Shown in pieces: positions 1-42,389 of a stretch of DNA of 42,389 nt; position 1 is the first letter of the stretch; each line of letters starts with the position of its first letter. The stretch is from Peribacillus kribbensis DSM 17871. GTDB taxonomy: Bacteria > Bacillota > Bacilli > Bacillales > DSM-1321. The notes beneath the pieces were generated by a model. The model had not been told where the DNA came from, ran no database searches, and saw only the letters and a list, made by a program, of their open reading frames with translations. The stretch is from NCBI RefSeq assembly GCF_000430765.1, contig NZ_AUMQ01000044.1, positions 1 to 42,389 on the forward strand. The letters run 5' to 3'. The position numbers were made by a program, and so were the translations under genes.

Positions 1-196
1 CAAAAAGGAATTAATCTATCGCAGAAGATATACCACTCGAAAAGAAGCCGTCCAGTCCATCACGAACTATATAACAAGCAGGTATAACGAAAAAAGGAAA
101 CATTCGACCTTGGGCTATTGTTCTCCCAATAATTTTGAGAGAAAGCATCTTCTGAAAGCAGAGAAACAGAGCTCCTTAAGTAACCATTTAGCTTAA
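1..196 (+). CDS. IS3-family transposase (OrfB), C-terminal end only
   Basis: The reading frame is open from base 2 to a TAA at 194-196 and gives about 64 residues. It carries the usual C-terminal signature of IS3-family OrfB (DDE integrase-type) transposases, with YNEKRKHSTLGY followed by SPNNFE. The catalytic DDE residues would lie upstream, outside the window, so intactness cannot be judged. OrfB is normally made as an OrfAB fusion by programmed frameshifting. The IS150/IS3 subgroup is inferred only from the tail motif. Confidence 0.85.
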   Translation, partial: KKELIYRRRYTTRKEAVQSITNYITSRYNEKRKHSTLGYCSPNNFERKHLLKAEKQSSLSNHLA

Positions 197-316
197 AAAG
201 TGGTGAGTCCCGGTGTAGGACTTGTCACTTTTCAAGCTTTACCAAACGAAGTGCGGTAGTAGTTTCGCTAAATAAGCAGCTCAAAAAACAGTGTCCACTT
301 TCTTGACAGAAGTCCA
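1..316 (+). mobile_element. right end of an IS3-family insertion sequence
   Basis: After the transposase stop there are about 120 noncoding bases ending near 316. The segment at 292-316 (TGTCCACTTTCTTGACAG, then AAGTCCA) has the form of an IS3-family terminal inverted repeat; read inward from the right end it starts TGGACTTCTGTCAAG. The left end is outside the window, so the repeat pairing and target duplication cannot be checked. Confidence 0.65.
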
Positions 317-582
317 CTTGAACTTATAATTCCCCCATGAATGCCTTTAAAAACGATAACGGGCTTGTTAAGATCAACCTGGAAGAATACCGGAACCGCC
401 AATTGAAAAAATCAGCCTATTGGTAGAGAGAACGGATCCAAACAAGGAATCTGCCGGTCCTTCAGGAGAAAATATATAAATAAGGTTTTAGAGTGTGATT
501 TTTTGAGAATAGGAAAGTGTATAACTGACAATTTTTGCCTAGTGATTTTAGGGATATATACAGCAACGGAGGAGAGAATTGA
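317..582. other. intergenic region between the IS end and the gmuD-like pseudogene
   Basis: No intact gene is visible. An ATG at 338 opens a 29-codon frame ending at a TAG and continuing in frame for another 18 codons to a TAA. It reads like degenerate coding remains, but I do not recognise a family. The last 20 bases hold a good ribosome binding site (GGAGGAGAG) for the downstream gene. Confidence 0.4.
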
Positions 583-2020
<1,438 letters not shown>

Positions 2021-2049
2021 GCTGCGGATCCTTTTGTTTATACTGGAGG

Positions 2050-2205
2050 GCCTCTAAAGGACGAAACCCGGTAGGAAGGTCAAAGATAAGTCCGTGAGAG
2101 TGCCTCTAAAGGACAAAACCCTGCAGGTGGGTCAAAGATAAGTCCGTGAGAGTACTTCTAAAGGACAAAACTCGTTAGGTGAGTCTAACCTTAGTCCGTG
2201 AGGAG
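2050..2205. repeat. three tandem copies of a 52-bp hairpin-forming repeat
   Basis: Three units of 52 bp follow head to tail at 2050-2101, 2102-2153 and 2154-2205. Each starts with CTCTAAAGGAC (the third TTCTAAAGGAC) and closes with GTCCGTGAG(AG), which pair as an outer helix. An inner helix changes in a compensated way: ACCC with AGGT in unit 1, ACCC with GGGT in unit 2, ACTC with GAGT in unit 3. This suggests selection for structure rather than sequence. It lies between the gmuD-like pseudogene and an MFS transporter gene. Confidence 0.8.
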
Positions 2206-2308
2206 GTTTCTCAACACCAAGATTGCGTGGAAGAGTCAGAAAAATGGTTCAGAGAACGGTTTACATGATCATTACCCGTGATAGATTCAGAGAAATGGTT
2301 TAAAGAGG

Positions 2309-2358
2309 GACTCTCATGAACGAAACTCATCAAAAGTCAAAGATTGGTTCAGGAAGGC
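2309..2358. repeat. diverged fourth copy of the 52-bp repeat
   Basis: The segment CTCTCATGAACGAAAC followed by AGTCAAAGATTGGTTCAGGA lines up with the 52-bp unit. The outer helix is changed to TGAAC/GTTCA instead of GGAC/GTCC, so pairing is kept although the bases differ. The 100 bp between it and the tandem array contain further short look-alike pieces (TTCAGAGAA then GGTTTA, twice). Confidence 0.45.
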
Positions 2359-2450
2359 TTCATAACCATAACCTGAGAACAACCGGATATCCAGCTTGCT
2401 CCGGTTCAGCAAGAAAGAAATGGGCTAATTGAAAGTACATACACCAGACA

Positions 2451-2497
2451 CATGCAGAGACAGGAGCTTCTTGGAACAGCTCCTGTCTCCGTGCATG
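2451..2497. promoter_or_regulatory. long perfect hairpin upstream of the MFS gene
   Basis: GAGACAGGAGCT (2457-2468) and AGCTCCTGTCTC (2478-2489) form a perfect 12-bp stem with a 9-base loop. CATGCA (2451-2456) and TGCATG (2492-2497) extend it by 6 bp with a 2-base bulge. No T-run follows on either side, so it is not a standard terminator. It ends about 60 bp before the start codon at 2560. A leader-RNA structure or a mobile-repeat relic are both possible. Confidence 0.5.
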
Positions 2498-2559
2498 CGG
2501 CTAAATGGTTTATAACTGGTACACGTACACCTGGAAAATAAACGATAGGACTGATCATT

Positions 2560-3804
2560 ATGCATACAAATGTTTTTTCGGCCCTCAAAGAAAAGATTGT
2601 CTTTGTCTGGAGGCTTCCTTCTTTCCCAGTCCTATTTCTGTTAAATACGATATTTGGTCTAGCGGCGTCCTTTTTTGCTCCTTTCTCTTCTTTGTTTGGA
2701 ATTGATGAAGCAGGGATGAGCAATGCGGGATTCGGAATTTTTATGACGATTATGGCCATTGGCGGTGTGGCAATCAGCAGCTTTATCGCAAAGAAGTCTG
2801 ACACCACGGCCAGCAGGAGGAGAATCCTGATTTTTACTTCCCTTGCCGGCGTCATGGGCTACATACTTTTTGCATTTATACGGAATTACTATGGTTTGGC
2901 AATCAGCGCCTTTTTTCTTCTGGGCTGTTCGGCGGCTGCGGTGCCGCAGCTATGGGCGTATGCCCGGGATGCGTTGACCGAGGCTGATGTAAGCAGCGAG
3001 GATACGCCTTTTGTGATGAATATCTTAAGGATGTTCTTTGCCCTTTCCTGGACGGTGGGACCTGCCGTCGGGGCTTGGCTGCTGATGATGTTTGACTTTA
3101 AGGGCTTATTCTTATTTGTGGCTGCTTGTTATTTCTTGGCTTTCCTGACCATCATCTTCCTTTTGAAGGATGTGGAAAGACATAAAATTGCGAGCACGGA
3201 GAACCTGAAAGTCACGAAGTATATCAGCCGGCCGCATATCTTCGGAAATCTTGCTGCAGCGTTCCTCCTGTATGCTGCGACCTCCATCCATATGCTAAAT
3301 GTCCCTCAATTTGTTACCAAGGTTCTTCATGGTACGGAGATGCAGGTAGGAATTGTATTTAGTGTGGCGCCCATTTTTGAGGTTCCGATGATGATCATCA
3401 TCGGAATGCTGGCAACCAGGATGGATAATGCGATTCTCATTCGAATCGGCTACTTTATAGCGTTTGGATATTTTTTAATCTTTGGATTTGTATCAGAACC
3501 ATGGCAGATTTATCCGCTTCAGATTTTGAGCGCTGCGCAGGTTTCCATTACCGCAGGAATCGCGATTTCATACTTTCAGGATTTTATTCCGGAAGCACCG
3601 GGAACCGCCACCACTCTTTATATGAATATCACCCAGATCGGTTCAACGGCAGGATACCTGCTATTTGGCTTTATCTCCTCTGCGATCAGCTATGGACGTT
3701 TGATTACCATTTACACTCTGTTCGCCGCCGCAGCCTGTCTATTCCTCGTGGCTTTTGGCAGACATAGGGTAGCTCCTGCCAAGGATAATAATATGAACAT
3801 GTAA
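2560..3804 (+). CDS. MFS transporter, SetA-like sugar efflux family
   Basis: This 414-residue integral membrane protein has about 12 hydrophobic segments, the usual MFS length and layout. Around residues 125-170 it carries PQLWAYARDAL followed by SWTVGPAVGAWLL, which matches the SetA/SetB sugar-efflux group (PQ-x-FALARE and SLAWVIGPP there). By family it would export sugars or sugar analogues by proton antiport; the substrate is not known. It stands alone on this strand, 540 bp behind the GmuD-like pseudogene, so a joint role in saccharide handling is only a guess. The ribosome binding site before ATG 2560 is weak (AGGAC). No frameshift or internal stop is seen. Confidence 0.8.
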   Translation: MHTNVFSALKEKIVFVWRLPSFPVLFLLNTIFGLAASFFAPFSSLFGIDEAGMSNAGFGIFMTIMAIGGVAISSFIAKKSDTTASRRRILIFTSLAGVMGYILFAFIRNYYGLAISAFFLLGCSAAAVPQLWAYARDALTEADVSSEDTPFVMNILRMFFALSWTVGPAVGAWLLMMFDFKGLFLFVAACYFLAFLTIIFLLKDVERHKIASTENLKVTKYISRPHIFGNLAAAFLLYAATSIHMLNVPQFVTKVLHGTEMQVGIVFSVAPIFEVPMMIIIGMLATRMDNAILIRIGYFIAFGYFLIFGFVSEPWQIYPLQILSAAQVSITAGIAISYFQDFIPEAPGTATTLYMNITQIGSTAGYLLFGFISSAISYGRLITIYTLFAAAACLFLVAFGRHRVAPAKDNNMNM

Positions 3805-3998
3805 AATGAGGCGTTCTTTTGAGATTAAAAGGGAAAGGGGCTTCCGTAACAGGATCAGAGTAAACCAATCTGGGATTTTACTGCGGTTCTTAATGGTATG
3901 ATAGTAAGGATTTCTGCTTTTCTATTGAGTAAAATACTAAGGAACATTCAGGTTAAAAAGATCCCATTAACCACATAGATAAATGGCAGCATTAGCAT

Positions 3999-4593
3999 TT
4001 AAGTGTTGTCTTTCTTTGTTTTTTTGTATAGAAATATAATAAGGAAAATTAATCCTATTAAAATAGAAAGAATCAGCACACTCCACTTTTCCGTGTGCTT
4101 TTGTACTTGTTTCCACTCGGAACCAAGGTTATATCCTAACGAGATAAATGTAAAAACCCAAAGTGCAGCTCCTGAAAAAGAAAATAATGAAAAACGCTTA
4201 AACGTCAAGGAATTAATACCAGCCAAATAAGCTGTTACATGTCTGACTCCTGGAATAAAATACCCTAAGAATAGCAAGTAGGGACCTAGTTTTGAAAACA
4301 AACGGCGGGTCAGTGCAATTCTAGATTCAGTGATATGTAATTTTGGACTTAACTTTATTAAGAAGGGAAGCCCTAATTTTAACCCCATAAAATAACTGAG
4401 GGATATTCCTCCTATTGCCCCTAAAAACGAACAAACTAAAGAAATTTCATACGACATTCTCCCTAAAAATACATTATATCCAACACTTCGTCAGGAATCG
4501 GCAGCCCAATTATCCCACCGATTAGCACAAGAATGATTCCTAAATACCTAGGTAATGTTATTAAGATAGTTACTACGAATAAAGCTTCTTTAC
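3999..4593 (-). pseudogene. DedA-family membrane protein, N-terminal part frameshifted
   Basis: The readable part (3999-4457, 152 residues) covers the DedA core with GYFIPGVRHVTAYLAG. Upstream on the minus strand another frame encodes the missing N-terminal motif GGIIGLPIPDEV, which then runs into a TAG. The two frames meet near 4481-4490, so a short deletion separates them. No start codon with a ribosome binding site precedes the N-terminal part; an in-frame stop lies just upstream of about 4593. An intact relative (210 aa) is at 10150-10782. DedA proteins act at the membrane; some are linked to polyprenyl-phosphate or phospholipid flipping and proton-motive-force homeostasis. The copy is distinctly AT-rich compared with the intact one. 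Confidence 0.8.
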
Positions 4594-4746
4594 AAAATAC
4601 TATTTGTTAAAGAATCCTCTTTGTCTTAATTTATCATTTATTTTTAATGTTACTTTAAGGGGAATTTCAGTTTGTTGAGGTAATGTATCTATAAATAGTG
4701 GCATGTTTAACCATTAGTTACAGATCACTGCTTGGGGGCGTTAAAA

Positions 4747-5304
4747 ATGAAGGTATACAAGGTCTCAATTAAAAATACTGACATTCTATTTCAAAAAGGA
4801 ACAATGCGATTGGTTAATTATGAAAATTTTTCCTTGGTCGAAGTGGAGCTAAGTGTCCATCCAACCGTAGTAAATTATATAAATACACTGAATATGTATA
4901 AGGAAAGAGTAAACATACTGGTAAAGGATGATGCTTGGCTAAATGGTGAATTTGAAATTCACACCGGAAAATGCAGCATACTTTTGGTAAGCAAATCAAA
5001 AGAAATAGAAGGGGCGGAAAAATTAGCTATTCCCCAATATGAAAAAAGTTCATTTCTAACCCAAGAAGGTGAAGGGATCGCCTTAGATGACGAGTTAAAG
5101 ACAAAACAATCTACTTTACCCATATATATTTTACAATCCTTACTAGATCATGAAATAGAAGATGAAGGCAATCGAGGTTTTGTGCAATTACTTCTGAATA
5201 AACTTAAAAATGGAGAAAAACTAAATTCATTTGAACAATATGTATTAGACGAAGTGGGTTATTTTGTTGAGAACGCACTCACCAAAGGGAGATCCATCAG
5301 GTAA
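4747..5304 (+). CDS. hypothetical protein, 185 residues
   Basis: The function is not recognised. The start at ATG 4747 (MKVYKVSIKN) is preferred over the in-frame TTG at 4732 because GGGGG at 4733-4738 is then a well-placed ribosome binding site. The protein is soluble by composition, lysine- and glutamate-rich, with no signal peptide or membrane segment. The C-terminal 60 residues look helical and acidic (DHEIEDEGNRGF, then an FEQYVLDEVGYF segment). It is AT-rich like its neighbours on both sides, and a candidate terminator or leader structure follows at 5340-5426. Confidence 0.7.
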   Translation: MKVYKVSIKNTDILFQKGTMRLVNYENFSLVEVELSVHPTVVNYINTLNMYKERVNILVKDDAWLNGEFEIHTGKCSILLVSKSKEIEGAEKLAIPQYEKSSFLTQEGEGIALDDELKTKQSTLPIYILQSLLDHEIEDEGNRGFVQLLLNKLKNGEKLNSFEQYVLDEVGYFVENALTKGRSIR

Positions 5305-5339
5305 CCATTGATTTTACACATTAGTTGCGAGAGTATGGT

Positions 5340-5426
5340 ATCAGGGGAGCGTTCATGATAAGAGTGACTGAACCGACAGGAAAATAAGTTTGAAGGCAGT
5401 TACTATGAAGGCTCCTGATTTTTTTA
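5340..5426 (+). terminator. long-range hairpin ending in a T-run, possible structured RNA
   Basis: ATCAGGGGAGC (5340-5350) pairs with GCTCCTGAT (5411-5419), directly followed by seven T. About 60 bases lie between the arms and contain a second small hairpin (GTTCA with TGAAC at 5351-5373). A plain terminator would normally have a short loop, so this may be a multibranched element such as an attenuator. I match it to no riboswitch class I know. Confidence 0.45.
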
Positions 5427-5897
5427 TATAGTTGCAAAGCTTTTAAAAAAACAGAAGTATTAAATTAGGACTATACCTATTTAACCGCAGCACTAGCATC
5501 GGAATGTTATTGGACTAATTGCCAAGCCCAACATCCCAATCCTCAGGATAGTTGGTTTTTTATTTGTTCTTCAAGGGTTTAAACAAGGATTTAAAAAAGG
5601 ATGCCCTTAAATTTAAATGTTATTTAATGAAACATTAAGAGGAAGTTCTGTTTACAACTTTATAGTAATACTTACTAATTGCAAGTGGTGTAATCATTAA
5701 ATACCCGCTTGTATACACTTTTGTGAGCAGATTTTTCTTCCTGAAACTAAAAATTCACTCATCCATTAGAAGTAAAATCTTAAAAATGTCTAATTTTATT
5801 ATTAAATATTGATTAAGATAAATTATATTAAAAAAATAATGTTAAGATTTTAAAAGTGAATGAATATAAATTTGTTTTATAAGGAATTGAGGATTAA
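5427..5897. other. AT-rich intergenic region upstream of the DUF6044 gene
   Basis: There is no coding frame I would support in these 470 bases. A weak terminator-like hairpin (CCAATCC, short loop, GGATAGTTGG) followed by TTTTTTATTTG lies at 5527-5556. The last 100 bases are very AT-rich and probably hold the promoter of the 5898 gene, but no convincing -35/-10 pair stands out. AAGGAATTGAGG at 5881-5892 is the ribosome binding site. Confidence 0.4.
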
Positions 5898-7589
5898 ATG
5901 ACTTCATCTATTTTTAAAACATGTTATAAACAGGAAAAAGCATATTTGTTTATCGCACTAATTATTATTGCAATTTGGGTTTTGCCCTATTTTGTACTTG
6001 GACAACACGCACATATGCGCCTTCAAGATAACATGGATTCTAATATCTCATGGTACAAAGTTTTAATTGACAGCGGGCAGCTATTTGGACCCATTAATGC
6101 GATGATACCCCAGGTTATTAATGGTGAATTATCGAGAAACGCTTATTATTCCCAATACTACGGGATTGTTGAATTATTTAAATTTTTTTCTCCTGTTATT
6201 GCATACGGAATAAACCAGGCGATTAGTCGTTTTATCGCGTTTTTAGGTATGTATTTATTATTAAGAAGATATGTGATTAAAGAGGAAAATCAGGGGTTTA
6301 TCCGGGTTATCGCCGCATTAACATTTGCTTTGACACCGTTCTGGGCAAATGGAATGTTAAGTACATTAGGGATGCCGCTTGCTTTATGGGCTTTTTTAAA
6401 TATTAGAAATCACGAAAAGACATGGGTCAGTCTAGTGACTTTAACGCTTTTACCGTTTTATTCAACTTTTATGTTGGGCTTTTTCTTTTTCTTAAGTGCA
6501 ATGGGTGTATTTTGGCTTATTGATGTCATAAAAACCAAGAAAGCCCAGTTAAGACTGTTCCTCTCCATTTTGTATATGACAATCATTTATTTGGCAATTG
6601 AGTACCGTGAAGTGGCATCCTTAATTTTTACACATGAAAAGACAAATCGTTCAGAGTTTTACGAATCCAAAAACAACCTCATTCAAACCATTCAATTAAT
6701 TTTCAAAAATTATTTTATGGGACATAACCAAGATCAAACTCTTTATGAGTTTGTCATCTTCCCAACGGCTTTGATTGCTTTAATTATTGTCATCATGCAA
6801 AAAAGATGGAAACAGGAAAAGTTGTTTATTGGATTACATCTAGCTAATTTATTGTTATCTGTCTGGTATTCTTTTTGGTGGTATCAAGGCTGGGTGCCTA
6901 TAAAAGAAAAAATCAGCATTCTAAACACCTTTAATTTTTCCCGTTATCATTACTTAAGACCAATGATCATTTACATTTTGTTTGCTGTTTCTTTGCGGAT
7001 ACTATGGCAGCTCAATATAAAATGGCGGAAATTATCAGTTGTTTTTGCTATATTACAAATTGCTGTACTAGTTCCTTCTAACGAACAAATCCTTTATCAT
7101 AAATTGCCTACGTTTCAGCAATTCTATGCAGTGGATGAATTTAATAACATCAAGACATTTATCGGTAAACCAGTTCAAAAATACCGGGTTGTCAGTATCG
7201 GACTTCACCCTGCCATTGCTCAATATAATGGCTTATATACATTAGATACCTATAATAATTTTTACCCATTGTCCTATAAGCATCAATTCCGGCAAATAAT
7301 TGCACCAGAACTCGCTAAAAGCAAAACCATTAGAGATTATTTTGATCAATGGGGAGGACGCTGCTATTTATTTGTTAGTGAGCTGGGCAAAAAATATATG
7401 TTTCCAAAAGAGTCCACCAAAGTCATTCGGCATTTAAATATAAATAGTAAAGTTCTAAAACAAATGGGCGGGAATTATATCCTGTCGGCTGTCCCTATTA
7501 AAAATGCATCGGAAAATCACCTCAAGTTACAAAAGGTATTTGATTCAAAGGATGCCTACTGGCGGATTTATTTATACAAAATTACTTAA
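5898..7589 (+). CDS. DUF6044 (YkoS-like) polytopic membrane protein, orphan AT-rich copy
   Basis: This 563-residue protein has about ten hydrophobic segments and aligns along its whole length with the gene at 11997-13697 (shared ends include IAQYNG, DTYNNFY, SYKHQFR and WRIYLYK). After the first membrane segment it has HMRLQDNMDSN, an acidic loop motif shared with the paralog (DNLDSN). In GT-C glycosyltransferases such a first-loop Asp motif is catalytic, so a lipid-linked sugar transferase role is plausible but inferred. Unlike the other copy it is not next to a YkoT-type glycosyltransferase. Codon use is strongly AT-biased, unlike the second copy, which suggests separate acquisition. A terminator follows at 7679. 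Confidence 0.8.
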   Translation: MTSSIFKTCYKQEKAYLFIALIIIAIWVLPYFVLGQHAHMRLQDNMDSNISWYKVLIDSGQLFGPINAMIPQVINGELSRNAYYSQYYGIVELFKFFSPVIAYGINQAISRFIAFLGMYLLLRRYVIKEENQGFIRVIAALTFALTPFWANGMLSTLGMPLALWAFLNIRNHEKTWVSLVTLTLLPFYSTFMLGFFFFLSAMGVFWLIDVIKTKKAQLRLFLSILYMTIIYLAIEYREVASLIFTHEKTNRSEFYESKNNLIQTIQLIFKNYFMGHNQDQTLYEFVIFPTALIALIIVIMQKRWKQEKLFIGLHLANLLLSVWYSFWWYQGWVPIKEKISILNTFNFSRYHYLRPMIIYILFAVSLRILWQLNIKWRKLSVVFAILQIAVLVPSNEQILYHKLPTFQQFYAVDEFNNIKTFIGKPVQKYRVVSIGLHPAIAQYNGLYTLDTYNNFYPLSYKHQFRQIIAPELAKSKTIRDYFDQWGGRCYLFVSELGKKYMFPKESTKVIRHLNINSKVLKQMGGNYILSAVPIKNASENHLKLQKVFDSKDAYWRIYLYKIT

Positions 7590-7678
7590 CACTTCGTTTG
7601 TGTGGAGTTTTGGTATCCAGCGAATAAGCGAGGCATTCGGAAGAAAATCGAAGTAAACTGATGGATTTTAAGAAGGCT

Positions 7679-7700
7679 GGGCTGCTGAGGCAGCCCTTTT
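7679..7700 (+). terminator. terminator after the orphan DUF6044 gene
   Basis: GGGCTGC (7679-7685), loop TGAG, GCAGCCC (7690-7696), then TTTTCTT. It lies 90 bp behind the stop codon and would end the 5898-7589 transcript. Confidence 0.75.
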
Positions 7701-7701
7701 C

Positions 7702-8176
7702 TTACGATTAGGTAACGCTTTGACCAAATGTCACTGCGAGTATTCAAATAGACTTCGTATTCTATCTCACCTTTACCTCTAACTATATTGGGTCCTTCTT
7801 GGTGGGTTACACCTTCTACAGACTGAAGAGGTACAAGCAGCAAAATGGGCTTCTAAATCCTTATATTAAAAGAAATCTCGCATATTATTGCGAGTTTTTT
7901 TAATCCCCTATGTGCAACAATATTTACGAAAACAGCCTTAATAAAACAGGGATAAATGAAAAGACACTCCACAATTTGAATGTTATTTAACGAGTCATTT
8001 ATTTTGCCCCTCAAAATGGAACCCTTTATCCTTAATGCAGGCAGGCTTTTTTACTGCGCGTCTCTCTTTCGTAAAAAAATTCCCGGAAACATCTTCATTC
8101 TTCAGAATATCCTTCAATAAGAAACGTTTTATGATTTCTATGCCGGCTGCCATCCAAGATGAAAATTCTTCCATGA
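7702..8176. other. intergenic region with one further terminator and no supported gene
   Basis: Short minus-strand frames exist at 7586-7843 and 7995-8189, but neither has a ribosome binding site and the first runs through the 7679 terminator. A strong plus-strand terminator sits at 7877-7901, so something upstream may be transcribed, or the minus frame 7702-7843 may be the remains of a gene. Confidence 0.4.
7877..7901 (+). terminator. Rho-independent terminator
   Basis: CTCGCA (7877-7882), loop TATTAT, TGCGAG (7889-7894), then seven T. It has the form of a plus-strand terminator, but no clear plus-strand gene lies directly before it. Confidence 0.7.
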
Positions 8177-8191
8177 AAGGGGGAACCATAC

Positions 8192-8383
8192 TTGAAGATT
8201 AATTTGCTGTTTCATAAGAACTCTTTTATTGAGGTCCATTTTGCCATACCTAAAGAGGGGTGGGTTACGTGCGGAACGAAATTGTGGAGGGGAAGAAAGC
8301 TGGCAGTCAGTGTAGGTGAGGATGTGGAGAGCGTATTGAACAAAAGTTTACATAATTTATATATCGAGGAGCAGATAAATTAA
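8192..8383 (+). CDS. small hypothetical protein, 63 residues, TTG start
   Basis: The function is not recognised. It is supported as a gene by a strong ribosome binding site (AAAGGGGG, 8177-8183) eight bases before the TTG at 8192 and by its own terminator at 8392. The product (starting MKINLLFHKN) is soluble, with one Cys and three Trp/Phe clusters and no membrane segment. The middle (VHFAIPKEGWVTCGTKLWRG) is the most distinctive part. It lies in a low-gene-density accessory region. Confidence 0.6.
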   Translation: MKINLLFHKNSFIEVHFAIPKEGWVTCGTKLWRGRKLAVSVGEDVESVLNKSLHNLYIEEQIN

Positions 8384-8391
8384 ACTGTTAA

Positions 8392-8422
8392 AGACGGCTG
8401 ATTGGTGCCGTTTTTCTTTTTT
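8392..8422 (+). terminator. terminator of the 63-aa gene
   Basis: ACGGC and GCCGT flank an 8-base loop just behind the stop at 8383, followed by TTTTTCTTTTTT. Confidence 0.7.
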
Positions 8423-8714
8423 GCAGCTGTAAAATTAAATCATTGACTGTGGAATAAAGGACCGGGGGGAGAACTAGGATTCAACCAGGCTGGCAGTGTA
8501 GTTTTAAAACGGAATCCAAAATAAATGATCCGATTTTCACTTATATGAGCCGTTTTTTTAAATTAATGATCTGAATTCAGAGATTAATGGCCAAACATAA
8601 GTTAGGGAGAAATGGAAATTATGGAAAGGTTCCATATTTATGACGAACGATCTATAAACCACAAAAAGGATTCTCCCGCACCCACATGACATGGAAATGT
8701 GGATATAGGCATCC
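8423..8714. other. intergenic region with a weak inverted repeat
   Basis: AAAACGG (8506-8512) and CCGTTTTTTT (8550-8559) could form a terminator-like stem with a long 37-base loop. No coding frame is supported on either strand. Confidence 0.3.
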
Positions 8715-8750
8715 AAAAAAGCCCCATCCATGCTTTCGCACGGATGGGGC
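8715..8750 (-). terminator. strong minus-strand terminator
   Basis: Read on the minus strand, GCCCCATCC pairs with GGATGGGGC. The inside TGC-GAAA-GCA closes with a GAAA tetraloop, and six T follow. It implies real transcription coming from the right on the minus strand, that is, from the two small genes at 8827-9160. Confidence 0.85.
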
Positions 8751-8826
8751 TATGCAGGGCTCTACTGCAAGTGGCTGGTAACTATGAATCATCTTTTTAT
8801 ATGAACTCTGCTGCGGAAATCTTTGC

Positions 8827-8991
8827 TTAGAAGTAGACTTCAACAGGCAATTCTTTAACAATGCGTTTCTTTGGCCAAGTATAGCGATTAGCATCAAGAC
8901 TGTCAGGGGTCATCCATACGAATCTACGCTTGGGATCTGCTGAATAGCGCTTTGGCCCGTGCAGCAAGTTAAAAGCAGATGTTAAGGTCAT
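8827..8991 (-). CDS. small hypothetical basic protein, 54 residues
   Basis: The function is not recognised. The ATG at 8991 has GGAGGG eight bases upstream, inside the end of the preceding small gene, whose stop it overlaps in another frame, so the pair is probably translationally coupled. The product (MTLTSAFNLL start, VKELPVEVYF end) is basic and rich in Arg, Lys, Pro and Trp, with no membrane segment. A strong terminator follows 77 bp downstream. Confidence 0.5.
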   Translation of the reverse strand: MTLTSAFNLLHGPKRYSADPKRRFVWMTPDSLDANRYTWPKKRIVKELPVEVYF

Positions 8992-9160
8992 GCTCCAATC
9001 CCTCCATTTCGTATTGCCCTGCATAGTATATATATTCCACTAATTTACACGGAAAAACGTCGTTCGGCTGGAAATCAGCATCCAATTTCTGCATGCACCG
9101 CTTGCCATCTTTAATATGGCTATAACAGGGGAAATCTAAACAGCCTTCCAAAAGTGCCAT
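8969..9160 (-). CDS. small hypothetical protein with four Cys, 63 residues
   Basis: The function is not recognised. The frame MALLEGCLDFPCYSHI has Cys at 7, 12, 22 and 37 plus a His at 15, a possible small metal site, though the spacing fits no zinc ribbon I know. The start is uncertain: ATG 9160 lacks a clear ribosome binding site. It is kept because of the coupled gene behind it and the strong terminator at 8715-8750. It is divergent from marR at 9214, with 53 bp between, so the two may share a control region. Confidence 0.4.
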   Translation of the reverse strand: MALLEGCLDFPCYSHIKDGKRCMQKLDADFQPNDVFPCKLVEYIYYAGQYEMEGLEHDLNICF

Positions 9161-9213
9161 GCATTAGCTATAATTTATTCAATCAGTATTGTTTTTGAAA
9201 AGGGGAAGCATTT

Positions 9214-9642
9214 ATGAGCAACGACTCCATCCGATCCATTGAATATGACATTGCATTGCTTGTGCGCCTTACGACTGCCCACAGCCCAAAACTTGGAAAA
9301 CTGGACCGGTCTGAATATTTATTGCTGCGCGAACTTGAACAGCGCGGTCCTACTGCCATTAATTTATTGGCGGAATATCTGAAACTGAATTTATCGACCG
9401 CAAGCAGGCAGATTGCTGCCCTGGAATCCAAGAGTTATATCTGCCGGTATCCAGACCCGCAGAACGGGAGAATCAGTCTGATTGAAATAAAGCCGGAGGG
9501 GCTGAAAAGCTTAGACAGGGTCAAGAAGGCGCGCCATGATGTATACTCGGAGATTTTAAAGGATTGGACACCTGAAGAACTGCAGGTTCTGGAGAAAAAT
9601 TTAACGAGGCTGAACCATGATTTTAAAAGTTGGCGGAAATAG
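9214..9642 (+). CDS. MarR-family transcriptional regulator
   Basis: This 142-residue protein has the MarR length and layout: N-terminal dimer helix, winged helix-turn-helix around residues 30-95 (TAINLLAEYLKLNLSTASRQ is the recognition part, then NGRISLIEI in the wing), and a C-terminal dimer helix. Members repress drug-efflux or stress genes and release DNA on ligand or oxidant binding; the only Cys (in SYICRYP) follows the recognition helix. AAAGGGG precedes ATG 9214. The likely target is the promoter and palindrome at 9706-9737 in front of the decayed MFS pump. Confidence 0.85.
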   Translation: MSNDSIRSIEYDIALLVRLTTAHSPKLGKLDRSEYLLLRELEQRGPTAINLLAEYLKLNLSTASRQIAALESKSYICRYPDPQNGRISLIEIKPEGLKSLDRVKKARHDVYSEILKDWTPEELQVLEKNLTRLNHDFKSWRK

Positions 9643-9705
9643 GGGGGGAGCAGCCTGACCCGGCCTTCCGTGCAGGAAGAGTGAATTGCCGCATGCATTT
9701 TACTA

Positions 9706-9737
9706 TTGTAATTTGGTTTATATGTTGTATAATACAA
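9706..9737 (+). promoter_or_regulatory. promoter with overlapping palindromic operator
   Basis: The -35 TTGTAA (9706-9711), 16-base spacer and -10 TATAAT (9728-9733) form a sigma-A promoter. The 13-bp palindrome TTGTATAATACAA (9725-9737) covers the -10, the classic arrangement for MarR-type repression. It lies between marR and the MFS pseudogene. Confidence 0.65.
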
Positions 9738-9817
9738 TTTGTTAAATACAAGTTATTGAACAGAGGTATTCAAATTTTCATTTAAGCAGATTCGACAAAA
9801 TAGAAAGGAGGAAAATG

Positions 9818-10130
9818 ATGAGTCAATCATCACCTGAAGAAACAAAGCATTTTGGGCTTCCTAAATATTTGCTGGTTTCTATATTGACTCATTCGGACCG
9901 CAATATTTTACGAATCTTTCTTATATCATGAAGCAAAACTTGATTCAGACCGGTTTGAAGCTGAGCACTCATGATATGCTGCTTCCATCTGTCGCTTCCA
10001 ATCTGGCGTTTGCTTTTGGTGTACCGCCTGGGCGGATCCTGTCAGGAAGGTTTGGAATCAGAAGGATTTATTTAAGCTTTATTGGCATTTTTATCGTGGG
10101 TACTCTTCTTAATATATTCAGCTTTGGCCT
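9818..10130 (+). pseudogene. MFS (DHA2-type) efflux transporter, N-terminal fragment with frameshift
   Basis: A perfect ribosome binding site (AAAGGAGG) precedes ATG 9818 (MSQSSPEETKHFG). The frame reaches YLLVSILT and then must shift near 9886-9890 to continue as SFGPQYFTNLSYIMKQNLI and the second membrane segment LSFIGIFIVGTLLN. Homology ends there, and the sequence runs into the dedA terminator at 10133, so at least three quarters of a normal 450-500 residue pump is missing. The pair with marR suggests it was once the regulated pump. Confidence 0.75.
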
Positions 10131-10132
10131 TG

Positions 10133-10169
10133 AAAAAAGGAGGCAGACTTTAAGTCTGTCTCCTTTTTT
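10133..10169. terminator. bidirectional terminator behind dedA
   Basis: AAAAAAGGAGGCAGAC and GTCTGTCTCCTTTTTT form a 10-bp stem (one mismatch) with a TTTAA loop. T-runs occur in both directions, so it can end minus-strand dedA transcripts and plus-strand read-through. Confidence 0.8.
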
Positions 10170-10782
10170 CATTGGTTTTTTTTGCTTTTGCCTGATTCCA
10201 GATTACAAGACCGATCCCAATTGCCAGAACGGCAATAATCAGAAGGGGGATGCTATAGCGGGCAATCAGCTCGTCTGCTTTGATCCATTCTCTCCCGAGG
10301 GAGCGGCCGAGTGTGATGAACACGAGGGTCCAAAGAAAGGCTCCTGTATAGGCATACTTGGAAAACTTTTGATAAGAATACCCGTTTATGCCAGCCAAAT
10401 AGGCTGTTATATGGCGGAAACCCGGGATGAAATAACCGAAGAAAAGAAGAATGGGCCCGAATTTTATAAAGGACTTCCTGGCGGAATCAAGCTTTTTTTC
10501 TGTCAGATGCAGCCGCGGTCCATATCTATGGATGAAGGGCAGACCCAGTTTGATCCCTAAAAGATAGCTTAGGGAAATCCCGCCGGCGGCCCCTATAAAT
10601 GCACTGAGTACAGAGGGAAGAAAAAGCATGTCTCCCTTATATACTTGAAAGCCGACAAATGCGAGCAGCACTTCATCTGGAAGGGGGAGTCCGACAATCC
10701 CTGCAACCAGCGCGATCATAATCCCGCCGTATCCGTAATGTTCAATTAATAAAGATATATGCTGCTGCAAGTCTATCACCAC
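10150..10782 (-). CDS. DedA-family membrane protein
   Basis: This 210-residue membrane protein carries the DedA (SNARE-associated/VTT) core: GIVGLPLPDEVLL in the N-terminal re-entrant part and GYFIPGFRHITAYLAG in the second, with hydrophobic segments at about 20-45, 55-80, 140-165 and 175-200. The family is linked to lipid-carrier recycling (undecaprenyl phosphate) and membrane energetics. The Arg in PGFRH is the conserved functional residue. Start is a GTG at 10782 or 10779. It lies downstream of the ykoS-ykoT cluster on the same strand but behind the terminator at 10952, so it probably has its own promoter. An AT-rich broken copy is at 3999-4593. Confidence 0.85.
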   Translation of the reverse strand: MVIDLQQHISLLIEHYGYGGIMIALVAGIVGLPLPDEVLLAFVGFQVYKGDMLFLPSVLSAFIGAAGGISLSYLLGIKLGLPFIHRYGPRLHLTEKKLDSARKSFIKFGPILLFFGYFIPGFRHITAYLAGINGYSYQKFSKYAYTGAFLWTLVFITLGRSLGREWIKADELIARYSIPLLIIAVLAIGIGLVIWNQAKAKKTNEKRRQT

Positions 10783-10951
10783 ATCCGGTCCAGATCATAT
10801 TTTTTGCTAGGTGCAGGCTAAAAAAATCAGGGAACAATGCCCAAGTTCAGTTACTCCCATTATATCGATAAATAACAGGTATTTCTAAGGTTTATAAAAA
10901 AACTCTCTTATCCCCCAGTATAACCATCCATACTGGAAGATAAAACCTCAT

Positions 10952-10982
10952 AAAAAGCAGATAGCTTCATACCGCTATCTGC
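10952..10982 (-). terminator. terminator overlapping the ykoT stop codon
   Basis: On the minus strand GCAGATAGC, loop GGTATGAA, GCTATCTGC, then TTTTTATG. The left arm contains the last codons and stop of ykoT, so the glycosylation operon ends exactly here. Confidence 0.85.
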
Positions 10983-11976
10983 TGTACTGGCCCTCCCTTT
11001 GGGGCAGGACCGGGAGATGGGGACTGTTCCCATAGAGTGTTTTTTCGATGGCATATTTGGGCCGGCCTTTGACTTCTTTGAATATTTTGCCGATGTATTC
11101 CCCGATGAGGCCGATTCCGATGAGCTGAAGGCCCCCGACTGTCCAGATGCTTACGATGAGGGAGGTCCAGCCAATGGCGGTGTGGTCAAGGAGTTTCATC
11201 GTAAGGGCATAGCCGCCAAATAAAAGGCTCAAAAGAAAGGAGATGAAGCCGATCAGTGTGACTAAGCGGATGGGAGCCACACTGAAGGATGTGAGACCAT
11301 CCATGGCAAAGGCAATCATCTTCTTGAACGGATATTTAGACTCCCCGGCCATCCGCTCTTTTCGATCATAATAGATCTTCTCAGAAGGGAAACCGACCAG
11401 CGGCACAAGGCCCCTTAGGAAAACATTGGATTCCTGGTATTTCAAAAGCTCTGTCAACGCCTGCTTTCCCATCAGCCGGAAGTCTGCATGATTCTGTACC
11501 AGGTTAATGCCAAGCCTTTTCATAAAGGAATAAAACCATAGCGCGGTTTTTCTTTTAAACACGGTGTCTGTATCACGGCTGTCCCGGACTCCATAGACCA
11601 CCTCATAGCCCTGCCAGTATTTTTCTATAAAGGCAGGAATAACAGAAATATCATCCTGAAGGTCAGCATCTATTGAAATGACGCAGTCCGATGTTCTGTT
11701 CGCCTCTTCAAGACCTGCCAAAAGGGCATTCTGATGTCCCACATTCCTTGAAAGCTTTAAACCCTCGACATACTTATTCCGTCCATTTTCTTCCTCGATT
11801 AATTTCCATGTATCATCCTTGCTGCCATCATCTACAAACAGCAGCCTGCTGTCATCGGAGACCAGGTTTTCAGAAATCATCTCGGTGAGCAGGGCAGACA
11901 GCTGTCTGGCTGTATCGCTGAACACTTCTTCTTCGTTATAACAAGGAACCACAATCCTTAAAACGGGTGAGTTCAT
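10975..11976 (-). CDS. ykoT: GT2 polyprenyl-phosphate glycosyltransferase (YkoT-like)
   Basis: This is a membrane-anchored family 2 glycosyltransferase of the DPM1/GtrB type, which loads a sugar from a nucleotide donor onto undecaprenyl phosphate at the inner membrane face. It shows IVVPCYNEEE near the N-terminus, FVDDGSKDDT, the metal-binding ISIDADLQDD (DxD) and two C-terminal hydrophobic segments. The start is taken at ATG 11976 (MNSPVLRIVV) because AGGAGGGA lies seven bases upstream; a longer frame to 11997 overlaps the ykoS stop. Spacing to ykoS is 20 bp. Together with GtrA and YkoS it forms a classic three-part system of lipid-sugar synthesis, flipping and transfer. Confidence 0.88.
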   Translation of the reverse strand: MNSPVLRIVVPCYNEEEVFSDTARQLSALLTEMISENLVSDDSRLLFVDDGSKDDTWKLIEEENGRNKYVEGLKLSRNVGHQNALLAGLEEANRTSDCVISIDADLQDDISVIPAFIEKYWQGYEVVYGVRDSRDTDTVFKRKTALWFYSFMKRLGINLVQNHADFRLMGKQALTELLKYQESNVFLRGLVPLVGFPSEKIYYDRKERMAGESKYPFKKMIAFAMDGLTSFSVAPIRLVTLIGFISFLLSLLFGGYALTMKLLDHTAIGWTSLIVSIWTVGGLQLIGIGLIGEYIGKIFKEVKGRPKYAIEKTLYGNSPHLPVLPQREGQYSR

Positions 11977-11996
11977 ACTATCCCTCCTAAAATACA

Positions 11997-13697
11997 TTAT
12001 TGGACCTCATATAAGTAAATTTTCCAGGCGGAATTCTTATCGTTGAAGGTCCTTAATAAGTCCAGATGGATATCCTCTGCATTCAGTATGGGAACGGAAG
12101 ATAGAAAATAGCGTCCGCCCAGCTTTTTGAATGCCTCCGTATCCAGCTGGAGATGCCGGATCTTCTTCTTTGAATCCTTTTGAAATAAATAATACTTCCC
12201 GAGCTCGCTTGAGAAAATGTAGCAGCGTCCGCCCCATTCATCAAAATAGGTCCTTAGGACATGGCTTTTTTGAAGCTCGGGTGCGATGATTTTCCTAAAT
12301 TGATGCTTATAGGATAGATCGTAAAAATTATTGTACGTATCCACTGTGTAAAAGCCATTGTACTGTGCGATGGCAGGGTGGAGTCCGATACTTGCAACTC
12401 GGTAATCCTTTTGAGGCATGCCGATATACTCTTTGATTTCCTTAAACTGCTTTTCAGCATAAAACTGCTGGAAGGAAGGATAGCCGGCAGCACGGTAATA
12501 AATTTCCGGATTGGCGCCAAACAGGACCAGAAGCTGTACCAGGAGGCAGACCTTCACAAAGATCTTCCACCTTCCGTTCCGATTCCAGAGGATGGCGGCG
12601 CCGACTGCAAACATCATATAAATGACAAGCGGCCTCAAAAAGTGGAAACGGGCAAAATTAAATGTATTCAGCAGCTGGTACCGATCTTTTAAAGGCTCCC
12701 AGCCTTTATAAAACCAAAAGGCATACCATAAAGACAGGAGGATATTAAGGGCAAACAGCCTTACAAATGTTTGATGTTCTCTCCATGCCTTTTTTTTGTA
12801 AATCATCCAGAACACAATGAATGAGAGTGGGACGATGACAAGCGTATGCAGGGTCATGACATGGGTATGGCCAAGAAAGTAATTTTTGATAAACAGCCAG
12901 ATGGTCCGTCCAAAGCTTAGCTTGGAGCTGACGAATTCATTTCTGCTAGTCGGTGCTGTAGGGAAAACCAGAGAATAAACAAGCCGGTATTCTATCAGCA
13001 GGTAAACCGCAGTCATTAAGGCGATGCTGCCGAAAAATCTAAAATTCCATTTCTTCTTGACAAGAACATCCCTTACCCACAATATCCCCATCGCAGCGAG
13101 GAAAAAGAAGAATCCAAGTACGAAGCTGGAATAGAAGGGCAGCAGCACCAATGTCAGCCAGTCCTTATATGAGGACCTGCCGCTCCGTATATTCAAGAAA
13201 GCCCATAAAGCCAAAGGATGTCCCAGGGTGCTAAGCATGCCAGACGGCCAAAAAGGAGTCAGCGCGAAGCAGAGGGATACCCCTGCTGTAATAAGGAGGT
13301 ATTCCTGTCCTTTCAGGAAATGCCTTCTTAAAAGCAGGTACATCCCCAAAAAGGCAAAGACCCTTGTAATGGCCTGGCTGATGCTGTATGCCTCCATAGA
13401 AGGAAGCAGATTATGAAGCCATTGGATTCCGCTGAATTCAGTCCCATAGGCATTGCGCGGAAGGCCGCCTATAATTTGAGGGACTACTGAATTTATTCCG
13501 CCAAATAAGAGACCGCTATGGTGAAGGACCTTATACCAGGCAATATTTGAATCCAGATTATCATGGACCCGGATATGTGAATGTTCTCCCAGGATGAACA
13601 TGGGAGATAAATAAATAACAATGATGACATAGGAAAAAAAGATATATTTGCTTTCTTTCTTCCAGTCTCTGAATCTTTTAAAACTTATACTTGGCAT
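11997..13697 (-). CDS. ykoS: DUF6044 membrane protein (YkoS-like), putative GT-C transferase
   Basis: This 566-residue protein has about ten membrane segments and a hydrophilic C-terminal domain. The acidic loop motif RVHDNLDSN after the first membrane segment resembles the GT-C active-site loop, so it may move a sugar from undecaprenyl phosphate to a wall polymer; that role is inferred. Start at ATG 13697 (MPSISFKRF) is supported by alignment with the paralog at 5898 and by the gtaB stop at 13717; a longer frame to 13745 would overlap gtaB by 29 bases. The binding site is weak (CAGG). It is followed after 20 bp by ykoT, the same partnership as in B. subtilis ykoST. Confidence 0.85.
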   Translation of the reverse strand: MPSISFKRFRDWKKESKYIFFSYVIIVIYLSPMFILGEHSHIRVHDNLDSNIAWYKVLHHSGLLFGGINSVVPQIIGGLPRNAYGTEFSGIQWLHNLLPSMEAYSISQAITRVFAFLGMYLLLRRHFLKGQEYLLITAGVSLCFALTPFWPSGMLSTLGHPLALWAFLNIRSGRSSYKDWLTLVLLPFYSSFVLGFFFFLAAMGILWVRDVLVKKKWNFRFFGSIALMTAVYLLIEYRLVYSLVFPTAPTSRNEFVSSKLSFGRTIWLFIKNYFLGHTHVMTLHTLVIVPLSFIVFWMIYKKKAWREHQTFVRLFALNILLSLWYAFWFYKGWEPLKDRYQLLNTFNFARFHFLRPLVIYMMFAVGAAILWNRNGRWKIFVKVCLLVQLLVLFGANPEIYYRAAGYPSFQQFYAEKQFKEIKEYIGMPQKDYRVASIGLHPAIAQYNGFYTVDTYNNFYDLSYKHQFRKIIAPELQKSHVLRTYFDEWGGRCYIFSSELGKYYLFQKDSKKKIRHLQLDTEAFKKLGGRYFLSSVPILNAEDIHLDLLRTFNDKNSAWKIYLYEVQ

Positions 13698-13716
13698 TCT
13701 GCGTACCTGATTGCAT

Positions 13717-14607
13717 TCAAAATTTCCTGCTGCTCTCTTCCGCAAGAAGCTTTTTCATTTCTTCGAATAAGGGTCCCCTAAGTTCCGCGTCCTTCAGGGC
13801 GAATTCTAAATTCGTCATGATAAATCCGAGCTTTTCCCCGACATCAAACCGTTTCCCTTCGAACTGATAGGCAAAAACCTGCTGCTGCAGACTCAGACTC
13901 TGGATGGCATCGGTCAGCTGAATTTCCCCGCCGATTCCTTTTTCCTGCCTTTCAAGAAAAGGGAATATATCTGGCGTCAGGATATACCGGCCCATGATGG
14001 CAAGGTCAGATGGGGCCTCTGCCGGCGAAGGCTTTTCTACTAGGTGCTCCACCTGATACAGCCTTTCGTTATGTTCACTAAAATCAATCATGCCGTATCG
14101 GTGAGATTCCGTTTTAGGAATCTGTTTCACCCCGATTACCGTGCGTTCAGTCAACTCGTATTGATTCATTAATTGCTTCGTGCAGGGAACATCGGACGTA
14201 ATGATATCATCTCCGAGCAGAACAGCAAACGGCTCATCGCCGACAAACTTTCTGGCGCACCAGATGGCATGCCCGAGCCCTTTTGGTTCCTTCTGTCTTA
14301 TATAATGTATATCCACCATATTGGAGGATTTCTGGACCATTTCCAGCACATGAAGTTTACCTCTCTTAGAGAGCGTATCTTCCAGTTCATAGGCATGATC
14401 AAAATGGTCCTCGATGGCCCTTTTTCCCTTCCCGGTCACAATGATGATATCTTCAATGCCGGAAGCAACAGCCTCTTCCACAATGTATTGAATGGTGGGC
14501 TTATCCACAATAGGCAGCATTTCCTTCGGCATGGCTTTTGTGGCGGGCAGGAATCTAGTTCCTAAGCCAGCTGCAGGAATAATGGCTTTTTTTATTTTTT
14601 TCATCAC
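13717..14607 (-). CDS. gtaB: UTP-glucose-1-phosphate uridylyltransferase
   Basis: It makes UDP-glucose from UTP and glucose-1-phosphate, the donor for teichoic acid glucosylation, glycolipid anchors and the neighbouring glycosyltransferase. The 296 residues are the normal GtaB/GalU length. The nucleotide-binding start reads [19 protein letters not shown], followed by [15 protein letters not shown]; further marks are LLGDDI and VEKP. AAGGAGG precedes ATG 14607. It sits between gtrA (11 bp gap) and ykoS (19 bp gap), so precursor supply and transfer are co-transcribed. Confidence 0.95.
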
Positions 14608-14618
14608 TAGGCTCCTCC

Positions 14619-15038
14619 TTACGATTCTGCAGTTTTATCTTTTGCATGGAATACGAAATACCTCTGGCCAGAATAATTCATGATGGTATAGAGGCCGGTT
14701 CCGATTAAAACAGCTAGATTATTTTGAACGAGATGTGGAAGAACGGTAGTCATATTCATGACAGCCTTAGAAAGGACCAGTGCAATGTAATAGGAAGTCA
14801 CATAACAGAATAGAATCACAAAAGCAAAGCGGATCATACTGCCTGGAACAGCTGCACGGCTCTGGAAGGTAAATGTCCTGTTTAATATGTAACTGACACC
14901 TGCCCCAATCATATTGCCAGCGAATGTGGAAACCCAGTAGCTGAGTCCAAACGCGTTTAACAGGGTATACATAATGGATAGTCCCACGAGAGTATTAATC
15001 ACTCCCACAAGCAAAAACCTGAAAAATGAGTGCTTCAT
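14619..15038 (-). CDS. GtrA-family membrane protein (lipid-linked sugar flippase type)
   Basis: This 139-residue protein has four hydrophobic segments and the GtrA start [15 protein letters not shown], with the conserved [10 protein letters not shown] between segments 2 and 3. GtrA proteins are thought to move undecaprenyl-phosphate-glucose across the membrane. It is the first gene of the operon gtrA-gtaB-ykoS-ykoT; the promoter should lie in 15039-15300, but I see no certain -35/-10 pair. The ribosome binding site is weak (GGTGA). Confidence 0.88.
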
Positions 15039-15207
15039 GCTAAGTCACCAACTAAATCATTTAGTGTAGAAAGGGATATCTATCGAATTTCTTTACCCTA
15101 TCCCTTTCATCCTAACCTGCCGGGCAGGAATCATATACATGCATTTTGGATTTTCTGGACCTTTACATTGTAAGACTGAAAAATAAAAATGAGATGAAGC
15201 AACCATT

Positions 15208-15241
15208 AAAGTTTAATTAAAATCGAAGTTTAATGAAAATC
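15208..15241. repeat. tandem 17-bp direct repeat in the gtrA/patB divergent region
   Basis: AAAGTTTAATTAAAATC (15208-15224) is followed directly by GAAGTTTAATGAAAATC (15225-15241), identical at 15 of 17 positions. It lies 74-107 bp before the patB start, where a regulator could bind two adjacent half-sites. Confidence 0.5.
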
Positions 15242-15314
15242 AAATTTTTGAACTCTCACAGTTGGAAGGGTATCCTAAAAGAAAGGGTGGAAGTTTAAAA
15301 AGGGAGGCTTGAAC

Positions 15315-16502
15315 ATGAACTATAATTTTGATGAACGAATCATCCGCACAGGGACCGGATCGGTGAAGTGGGACCATTCTGAAGAGCTGTTCGGCGAAAA
15401 GGAAATGATACCAATGTGGGTGGCAGATATGGATTTCCGTGCCCCGCAGCCGGTCATCGATGCCTTAAAAGAGAAGGTGGAGCATGGGATATTCGGCTAT
15501 TCAAAAGGATCTCAAGCCTACTTGGAGGCCGTAAGCAGCTGGATGAATGAAAGGTTCGACTGGAGAGTGGAAACAGACTGGATCACACACAGCCCCGGGG
15601 TTGTACCGGCGCTGAACTTAATTGTACAGGCCTTTACGAAGCCTGGGGATGGAGTGATTATTCAGCACCCCGTCTATTATCCATTCACAAAGGTAGTGGA
15701 AATGAATGGAAGGACCCTGCTTTCCAATCCCCTTAAAGAAGAGGATGGACGCTATGTAATGGATTTTGAGGACCTGGAGGAAAAAGCTCGAAAAGGGGCG
15801 AAGCTGATCATCCTGAGCAGTCCCCATAATCCTGTAGGCAGGGTATGGAGCAGGGAAGAACTCAATAGGCTTGGAGAAATCTGCCTGAAACACGGCGTTC
15901 TGATTGCAGCGGATGAAGTACACGCTGATCTGATTATGCCGGGACATAGGCATATTCCGCTCGCTTCTCTTTCTGAGGCGTTATCCGAAAGGACGATCAC
16001 GTGCACCGCACCAAGTAAAACCTTTAATTTAGCGGGACTTCAGACTTCTAATATTATCATAGCCAATCAGGAGCTCCGTGTAAAATTCCGTAAGGCGCTT
16101 GAACAAAACTTTATGGGTTCGATTAATACATTTGGGATGGTTGCCGCCGAGAGTGCTTATCGCTATGGAGGAGACTGGCTTTCACAGCTGATTTCCTATA
16201 TATATGAAAACTATACATATGCAAAAGACTATATCAGCCGGCATATGGAGGATCTAAAGGTGTATCCTCTTGAAGGGACCTATCTGCTTTGGATCGACTG
16301 CCGCAAGCATGGTCTCTCTGCCAAAGAACTGGAGAGGCTTGTCCATAAAGAAGCGAAGGTCGCTTTCAATCAAGGATATGGATTTGGGGAGGGAGGAGAA
16401 GGCTTTATCCGCATGAATATCGCCTGTCCGCGCTCTACACTTATCGAGGGATTAGAAAGACTTAAAAAGGCGTTTTCCGGTAAGAAGGAATCACTTTCAT
16501 AA
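15315..16502 (+). CDS. patB: MalY/PatB-type PLP-dependent C-S beta-lyase
   Basis: It is a fold-type I aminotransferase-like enzyme of the MalY/PatB branch, which cleaves cystathionine and cysteine S-conjugates to thiol, pyruvate and ammonia. The PLP lysine is K235 in TAPSKTFNLAGLQ; other family marks are PMWVADMDF at the start, the SPHNPVGR loop and AADEVHADL. The start is ATG 15315 with GGGAGG seven bases upstream; a TTG at 15309 is in frame but too close. Length (395 aa) is normal. A terminator follows. Its neighbour metQ points the same way metabolically (sulfur amino acids) but is convergent. Confidence 0.9.
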   Translation: MNYNFDERIIRTGTGSVKWDHSEELFGEKEMIPMWVADMDFRAPQPVIDALKEKVEHGIFGYSKGSQAYLEAVSSWMNERFDWRVETDWITHSPGVVPALNLIVQAFTKPGDGVIIQHPVYYPFTKVVEMNGRTLLSNPLKEEDGRYVMDFEDLEEKARKGAKLIILSSPHNPVGRVWSREELNRLGEICLKHGVLIAADEVHADLIMPGHRHIPLASLSEALSERTITCTAPSKTFNLAGLQTSNIIIANQELRVKFRKALEQNFMGSINTFGMVAAESAYRYGGDWLSQLISYIYENYTYAKDYISRHMEDLKVYPLEGTYLLWIDCRKHGLSAKELERLVHKEAKVAFNQGYGFGEGGEGFIRMNIACPRSTLIEGLERLKKAFSGKKESLS

Positions 16503-16511
16503 GAGAACATA

Positions 16512-16550
16512 GAAAACGAGACTGCCGGGAAAGGACAGTCTCGTTTTTCT
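16512..16550. terminator. bidirectional terminator between patB and metQ
   Basis: AAAACGAGACTG and CAGTCTCGTTTT form a 12-bp stem with an 11-base loop, with A/T runs on both sides. It serves both convergent genes. Confidence 0.88.
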
Positions 16551-17366
16551 TTAGTTGTTTTTCATCCATTCCGGTTTTCCGAAGCCTTTGAACTGCTCAT
16601 CAATGACCTTCTCGAACTCCTTGGACTCCACGGCTGTTTTAATATCTTTAGAAACTTTTGAATCTAAATCCTTCGTATTCACAACCACACGGTTGCGGTA
16701 ATCCTCCGGCATGTTTTCAAGCTTGAGGGCATCCGTCAGGTCCATTTTAGCTGCAAGGGCAAAGTTCCCAGGCACCGCTGACAGGTCTACACTGTCTACG
16801 GACCTTGGAAGCTGTGCGGCTTCAATCGGCTTGAACTGAAGATGTTTTGGGTTGTCCTTTACATTCTTCTCCGATACAGTCAGCGGATCGGCTTTAGGAT
16901 CAAGCACGATCAATTTTGCATCCTGAAGGACTCCGAGTGCCCGTGCCGGGTTAGAAGGATCGTTTGGAATAGCGACAGTCGCCCTATTCTTCACTGAATC
17001 AAGGGATGTATACTTCTTTGAATAGATGCCCATGGGAGCTGTCGGTACAATAACAAGCTCTGATAACTTTAAATGATGTTCTTTTGCGAAACTGTCCATG
17101 TAAATCTTATGCTGAAATAAGTTGGCATCAAGATCGCCTTTTCCGAGCGCAATATTTGGCTGTACGTAATCGCTGAATTCAACAACCTTTACTTTATAGC
17201 CTTTTTTCTCGAGCTGAGGCTTGATCCCTTTGGTAACCATATCACTATATGGGCCGGTTGTTGCCCCGATTGTAACCTCCATGTTCTTAGAAGACTCTGA
17301 ACTGCCGCATGCTGCAAGAAGACTTGCAGTTAGTAAGAAAATGCATAAAACCATAAGCTTTTTCAT
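16551..17366 (-). CDS. metQ: methionine ABC transporter substrate-binding lipoprotein
   Basis: This 271-residue NlpA/MetQ-family protein has a lipoprotein signal (residues 1-20, lipobox LLAAC with the lipid Cys at 20) followed by a serine-rich linker. Family marks are VTIGATTGPYSDMV at the start of the mature part and NLFQHKIYMDSF. It binds D/L-methionine outside the membrane and delivers it to MetN/MetP. Here metP upstream is broken and metN is absent, so the lipoprotein is probably an orphan unless another MetNP exists elsewhere. The binding site is AAGGAGGAAGC. Confidence 0.93.
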   Translation of the reverse strand: MKKLMVLCIFLLTASLLAACGSSESSKNMEVTIGATTGPYSDMVTKGIKPQLEKKGYKVKVVEFSDYVQPNIALGKGDLDANLFQHKIYMDSFAKEHHLKLSELVIVPTAPMGIYSKKYTSLDSVKNRATVAIPNDPSNPARALGVLQDAKLIVLDPKADPLTVSEKNVKDNPKHLQFKPIEAAQLPRSVDSVDLSAVPGNFALAAKMDLTDALKLENMPEDYRNRVVVNTKDLDSKVSKDIKTAVESKEFEKVIDEQFKGFGKPEWMKNN

Positions 17367-17396
17367 GTTGCTTCCTCCTTATAATTAGGTATATTT

Positions 17397-17824
17397 TTAG
17401 CGCTTATTCAGCCTCGCAGAAATCCAGTCTCCGAAAAGCTGTATGAGCTGTACTAAACAGATTAAGATAATGACCGTTGTCAGCATGACGGTGTTATCAT
17501 AGCGGTAATAACCAAATCGGATGGCGAGGTCGCCAATCCCGCCGCCGCCAACAATTCCTGCCATTGCCGAAAACCCGATCAAGCTGATGGCGGTAAGGGT
17601 AATTCCCTGAGTAATGCCGGGACGCGCTTCCGCCAAGAGCACATCCTTGATGATCATCCAAGGCGTCGCACCTGCAGATACGGCTGCTTCAATGATTACT
17701 TTGTCAATTTCCCGCTGCGAAATATCCACAGCCTTGCGAAGAAGGGGATAGCTGCCACCGATAAGGAAACGCTCGCTGCCGACGGCCCGATGGTTGTCCC
17801 GGTAATGAGATTCGTCAATGTCTT
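17397..17824 (-). pseudogene. metP: methionine ABC transporter permease, truncated and frameshifted
   Basis: The C-terminal half is clear: EAAVSAGATPWMIIKDVL then EARPGITQGIT is the ABC-permease EAA loop, and AGIVGGGGIGDLAIRFGYYR is typical of MetI/MetP. The preceding residues TNLITGTTIGPSAASV are readable only in another frame, which joins through a one-base deletion near 17730 (CTG-GTG has become CTGTG). Upstream of KTLTNL an in-frame TGA ends homology, so the first ~80-100 residues and all of metN are gone. A conceptual start in the wrong frame gives a 146-aa product that would not be a working permease. It abuts the divergent gene at 17908, so the deletion removed the original promoter and any S-box. 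Confidence 0.85.
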
Positions 17825-17839
17825 TCAGTATCATCAAAT

Positions 17840-17868
17840 TTTCAATTTTATGAAAACGGTACTATAAT
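17840..17868 (+). promoter_or_regulatory. possible promoter of the Gfo/Idh/MocA gene
   Basis: A good -10 TATAAT at 17863-17868 has only a poor -35 (TTTCAA, 17840-17845) at 17 bp. It lies 39 bp before the start codon. It may be an activator-dependent or weak promoter. Confidence 0.4.
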
Positions 17869-17907
17869 GAGTGATATCAGGCAGTATGGAAATAGGAGGG
17901 GAAGAGG

Positions 17908-18906
17908 ATGATCAAGACAGCACTGTTAAGCAGATGGCATGTTCATGCGGATGAATATGCAGAGCAGGCGGCAGAAAACCCATATCTTCAAATTGTTAAG
18001 GTATGGGATGAAATTCCGGGGAGAGGTGAGGAGTGGGCAGATAAAATCGGTGTTCCTTTCGAACCTGAGCTCGATAAGGTGCTATCAGACCCGGATATTG
18101 ATGCAGTCATTGTTGCAGCACCCACGCTTTTGCATACCGAAATTCTATTAAAAGCTGCTGAAGGAAAAAAACACATCTTTACAGAAAAGGTCCTTACCGC
18201 TTCAGTGGAGGATTGCAAGAAAGTTTTAGAGGCAGTTGAGAGAAATCATGTCATCCTGACTCTGTCACTCCCTAGATTGACTTCAGACTATTACTTATAT
18301 GCACAGCAGGCTCTGGATCAGGGACTGCTTGGTACTCTGACCACGATCAGATGCCGAACGGCGCATAATGGGGCGGCAGCATCAGAAGAGCATCCGCAGG
18401 GCTGGCTGCCCAGGCATTTTTTTGATGAAGCGGAGACTGGCGGAGGTGCGTTCATCGATCTCGGTGCCCATCCTATTTATCTGTGCAACAGGCTGGCCGG
18501 GAAGCCAAAGTCCATTTCAGCCAGGCTGCAAAAGTCAGGTTTTCCTGTGGATGTGAATTCTGCAGTTCTGGCAGAATATGAATCCGGCACTCTGGGGATT
18601 CTGGAAACCAGCTTTCTATCAGGCGGAAGCCCGTTCCTCCTGGAACTTTACGGCACAGATGGCACACTGATAATTGAAGACCAGAAGATCCGGATAAAAT
18701 CCCGCCATGCAGGGAATGAATGGATGGTACCGGATGATGTGCCGCCCGCGGAAAAAATGCCGCTGGATCAGTGGGCCGATGCAATTAAAGAAAATATCCC
18801 TCCCTCCATAACCAGCCAGGATGCTTTCCATCTTACACTGGTGAATGAAATGGCTGCCTTATCGGAAAAAGAAAACAGGCGGGTGGAAGCAGCAGAGCTT
18901 GAATAA
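17908..18906 (+). CDS. Gfo/Idh/MocA-family oxidoreductase
   Basis: This 332-residue NAD(P)-dependent dehydrogenase has an N-terminal Rossmann domain and a C-terminal alpha/beta domain. Family marks are DAVIVAAPTLLHTEI, the EK motif FTEKVL (lysine normally catalytic) and GGGAFIDLGAHPIYL with the conserved Asp and His. The glycine-rich nucleotide loop is atypical (TALLSRWHVH instead of GxGxxG), so cofactor binding may differ or the activity may be unusual. The substrate, probably a sugar or inositol derivative, cannot be told. GGAGGGGAAG precedes ATG 17908. It stands alone, divergent from the broken metP. Confidence 0.85.
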   Translation: MIKTALLSRWHVHADEYAEQAAENPYLQIVKVWDEIPGRGEEWADKIGVPFEPELDKVLSDPDIDAVIVAAPTLLHTEILLKAAEGKKHIFTEKVLTASVEDCKKVLEAVERNHVILTLSLPRLTSDYYLYAQQALDQGLLGTLTTIRCRTAHNGAAASEEHPQGWLPRHFFDEAETGGGAFIDLGAHPIYLCNRLAGKPKSISARLQKSGFPVDVNSAVLAEYESGTLGILETSFLSGGSPFLLELYGTDGTLIIEDQKIRIKSRHAGNEWMVPDDVPPAEKMPLDQWADAIKENIPPSITSQDAFHLTLVNEMAALSEKENRRVEAAELE

Positions 18907-19005
18907 AGTAACATAACTGAATCTGGCCTTTCGGCTTTTTTAATTAGCAGTTTATCCTGCTGGATGACGGGTAATTAAGAACTATACTAATCCGGAGGTG
19001 TACAG

Positions 19006-19452
19006 ATGAGAATTATTCTTTATTTAAGCATTGCTGTCATTGCAATAGCCTTTGTTCTATTGGTTTTATATTTAGGAAGAACGCTTAAAGCCCTTGAAAA
19101 AACGATGCTGACTGTCTCGGATACCATATCCCGCCTTGAAGGCCAGCTTCAGGGAGTAACGGCTGAAACAGCACAGCTGCTGCACAAGACAAATGCTCTC
19201 GCAGAAAACATTCAGGAAAAATCGGAAAACCTGGATTCTGTGTTTGTGAATGTGAAGCATATGGGAGACTCCCTTCAGGGCTTCAATTCCTCTCTGAAAA
19301 AAGTATCCGTCAGAGCGCAGACTGGAATTGAAGGCAACCAGTCAAGAATCGCCAATATTATCAAATGGACCAACTTTGCAAAGGAAATGTATGACCGCTA
19401 TAAGGACAGAAAAACATCAAAACGTGCGGTCAATACGGCAGGCATGCAATAA
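19006..19452 (+). CDS. DUF948 single-pass membrane protein (YtxG-like)
   Basis: This 148-residue protein has one N-terminal membrane segment (about residues 4-25) followed by a long coiled-coil region (KALEKTMLTVSDTISRLEGQ and on), the layout of DUF948 general-stress proteins such as B. subtilis YtxG. The role is unknown; the topology suggests a cytoplasmic coiled coil anchored to the membrane. CGGAGGTG lies upstream of ATG 19006. A strong terminator follows immediately, so it is monocistronic. Confidence 0.8.
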   Translation: MRIILYLSIAVIAIAFVLLVLYLGRTLKALEKTMLTVSDTISRLEGQLQGVTAETAQLLHKTNALAENIQEKSENLDSVFVNVKHMGDSLQGFNSSLKKVSVRAQTGIEGNQSRIANIIKWTNFAKEMYDRYKDRKTSKRAVNTAGMQ

Positions 19453-19454
19453 CA

Positions 19455-19491
19455 AAAAAAGGTTCTGGAATTCATTCCGGAACCTTTTTTT
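19455..19491. terminator. bidirectional terminator after the DUF948 gene
   Basis: AAAAAAAGGTTCTGGAAT and ATTCCGGAACCTTTTTTT form a long stem (one mismatch) starting just behind the stop codon. Runs on both sides allow it to serve the convergent small gene at 19582 too. Confidence 0.88.
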
Positions 19492-19581
19492 GTATATTTA
19501 TTTGTGTTTCTTAGAGACCGCACAGTCAATTGTGGAAGCTCATACCTAATATGAGGCCTTTGGCATGTACGCTCTGCCCTG

Positions 19582-19764
19582 CTAATTGGAGGCATTAAGC
19601 AGCTTCAGGACCAGCCTGATTCCATGGAGGATCAAATGAAAGATTCCTTTGATGATATACTCGCCAAATTCAAGGAATATATCAATCACAAGCAGCCAGG
19701 TTGATTCCCCGTCCCGATGTTTTCTCTTTTTAAGGCTTGGCTTTTTGTTTTTCTTTAAAGACAA
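19582..19764 (-). CDS. small basic membrane-associated protein, 60 residues
   Basis: The function is not recognised. A TTG start at 19764 has AAAGGA nine bases upstream. The product has a very basic N-terminus (about ten Lys/Arg in the first 18 residues, KKNKKPSLKKRKHR) followed by a hydrophobic, amphipathic stretch (WLLVIDIFLEFGEYIIKG and on to the end). Such a layout fits a small membrane-binding protein. It is convergent with the DUF948 gene and shares its terminator. Confidence 0.5.
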   Translation of the reverse strand: MSLKKNKKPSLKKRKHRDGESTWLLVIDIFLEFGEYIIKGIFHLILHGIRLVLKLLNASN

Positions 19765-19895
19765 TTCAATCAGTCCTTTAAAGGAAGTTGGTATGGATGA
19801 ATTTTTATGAGATTATCTGAGATATTTCAAGTATAATTTATTTAGAAATAAATCAATAGTCAAAATATTTATTGATCATGAAATGAGGTATATCT

Positions 19896-20666
19896 ATGAA
19901 ACTGGCATCTGTACAAGTTGAAATAAAAGACACTGAGACGAAAGAGGAACGAATAGAGAGGGTGAGCTCCCTTTTAAATGAATTAAAGGGTACGGATTTA
20001 ATTTTGCTTCCGGAAATATGGGCCACTGGCTATTTTTCCTTCGATTCCTACGCAAAAGAAGCAGAGCCGCTGGATGGCCCCTTTGTGGCTCATTTTTCTA
20101 AGAAAGCGAGGGAACTGGGAAGCTATCTTCATGCCGGAAGCTTTGTAGAGAAGGATGGCGGCCAGCTGTACAATACGAGCGTAGTGTTCAACCGGGAGGG
20201 AGAGCTGGTCGGGACAAGCAGAAAAATACACTTATTCCGATATGGATCAATGGAAGGAGAATTGCTGGCACGCGGGGAAGAGCCGGCAGTCATCGACACA
20301 GAGTTTGGAAGAATCGGGCTGTCCACCTGCTATGACCTTCGTTTTCCTGAGCTGTACCGGGCACAGGTCGATAAGGGGGCAACCATTTTCCTGGTAACTT
20401 CCGCCTGGCCGCATCAAAGGCTGCAGCATTGGAATTTGTTTAACGCAGCAAGAGCCCTTGAGAACCAGTGCTTTTTGATCTCTAGCAATTGCGCAGGAAA
20501 AACGAATCATACCCTGCTGGGAGGCCACAGCCAGGTGGTGGACCCATGGGGAGTGACAATCGCAAGTGCAGGTGAATTTGAAACAGTCCTAAAAGCAGAA
20601 ATTAATTTATCCCAAATTGAACAGATACGGGAAGTATTTCCCCAGTTGAAACACAGAGTCCTCTAG
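19896..20666 (+). CDS. carbon-nitrogen hydrolase (nitrilase superfamily, omega-amidase type)
   Basis: This 256-residue enzyme has the Glu-Lys-Cys triad of the nitrilase superfamily: E40 in LLPEIWATGY, K110 in SRKIHLF and C145 in STCYDLRFPELYR. The C-terminal HSQVVDPWG is also conserved. The closest family I know is the omega-amidase/MtnU group, which hydrolyses 2-oxoglutaramate in methionine salvage, but no mtn genes are adjacent, so that role is not assigned. GAAATGAGGTA precedes ATG 19896. It stands alone, 120 bp before the flavin reductase gene. Confidence 0.88.
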   Translation: MKLASVQVEIKDTETKEERIERVSSLLNELKGTDLILLPEIWATGYFSFDSYAKEAEPLDGPFVAHFSKKARELGSYLHAGSFVEKDGGQLYNTSVVFNREGELVGTSRKIHLFRYGSMEGELLARGEEPAVIDTEFGRIGLSTCYDLRFPELYRAQVDKGATIFLVTSAWPHQRLQHWNLFNAARALENQCFLISSNCAGKTNHTLLGGHSQVVDPWGVTIASAGEFETVLKAEINLSQIEQIREVFPQLKHRVL

Positions 20667-20788
20667 GAAAGCAAAAACCTGCTCCTATCCAGTCATATAA
20701 TACCTGAGAGTCCCATATGATGGACATATCCAAAGCCGGTTTCTGAAACAAAAGGTTGATCTAAATCTATTGAAGCGTAGGAGGCATA

Positions 20789-21268
20789 ATGATGGATGAT
20801 CGTATATTCCGCACGGCCATGGGAAAATTCGCTACAGGTGTGACTGTGATTACCACAAATTATGAAGGCGAGGCACATGGTATGACAGCCAATGCATTCA
20901 TGTCGGTATCACTTGATCCAAAGCTGATTGCAGTTTCCGTAGGGGAGAAGGCAAGAATGCATGACAGATTGAAGGAAACAGGAAAATTTGCAGTGAATAT
21001 CCTGGCTGACACCCAAAAGGAATATTCCATGTATTTTGCCGGACAAATCAAAGAGAAAAGGGACATACCATACGGATGGATCGATGATTATCCGTTGATT
21101 CCGGATGCCATTGCCAGCATTTTATGTACCGTCTATGATTCTCACAAAGCGGGGGATCATACACTTTTCCTGGGTGAGGTGCAGGAACTTGTCTTAAGAG
21201 AAGGCAATCCGCTGACGTTTTTTGAAGGCCGTTATGATCTTCCCGGAGGATTGGGTAATAAGAGCTGA
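20789..21268 (+). CDS. flavin reductase-like FMN-binding protein
   Basis: This 159-residue protein of the flavin reductase (DIM6/NTAB) family has the FMN-binding split-barrel start MGKFATGVTVITT, then GMTANAFMSVSLDP and, near the end, GDHTLFLGEV. Members either supply reduced flavin to a monooxygenase or oxidise small aromatics themselves; no monooxygenase gene is adjacent. Start at ATG 20789 or 20792, both behind TAGGAGG. A terminator follows. Confidence 0.88.
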   Translation: MMDDRIFRTAMGKFATGVTVITTNYEGEAHGMTANAFMSVSLDPKLIAVSVGEKARMHDRLKETGKFAVNILADTQKEYSMYFAGQIKEKRDIPYGWIDDYPLIPDAIASILCTVYDSHKAGDHTLFLGEVQELVLREGNPLTFFEGRYDLPGGLGNKS

Positions 21269-21273
21269 ACTAC

Positions 21274-21306
21274 GGAATACCGTCTTTTTAGGCGGTATTC
21301 TATTTT
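21274..21306 (+). terminator. terminator of the flavin reductase gene
   Basis: GAATACCG (21275-21282) and CGGTATTC (21293-21300) with TATTTT behind, six bases after the stop codon. Confidence 0.8.
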
Positions 21307-22121
21307 GGGTGGATAATGATGTCAGTTGACGGGCCAGCGGGATTATTAAAGAATGCCGAGGATGAACTTAATCTTAAGAATCTATCAATATCCTTCCCCG
21401 ATAACCATCTGCTGGAAGGCTTTATCAAGCATCTTGGATTTAAGCAAGAGCTTCCCTGCGCAATTCGAAATGTATTTGACTCTGTAATGATGCACAAAAA
21501 AAGCACCTTCTCAGTGCTTTATTTGCAGGTGGCCGCTGCCCCCAGTCCTTTTCTATTCAATTGTATGTCCGGTCTCCTCGGCCGTGGCCCTAAAAGGTGT
21601 GCACTTCCTTTAAAGGCCATTGAAGAAGGCCTGCTTTATACGGCTACCACTCCTCTCCCCATTGAAGTTGCCCATGTATCGCCTGGACCTAGGAACAATA
21701 GGCCAGCCGGAGAGTATGCTTCAAATTTCACCTTAAGACCCTCAAGAAGTGTTCGGATTGGACGGTTTGTCAGTGAGCCAGCAGCGGGTTCGGACACAAG
21801 AATCGATTTTTGACCTTCGCGGAAGAATTCAAGGATTCCCTTTAGAACCGCCTCTTTGCGGCTGGATGAAGGAGCTTTGGCACGATTTTTGGTACGCAGT
21901 TTCAGATGATACATACTTTCACTACCTTTCCAAAAGAATCGAGGGTCTTTGTTCCCTATGCCTATCAAATTCCACGCATCCCTTAAGGAATCCTTCAAGA
22001 GAAAGGCTCTTTTTATCGCCAAATTCCCGTCAAAAACCTCTATTTTACTCTTTTATAGAGATATTCTGAGGGTTTCTTTTATCGAAAATCAAGAAACGCT
22101 GATTGATTTCGTAGAATGCTT
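21307..22121. other. 815-bp region without a recognisable gene
   Basis: Overlapping frames exist on both strands but none has a family signature. The longest minus frame (21636-22022, 128 residues, TTG start without a clear ribosome binding site) precedes a minus terminator at 21496-21520 by about 115 bp, so it is the best candidate if anything is coded here. A plus frame at 21316-21813 runs through that hairpin and is unlikely. This may be decayed coding DNA. Confidence 0.4.
21496..21520 (-). terminator. minus-strand terminator
   Basis: On the minus strand AAAGCAC, loop TGAGAAG, GTGCTTT, then further T (seven in total). It suggests minus-strand transcription from 21520-22410. Confidence 0.65.
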
Positions 22122-22409
22122 TTAAGTAGTTGCGGACAGGGCAGCCTCCAGGGCAAAGATGCAAAGGAGGGCTGTACCGAGAAGGAGGGAAATGCCTGAT
22201 AATAGAAAGGAAATCATTTCTTCACGGTATTTTATAAGGCAATAGGTTCCGAGGAAAATGCCGAGGGCGGCAGAGAGGGACAGGTATATTTTTGCCAGAA
22301 TAACATGCACACCTCCGTAAAAATAAAAATGGATGAAGAAGCATTCGAGAATAATAGTAATGCCTAAAAACACTAACATAATGGGATGAGTGACCCTGAT
22401 ACGGCCCAT
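22122..22409 (-). CDS. small integral membrane protein, 95 residues
   Basis: The function is not recognised. Three hydrophobic segments are visible (about 9-28, 32-55 and 66-92), the first with Phe/Tyr-rich edges (FFIHFYFYGG). GGAGGCGGG lies eight bases before ATG 22409, and the short basic N-terminus MGRIRVTHP points to a cytoplasmic start. It is probably transcribed alone towards the 21496 terminator. Confidence 0.65.
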   Translation of the reverse strand: MGRIRVTHPIMLVFLGITIILECFFIHFYFYGGVHVILAKIYLSLSAALGIFLGTYCLIKYREEMISFLLSGISLLLGTALLCIFALEAALSATT

Positions 22410-22698
22410 GTTTGCCCGCCTCCAGTCTTAATAGATTTTCTATATCTATTACATTCAGTTTTGAAGGAAAATATGATAGTTTTTTAGCGGGCATTTTAAT
22501 AAGTCCTGTTTTGAGGTGCTTTTTTAAAATATGTACTGAAAATGAAAAAAGTAAAACTCCTCATAGTAACCGACATATTCCATTTTAAATAACCAGCTTT
22601 TTTCATACTAATTACGAATTAAGCGGATATTTTCCGTCTATGTATCCGTCAGGGCGGCATAAGCGGGCACAAAAAACGAATGGAGAAAACAGACAAAC
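22410..22698. other. intergenic region between the ykuD terminator and the small membrane gene
   Basis: No gene is supported. A minus frame overlapping the start of the 95-aa gene (to 22494) has no ribosome binding site. The sequence is AT-rich and should contain the promoter of the 22409 gene, but none is clear. Confidence 0.4.
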
Positions 22699-22738
22699 AA
22701 AAAACAGGTGGAGAATAACGTTAGTTTTTCTCCACCTG
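22699..22738 (-). terminator. terminator of the L,D-transpeptidase gene
   Basis: On the minus strand CAGGTGGAGAA and TTCTCCACCTG form an 11-bp stem with a 12-base loop, followed by TTTTTTG. It lies about 40 bp behind the stop codon. Confidence 0.88.
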
Positions 22739-22779
22739 CTTGATTTAGGGACTTATTGGACAGCCCCTTCTTTAGTTTT

Positions 22780-23490
22780 TTATAATTGGCCTAGAGCTTT
22801 CTTTGTAAGAGAACCTGTTACGCCGTCCGCATTCAGATGATGGCTGGACTGAAATGCTTTAACTGCCAGCACCGTGTTCTCTCCATAAATTCCATCGGTT
22901 CCTTTTGTTGAATACCCGAGAGAAGTCAGGCGTGCCTGCAGGTGTTTCACTGCTTCTCCTTTTGACCCCTTTTTCAGCAGGGTCCAGGTTGAGATGTAAT
23001 ATCCGTTTTGGTCTGCAATCTGATCAAAGGTCTGTGAAGTATAAGTAATCACCACAGGTGTTTTTATAGATACCTGATCAAACAGCCATTCAATTTCATT
23101 ATTGAGCATTCTTACACAGCCGCTTGATGCGTACGTTCCAATTGATGCTGGGTTGTTATTTCCGTGAATGGCATAATGGTTCCCATCGGTCCCATTCGCA
23201 TCTATGCCCAGCCAGCGGGTCCCAAGAGGATTGCGTGGATCTCCTCCCGCGATATGGCCTGTATAATAAGGACGATCCTTAATTTTAGTAACAATCTTAA
23301 AGGCACCTTGAGGTGTGAGGGAATTATCTCTCCCTGTAGCCACTTTGAAAGTCCTGACCAATTTGTTTTGATCATAAAAGGCGAGCTCATTGTGAGCTTT
23401 GTTCACTATAACCATTTGTGCGCCAAGCGCAGTATGGGCTGATGCTTGAAACACCAGGAAGCCTAACAGAAGGGCTGTCAGCTTTTTCAT
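22780..23490 (-). CDS. secreted L,D-transpeptidase (YkuD domain) with C-terminal peptidoglycan-binding domain
   Basis: This 236-residue exported enzyme makes 3-3 cross-links in peptidoglycan. The start is ATG 23490 (MKKLTALLLG) with AAGGGG upstream; a longer frame to 23541 would bury the signal peptide. Signal peptide at about 1-24 (…AHTALGA), YkuD domain at about 25-150 with the active-site run HGNNNPASIGTYASSGCVRM (His, Ser, catalytic Cys, Arg), then a helical PG_binding_1 domain (LQARLTSLGY, DGIYGENTVLAVKAFQ). The domain order is unlike B. subtilis YkuD, which has an N-terminal LysM. It is monocistronic. Confidence 0.92.
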   Translation of the reverse strand: MKKLTALLLGFLVFQASAHTALGAQMVIVNKAHNELAFYDQNKLVRTFKVATGRDNSLTPQGAFKIVTKIKDRPYYTGHIAGGDPRNPLGTRWLGIDANGTDGNHYAIHGNNNPASIGTYASSGCVRMLNNEIEWLFDQVSIKTPVVITYTSQTFDQIADQNGYYISTWTLLKKGSKGEAVKHLQARLTSLGYSTKGTDGIYGENTVLAVKAFQSSHHLNADGVTGSLTKKALGQL

Positions 23491-23792
23491 ATTCCTATCC
23501 CCTTCAACCAAAAAATCTTGCCTTTGGAAAACTCTGTGCAAAAAAATATGTAGTACAGATGCACTATATCAATATATTGTACATTGCAACTATCGTTTCA
23601 GCATTAGGATTTTAGTGGAAAAGAATGGACACGCATTACTAGTTGAATAGATGAAGAAAGAAATAGACAAAGATGGAAAAATGGTATAAAGAGTCTTTAT
23701 AAAAAGACCTTTAGGTACTAAAATAAAAGTTGAATTGGTTATCCGTAAAGAATATTTTCCTTCTTCAAGACCTTCAGGAGAGGATTGTAGAT
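23491..23792. other. divergent promoter region with a small hairpin
   Basis: It separates the ykuD-type gene (minus) from the 23793 gene (plus). AAAGAGTCTTT and AAAGACCTTT (23691-23713) can form a short hairpin. No gene is supported; an in-frame extension of the next gene to 23730 lacks a ribosome binding site. Confidence 0.4.
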
Positions 23793-24290
23793 ATGACTAA
23801 GGTGAAAACTGTAAAAATTGATGGTGAAGATATATATATATTTAACAGTGTCTTATATATTCTTGAAGCAAGTGCCGGATGGAGCCTGATCCTTGATATG
23901 ATTGTCACTGAAATCACGCAGGAAAGATACAAAAAGGAAGAAAACCTTATTTTGGAAATCGAGCTTGAGGATGGAAGAGTATTTAATTCCATCATGCATA
24001 TACAGCCAATACCGGGTGGGCTGCCTCAATTAAGTCTGTATACCTATATAGATGATGCCAATGAATATCCTGATGTCATGATTGTAAATGAAAATGAAAC
24101 CAGCTTCCCGCGGATCGACCAAGACCTGACCATTGAAGAAATCCGGAAGGTGGAAATGCCCCAGGTAAAAGTTAAACTCAACCTCACCCTCCCGATCGAC
24201 CAAGCTGAATGGATCGCAGGCAAAAAAAAGAAAGAACTGGACCAAATCCTCCGAACCGCTATCTATGACTTTTGGGGGAAATCTGAATAA
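23793..24290 (+). CDS. hypothetical acidic protein, 165 residues
   Basis: The function is not recognised. The start ATG 23793 (MTKVKTVKIDGEDIY) is chosen for GGAGAGG 8-10 bases upstream; an upstream in-frame ATG at 23730 has none. The product looks like a mixed alpha/beta cytoplasmic protein with no signal or membrane segment: a beta-rich N-terminal half (VLYILEASAGWSLIL, then an ILEIELEDGR strand) and a charged C-terminus ending in an AEWIAGKKKKELDQ helix. No terminator is obvious behind it. Confidence 0.65.
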   Translation: MTKVKTVKIDGEDIYIFNSVLYILEASAGWSLILDMIVTEITQERYKKEENLILEIELEDGRVFNSIMHIQPIPGGLPQLSLYTYIDDANEYPDVMIVNENETSFPRIDQDLTIEEIRKVEMPQVKVKLNLTLPIDQAEWIAGKKKKELDQILRTAIYDFWGKSE

Positions 24291-24423
24291 AGCTGTTCCT
24301 TGTGAACAAAGGGATTTTTACAATTTAACCCTTTAATTTTTTTAAGGTAGAGTTTTTGAAAGAATCTTTATTATTTTTTTACATGTTTCGGTAACGCACG
24401 ATCTAATGGAGAAAACCTGTTGA

Positions 24424-24546
24424 TCTACGGTCCAGGCACGAAGACTCCTGCGGAATTAGCGGGACAGGTGAGACCCCGCAGGCGAAGCCGAGGAGGCTCA
24501 CCGCCCGCCCCGCGGAAAGCGAAGTGTCTGGAACGGAAATAAACAG
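24424..24546. repeat. Bacillaceae interspersed structured repeat
   Basis: A GC-rich island in AT-rich surroundings. TCCAGGCAC (24431-24439) pairs with GTGTCTGGA (24524-24532), and inside CAGGTGAG pairs with CTCACC. Stretches such as ACTCCTGCGG, AGCGGGACAGGTGAGACC and CCGCGGAAAGCGAAGTG are those of a repeat I know from many Bacillus, Geobacillus and Oceanobacillus intergenic regions. It is in the spacer between the 23793 gene and the GNAT gene. Its function is not established. Confidence 0.8.
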
Positions 24547-24690
24547 CCCTGGCGCGGCATAAGCTTCATTTATACATGCATGCCAATCATAAAAAAAGCA
24601 GATACTTCCATTATTAAGTTCTAAAAATAAGGGTAAGAGAACATAGTGAAATCATAATGACTAATAGGAAGACAAAAAGGAGTTAGTTGG

Positions 24691-25266
24691 ATGCACTGGT
24701 ATGAGAAATTAAATAAGTACTTCCCGATCGAAGAAATGAAATCAAAAGAACACATGGAGACGCTGCTTGAGGAGCGTTCCGATATTTATCACAAGGATGA
24801 GGGCCCGAATCATGTGCTGATGTATGCGGAACTCGATAATTTTGTCTTTATCGACTATCTGTTTGTTTCTAAGGATGCCAGGGGACAGGGGCTTGGCCAC
24901 AAGCTGATCGAAAAAATGAAGGAAAAGGGGAAGCCCATCATTCTTGAAGTCGAGCCGGTTAATTACGAGGAAACCGATACGGAGAAAAGGCTGAGATTTT
25001 ACAAGCGGGAAGACTTCACTCATGCTTCCTCGATTGGGTACAGAAGAAGATCTCTCGCAACGAATGAAATCAATGAAATGGAAATCCTTTATTGGGCACC
25101 AAATAATGAATCTGAAGAAGAGATTTATGAAGCAATGAAAAAAACGTATAAGTTGATCCATACTTATAGAGACCAAGAGTTTTACGGATCCTCTTACGAG
25201 CGGGTAGAAGAGGTCCTGACCTTCAAAGAAAAAGAACAAACAGAAAATATTTTAGAGGATATATAA
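24691..25266 (+). CDS. GNAT-family N-acetyltransferase
   Basis: This 191-residue acetyl-CoA-dependent transferase has the GNAT core: strand IDYLFVSKDARGQGLGHKLI with the pyrophosphate-binding RGQGLG loop (motif A), then ILEVEPVN and RLRFYKREDF (motif B region). The substrate is unknown. The C-terminal 50 residues (NNESEEEIYEAMKKTYKLI and on) are an extra helical, charged extension. AAAGGAGTTAG precedes ATG 24691. A strong terminator follows. Confidence 0.85.
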   Translation: MHWYEKLNKYFPIEEMKSKEHMETLLEERSDIYHKDEGPNHVLMYAELDNFVFIDYLFVSKDARGQGLGHKLIEKMKEKGKPIILEVEPVNYEETDTEKRLRFYKREDFTHASSIGYRRRSLATNEINEMEILYWAPNNESEEEIYEAMKKTYKLIHTYRDQEFYGSSYERVEEVLTFKEKEQTENILEDI

Positions 25267-25267
25267 G

Positions 25268-25302
25268 TTAAAGGCACCTTTCTTTAAGAAGGTGCCTTTT
25301 TT
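25268..25302 (+). terminator. terminator of the GNAT gene
   Basis: AAAGGCACCTT and AAGGTGCCTTT form an 11-bp stem with an 8-base loop, followed by TTTG, immediately behind the stop codon. Confidence 0.9.
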
Positions 25303-25420
25303 GTTTCATATAGCTTTTAAGCGCAGCATTTAAATTCCGGTATAACCCAATCAAACTAATTGGAAAAGCATATATAAATATGGACAAGTTTTGTAAATTT
25401 ACTTTAGAGGGGGACCTGGA

Positions 25421-26248
25421 ATGAAAAAAAAAGATGTACTGCTAAATGGGAGGAAGGTCGCCTATTTAGAGGCAGGGAATGAAAATGATCCTGCAGTCTT
25501 TTTGGTTCATGGCGTGCCAGAAACAAGTCTTGTATGGAAGGAAATGATACCAGAGATTGTTTCCTGCGGGTTTAGAGCGATCGCGCCTGATCTTCCCGGA
25601 TTTGGGCAGAGTGAACCCTTTGAAGAAGCTTCCACTTGGGAACGATATACAGAGTTTATTACAGAGTTTACAGCCCATATGAATTTGGAGGATTTTCATT
25701 TAATAGTCCACGATTGGGGAGGACTAATTGGATTAAGGTGGGCGTGTGACTTTCCTGAACGCGTTCGAAGTCTGATGGTCTCGAACTCCACTATTTCTAC
25801 TGATTATGTATGGCATAAGCTGGCGCAGCTGTGGAGGACCCCCTTAACAGGGGAAAAGGTAATGAAGCAAATGGAAGACTTTATGGGTTTTCATGCAGAA
25901 ACAAAAAAATCGATACCTAATATTGATGATGAGACTCTCTTGGATTTTTACCAGGTCTTCCGTAATGAAGATACAAGCAGGGTGATATTAGAACTTTATC
26001 GTTCAATGAACAAGGAAGATGTTCAGCTTTACCAGGGAAAATTGAAAGCCATCAAATGTCCGGTAACAATCCTATGGGGGGAACTTGATCCGTACGTTCC
26101 TCTGAAATTTGCATTCAAGCTAAAAATTGAAAGTCTTCTTCATGCAGATGTGCAGGTTATCAATAATATAGGACACTTTATACAAATTGAAAATCCATAT
26201 GCTGTGAATAAACATGTTTTACTTCACCTTACCCGATTAAAGCAATGA
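25421..26248 (+). CDS. alpha/beta hydrolase with Asp nucleophile (haloalkane dehalogenase/epoxide hydrolase-like)
   Basis: This 275-residue protein has the complete triad: nucleophile D98 in IVHDWGGLIG, acid D223 in GELDPYVP and H252 in NIGHFIQIENP. An Asp nucleophile followed by Trp, with HGVPETSLVW as the oxyanion loop, is typical of haloalkane dehalogenases, fluoroacetate dehalogenases and epoxide hydrolases rather than esterases. The cap domain lies at about 125-205. The real substrate cannot be told. GAGGGGG precedes ATG 25421. It stands 140 bp before the 54-aa gene and the P450 operon on the same strand; an epoxide or hydroxyl product of that P450 would be a logical substrate, which is only inference. 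Confidence 0.88.
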   Translation: MKKKDVLLNGRKVAYLEAGNENDPAVFLVHGVPETSLVWKEMIPEIVSCGFRAIAPDLPGFGQSEPFEEASTWERYTEFITEFTAHMNLEDFHLIVHDWGGLIGLRWACDFPERVRSLMVSNSTISTDYVWHKLAQLWRTPLTGEKVMKQMEDFMGFHAETKKSIPNIDDETLLDFYQVFRNEDTSRVILELYRSMNKEDVQLYQGKLKAIKCPVTILWGELDPYVPLKFAFKLKIESLLHADVQVINNIGHFIQIENPYAVNKHVLLHLTRLKQ

Positions 26249-26387
26249 GCATATCCCTGCTTAATTTTATCAAGAATAAATATTCTTTAGCATTTTTATA
26301 TCCTAACCGATAATCAAAGGCAGTCTTGTCTCTTTAGCAGCCAACCCGGGGAAAGATCTATTTCGATGATGATGGAGGTAGTGATAG

Positions 26388-26552
26388 TTGGAAGTTGTAA
26401 ATATAAATGATTCTTTTGTGGTCAGGATTGGCGGGAAGTTCTATCTATTGATTGAGCTGAGCTTGAATCTTGGTGCAGCTAAAAAAGAGGAAGTGGTTTT
26501 TATTCCTATTTCCTACCAGGAAAAGAGGGCTCTTGCGGAATTTGGCCTTTGA
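26388..26552 (+). CDS. small hypothetical protein, 54 residues, TTG start
   Basis: A short frame starts at TTG 26388 behind GGAGGT (seven-base spacing) and ends at TGA 26550-26552. The product reads (M)EVVNINDSFVVRIGG, then KFYLLIELSLNLGAAKKEE, then VVFIPISYQEKRALAEFGL. It looks like a small beta-rich domain and is soluble. I know no family. The good start site and its position at the head of the P450-PHA cluster make it likely to be real. Confidence 0.55.
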   Translation: MEVVNINDSFVVRIGGKFYLLIELSLNLGAAKKEEVVFIPISYQEKRALAEFGL

Positions 26553-26637
26553 ATCATTTTTTCATTATAGAGTACAAGCGTTAATAAATCCTATCCATAT
26601 AGTATAGAAGACTATTATATCGGGAGGGAATGTTCGC

Positions 26638-27975
26638 TTGACTAAGAATAAAAAGGCACAAGGGCCGAAGGGGAAACTTTTCACCGGCCATACCAAGATG
26701 TTCTCGGCAGATCCGCTTGGTTTTATGGCAGGTCTGGCCGAATCTTACGGACCGGTAGCCAAATTCCGTTTTGGGCCATTTCAAAAGGTGTATCTCATTT
26801 CAGACCCTGAAATGATTAAAGAAGTATTGGTCACTAAGCAAAAGTATTTTGTTAAATCGCAGGATTTCGAATCATTAAAGCCTTTGCTGGGGGAAGGTTT
26901 GCTCACCAGCGAGAAAGAGTTTCACATGCGGCAGAGAAGATTAATACAGCCTTCTTTTAAAAAGACTGAAATCATGCAGTACGGCCAGGATATGATTGAC
27001 ATCACTAAAAGCTATGCTTCAGCCTGGAAGGAAGGAGAGGAGCGAATTATCAATCACGATATGATGGATATTACACTCGCTATTGTATCGAAAACCATGT
27101 TCAGCAAGGATTTCCAGGGTGGATACGATCATATTGGCAATTCGATTGAAACCTCAATGCGAATGGCCATTAAGAGTATGAGAGGCCTTATTAAGCCTCC
27201 GTTATGGGTCCCGACAAAAAACAACAGAAACTATAAAAAAGCGATACAGACCCTTGATGAGGTTCTTTATAGTCTGATTGGGGAACGAAGACAGGATGCG
27301 GGAAGCAGAAATGATATGCTGGGGATCTTACTGGACGCCAGATCTGAGGATGGTCTTGGTATGACAGACGAACAGGTGCGTGACGAACTGATGACGATCT
27401 TCCTTGCCGGACATGAAACGACCGCTAATGCGCTTTCCTGGACACTCTATCTGCTGTCTCGGAATCCGGAGGCAGAAGCAAAAGTGCACCGTGAGATTGA
27501 CGAAGTGATTGGCGGCAGGGACCCTAGGCCAGAGGATTTTATGAAGCTGGTATATACCCAGAATGTTGTCTGGGAATCCTTGCGATTGTTCCCGCCAGGT
27601 TTTGTGGCAGGCCGTAAGGTTGATAAAGATGTTGAAATTAATGGCTATACGTTCAAAAAAGGCGATATGGTGCTGGCAAGTCAATATGTTATGCATCGAA
27701 AAAGCGAATATTTTCCGGAACCAGAGACTTTTAGGCCTGAGAGGTTTGACAATAACTATCTAAGAACGATTCCTGCCTTTGCTTATTTCCCCTTTGGGGG
27801 CGGACCAAGGGTCTGCATAGGGAATCATTTTGCACTTATGGAAGCTGTACTTGTACTCGCCTCCATACTCCAGCATTTTAAAGTCATTCTTCCCGAAGGT
27901 CAGATCGTGAAGCCTTTTCCTTCCATTACGCTTAGGCCTAAGGGCGGCTTGAAAATGCGGATAGAAAGAAGATGA
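26638..27975 (+). CDS. cytochrome P450 monooxygenase
   Basis: This 445-residue soluble P450 has all key motifs: the I-helix AGHETT (257-262), K-helix ESLR (313-316) and the heme loop FGGGPRVCIG (386-395) with thiolate Cys 393. Sequence style (FxPERF, RxCIGNHFA) is that of the eukaryote-like bacterial P450s near the fatty-acid hydroxylases (CYP102-type heme domains and relatives), not the camphor type, so hydroxylation or epoxidation of a lipid is a reasonable inference. There is no fused reductase; ferredoxin or flavodoxin partners must come from elsewhere. TTG 26638 is the start, with GGGAGGGA eight bases upstream. The stop overlaps a possible ATG of the kinase-like gene (ATGA), so the two are coupled. 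Confidence 0.94.
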   Translation: MTKNKKAQGPKGKLFTGHTKMFSADPLGFMAGLAESYGPVAKFRFGPFQKVYLISDPEMIKEVLVTKQKYFVKSQDFESLKPLLGEGLLTSEKEFHMRQRRLIQPSFKKTEIMQYGQDMIDITKSYASAWKEGEERIINHDMMDITLAIVSKTMFSKDFQGGYDHIGNSIETSMRMAIKSMRGLIKPPLWVPTKNNRNYKKAIQTLDEVLYSLIGERRQDAGSRNDMLGILLDARSEDGLGMTDEQVRDELMTIFLAGHETTANALSWTLYLLSRNPEAEAKVHREIDEVIGGRDPRPEDFMKLVYTQNVVWESLRLFPPGFVAGRKVDKDVEINGYTFKKGDMVLASQYVMHRKSEYFPEPETFRPERFDNNYLRTIPAFAYFPFGGGPRVCIGNHFALMEAVLVLASILQHFKVILPEGQIVKPFPSITLRPKGGLKMRIERR

Positions 27976-27998
27976 TTCATAAGAAAGGAGCATTAACG

Positions 27999-28529
27999 GT
28001 GGGCAAGGACAGTATAAGCCAGAGGATCACAAAAAGCAGCTTCTTAACACATGAAGAAGTAACGTCTATTGAAACCTGGATCAAAAAGTTAAACCGCTAT
28101 TCTTTGCATACTCAGAACCAAAAAATAACTTATATCAAGAATATGTTCAGCCATTCTTACCGTATCCTTGGGCAGGGACTGAACCGCATTGTCTTCGATC
28201 TTGGAAATGGGCATGTATTAAAGATAGCATTATCAGAAGTTGGACTATTGAGCAACAAGAATGAACACTCTCTATACACTGACTGTCATCCAAGCGTTAA
28301 GAAATATCTCTGTCCTGTGAAAGAGCATGGAAATGGGTGGATTGTAATGAAGAAGATGGATGACAAACTCCCTCCAACCCTACAAAACTTTAATAAACTG
28401 ATAAACCTGCATGCAAGATTCTTTTCTCAAGGGATTTTACCCGTAGACTTGCGGCCAGTGAATACTGCGCTGGATAAAAAGGGAAAACTGAAGATTATTG
28501 ACTATGGCCTTTTTATGAAATTTGTCTAA
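27999..28529 (+). CDS. minimal protein-kinase-like protein
   Basis: This 176-residue protein (GTG start at 27999 behind AAAGGAG; an ATG at 27972 overlapping the P450 stop is an alternative giving 185 residues) has a reduced protein-kinase fold: GQGLNRIVFDLGNGHVLKIAL resembles the glycine loop and the ATP-binding lysine, LPVDLRPVNTAL the catalytic loop (D-x-R-x-x-N, like HRDLKPEN), and IIDYGLF the DFG position as DYG. The usual large C-lobe is missing, so it is far below the ~260 residues of a full Hanks kinase; small kinase-like proteins such as B. subtilis YrzF are the nearest thing I recall. It could phosphorylate a protein or a small hydroxyl compound. Confidence 0.7.
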   Translation: MGKDSISQRITKSSFLTHEEVTSIETWIKKLNRYSLHTQNQKITYIKNMFSHSYRILGQGLNRIVFDLGNGHVLKIALSEVGLLSNKNEHSLYTDCHPSVKKYLCPVKEHGNGWIVMKKMDDKLPPTLQNFNKLINLHARFFSQGILPVDLRPVNTALDKKGKLKIIDYGLFMKFV

Positions 28530-28618
28530 AGTTACACACTTGTCCGTTGCCTTTTGGATGGAAGGACATATTTTAGTAGAAAGCAATGAACGATTCTATT
28601 GAATGATAAGGAGCCCTT

Positions 28619-29383
28619 ATGGAAAATAAACTTTTTGATTTAACCAGTAAAACGGCTATTGTAACCGGCGGCGGGCGGGGGCTGGGAAAGCAGATCGCGG
28701 AAGGGCTTGCCGAGGCTGGCGCCAATATTGTGGTTTGTTCACGAAACTTAGCTGCCTGCAATGAAGTATGCACGCAATTAAAAGAACAGGGTGTTAATAT
28801 TCTGGCATTTTCCTGTGATATTACCAAAAAAGAAGAGATTCAAAATGTTATAGATGAAACCATAAAAGCCTTTGGCAAAATCGATATTCTTGTGAATAAC
28901 AGTGGGATTTCATGGATTTCTCCCGTTGTTGATTATCCGGAAGATAAGTGGAAGATGGTCATGGATGTAAATGTGAACGGCACCTTTTTATTTTCGCAGG
29001 CTGCTGTTAGGGAAATGCTCAAGCAGTCGTCGGGGAAAATTATTAATATCGCATCGATTGCCGGACATGGGGGGACACCGCCGGAGGTGATGGAAGCTTT
29101 GGCTTATAACACTAGCAAAGGTGCCGTTATTACATTCACTAAGGATCTTGCCCTTAAATTGGCTAAGTATGGCATTCAAGTGAACGCCATTGCCCCTGGT
29201 TTTTTTCCGACCAAGATAACGAGTAAAGTATTGCAGAGTTCATTTTTGAAGGGCGTGCCTGCAGGGCGCTTTGGGGGGGACTCAGACCTTAAAGGAGCTG
29301 CGGTCTTTTTAGCCTCAAATGCGTCCGATTATATGACGGGGCAGATTCTAAATATAGATGGGGGCATAACTGCTCAGGCGTAA
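28619..29383 (+). CDS. short-chain dehydrogenase/reductase (SDR)
   Basis: This 254-residue classical SDR has the cofactor loop TGGGRGLG (16-23), NNSG (93-96) and the active-site Ser146, Tyr163 and Lys167 (YNTSK). Acidic discrimination is absent after strand 2 (VVCSRNL), where the Arg favours NADPH. In PHA loci an SDR of this kind (PhaB) reduces 3-oxoacyl-CoA to (R)-3-hydroxyacyl-CoA for the synthase; here it is followed after 24 bp by PhaR-like and PhaC-like genes, so that role is inferred from context. AAGGAG precedes ATG 28619. Confidence 0.88.
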   Translation: MENKLFDLTSKTAIVTGGGRGLGKQIAEGLAEAGANIVVCSRNLAACNEVCTQLKEQGVNILAFSCDITKKEEIQNVIDETIKAFGKIDILVNNSGISWISPVVDYPEDKWKMVMDVNVNGTFLFSQAAVREMLKQSSGKIINIASIAGHGGTPPEVMEALAYNTSKGAVITFTKDLALKLAKYGIQVNAIAPGFFPTKITSKVLQSSFLKGVPAGRFGGDSDLKGAAVFLASNASDYMTGQILNIDGGITAQA

Positions 29384-29407
29384 AATGAACAGGAAAGGAG
29401 AGTACTT

Positions 29408-29839
29408 ATGGGGAAAAAGAAATCAGAAGATGAATTGTTGAAGGTGCTTAAAAAAAAGGGAACCAAATTAGAGGCAGAGTTAAATGAGAAAATTCAAAAA
29501 TGGCTAAATAGCCGAGAATTAATTGAAAAGGCAAGCCTAGAATCGAATGCTGCAGCGAAAGAAGCAAAAAAACTGCAGGAATTAATGGAAATGATGTCTG
29601 TCATCGGAAATATCCCGACAAAAAGGGATGTCGCAAATGTCGCTCGAATGCAGGTTCAGATGGAGGAGAAAATCGACCATCTAGAAGAAATTCTTTTAGA
29701 GATGAAAAAAAACATCAGGAAAAAGAAGAAAAAAAAGTCCATTACAGATATAAAAATGGATAAAGAAAAAAGGATTGATGACCTTATTAAGGCTATAACG
29801 GCATCCAGTCCATTTAAATCAGGGACGGAATTACCATGA
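29408..29839 (+). CDS. PhaR/PhaE-like accessory subunit of polyhydroxyalkanoate synthase
   Basis: This 143-residue coiled-coil protein is very rich in Lys and Glu. The key segment IPTKRDVANVARMQVQMEEK then IDHLEEIL corresponds to the conserved C-terminal box of PhaE/PhaR subunits, and it lies directly before a PhaC gene whose start overlaps its stop by four bases. It is shorter than typical PhaR (about 200 aa) and PhaE (over 300 aa) and ends with a very basic stretch (KKNIRKKKKKK). In class III/IV synthases this subunit binds PhaC and is needed for activity. AAAGGAGAG precedes ATG 29408. Confidence 0.72.
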   Translation: MGKKKSEDELLKVLKKKGTKLEAELNEKIQKWLNSRELIEKASLESNAAAKEAKKLQELMEMMSVIGNIPTKRDVANVARMQVQMEEKIDHLEEILLEMKKNIRKKKKKKSITDIKMDKEKRIDDLIKAITASSPFKSGTELP

Positions 29840-30855
29840 AGAAAAAGAAACGGAAACCGTCAAAATGGAAATTGGCAGCTGAAGCTCTAAGCGGACCTGC
29901 TCCCGACATGGGAGTAACTCCAAGGGAAGAAGTATGGAAGAAGAATAAAGCTACCTTATGGTACTATCGGCCGGCTGAAAAGAAATACAAGGTTCCAGTT
30001 TTTCTTGTATTCTCCCTTATAAACCAGCCCGTAATCCTTGATTTAGGACCAGGAATGAGTCTGATCGAAAGCCTGACAAATGGCGGCTGGGAAGTATATT
30101 TACTGGACTTTGGAGTCCCGGGCTATGAGGACGGACATATAAATGTAGATGATTTGGTTGTAGATTATTTGCAAAAAGGAGTTCAAAGGGCACTCAGGCA
30201 TTCTGGAGCAAAGGAAATCACCCTTTACGGCTTCTGTCTTGGCGGGACACTTACTGCGATGTATGCCGCCATTGCGGAGGAGCCAATTAAAAATATCATA
30301 CTATCCACTACTCCAATCGATTTCTCACATTCCGAATTTGATCAGTGGGAACAATCCTTTAAGGAAGGTAAAGCAAATTTTGATGATGTTCTGGATGTCT
30401 TGCAGGTTCTTCCTGGGTTTGCTGTCCAATTTGGAATCCGTCTAATTACCTCACCAATCTATTACTCTCCGTATCTTTCCCTTTTAAATAAAGCAGATAA
30501 TCCAGCTTATGTTCAGAAATGGCTGAGGTTCAACGAATGGGTGAACAGCACACTTCCTGTTCCCGGCGCGGTGATGAAGCAGTTAATGAATGATATTGGA
30601 AAAGAGAATAAGCTTGTCAATGGCACTCTCATGATAAGAGAAAAAAGGGCAGATCTAAAGAATATTACCGCCAATCTGCTTGGCGTCGCAGGTAAGGATG
30701 ATAAGCTGGTACCGGATTCAATGAGCAGCAAAATAACCGAACTTGTATCAAGCGGGGATAAAACCTTTAGATTCCTGGATAACGGACATTCGGCTATGAT
30801 ATCAAACGGTGAACTACCAGACTTTTTGGCAGAATGGCTCCCTTCAAGGTCATGA
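29836..30855 (+). CDS. PhaC-like polyhydroxyalkanoate synthase (class III/IV type)
   Basis: This 339-residue alpha/beta-fold polymerase joins hydroxyacyl-CoA units. The lipase-like box is YGFCLGGT with nucleophile Cys134; the acid is Asp289 in GKDDKLVP and the general base His318 in DNGHSAM. LINQPVILDLGPGMSLIESL and VYLLDFGVPGYED are also characteristic of the family. It is somewhat shorter than Bacillus class IV PhaC (about 360 aa), with a shortened basic N-terminus (MKKKKRKPSKWK). The gene overlaps the PhaR-like gene by four bases, so translation is coupled and a two-subunit enzyme is expected. Whether it makes PHB or another polyester or oligomer is unknown. Confidence 0.85.
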   Translation: MKKKKRKPSKWKLAAEALSGPAPDMGVTPREEVWKKNKATLWYYRPAEKKYKVPVFLVFSLINQPVILDLGPGMSLIESLTNGGWEVYLLDFGVPGYEDGHINVDDLVVDYLQKGVQRALRHSGAKEITLYGFCLGGTLTAMYAAIAEEPIKNIILSTTPIDFSHSEFDQWEQSFKEGKANFDDVLDVLQVLPGFAVQFGIRLITSPIYYSPYLSLLNKADNPAYVQKWLRFNEWVNSTLPVPGAVMKQLMNDIGKENKLVNGTLMIREKRADLKNITANLLGVAGKDDKLVPDSMSSKITELVSSGDKTFRFLDNGHSAMISNGELPDFLAEWLPSRS

Positions 30856-30897
30856 CCGTAAACCATGAGGTCTATATCAGGAAAGGAGGGATGGAGA

Positions 30898-31029
30898 ATG
30901 TACATGCTATTTCCAAGCGGGGATGCTCCCCTTGAGCCTGTCCATGAATACCTTGGATTTGGTGCTTATGTTTTCTCTGGATTTTTTAAAGATCTGCAAG
31001 AAGAGCATGGACAGGGTGATGAAGACTAG
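30898..31029 (+). CDS. small hypothetical protein, 43 residues
   Basis: ATG 30898 follows AAAGGAGGG (about seven bases), 42 bp behind the PhaC-like gene. The product begins MYMLFPSGDAPLEPVHEYLG and ends in an acidic tail (EEHGQGDED). Its central part is aromatic (FGAYVFSGFF). No family is known to me. The strong ribosome binding site and its place in the operon support it. Confidence 0.6.
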   Translation: MYMLFPSGDAPLEPVHEYLGFGAYVFSGFFKDLQEEHGQGDED

Positions 31030-31064
31030 AGCTTTCAGCTTTCTATATTTAAGGAGGTGATCTA

Positions 31065-31247
31065 ATGAAGAACAGAAGAAGCCGGCTTAAAAAAGCTATT
31101 GAAAAAACGGTTGATTTTCAAAGAGATTCCCTTAGAGCCCAAAGAGAATTCCTTCGTCAATCACTTGCAAGCCAAAGAGAGTTTATTCGACAGTCGATAG
31201 AAGATCAAAAAGCTTTCCTGGACGATTTAAGATGCTTAAGAAGATAG
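31065..31247 (+). CDS. small helical protein made of 11-residue repeats, last gene of the PHA-like operon
   Basis: This 60-residue protein has a perfect ribosome binding site (AAGGAGGTGATC) before ATG 31065. From about residue 22 it consists of 11-residue repeats: SLRAQREFLRQ, SLASQREFIRQ, SIEDQKAFLDD, with a weaker preceding copy (VDFQRD). Each repeat has Leu/Ile and Phe on one face and Arg/Gln/Glu on the other, the pattern of surface-binding amphipathic helices or hendecad coiled coils. Its place at the end of a PhaR/PhaC operon makes a granule-coating (phasin-like) role attractive, but there is no homology evidence. A terminator follows. Confidence 0.75.
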   Translation: MKNRRSRLKKAIEKTVDFQRDSLRAQREFLRQSLASQREFIRQSIEDQKAFLDDLRCLRR

Positions 31248-31261
31248 ATGATTTTCAACCT

Positions 31262-31297
31262 AAAAAACGGCGTTTCTTGAGAAACCGCCGTTTTTAC
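31262..31297. terminator. bidirectional terminator ending the PHA-like operon
   Basis: AAAAAACGGCGTTTC and GAAACCGCCGTTTTT form a stem with a short TTGA loop and A/T runs on both sides. It closes the plus-strand operon and the convergent GGDEF gene. Confidence 0.88.
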
Positions 31298-31305
31298 TTT
31301 GCCAA

Positions 31306-32496
31306 TCAAGTAGAAAGGCACTCAACTGAAACAATCATTTCCTGATTCCTTCCATTCCTTTTTGCCTCATATAAGGAAAGATCGGCAAACTTTTTTAATT
31401 CTTCAGCATCCAGTGTCTGACACGGAAATAGAGAGGTTCCTCCGCTGAACGCAACAGTAATTTTGCTGTTATTGATTTCAAATGGATGATCGCTCATATA
31501 CCGGCGGAGATTATTAAATAATTCAACGATGCTTTGGGTAGTGGGCTGCTTCAGAATAATCATGAATTCATCACCAGAATACCGATACCCTGTAGAATGT
31601 GGAGGACGGATCTGATCAATTCCTTCTGCCAGTGTTTTTATATATAGATCACCTGCATGGTGCCCATACGTATCATTGATTCCTTTTAATCCATCCGTAT
31701 CGATCATTAATAAAGCAAGAGGTTCATTATTGGCAATGAAGGTCTCCAGATCAGAATGAAAAGCCCTATAATTCCCAAGCCCGGTCATTTCATCCGTAAG
31801 GGACATTTTGTAATTCCTGGAATAAAGCTGTGCTGTGATAATGGAGCTTATCACCTGGTTTCCGATCATCTGCAGCAGTTCTTCATGCTCCTTGCGGTAG
31901 GCAAATTCCTGGTTGCTTTGTGCAGAAATGACACCCCTGACTTTGTCATCGATGATAATTGGCACAAAGATGCATGTTTTCCCCTGATTGCCTGTCCCGA
32001 ATTGCACATTGAATTGATCGAGCTCCTCCGCAGTTTTAGCATGCAGGGTCGATTTAGAGTTTATGACCTTAATTGTAAAACTGTCCTTATCCATAGGCAG
32101 GGTATCAGGCTCCACAATCTCTCCCTCATCAACCATGAAGGGGAAGTCAATCACATTTCTTGAATCATCTTTTAGAGCAATGAAAAAAGCATCCGTAGGC
32201 ATCACGCGCGACACCAGATCATAGGCTTTTTCCATTAATACTTTCTCATCAAGGGTCTGTGCACAGGTCCGTCCAAAATCATGGACGATACGCAAATGGC
32301 TGTTCAGCCAGGTTAAGTCTCTTAAAGACTCATCCAGTTCGTACAATGTCTCGTAAATGGAAGATAAAGTCGGGAAATCAGTACTGTCTGATTCATTCAG
32401 GTTTATGCGGATAAACTGGGAAGTCCCGAGGCTTTTTATGGTTTGAAGGATATTCTCCAGCTGATTGTTATATTTACTGCTATTCATTGGCATCAT
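31306..32496 (-). CDS. GAF-GGDEF protein, probable diguanylate cyclase
   Basis: This 396-residue cytoplasmic protein has an N-terminal helical part (1-65), a GAF domain at about 70-220 and a GGDEF domain at about 230-390. The active-site motif is SGDEF (307-311) and the metal/substrate loop MIDTDGLKGIND has both Asp (266, 268), so c-di-GMP synthesis is likely. The RxxD inhibitory site five residues before the motif is missing. The ligand of the GAF domain is unknown. The ribosome binding site at ATG 32496 is weak; internal Met2 and Met4 are alternatives. It stands alone, convergent with the PHA-like operon. Confidence 0.9.
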   Translation of the reverse strand: MMPMNSSKYNNQLENILQTIKSLGTSQFIRINLNESDSTDFPTLSSIYETLYELDESLRDLTWLNSHLRIVHDFGRTCAQTLDEKVLMEKAYDLVSRVMPTDAFFIALKDDSRNVIDFPFMVDEGEIVEPDTLPMDKDSFTIKVINSKSTLHAKTAEELDQFNVQFGTGNQGKTCIFVPIIIDDKVRGVISAQSNQEFAYRKEHEELLQMIGNQVISSIITAQLYSRNYKMSLTDEMTGLGNYRAFHSDLETFIANNEPLALLMIDTDGLKGINDTYGHHAGDLYIKTLAEGIDQIRPPHSTGYRYSGDEFMIILKQPTTQSIVELFNNLRRYMSDHPFEINNSKITVAFSGGTSLFPCQTLDAEELKKFADLSLYEAKRNGRNQEMIVSVECLST

Positions 32497-32747
32497 CCAA
32501 ATCGCTAATTTTTGTTAAGCTTTATAGTTAGGAGCATCCCTGCTGTAAGAAAGCCTACATAATACATTACCGCTTTTAGGTTATTTCGAAAAGACATTTT
32601 TCAGAAAAATCTTGAATTAATTGACATTCCATCTCGGGACTAGCGGGGAATATATCGGCAGAATTTATGTTGGAACTAAGGGCCGCCCCTTTGGCCCCAT
32701 TATGCTGTCCTGGCTGCTGTGAAAAGCTGTGCAAAACGGACTGAATC
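32497..32747. other. divergent intergenic region between the GGDEF gene and glpQ
   Basis: No gene is seen. It is AT-rich with a GC patch at about 32675-32720 (GGGCCGCCCCTTTGG). Promoters for the GGDEF gene should lie here but none is clear. Confidence 0.4.
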
Positions 32748-32828
32748 TTTACTTCAAATTTACTTCAATGAAAAGCAACTTTTACTTTCATGAAATGCTA
32801 GCTTAATATCCTTCCCTTAATCTATGAT
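32748..32828 (+). promoter_or_regulatory. candidate PhoP (Pho) box and -10 upstream of glpQ
   Basis: TTTACTTCAAA (32748), TTTACTTCAAT (32759) and TTTACTTTCAT (32781) are direct repeats in an exact 11-bp phase (the third slot, 32770, is degenerate). This is the layout of PhoP binding sites in Bacillus (TT-A/C/T-ACA hexamers every 11 bp). A -10-like TATGAT follows at 32823-32828. B. subtilis glpQ is a known PhoPR target. Confidence 0.55.
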
Positions 32829-32859
32829 TGTACCATACATAGAATAGGAGATGGATAGA

Positions 32860-33717
32860 ATGAAAGGGAAATGGCTGTCGATGATTGGAGCTCTTGCCAT
32901 TGGAATCAGCTTGGCCTCTGGCGGAGGAGGGGAAGCTGCTGCATCCGAAAAGTATAAAAATATTGTCAATGTGGCCCACCGCGGTGCTTCAGGCTATGCG
33001 CCTGAGCATACCATGGCTTCCTATGCTCTTGGAGAAAAGATGCACGGAGATTATATTGAAATTGATCTTCAGATGACAAAGGACGGCAAATTGATTGCCA
33101 TGCATGATGAGAGTGTGGATCGGACAACCAATGGGAAGGGTCTTGTCAGAGACTATACCCTTGATCAAATTAAAAAACTCGATGCCGGAAGCTGGTTCAA
33201 TGAAAAATATCCCCAATATGCTGTTCAAGGTTATGAGGGGCTGAAGGTGCCAACCCTTGAAGAAATATTCACGAAATTCGGGAAAAATAATGCTTATTAT
33301 ATCGAAACCAAGTCACCAGAAGTTTACCCAGGAATGGAAAAGGAGCTCCTGCGCCTGGTCAATAAATATCACATCAACAAGGACAAGCTTCTCATTCAAT
33401 CCTTCAGTACGCCAAGCCTGAAGATTGTCCATGATTTGGATCCATCCCTGCATCTTGTTCAGCTCTTGTCTTATTCATCCAATGCTGTCATTACGGATGA
33501 ACAAATATCAGACATTAAGCAATATGCAGAAGCAATCGGCCCTAATTATACCTACCTAAGCAGAGACTATGTCCAAAAAGTGATCTCATCTGGACTTGGG
33601 ATTCATCCATATACTGTAAATGATAAGGAAACGATGAAAAAACTGATTGATTGGGGAGTAACAGGAATGTTCACGAATTTCCCAAATCTTTTGGAGGAAG
33701 TTAAAAAAGGGAAGTAG
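32860..33717 (+). CDS. glpQ: secreted glycerophosphodiester phosphodiesterase
   Basis: GlpQ hydrolyses glycerophosphodiesters, and in Bacillus trims poly(glycerol phosphate) teichoic acid to glycerol-3-phosphate during phosphate starvation. The product has a signal peptide (about 1-28, ending near EAAASE) and the GDPD motifs: VAHRGASGYAPEHTMASY (catalytic His-Arg, metal Glu), YIEIDLQMTKDG (metal Glu/Asp) and MHDESVDRTTNG (second His). The C-terminal HPYTVNDKETM is also typical. ATG 32860 is chosen because AGGAGA lies nine bases upstream; ATG 32851 directly abuts it. Length (285 aa) is normal. Confidence 0.92.
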   Translation: MKGKWLSMIGALAIGISLASGGGGEAAASEKYKNIVNVAHRGASGYAPEHTMASYALGEKMHGDYIEIDLQMTKDGKLIAMHDESVDRTTNGKGLVRDYTLDQIKKLDAGSWFNEKYPQYAVQGYEGLKVPTLEEIFTKFGKNNAYYIETKSPEVYPGMEKELLRLVNKYHINKDKLLIQSFSTPSLKIVHDLDPSLHLVQLLSYSSNAVITDEQISDIKQYAEAIGPNYTYLSRDYVQKVISSGLGIHPYTVNDKETMKKLIDWGVTGMFTNFPNLLEEVKKGK

Positions 33718-33757
33718 AAGCAGCACTTTATTTTATGATGAATGTGAATAATAGACT

Positions 33758-33799
33758 GCAGCCGGCTCATGTAATAGAGCAGCGGCTGCTGTTTTTTTT
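33758..33799 (+). terminator. terminator of glpQ
   Basis: GCAGCCGGCTC (33758-33768) pairs with GAGC-AG-CGGCTGC (33777-33789), followed by TG and eight T. Confidence 0.85.
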
Positions 33800-33863
33800 A
33801 GCTTTCTCGGGGGTTTTTATGCAAGCATAAAAGTGCCGTCGAAGGCTTTTTTTAATGACTGAA

Positions 33864-33927
33864 TTCGGACAGGTAGAGCCGGTTGACTGTCAAAGTAGTC
33901 CGAAGGGGTTCGGACAAGTTATGGCTC
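33864..33927. repeat. nested inverted repeats in the glpQ-poxB spacer
   Basis: TTCGGAC (33864-33870) pairs with GTCCGAA (33898-33904), and TTCGGAC recurs at 33909-33915. Inside lies the palindrome TTGACTGTCAA (33883-33893). GAGCC (33876) and GGCTC (33923) offer an alternative pairing. No gene is in this 300-bp spacer. Confidence 0.45.
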
Positions 33928-33980
33928 CAACTATTGAAAGCTTTTCGGATCCAGCCTTGGACAAGCCTGCTACAACAAAC

Positions 33981-34020
33981 AAAAAACGAAAGGAATCAGA
34001 TATCTGCGCCTTTCGTTTTC
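33981..34020. terminator. terminator of poxB (bidirectional)
   Basis: AAAACGAAAGG (33983-33993) and CCTTTCGTTTT (34009-34019) form an 11-bp stem; on the minus strand a T-run follows, just behind the poxB stop. Confidence 0.88.
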
Positions 34021-34033
34021 TTGATCGCTTTAA

Positions 34034-35758
34034 TTATCGAAGCAGATTCGTTTTAGCCAGCTCGATCAATTTGCTTCCCTCGCCATTCAAGACGGCTTTG
34101 ATCATCCACAGTGTGAATCCGTGGGCCTGTTCCAATTCGATTTTTGGAGGCAGGGAAAGCTCCTGCCGGTTGACCAGGACATCGAGCAAAACAGGGCCAT
34201 CTATTTCAAAGGCACGTTTAATGGAGGATTCTACATCTCCTGGGTCTTCAACACGGATGCCCTCAATTCCCATCGCCTGAGCGACATTGGCGAAATTGGG
34301 ATTTTCCAGCCCGGTGCCTGTTTCAAGATATCCCGCTGCTTTCATTTCTAACTCGACAAAGCTTAATGCGCTGTTATTGAATACGATTACTTTCACAGGA
34401 AGATTATGCTGCTTCAGGGTCAATAAATCCCCCATCAGCATGGCGAGACCTCCATCGCCTGATAGAGCGATGACCTGCCTTTTGCGGTCAGCGACTTGTG
34501 CACCGATTGCCTGTGGCAGGGCATTTGCCATTGTCCCATGATTAAATGAGCCGAGGAGCCGTCTCTTTCCATTCATTTCAAGGTAACGCGCTGCCCATAG
34601 GGTCGGTGTTCCTACATCACAGGTAAATACCGCATGTTCACTGGCAAGGTCGCTTACAGCTTTTGTAAGGTGCTGAGGATGAATCGGTTTCCTTCCCGGC
34701 TTTCCGGTGGCGAGTTCATTCAGCCCTTTTCGTACCTCACTGTAATCCTCAACATGCCTTCTCAGATGAGTGTCATCATGGGCGTCAGTCAAAAGAGGCA
34801 GGAGTGCATTAACGGTATGCTTTATGTCTCCGCATACACCCATCGTGAGCGATGCGCGGCGGCCGAGATGCTGAGCCCTTATATCGACCTGGAGGGTGGT
34901 GGCCTTTTTTGAAAAAAACTGGCGGTATGGAAAATCAGTTCCGAGCATTAAAAGAACATCGCAGTTCATCATGGCATGATAGCCGGAAGAGTATCCAATC
35001 AGCCCGGTGAGCCCTACGGAATAAGGATTATCATATTCAAGGAACTCTTTTCCCCTTAGGGCTATGACCATGGGGGATTTAAGCCGGTCACACAGCTCCA
35101 TAAGCTGGGAGTGAGCTCCCTCACAGCCAGCCCCGCACAAAAGGGTAATTCTTTTGCCCTCATTCAGGAAACCGGCGAGCCTTGTCAATTCATCCTGGGA
35201 TGGAATAATTACAGGCTGTGTGACATGCATGACATGCTCAGGTACCGTCTCATCATCTCCAAGGGCAGCTACATCACCAGGGAGGACCAAAACAGACACT
35301 CCTTTATTGGATACTGCGTGCTGCAAAGCGATGGTCACCATTCGAGGCATCTGCTCCGGACGGGTTACAACCTCGGCAAAATGGCTGCATTCCTTAAACA
35401 GCTGTTCGGGATGGGTCTGCTGAAAATATTCGCTTCCGAGCTCATTGCTGGGAATATGGGCAGCGATGGCAAGGACAGGGATCCTGCTTCTGTGGCAGTC
35501 GTATAATCCGTTGATTAGGTGCAGATTCCCTGGACCGCTGCTCCCGGCGCAGACAGCAATGCTTCCGCTCAGGAGTGAATCGGCACCGGCAGCAAAGGCG
35601 GCAACCTCTTCATGTCGGACACTGATCCACTCGATTTTTTTTGAGCGCCTTATTGAGTCAAGTACAGCATTGAGCGAATCACCGACAATGCCATAAATCC
35701 GCTTAACTCCTGCCTGAAGCAGAGAGTCGATCAGCAGATCCGCGATGGTTTTCTTCAT
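34034..35758 (-). CDS. poxB: pyruvate oxidase (quinone-dependent pyruvate dehydrogenase)
   Basis: This TPP/FAD enzyme of the PoxB/YdaP group oxidises pyruvate to acetate and CO2, passing electrons to the quinone pool at the membrane. The whole length matches E. coli PoxB from memory: RHEEVAAFAAGADSLLSG (TPP-activating Glu), AGSSGPGNLHLINGLYDCHR, LRGKEFLEYDNPYSVGLTGL, GSFNHGTMANALPQAIGAQ and the TPP motif GDGGLAMLMGD…FNNS. The C-terminus (LIELAKTNLLR) has the amphipathic, lipid-binding tail typical of PoxB. The start is placed at ATG 35758 (MKKTIADLL), seven bases from GGAGAG; 35764 is too close. That gives 574 residues. Confidence 0.93.
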   Translation of the reverse strand: MKKTIADLLIDSLLQAGVKRIYGIVGDSLNAVLDSIRRSKKIEWISVRHEEVAAFAAGADSLLSGSIAVCAGSSGPGNLHLINGLYDCHRSRIPVLAIAAHIPSNELGSEYFQQTHPEQLFKECSHFAEVVTRPEQMPRMVTIALQHAVSNKGVSVLVLPGDVAALGDDETVPEHVMHVTQPVIIPSQDELTRLAGFLNEGKRITLLCGAGCEGAHSQLMELCDRLKSPMVIALRGKEFLEYDNPYSVGLTGLIGYSSGYHAMMNCDVLLMLGTDFPYRQFFSKKATTLQVDIRAQHLGRRASLTMGVCGDIKHTVNALLPLLTDAHDDTHLRRHVEDYSEVRKGLNELATGKPGRKPIHPQHLTKAVSDLASEHAVFTCDVGTPTLWAARYLEMNGKRRLLGSFNHGTMANALPQAIGAQVADRKRQVIALSGDGGLAMLMGDLLTLKQHNLPVKVIVFNNSALSFVELEMKAAGYLETGTGLENPNFANVAQAMGIEGIRVEDPGDVESSIKRAFEIDGPVLLDVLVNRQELSLPPKIELEQAHGFTLWMIKAVLNGEGSKLIELAKTNLLR

Positions 35759-35828
35759 ATACATCTCTCCTAAACAAAGTTCTTCCGATAATTTGCCCTG
35801 AACTGGCTATACTATCCTTGTATAAAAA

Positions 35829-35860
35829 CAAAAAAAGACATCCGGGAAAGCCGGATGTCT
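35829..35860 (-). terminator. terminator of the dtpT-like gene
   Basis: On the minus strand AGACATCCGG, loop CTTTC, CCGGATGTCT, then TTTTTTTG, 14 bp behind the stop codon. Confidence 0.88.
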
Positions 35861-35873
35861 CTCTGTAAAATTA

Positions 35874-37370
35874 TTATCGAATACCCTTCATTAAATCTTG
35901 AATTTTAGGGGCGAGTACGAACAGGATGAGCCCCAGAACAAGGGATGCTACACCGATCACTCCGAAGTACACCATTTCAGTGGCTGGAGAGTAAAACTTA
36001 ACAACTAATGCGTTCAGTGCCTGAGCGGCGGCACTTGCCAGGAACCATAAGCTCATCGTCTGTGCAGAAAATGCAGCAGGAGCTAGTTTAGTAGTAGCAG
36101 AAAGGCCTACCGGAGACAGGCAAAGCTCTCCGATCACCACCAGGAAGTAGCTGAGTACGAGCCATAGTGGATTCACAAGAGAATGGTCTCCGCCGAAATA
36201 TGCCGGCAGAAGGATGACCAAGAAGGATAGTCCTGCGAATAACAATCCCAGGGAGAACTTTTGCGCAATAGTAGGCTGGCGTTTCCCAAGCTTGATCCAC
36301 AGCCATGCAAATACAGGTGCAAGGACGATGATGAATAATGGATTAAGGGACTGGAACCACGCAGGAGAAATATGAATGCCGGCAAAATCAAGCTGAGTGC
36401 GCTTATCGGCATAGCTTGCAAGAATGGTAGATCCCTGTTCCTGGATGGCCCAGAACATAACCGCAGCTAAAAACAACGGAATATAAGCGATCAAACGGGA
36501 ACGTTCAACAGTGGTTGTTTTTTTGCTGAAATACATGAAAATGAAATAAAGAGCCGGAATGATGAAGCCTAAAATGGCTACGGTATTAATAAATCCACCA
36601 ATGGTAAACTTGCCGGTAACCACAAAAATTACGATGATAGCAGCAAGGATCACCGTTCCGCCTCCGATTCTGACGAAAGCAGATGCTCTTTCTTCACGGG
36701 ACAGCGGGTTAGCTGGAGCAGACCCGGCAAGCCCTAGATTTTTGTTTTTAGTCACCATGAAGACAATCAAGCCCAGAAGCATTCCGATCGCTGCCAGAAG
36801 AAAACCTAGATGGAAGCTGTAATTCATACCGACCGTCCCGACGATCAGAGGTGATAGAAACGCACCGGAGTTGATTCCCATGTAAAAAATACTGAAACCT
36901 GCGTCACGGCGGTTGTCATTTTCAGGATAAATCTGTCCCACAACACTGGATACGTTAGGTTTTAGCATCCCTGTACCAAGGACAATCAAGACCATGGATA
37001 CGAAGAACATCGCCAGGCTGCCTGGAATGGACAAGGCGATATGCCCGAACATAATTAAGATTCCGCCGATAAACACGGATTTGGTAGTACCCAGAAGCCG
37101 GTCAGCTACCCAGCCGCCGATGATTCCGGACATATAAACGAGTGACCCATATATGGAAGCAATCGCAAGAGCAGTGCCTTGGTCGATGCCAAGTCCGCCT
37201 TTAGAAACTGAATAATATAAGTAATAGACGAGAATTGCGCGCATGCCGTAGTAGGAGAATCTCTCCCAAAATTCTGTGAAGAAAAGGGTGAACAGTCCTT
37301 TAGGATGTCCAAAGAATCCTTTTTGTGGCACAGAATCCGCAATTTTCTGTTTATTTAATTCTGCCATCAT
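35874..37370 (-). CDS. dtpT: POT-family proton-coupled di/tripeptide transporter
   Basis: This 498-residue membrane protein with 14 hydrophobic segments is the size of bacterial DtpT/YclF. The proton-coupling motif ExxERFSYYGMR is present (TEFWERFSYYGMRAILVYYL), and LGTGMLKPNVSSVVGQ and FYMGINSGAFLSPLI are family signatures. It imports di- and tripeptides. In B. subtilis the yclF gene also neighbours the bsd genes, so this is conserved gene order. AAAGGAGGAGAG precedes ATG 37370/37367. Confidence 0.93.
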   Translation of the reverse strand: MMAELNKQKIADSVPQKGFFGHPKGLFTLFFTEFWERFSYYGMRAILVYYLYYSVSKGGLGIDQGTALAIASIYGSLVYMSGIIGGWVADRLLGTTKSVFIGGILIMFGHIALSIPGSLAMFFVSMVLIVLGTGMLKPNVSSVVGQIYPENDNRRDAGFSIFYMGINSGAFLSPLIVGTVGMNYSFHLGFLLAAIGMLLGLIVFMVTKNKNLGLAGSAPANPLSREERASAFVRIGGGTVILAAIIVIFVVTGKFTIGGFINTVAILGFIIPALYFIFMYFSKKTTTVERSRLIAYIPLFLAAVMFWAIQEQGSTILASYADKRTQLDFAGIHISPAWFQSLNPLFIIVLAPVFAWLWIKLGKRQPTIAQKFSLGLLFAGLSFLVILLPAYFGGDHSLVNPLWLVLSYFLVVIGELCLSPVGLSATTKLAPAAFSAQTMSLWFLASAAAQALNALVVKFYSPATEMVYFGVIGVASLVLGLILFVLAPKIQDLMKGIR

Positions 37371-37382
37371 CTCTCCTCCTTT

Positions 37383-37421
37383 AAGTTATTTTATAATAAC
37401 TTTAATTGTCGATTATGTAAA
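37383..37421 (-). promoter_or_regulatory. promoter of the peptide transporter with overlapping operator
   Basis: On the minus strand, -35 TTTACA (37416-37421), 17-base spacer, -10 TATTAT (37393-37398). The inverted repeat AAGTTAT-TATAAA-ATAACTT (37383-37402) covers the -10, so a dimeric repressor could block it; the regulator is unknown. Confidence 0.55.
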
Positions 37422-37807
37422 TAATATTTTGTGAATTTATAAAGTTTTAACTAGGAGTAAGCAGATAAATAGTTATTTAAGAATAATGATAATGTTTAGA
37501 ATTTTATTTAAATTTATTTGAATATGACCTGGATTAAACTTCACCTCCGTCCTGTATGCATTCCAAGTTTTTAATCAAGAGTAGAACGATGCAGGTACTT
37601 GAAAAAAGTACCCTGAACTGGAAATGATAAATAATATAAGGCCCTCCCTTAAATCACCATTAGAAAGTATGTCATTCATAATGAGGTGGTTTTCGTAGGT
37701 AAATCCTCATGATTTTTTCTAATCAAAAAAAATGGGTCAACGATACAATCAGGCTAATAGAGAAGGAAACCATATGAAGCGGGGGGGGGGGATGCCGCCT
37801 TATGGGC
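37422..37807. other. intergenic region with an 11-G run
   Basis: No gene is supported. It contains AT-rich DNA, a short plus frame at 37732 without a ribosome binding site, and an uninterrupted run of 11 G at 37781-37791. Confidence 0.5.
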
Positions 37808-37842
37808 AAAAAAGGGTGGAGAGCAGGGAGGCTCATCCACGC
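37808..37842 (-). terminator. terminator of bsdA
   Basis: On the minus strand GTGGATGAGC pairs with GCTCTCCAC (one bulge, CTCCCT loop), followed by CCTTTTTTG, 15 bp behind the stop codon. Confidence 0.75.
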
Positions 37843-37856
37843 TTTTTACTTAAGAA

Positions 37857-38735
37857 TTACTCTTTCAGAAGTTTTAACAATTCACAGGCAGCCTTTGAGA
37901 GATATCGATCCTTAAACCATATCACTGCCGGCTTTGCCGTCATAAAGGGCTCTTCTATTTCTAAGACTTTGAATTTTCCATCATAGGCCTGGTGGATTTC
38001 AGACTTAGGAATAATCGTCATGCCCATTTCCGTAGCAACAAGGGTCAGAATAGTGGAAATATCAGGTCCGTCCATCACCACTCTGGGAGTTAAGTTGTGA
38101 TCCTTAAAAGTCTGCAGGATATCCTCGTAAACTCCATGCCCGGAAATTCTCTTGGTCAACAAAAGGTCCTGCCTGGCTACTTCGCTCAAAGAAATGCAGT
38201 TCTCAGGAAAACGCGATTCCCATTTCCTCGGGATGACCGCTACGAAAGGATCTTCATTAAGGGAAATCATTTCATAGTTATCTCCTTCTATAGGAAGCAG
38301 CAGCAAGGCCATATCTATTTTATTCTGCTGCAGCAATGCCTCCAGATAATGTGTATCGCCATTCAGGATTTTCACATAAACCTTCGGGTACATTCGATGG
38401 AAGTTAGTCAAATGTTCAGCTAGATGAGATACACAAATCGTGGAGGTCCCGATGCAGACCGTTCCGCTGATTCCTTCTTTAATCTCGGATATCTCTTTTT
38501 TTATGGAATCCACATCTTGCAGCATCGTTTTAGCGCGTGAATAAAGGGCTTTTCCCGCTTCGGTTATCTGCCACTGCTTTCCCTCCCGTACAATCAGGGT
38601 CACCCCAAGTTCCTCCTCCAGCTGACGAAGCTGCAGACTTAATGCTGGCTGGGCAATATGAAGGTGCCTCGCTGCCTTCGTAATCTGTTTTTCTTCAATT
38701 ATTGTAATGTAATAGCGTAATTGGCGGATATCCAT
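37857..38735 (-). CDS. bsdA: LysR-family regulator of the phenolic acid decarboxylase operon
   Basis: This 292-residue LTTR has an N-terminal winged helix (TKAARHLHIAQPALSLQLRQ, residues 19-38, is the recognition part) and a two-subdomain effector domain (from about 90, GTVCIGTSTICVSHL). It is divergent from bsdB with 253 bp between, the same arrangement as bsdA in B. subtilis, where it activates bsdBCD on salicylate or hydroxybenzoates. That makes the assignment by context strong. The binding site before ATG 38735 is AAGGAGAATACG. Confidence 0.88.
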   Translation of the reverse strand: MDIRQLRYYITIIEEKQITKAARHLHIAQPALSLQLRQLEEELGVTLIVREGKQWQITEAGKALYSRAKTMLQDVDSIKKEISEIKEGISGTVCIGTSTICVSHLAEHLTNFHRMYPKVYVKILNGDTHYLEALLQQNKIDMALLLLPIEGDNYEMISLNEDPFVAVIPRKWESRFPENCISLSEVARQDLLLTKRISGHGVYEDILQTFKDHNLTPRVVMDGPDISTILTLVATEMGMTIIPKSEIHQAYDGKFKVLEIEEPFMTAKPAVIWFKDRYLSKAACELLKLLKE

Positions 38736-38893
38736 CGTATTCTCCTTAAAAAACTGGTGTGCTTATTATATAAAAGCCTGGCAGGAAGGGAAAGCGAAGG
38801 GCTTATAAAAATAGAATGGAAAGTTAACCCAGGCATAAACAGCCGGCAGAAATGCCTTGGATGTATATTGCATAAGAAAAATATATGTAAAGC

Positions 38894-38935
38894 ATAAAAT
38901 ATATATATTTTATTGATTGAATAACGAAGTGTATA
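38894..38935 (+). promoter_or_regulatory. bsd control region: 20-bp palindrome and -10-like site
   Basis: A perfect 20-bp AT palindrome (ATAAAATATA-TATATTTTAT, 38894-38913) and a -10-like TATACT (about 38930-38935) lie before bsdB. LysR proteins bind AT-rich dyads (T-N11-A), so this is a candidate BsdA site; an AT palindrome can also arise by chance. Confidence 0.45.
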
Positions 38936-38988
38936 CTGACACTGCAAGGCACTAGATAAGCAGTAAGAGTCAGGAAAGGCGGGGGCAG

Positions 38989-39570
38989 ATGAAACTTATT
39001 GTTGGGATTACCGGAGCTACCGGTGTTATTTTTGGCATCCGCATCCTTCAGCTTTTGAAAGAAACAGATGTTGAAACCCACCTGGTCATGTCGTCATGGG
39101 CGACAGCCAATATTCCTTTTGAAACAGGTTTTACCGTCAAAGAGGTAGAGGAAATGGCCGATTTTGTTTATTCCTATAAAGACCAGGCGGCAAAAATTTC
39201 GAGCGGTTCTTTCCGGGTTGATGGAATGATTGTGGCGCCGTGCAGCATGAAGTCGCTTGCTTCCATACGGATGGGGATGGCTGATAACCTGCTTACAAGA
39301 GCGGCTGATGTCATGCTCAAGGAAAGAAAAAAACTTTTATTGATGACAAGGGAAACGCCTTTAAATTCCATTCATCTTCAGAATATGCTGGAGCTTTCAC
39401 GAATGGGGACCATCATATTCCCGCCGATGCCAGCCTTCTATAATCATCCTGAAGGATTGGATGATATGGTAGATCACATCGCAGTCCGGGCACTGGATCA
39501 GTTTGACATCCAGTTGACGAAGGCGAAGCGCTGGGAAGGCATGAAATCTAAAAAACAGGAGGAAAATTAA
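38989..39570 (+). CDS. bsdB: UbiX-type flavin prenyltransferase of phenolic acid decarboxylase (subunit B)
   Basis: UbiX-like proteins make prenylated FMN, the cofactor of UbiD-type decarboxylases. The 193-residue product starts MKLIVGITGATGVIFGIRIL (FMN loop GATG) and has VMSSWA, MIVAPCSMKSLASI and LLMTRETPLNSIH, all standard. GCGGGGG precedes ATG 38989. The next gene begins at the base after its stop, with the binding site AGGAGGAAAATTA inside its 3' end, so the two are tightly coupled. Confidence 0.93.
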   Translation: MKLIVGITGATGVIFGIRILQLLKETDVETHLVMSSWATANIPFETGFTVKEVEEMADFVYSYKDQAAKISSGSFRVDGMIVAPCSMKSLASIRMGMADNLLTRAADVMLKERKKLLLMTRETPLNSIHLQNMLELSRMGTIIFPPMPAFYNHPEGLDDMVDHIAVRALDQFDIQLTKAKRWEGMKSKKQEEN

Positions 39571-40989
39571 ATGGCATATAAAGATTTTCGAGAATTTTTA
39601 ACAAAACTCGAACAAGAAGGACAGCTTCTAAACATACATGATGAAGTAAAACCTGAGCCGGATATTGCAGCGGCAACCAATGCAATGAGCAAGCTTGGCC
39701 AGGAGACACCTGCCATGCTGTTTGATAACATTTATGGATACACAAATGCACGTGTGGCCATGAACGTCATGGGCTCATGGCCTAACCATGCCCTTATGAT
39801 GGGAATGCCGAAAAATACACCGCTTAAAGATCAATTTTTTGAATTCGCAGACCGTTACAGCAAGTTCCCTATGCCTGTACAGCGCGAAGAAAAAGCCCCT
39901 TTTCATGAAGTGGAAATAACAGAAGATATTAACCTATTTGATATCCTGCCGTTATTCCGTTTGAATCAAGGTGACGGAGGCTTTTATATTGATAAGGCAT
40001 GTGTCATTTCCCGCGATCTGGATGATCCTGAACATTTTGGCAAGCAAAATGTGGGGATTTATCGTATGCAGGTCAAAGGTAAAGATCGTCTGGGAATCCA
40101 GCCTGTTCCACAGCATGATATCGCCATCCACTTAAGGCAGGCTGAGGAGCGCGGTGAAAACCTCCCGGTGGTTATTGCTCTGGGGAATGAACCAGCTATT
40201 ACAACGGCTGCTGCTACCCCGCTTTTATATGATCAATCTGAATATGAAATGGCAGGTGCGATCCAGGGTGAGCCATACCGAATCGTAAAAGCCAAGGACT
40301 CCAGCCTTGATATTCCATGGGGAGCCGAAGTGGTGCTTGAAGGGGAACTTCTTGCTGGTGTTAGGGAATTCGAAGGACCTTTCGGGGAGTTTACTGGCCA
40401 TTATTCTGGCGGACGCAGTATGCCTATAATTAAGATCAATAGAGTATACCACCGGGCTAACCCAATATTTGAGCATTTGTATATCGGTATGCCATGGACT
40501 GAAACAGATTATATGATCGGTGTTAATACAAGTGTTCCGCTTTATCAGCAGCTGAAGGAAGCCTATCCAAATGAAATCGTGGCTGTAAATGCTATGTATA
40601 CACATGGACTTGTCGCCATTGTTTCTACTAAGCGCCGTTATGGTGGTTTTGCAAAAGCAGTCGGCATGCGTGCAATGACTACTCCGCATGGTCTAGGGTA
40701 TTGTAAATTGGTCATTGTCGTCGATGAGGACGTGGATCCATTCAATCTGCCGCAGGTCATGTGGGCATTGTCAACCAAGATGCACCCTAAGCACGATGCC
40801 GTCATCATTCCAGATTTGTCTGTTTTGCCGCTTGATCCTGGTTCATCTCCAGCAGGAATTTCCCACAAGATGATTTTGGATGCTACTACGCCGCTGGCAC
40901 CTGAAACAAGAGGCCATTATTCACAGCCGCTGGATTCACCTCTTGATGTAGATAAATGGGAAAAACGCCTAAGGGAATTAATGCAGTAA
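39571..40989 (+). CDS. bsdC: UbiD-type phenolic acid decarboxylase, catalytic subunit C
   Basis: This 472-residue UbiD-family enzyme uses prenylated FMN to decarboxylate 4-hydroxybenzoate, vanillate and related acids (reversibly). Family marks: MNVMGSWPNHALMMGMP, the EFTGHYSGGRSMPIIKINRV segment and FGGFAKAVGMR-like YGGFAKAVGM; the IDKACVISRD and PFGEF regions provide conserved acidic and Arg residues. Length and order are those of B. subtilis BsdC. It follows bsdB without a gap and precedes bsdD by 46 bp. Confidence 0.93.
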   Translation: MAYKDFREFLTKLEQEGQLLNIHDEVKPEPDIAAATNAMSKLGQETPAMLFDNIYGYTNARVAMNVMGSWPNHALMMGMPKNTPLKDQFFEFADRYSKFPMPVQREEKAPFHEVEITEDINLFDILPLFRLNQGDGGFYIDKACVISRDLDDPEHFGKQNVGIYRMQVKGKDRLGIQPVPQHDIAIHLRQAEERGENLPVVIALGNEPAITTAAATPLLYDQSEYEMAGAIQGEPYRIVKAKDSSLDIPWGAEVVLEGELLAGVREFEGPFGEFTGHYSGGRSMPIIKINRVYHRANPIFEHLYIGMPWTETDYMIGVNTSVPLYQQLKEAYPNEIVAVNAMYTHGLVAIVSTKRRYGGFAKAVGMRAMTTPHGLGYCKLVIVVDEDVDPFNLPQVMWALSTKMHPKHDAVIIPDLSVLPLDPGSSPAGISHKMILDATTPLAPETRGHYSQPLDSPLDVDKWEKRLRELMQ

Positions 40990-41035
40990 ATAGTTTTCAG
41001 TTGATGAATACAAAAGAGATACGAGGAGTTGTTCG

Positions 41036-41269
41036 ATGATGCATACTTGTCCACGCTGTGAATCTAAAGCAGATTTAATGGCAAAATCACCGGTAGAAGG
41101 TGCATGGGAAGTTTATATGTGCCCCGTCTGTATTTTTACCTGGCGTTCAATTGAACCGGAGAGCATTACGAAGCCGGAAAAATACAACCGTGCTTTTAAA
41201 GTAGACCCGGCTGATATTCCGTTGGCGGAAAATGTGCCGCCGCTGCCTGCTAAATACGTAAATAAATAA
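41036..41269 (+). CDS. bsdD: small subunit D of phenolic acid decarboxylase
   Basis: This 77-residue protein has two CxxC pairs (CPRC at 5-8, CPVC at 29-32), a zinc-ribbon-like layout, followed by a C-terminal Pro-rich tail (PPLPAKYVNK). It matches the BsdD/YclD-type small subunit needed together with BsdB and BsdC. GAGGAG precedes ATG 41036/41039. A hairpin terminator follows. Confidence 0.9.
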   Translation: MMHTCPRCESKADLMAKSPVEGAWEVYMCPVCIFTWRSIEPESITKPEKYNRAFKVDPADIPLAENVPPLPAKYVNK

Positions 41270-41280
41270 GGATAAGAAAC

Positions 41281-41318
41281 AAGGCTGACTCCTTGGCATG
41301 AGGAGTCAGCCTTCATAT
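41281..41318 (+). terminator. terminator behind bsdD
   Basis: AAGGCTGACTCC (41281-41292) and GGAGTCAGCCTT (41302-41313) form a perfect 12-bp stem. The following tract is weak (CATATATAA), so partial read-through into the next gene is possible. Confidence 0.75.
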
Positions 41319-41347
41319 ATAATAGAAGAAAGAAGGGAAGATTGGAC

Positions 41348-41809
41348 ATGGAAATTAAAATTTCAGATTTACTATTCGAGCTTCTGAACGGAAAACAGCT
41401 GGAACAAAAACAGAATGAGGCAATGTTCCTAATGACACTCACTGAAGACGGGTGGCCGCACAATGCGATGATCAGCGTGGGGGAGCTGACCGCATTCGAT
41501 AAAAGCACATTAAGACTTGCACTCTGGCAGGGCACCACGACAACAGAAAATATCAAGCGGAATAAACGAGCGCTTTTAGCAGCTGTTTATAAAGGCAGGG
41601 TTAATTATGTGCGTCTGTCCTTGGAAAGCATGGGAGCTTTACCGGATCAAAAGACCAGCCTGGAGCTATTTAACGCAAAAGTGGAAGCTTTTAAGGAAGA
41701 CGAAGCCAAGTACGCGGAGATAACAACAGGTATTCAGATATCTCTTTTGGATTCCGAATCAGTGCTGGCCCGCTGGAAGAATACCGTGAAAGCCATGAGA
41801 AAGTGTTAG
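41348..41809 (+). CDS. pyridoxamine 5'-phosphate oxidase-like (FMN-binding split barrel) protein
   Basis: This 153-residue protein has the split-barrel layout of PNPOx-like proteins (EAMFLMTLTEDGWPHNAMIS start, TLRLALWQGTTTTENIKRNK middle). The usual B6-specific residues are not evident, so it is likely a flavin or heme-binding relative of unknown substrate. ATG 41348 is preferred (GAAGGGA ten bases upstream); a TTG at 41342 is too close. It follows bsdD as a YclD-type gene does in B. subtilis, which suggests an accessory role in phenolic acid metabolism. Confidence 0.75.
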   Translation: MEIKISDLLFELLNGKQLEQKQNEAMFLMTLTEDGWPHNAMISVGELTAFDKSTLRLALWQGTTTTENIKRNKRALLAAVYKGRVNYVRLSLESMGALPDQKTSLELFNAKVEAFKEDEAKYAEITTGIQISLLDSESVLARWKNTVKAMRKC

Positions 41810-41998
41810 TTCTTTCTTATATTAATAGGGTTTACTGATTTGGAAAAAAATACCGATTATAAATTGCTGGTTTTAGGTAGACGTATCTGCTGGAGGGTGA
41901 TAGTATATTTAATACACGACATAACCATTGTTGTGGAAAATGATATCCTTCAATGCAGTAATGCTGTTTCACAGATTCACTCTGAAGCAATTAAAGTG
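41810..41998. other. upstream region of the rRNA operon
   Basis: No gene is supported here. An additional P1-type promoter is expected in this region; GATAGTATATTTAATAC near 41900 is a possible -10 area but its -35 is unconvincing. Confidence 0.4.
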
Positions 41999-42027
41999 TT
42001 GACTTGTTCATTCGAACATGATATACT
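41999..42027 (+). promoter_or_regulatory. rrn promoter
   Basis: A strong sigma-A promoter with -35 TTGACT (41999-42004), exactly 17 bases and -10 TATACT (42022-42027), about 140 bp before the 16S start. This is the usual P2 position and form for Bacillus rrn operons. Confidence 0.85.
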
Positions 42028-42073
42028 AATTAAGTTGTCGTTGAGACATTGATTATTCTTGACCAACACGAAC

Positions 42074-42083
42074 TGCTCTTTGA
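42074..42083 (+). promoter_or_regulatory. rrn leader boxA antitermination site
   Basis: TGCTCTTTGA, followed by AAACTGAAC, is the conserved boxA region of Bacillus rRNA leaders, bound by the Nus factors that prevent early termination. Confidence 0.85.
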
Positions 42084-42110
42084 AAACTGAACGAAACAAG
42101 ACGCCAACGT

Positions 42111-42130
42111 TATTTTCTTTCGAGAAAATA
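42111..42130 (+). promoter_or_regulatory. rrn leader hairpin with UUCG tetraloop
   Basis: TATTTTCT (42111-42118), TTCG, AGAAAATA (42123-42130) form a perfect 8-bp stem, about 40 bp before the 16S 5' end. It probably belongs to the leader processing structure. Confidence 0.65.
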
Positions 42131-42169
42131 CAAAAACAAGTTTTAAACTTTTATGAGCTACATCAAACA

Positions 42170-42389
42170 TTCTTCGGAGAGTTTGATCCTGGCTCAGGAC
42201 GAACGCTGGCGGCGTGCCTAATACATGCAAGTCGAGCGGATCGATGGAAGCTTGCTTCCTGAGATCAGCGGCGGACGGGTGAGTAACACGTGGGCAACCT
42301 GCCCCTAAGATCGGGATAACTTCGGGAAACCGGAGCTAATACCGGATATGACTTTCCTTCACATGAAGGGAAGTGGAAAGACGGTTTCG
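42170..42389 (+). rRNA. 16S ribosomal RNA, 5' part
   Basis: The gene starts near 42170 (TTCTTCGGAGAGTTTGATCC) by alignment with Bacillus 16S (TTTATCGGAGAGTTTGAT) and runs off the right edge. GAGTTTGATCCTGGCTCAG, ACATGCAAGTCGAGCGG and GGCGGACGGGTGAGTAACAC are the standard primer and domain I sites. The V1 loop (GATCGATGG-AAGCTTGCTTCC) fits Bacillaceae. Confidence 0.97.

What the first reader, a model, noticed from the sequence alone, without database searches (positions are those of the whole stretch)
26388..31247. Compact P450 - kinase-like - SDR - PhaR/PhaC-like operon, candidate undescribed polyester system
Seven same-strand genes with small gaps (P450 stop overlapped by a possible ATGA; PhaR and PhaC overlapping by 4 bp) combine a soluble P450 of fatty-acid-hydroxylase style, a stripped-down protein-kinase-like protein, an SDR, a short PhaR/PhaE-like subunit, a PhaC-like synthase with intact Cys134-Asp289-His318, and two small genes. 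The standard Bacillus pha locus (phaP-Q-R-B-C) has no P450 or kinase-like gene. The synthase pair is shorter than the class IV enzymes I know. An inferred pathway is oxidation of a lipid, activation or phosphorylation, reduction, then polymerisation into an unusual polyester or oligomer. A 54-aa gene and an Asp-nucleophile hydrolase lie just upstream.
Basis: partly seen in the sequence, partly recalled or inferred. Interest (0 to 1): 0.82.

Follow-up and report, generated by a model that had tools for sequence, protein, structure and literature searches.

The report
P450-linked polyester synthase operon, sporulation-type promoter
A relative of Bacillus carries one operon that joins an oxidising enzyme (a P450) to an enzyme resembling bioplastic synthases; other bacteria keep the same pairing, and the control site in front of it resembles those used while spores are made, so it may build an unusual polyester during sporulation.

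Summary
The operon is real: a promoter-like element at 26572, then P450, mini-kinase, SDR, PhaR, PhaC, a conserved 43-aa protein and a 60-aa protein without known relatives, ending in a terminator at 31295.

It is not the ordinary phaPQ/phaRBC locus. In a 97-protein tree the PhaC belongs to a 57-row clade split from canonical class IV plus class III with 100/100 support. It misses the curated cut-offs but keeps Cys-Asp-His. The SDR is not PhaB.

P450-PhaC adjacency recurs in three arrangements. In 299 Bacillales genomes, 18 of 19 with a P450 of at least 56% identity also have a non-canonical PhaC, adjacent in 14. Within the window's own family only 6 of 26 are adjacent, so the coupling is not obligate.

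A conserved element (CAARC-N15/16-CATANNNTR, often GTACAAGC) precedes 18 of 19 fetched P450s of the Peribacillus/Neobacillus group and unlinked copies of the kinase gene. It resembles sigK promoters of relatives, suggesting mother-cell expression during sporulation.

Best reading: P450 and SDR supply oxidised acyl monomers to a divergent PhaR-PhaC synthase, made during sporulation. Substrate, product and timing are inferred. Novelty: new variant of a known kind.

The parts
26572..26604 (+). promoter-like element GTACAAGC-N16-CATATAGTA, ending 33 bp before the P450 start; same element as before orthologous P450 and kinase genes, similar to sigK promoters of relatives
26638..27975 (+). cytochrome P450 (445 aa, TTG start); heme loop, I-helix and ExxR motifs intact
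   Evidence: PF00067 315 bits
27999..28529 (+). mini kinase-like protein (176 aa from GTG 27999); Lys, Glu, Asp-Asn and DYG conserved, ends 6 residues after DYG
28619..29383 (+). SDR oxidoreductase; not PhaB (33-40% to 17 canonical PhaB, 54-67% to 19 SDRs in front of related phaRC)
29408..29839 (+). PhaR-like synthase subunit (143 aa); weak TIGR02132 match, 25 bits against a cut-off of 148
29836..30855 (+). PhaC-like synthase (339 aa), Cys134-Asp289-His318, member of a separate 57-row clade
30898..31029 (+). 43-aa conserved acidic protein (MYMLF...); family follows PhaC or P450 in relatives
31065..31247 (+). 60-aa basic repeat protein, perhaps phasin-like (by eye); no match in 37 loci, no Pfam match
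31263..31295 (+). intrinsic terminator hairpin
25421..26248 (+). alpha/beta hydrolase with HDWGG motif, haloalkane-dehalogenase/epoxide-hydrolase type; upstream of the promoter element, so a separate unit; also just before the P450 in P. deserti, G001, G011, G018, G034, G040

Best explanation
This is one operon of a conserved branch of the PhaR-PhaC polyester synthases for which I found no description. The P450, with the SDR and probably the neighbouring epoxide-hydrolase-like protein, makes oxidised or hydroxylated acyl monomers from a cellular lipid. PhaR-PhaC then joins their CoA thioesters into a polyester or oligoester. In this lineage a mother-cell type promoter (sigma-E/sigma-K -10 box with a SpoIIID-like site over the -35 region) drives the operon, so the product would be made during sporulation, in the mother cell or on the spore surface. 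Shown: gene content, one promoter-like element and one terminator, separate PhaC clade with intact catalytic triad, recurrent P450-PhaC linkage, an element shared with unlinked P450 and kinase genes and similar to that of sigK. Inferred: transcription, substrate, order of reactions, product, location, and the roles of the mini-kinase (regulation or modification) and of the small proteins (polymer surface).
For: PhaC clade split at 100/100 from 37 canonical class IV and 3 class III rows; triad Cys 57/57, Asp 56/57, His 57/57. P450 beside PhaC in the window and 14 other genomes, and by coordinates in 6 more. Order sample of 299 genomes: 18 of 19 with a P450 of at least 56% identity also hold a PhaC below the class III/IV cut-off, against 51 of 299 overall; adjacent in 14 of 18; by genus 9 of 10 against 21 of 117. 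In the 150 relatives, all 32 genomes with a P450 of at least 57% have a PhaC of this kind (G041 has both in broken form). Promoter: CAARC-N-CATANNNTR in 18 of 19 distinct P450 upstreams of the Peribacillus/Neobacillus group and 0 of 12 others. GTACAAGC-N15/16-CATANNNTR has 41 hits in 46 genomes against 7 for the reversed pattern; in the 28 genomes of the window's family searched, 12 of 14 unlinked kinase genes have it. GKACARNC-N19-CATA precedes sigK in 16 of 19 relatives and 0 of 42 dpaA/yabG genes. sigma-E and sigma-K share the same -10 (PMC517825, passages).
Against: No expression, product or enzyme data. The -35 region is not the sigma-K form of dpaA and yabG in the same relatives (CACC-N16-CATANNNTR in 27 of 42), and the spacing (15-16) differs from that in sigK (19). 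Only 11 of 19 group P450s have the exact GKACARNC; the other 8 have GTCCAARC. The CAARC motif was read off the sequences it was counted on. In the window's family only 6 of 26 genomes with P450 and PhaC keep them adjacent, and SDR- or PhaR-led operons there carry another block (GCAC-N18-TATAMTATA). PhaRC-P450 operons of f6 and f29 look sigma-A-like by eye. 33 of 51 genomes with a non-canonical PhaC lack the close P450. With a looser P450 cut (E up to 1e-120, 32 genomes) only 20 of 32 have a non-canonical PhaC, 6 have only canonical PhaC and 6 none. No redox partner or CoA ligase is in the operon.
Confidence: 0.4

Rival explanations
1. Divergent but ordinary PHA storage synthase: PhaRC makes short-chain PHA from 3-hydroxyacyl-CoA, the SDR is the monomer-supplying reductase, and the P450 serves another purpose (lipid turnover or detoxification) under shared stationary-phase or sporulation timing.
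For: This is the only PhaC-like protein found in the genome. The SDR directly precedes PhaRC in many loci without a P450 nearby. 33 of 51 genomes with a non-canonical PhaC lack the close P450, and in the window's family P450 and PhaC are apart in 20 of 26.
Against: The close P450 rarely occurs without such a PhaC (18 of 19) and is adjacent in three arrangements; outside the window's family 12 of 14 are adjacent. The SDR is only 33-40% identical to canonical PhaB.
Confidence: 0.32
2. The PhaC-like protein works as an acyltransferase or esterifying/cyclising enzyme on a small oxidised lipid, so the operon is a lipid-derived secondary-metabolite or signal pathway, not a polymer pathway.
For: P450, SDR and alpha/beta hydrolase are common tailoring enzymes (general knowledge); the PhaC scores below every PHA-synthase cut-off it was tested on (TIGR01836 244 of 365, TIGR01838 102 of 623, TIGR01839 37 of 855).
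Against: A PhaR-cluster gene was found in 70 of 78 loci and the nucleophile is Cys in 57 of 57 rows of the clade.
Confidence: 0.17
3. Incidental clustering: neighbouring but functionally unrelated genes that happen to share a sporulation-phase promoter.
For: Components are unlinked in most genomes of the window's family. With a looser P450 cut the nesting weakens to 20 of 32.
Against: Adjacency recurs in at least seven GTDB families (f1, f3, f6, f26, f29, f35, f42) and in Neobacillus, in three orientations. Relatedness of genomes makes the Fisher p-values (1.4e-14 by genome, 3.2e-7 by genus) too small.
Confidence: 0.11

Closest known systems
Class IV PHA synthase locus of Bacillus/Priestia (phaP-phaQ and phaR-phaB-phaC)
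   Same: PhaR-like small subunit plus about 340-360 aa Cys-type PhaC with Cys-Asp-His; an SDR nearby
   Different: PhaC in a separate clade, below the curated cut-offs; no PhaP/PhaQ-like gene nearby and no PhaB between R and C; SDR of another family in front; P450, mini-kinase and 43-aa protein added
Class III PHA synthase (PhaC-PhaE)
   Same: TIGR01836 is the best PhaC model (244 bits)
   Different: score below its 365-bit cut-off; partner gives a weak PhaR and no PhaE match; split from the 3 class III rows at 100/100
Sporulation mother-cell promoters (sigma-E with SpoIIID, as for sigK; sigma-K, as for dpaA and yabG)
   Same: CATANNNTR -10; GKACARNC upstream element as in sigK of relatives
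   Different: spacing 15-16 instead of 19; no sigma-K CACC -35; that dpaA and yabG are sigma-K genes is recalled
Plant cutin/sporopollenin synthesis (P450 fatty-acid hydroxylases, reductases, polyester formation; recalled, no call)
   Same: logic of oxidising acyl chains before building a polyester
   Different: only an analogy; no homology claimed and no product known

Membership tests
Class IV PHA synthase | PhaC passes the class III/IV PhaC model (TIGR01836, cut-off 365.3) | tested here: not met
   244.5 bits; the 46 rows over the cut-off in the order sample score 438-534
Class IV PHA synthase | PhaR passes TIGR02132 (cut-off 148.4) | tested here: not met
   25.4 bits over 54 residues
Class IV PHA synthase | groups with canonical class IV PhaC in a tree | tested here: not met
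   57-row clade apart from 37 canonical rows, 100/100
Class IV PHA synthase | phaP-phaQ / phaR-phaB-phaC gene order | tested here: not met
   not found here; canonical order seen in relatives (PhaP and PhaQ named by eye) and described in PMC13398554 (passages)
Class IV PHA synthase | Cys-Asp-His catalytic triad | tested here: met
   C134, D289, H318
PHA synthase (any class) | polymerises hydroxyacyl-CoA | not testable with these tools
   needs an enzyme assay or polymer analysis
Class III PHA synthase | PhaE partner subunit | tested here: not met
   partner matches only TIGR02132 (PhaR), weakly, among NCBIfam models at E up to 0.1
Cytochrome P450 | PF00067 with heme-Cys loop, I-helix and ExxR | tested here: met
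   315 bits; motifs in 32 of 32 P450 rows
Protein kinase-like fold | ATP-Lys, alphaC Glu, catalytic Asp/Asn, DxG | tested here: met
   K75, E89, D150, N155, D168-G170 invariant in 26 rows; AF2 pLDDT 86.4, kinase hits in Foldseek
Protein kinase-like fold | complete C-lobe with activation segment | tested here: not met
   ends 6 residues after DYG here, about 15 after it in relatives shown; Pfam Pkinase 17.3 of 31.7 bits
PRK08213 SDR subfamily (NF006070) | score over 279 bits | tested here: met
   346.7 bits; the name gluconate 5-dehydrogenase is not a tested function
sigma-K promoter | CACC-N16-CATANNNTR as in dpaA/yabG of relatives (27 of 42) | tested here: inconclusive
   -10 and spacing match, -35 does not
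SpoIIID/sigma-E promoter of the sigK type | GKACARNC before CATA | tested here: inconclusive
   element present in the window and in 11 of 19 group P450s, the window included; spacing 15-16 versus 19 in 16 of 19 sigK upstreams; protein binding not testable

The most novel reading that the evidence does not exclude
A bacterial sporulation pathway that builds a cutin- or sporopollenin-like polyester: in the mother cell a P450, SDR and epoxide-hydrolase-like enzyme oxidise lipid chains and a divergent PhaR-PhaC polymerises them, with a mini-kinase from the same regulon controlling the synthase; the product coats or provisions the spore.
Probability: 0.2. Interest if true: 0.9.

Novelty: new variant of a known kind. 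Interest (0 to 1): 0.65.

Why it matters
It points to a common second branch of PhaR-PhaC synthases in Bacillales: 51 of 299 sampled genomes hold a PhaC-like match below the curated cut-off (three of these genes, in G144, G202 and G227, look broken), and the fetched ones form one clade. It ties a subset to a P450, a monomer-oxidising activity not known to me in PHA loci, and suggests a link to sporulation. If right, it offers new polyester monomers and a possible lipid-polymer layer or reserve in spores; both can be tested by gene deletion and polymer analysis.

Tried and rejected
Strict regexes for nine sigma factors gave no enrichment upstream of P450/SDR: 2 of 52 sequences had a hit. The CATANNNTR element was found by eye and then counted on the same sequences, so one search is circular; searches are more independent. 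The P450 cut of 56% was chosen after seeing the hit list; the looser result is given in the Against line. The block GCAC-N18-TATAMTATA could not be assigned to a sigma factor. The 54-aa ORF at 26388 was rejected as an operon member. A metabolite-kinase role for the mini-kinase is neither supported nor excluded: fold hits are protein kinases and also WbdD and RIO2, TM-scores (query length) mostly 0.45-0.55. Haloalkane dehalogenase as the name of the 25421 hydrolase: 115 bits against a cut-off of 265, so only the wider type is kept.

Literature: searches (listings and starts of abstracts; two listed 20 of 102 and 20 of 470 papers) showed no paper on a natural P450-PhaC operon or on this PhaC clade; PMC4517628 (listing and start of abstract) concerns an engineered cholesterol-cleaving system with PHB granules. 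PMC8312272 (passages) mentions a tentative 'class V' PhaC in Janthinobacterium, which I did not compare. PMC517825, PMC13398554 and PMC9542656 were seen as passages only.

Rows dropped or doubled: the PhaC tree started from 112 sequences; those of 270 aa or less and exact duplicates were removed, leaving 97. Among the 78 loci some are one place fetched twice (L044/L060, L049/L072). L044 and L060 are both in the 32 P450 upstreams (31 distinct: 19 of the Peribacillus/Neobacillus group, 18 with the element; 12 others, none); only 11 unlinked P450 loci of that group were fetched. L062 has a variant and was counted as a miss. Of 10 M15-peptidase hits, 7 were seen in fetched loci and 3 assigned by near-identical site sequence. 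The genome sets were typed by hand; the counts 6 of 26, 12 of 14 adjacent, 12 of 14 kinase genes, 32 of 32 and 20 of 32 were made by eye from the lists. The NADP-motif regex was miswritten (0 of 20) and is not used.
Full report
WHAT IS THERE. The window is contig C25 of a 5.05-Mb genome. One of the two same-genus genomes, G002, has a contig of the same length as one of Peribacillus deserti DSM 105482; likewise G034, of genus g4, matches P. loiseleuriae, so I call g4 Peribacillus by inference. Pfam and NCBIfam give a P450 (315 bits), a sub-threshold protein kinase, an SDR (NF006070, 347 bits over a cut-off of 279), a weak PhaR (25 of 148) and a PhaC-like protein (TIGR01836, 244 of 365). A hairpin at 31263-31295 ends the operon. 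One promoter-like element of the class described below occurs in the window, at 26572-26604, so the 54-aa ORF at 26388 lies outside the operon.

NOT THE ORDINARY PHA LOCUS. In 150 relatives, 66 have a PhaC-like match. Gene order was compared in 77 fetched loci and the window. Of 25 loci whose PhaC is less than 43% identical to the window's, 18 have PhaR-SDR-PhaC, and 17 hold the PhaP-like and 17 the PhaQ-like cluster (named by eye), as in the canonical locus. The window kind has PhaR directly before PhaC and, in front, an SDR, a P450, a kinase or other genes; no PhaP-like cluster (c6) occurs in the 53 loci at 43% or more, though 5 of these hold a member of the PhaQ-like cluster. A maximum-likelihood tree of 97 PhaC sequences separates 57 rows of the window kind from 37 canonical and 3 class III rows (Haloferax, Sinorhizobium, Novosphingobium) at 100/100; it is midpoint-rooted, so sister relations are not claimed. 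Catalytic residues in the 57 rows: Cys 57, Asp 56 (L056 has Glu), His 57. The window SDR is 54-67% identical to 19 other SDRs that lead phaRC of this kind and 33-40% to 17 canonical PhaB. No second PhaC was found in the genome.

THE P450 LINK IS CONSERVED BUT NOT OBLIGATE. P450 and PhaC are neighbours in the window and, in 14 other genomes: P450-kinase-PhaR-PhaC (P. deserti, G001, G020, G029), P450-PhaR-PhaC (G012, G083), P450-SDR-PhaR-PhaC with the kinase behind (Neobacillus kokaensis and mesonae), PhaR-PhaC-P450 (G047, G070, G092, G112) and divergent P450 (G129, G067; G067 has distant forms of both, and its PhaC match holds one stop). Coordinates add G156, G157, G171, G184, G208 and G247. 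In an order-wide sample of 299 genomes, 19 hold a P450 of at least 56% identity; 18 of these hold a PhaC below the class III/IV cut-off (51 of 299 overall), adjacent in 14. Fisher p is 1.4e-14 by genome and 3.2e-7 by genus (9 of 10 P450 genera; 21 of 117 with such a PhaC), without correction for relatedness. In the 150 relatives all 32 genomes with a P450 of at least 57% have such a PhaC. Against tight coupling: in the window's family only 6 of 26 such genomes have the two adjacent, whereas outside it 12 of 14 do. 33 of the 51 PhaC genomes lack the close P450. At a looser cut (32 genomes), 20 have a non-canonical PhaC, 6 only a canonical one and 6 none. G241 is the one close-P450 genome without PhaC; a Niallia taxi megaplasmid also has a P450 (63%) with no PhaC in the fetched 13 kb. 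The window's genome has a second P450 (80%), followed by a P450 fragment and an SDR (67%).

OTHER MEMBERS. The kinase-like family (33 of 150 relatives, 32 of them in the window's family) keeps the kinase catalytic residues. Its model (pLDDT 86.4) matches ROCK1, WbdD, PknB and RIO2 at E around 5e-6 to 1.5e-5, TM-scores about 0.5, but it stops soon after DYG. A 43-57 aa acidic MYxLY protein follows PhaC (window, P. deserti, G001, and by weak tblastn G010 and G032) or the P450 or P450-SDR (G010, G013, G014, G018). A haloalkane-dehalogenase/epoxide-hydrolase-type protein precedes the P450 in the window, P. deserti, G001, G011, G018, G034 and G040. The 60-aa protein had no match in the 37 loci tested.

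A SPORULATION-TYPE PROMOTER. Upstream of P450s of the Peribacillus/Neobacillus group a block CAARC-N15/16-CATANNNTR stands 58-71 bp before the start in 18 of 19 distinct cases, and in none of 12 other P450s; shuffles give 0.1 of 32. Of the 19, 11 have GKACARNC and 8 GTCCAARC as the upstream half. In 46 genomes GTACAAGC-N15/16-CATANNNTR has 41 hits against 7 for the reversed pattern; in the 28 genomes of the window's family 37 against 5. Of these 37, 12 lie before unlinked kinase genes (of 14 such genes in these genomes), 6 before P450s, 10 before an M15 peptidase with peptidoglycan-binding domains and 9 elsewhere. Kinase and P450 thus share an element even where unlinked. As yardsticks, dpaA and yabG of 21 genomes match a relaxed sigma-K pattern in 37 of 42 cases, 27 of them as CACC-N16-CATANNNTR. 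Eichenberger et al. 2004 (PMC517825, passages) state that sigma-E and sigma-K promoters share the -10, that SpoIIID switches on spoIVCB (the 5' part of sigK) and that cypA is in the sigma-E regulon (that cypA is a P450 is recalled). In 16 of 19 relatives with a full sigK match I find GKACARNC-N19-CATA before it, once with exactly GTACAAGC, and in 0 of 42 dpaA/yabG upstreams. The SpoIIID consensus itself I only recall. The window's element therefore looks like a mother-cell promoter with a SpoIIID-like site over its -35 region. It is not universal: SDR- or PhaR-led operons carry another block, and f6/f29 operons look sigma-A-like by eye.

MECHANISM. Most likely the P450 oxidises a lipid acyl chain, the hydrolase and SDR adjust the oxygen function, and PhaR-PhaC links the CoA thioesters through its Cys. 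Only family-level chemistry supports these steps. Activation to CoA and electron supply must come from elsewhere in the cell. The mini-kinase may regulate the synthase or modify a substrate. Expression in the sporulating mother cell is inferred from the promoter.

VERDICT. Observation confirmed with corrections; interpretation partly supported; a new variant of PhaRC-based polyester synthesis, with an unexpected and testable tie to sporulation.

Noticed in passing
window 583-2020: A glycosidase-like gene (by eye, family 1) is split into two ORFs, 583-1119 and 1121-2020.
   Followed up: no
window 10975-13745 and 5898-7589; L181, L185, L186: A GT2 and a YfhO-like membrane protein (name by eye) in the window have orthologues (63% and 57-58%) close to the unlinked P450 in three Peribacillus loci, perhaps a wider neighbourhood.
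   Followed up: partly
L193 (G039) about 6468-7840: Remnant cluster: P450 fragment, kinase gene and PhaC fragments together, suggesting decay of an ancestral P450-kinase-PhaC operon. G041 has broken P450 and PhaC at separate places.
   Followed up: no
L319, L322, L327, L329, L330, L332, L333: An M15 peptidase with peptidoglycan-binding domains shares the GTACAAGC-N-CATA element in Peribacillus; a GT2 in the window's genome (C7) and a BhlA-like protein in G002 also have it.
   Followed up: partly
sigK: No sigK match at E 1e-90 in 6 of 25 genomes, including the window's own; possibly interrupted by an insertion as in B. subtilis (recalled).
   Followed up: no
L047, L049-L055, L071: Neobacillus-type PhaC of the same clade sits with acyl-CoA-synthetase-like, MFS-like, sigma-54-activator-like and peptidase-like genes (names by eye), a different pathway around the same kind of synthase.
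   Followed up: partly
upstream of SDR- or PhaR-led operons, e.g. L063, L066, L039: Conserved block GCAC-N18-TATAMTATA of unknown sigma factor.
   Followed up: no
L075 (G046): PhaR-PhaC flanked by two very large ORFs (1837 and 1832 aa) on opposite strands.
   Followed up: no
window 37857-40989: UbiX/UbiD-like decarboxylase pair beside a LysR-type regulator gene on the other strand (by eye).
   Followed up: no
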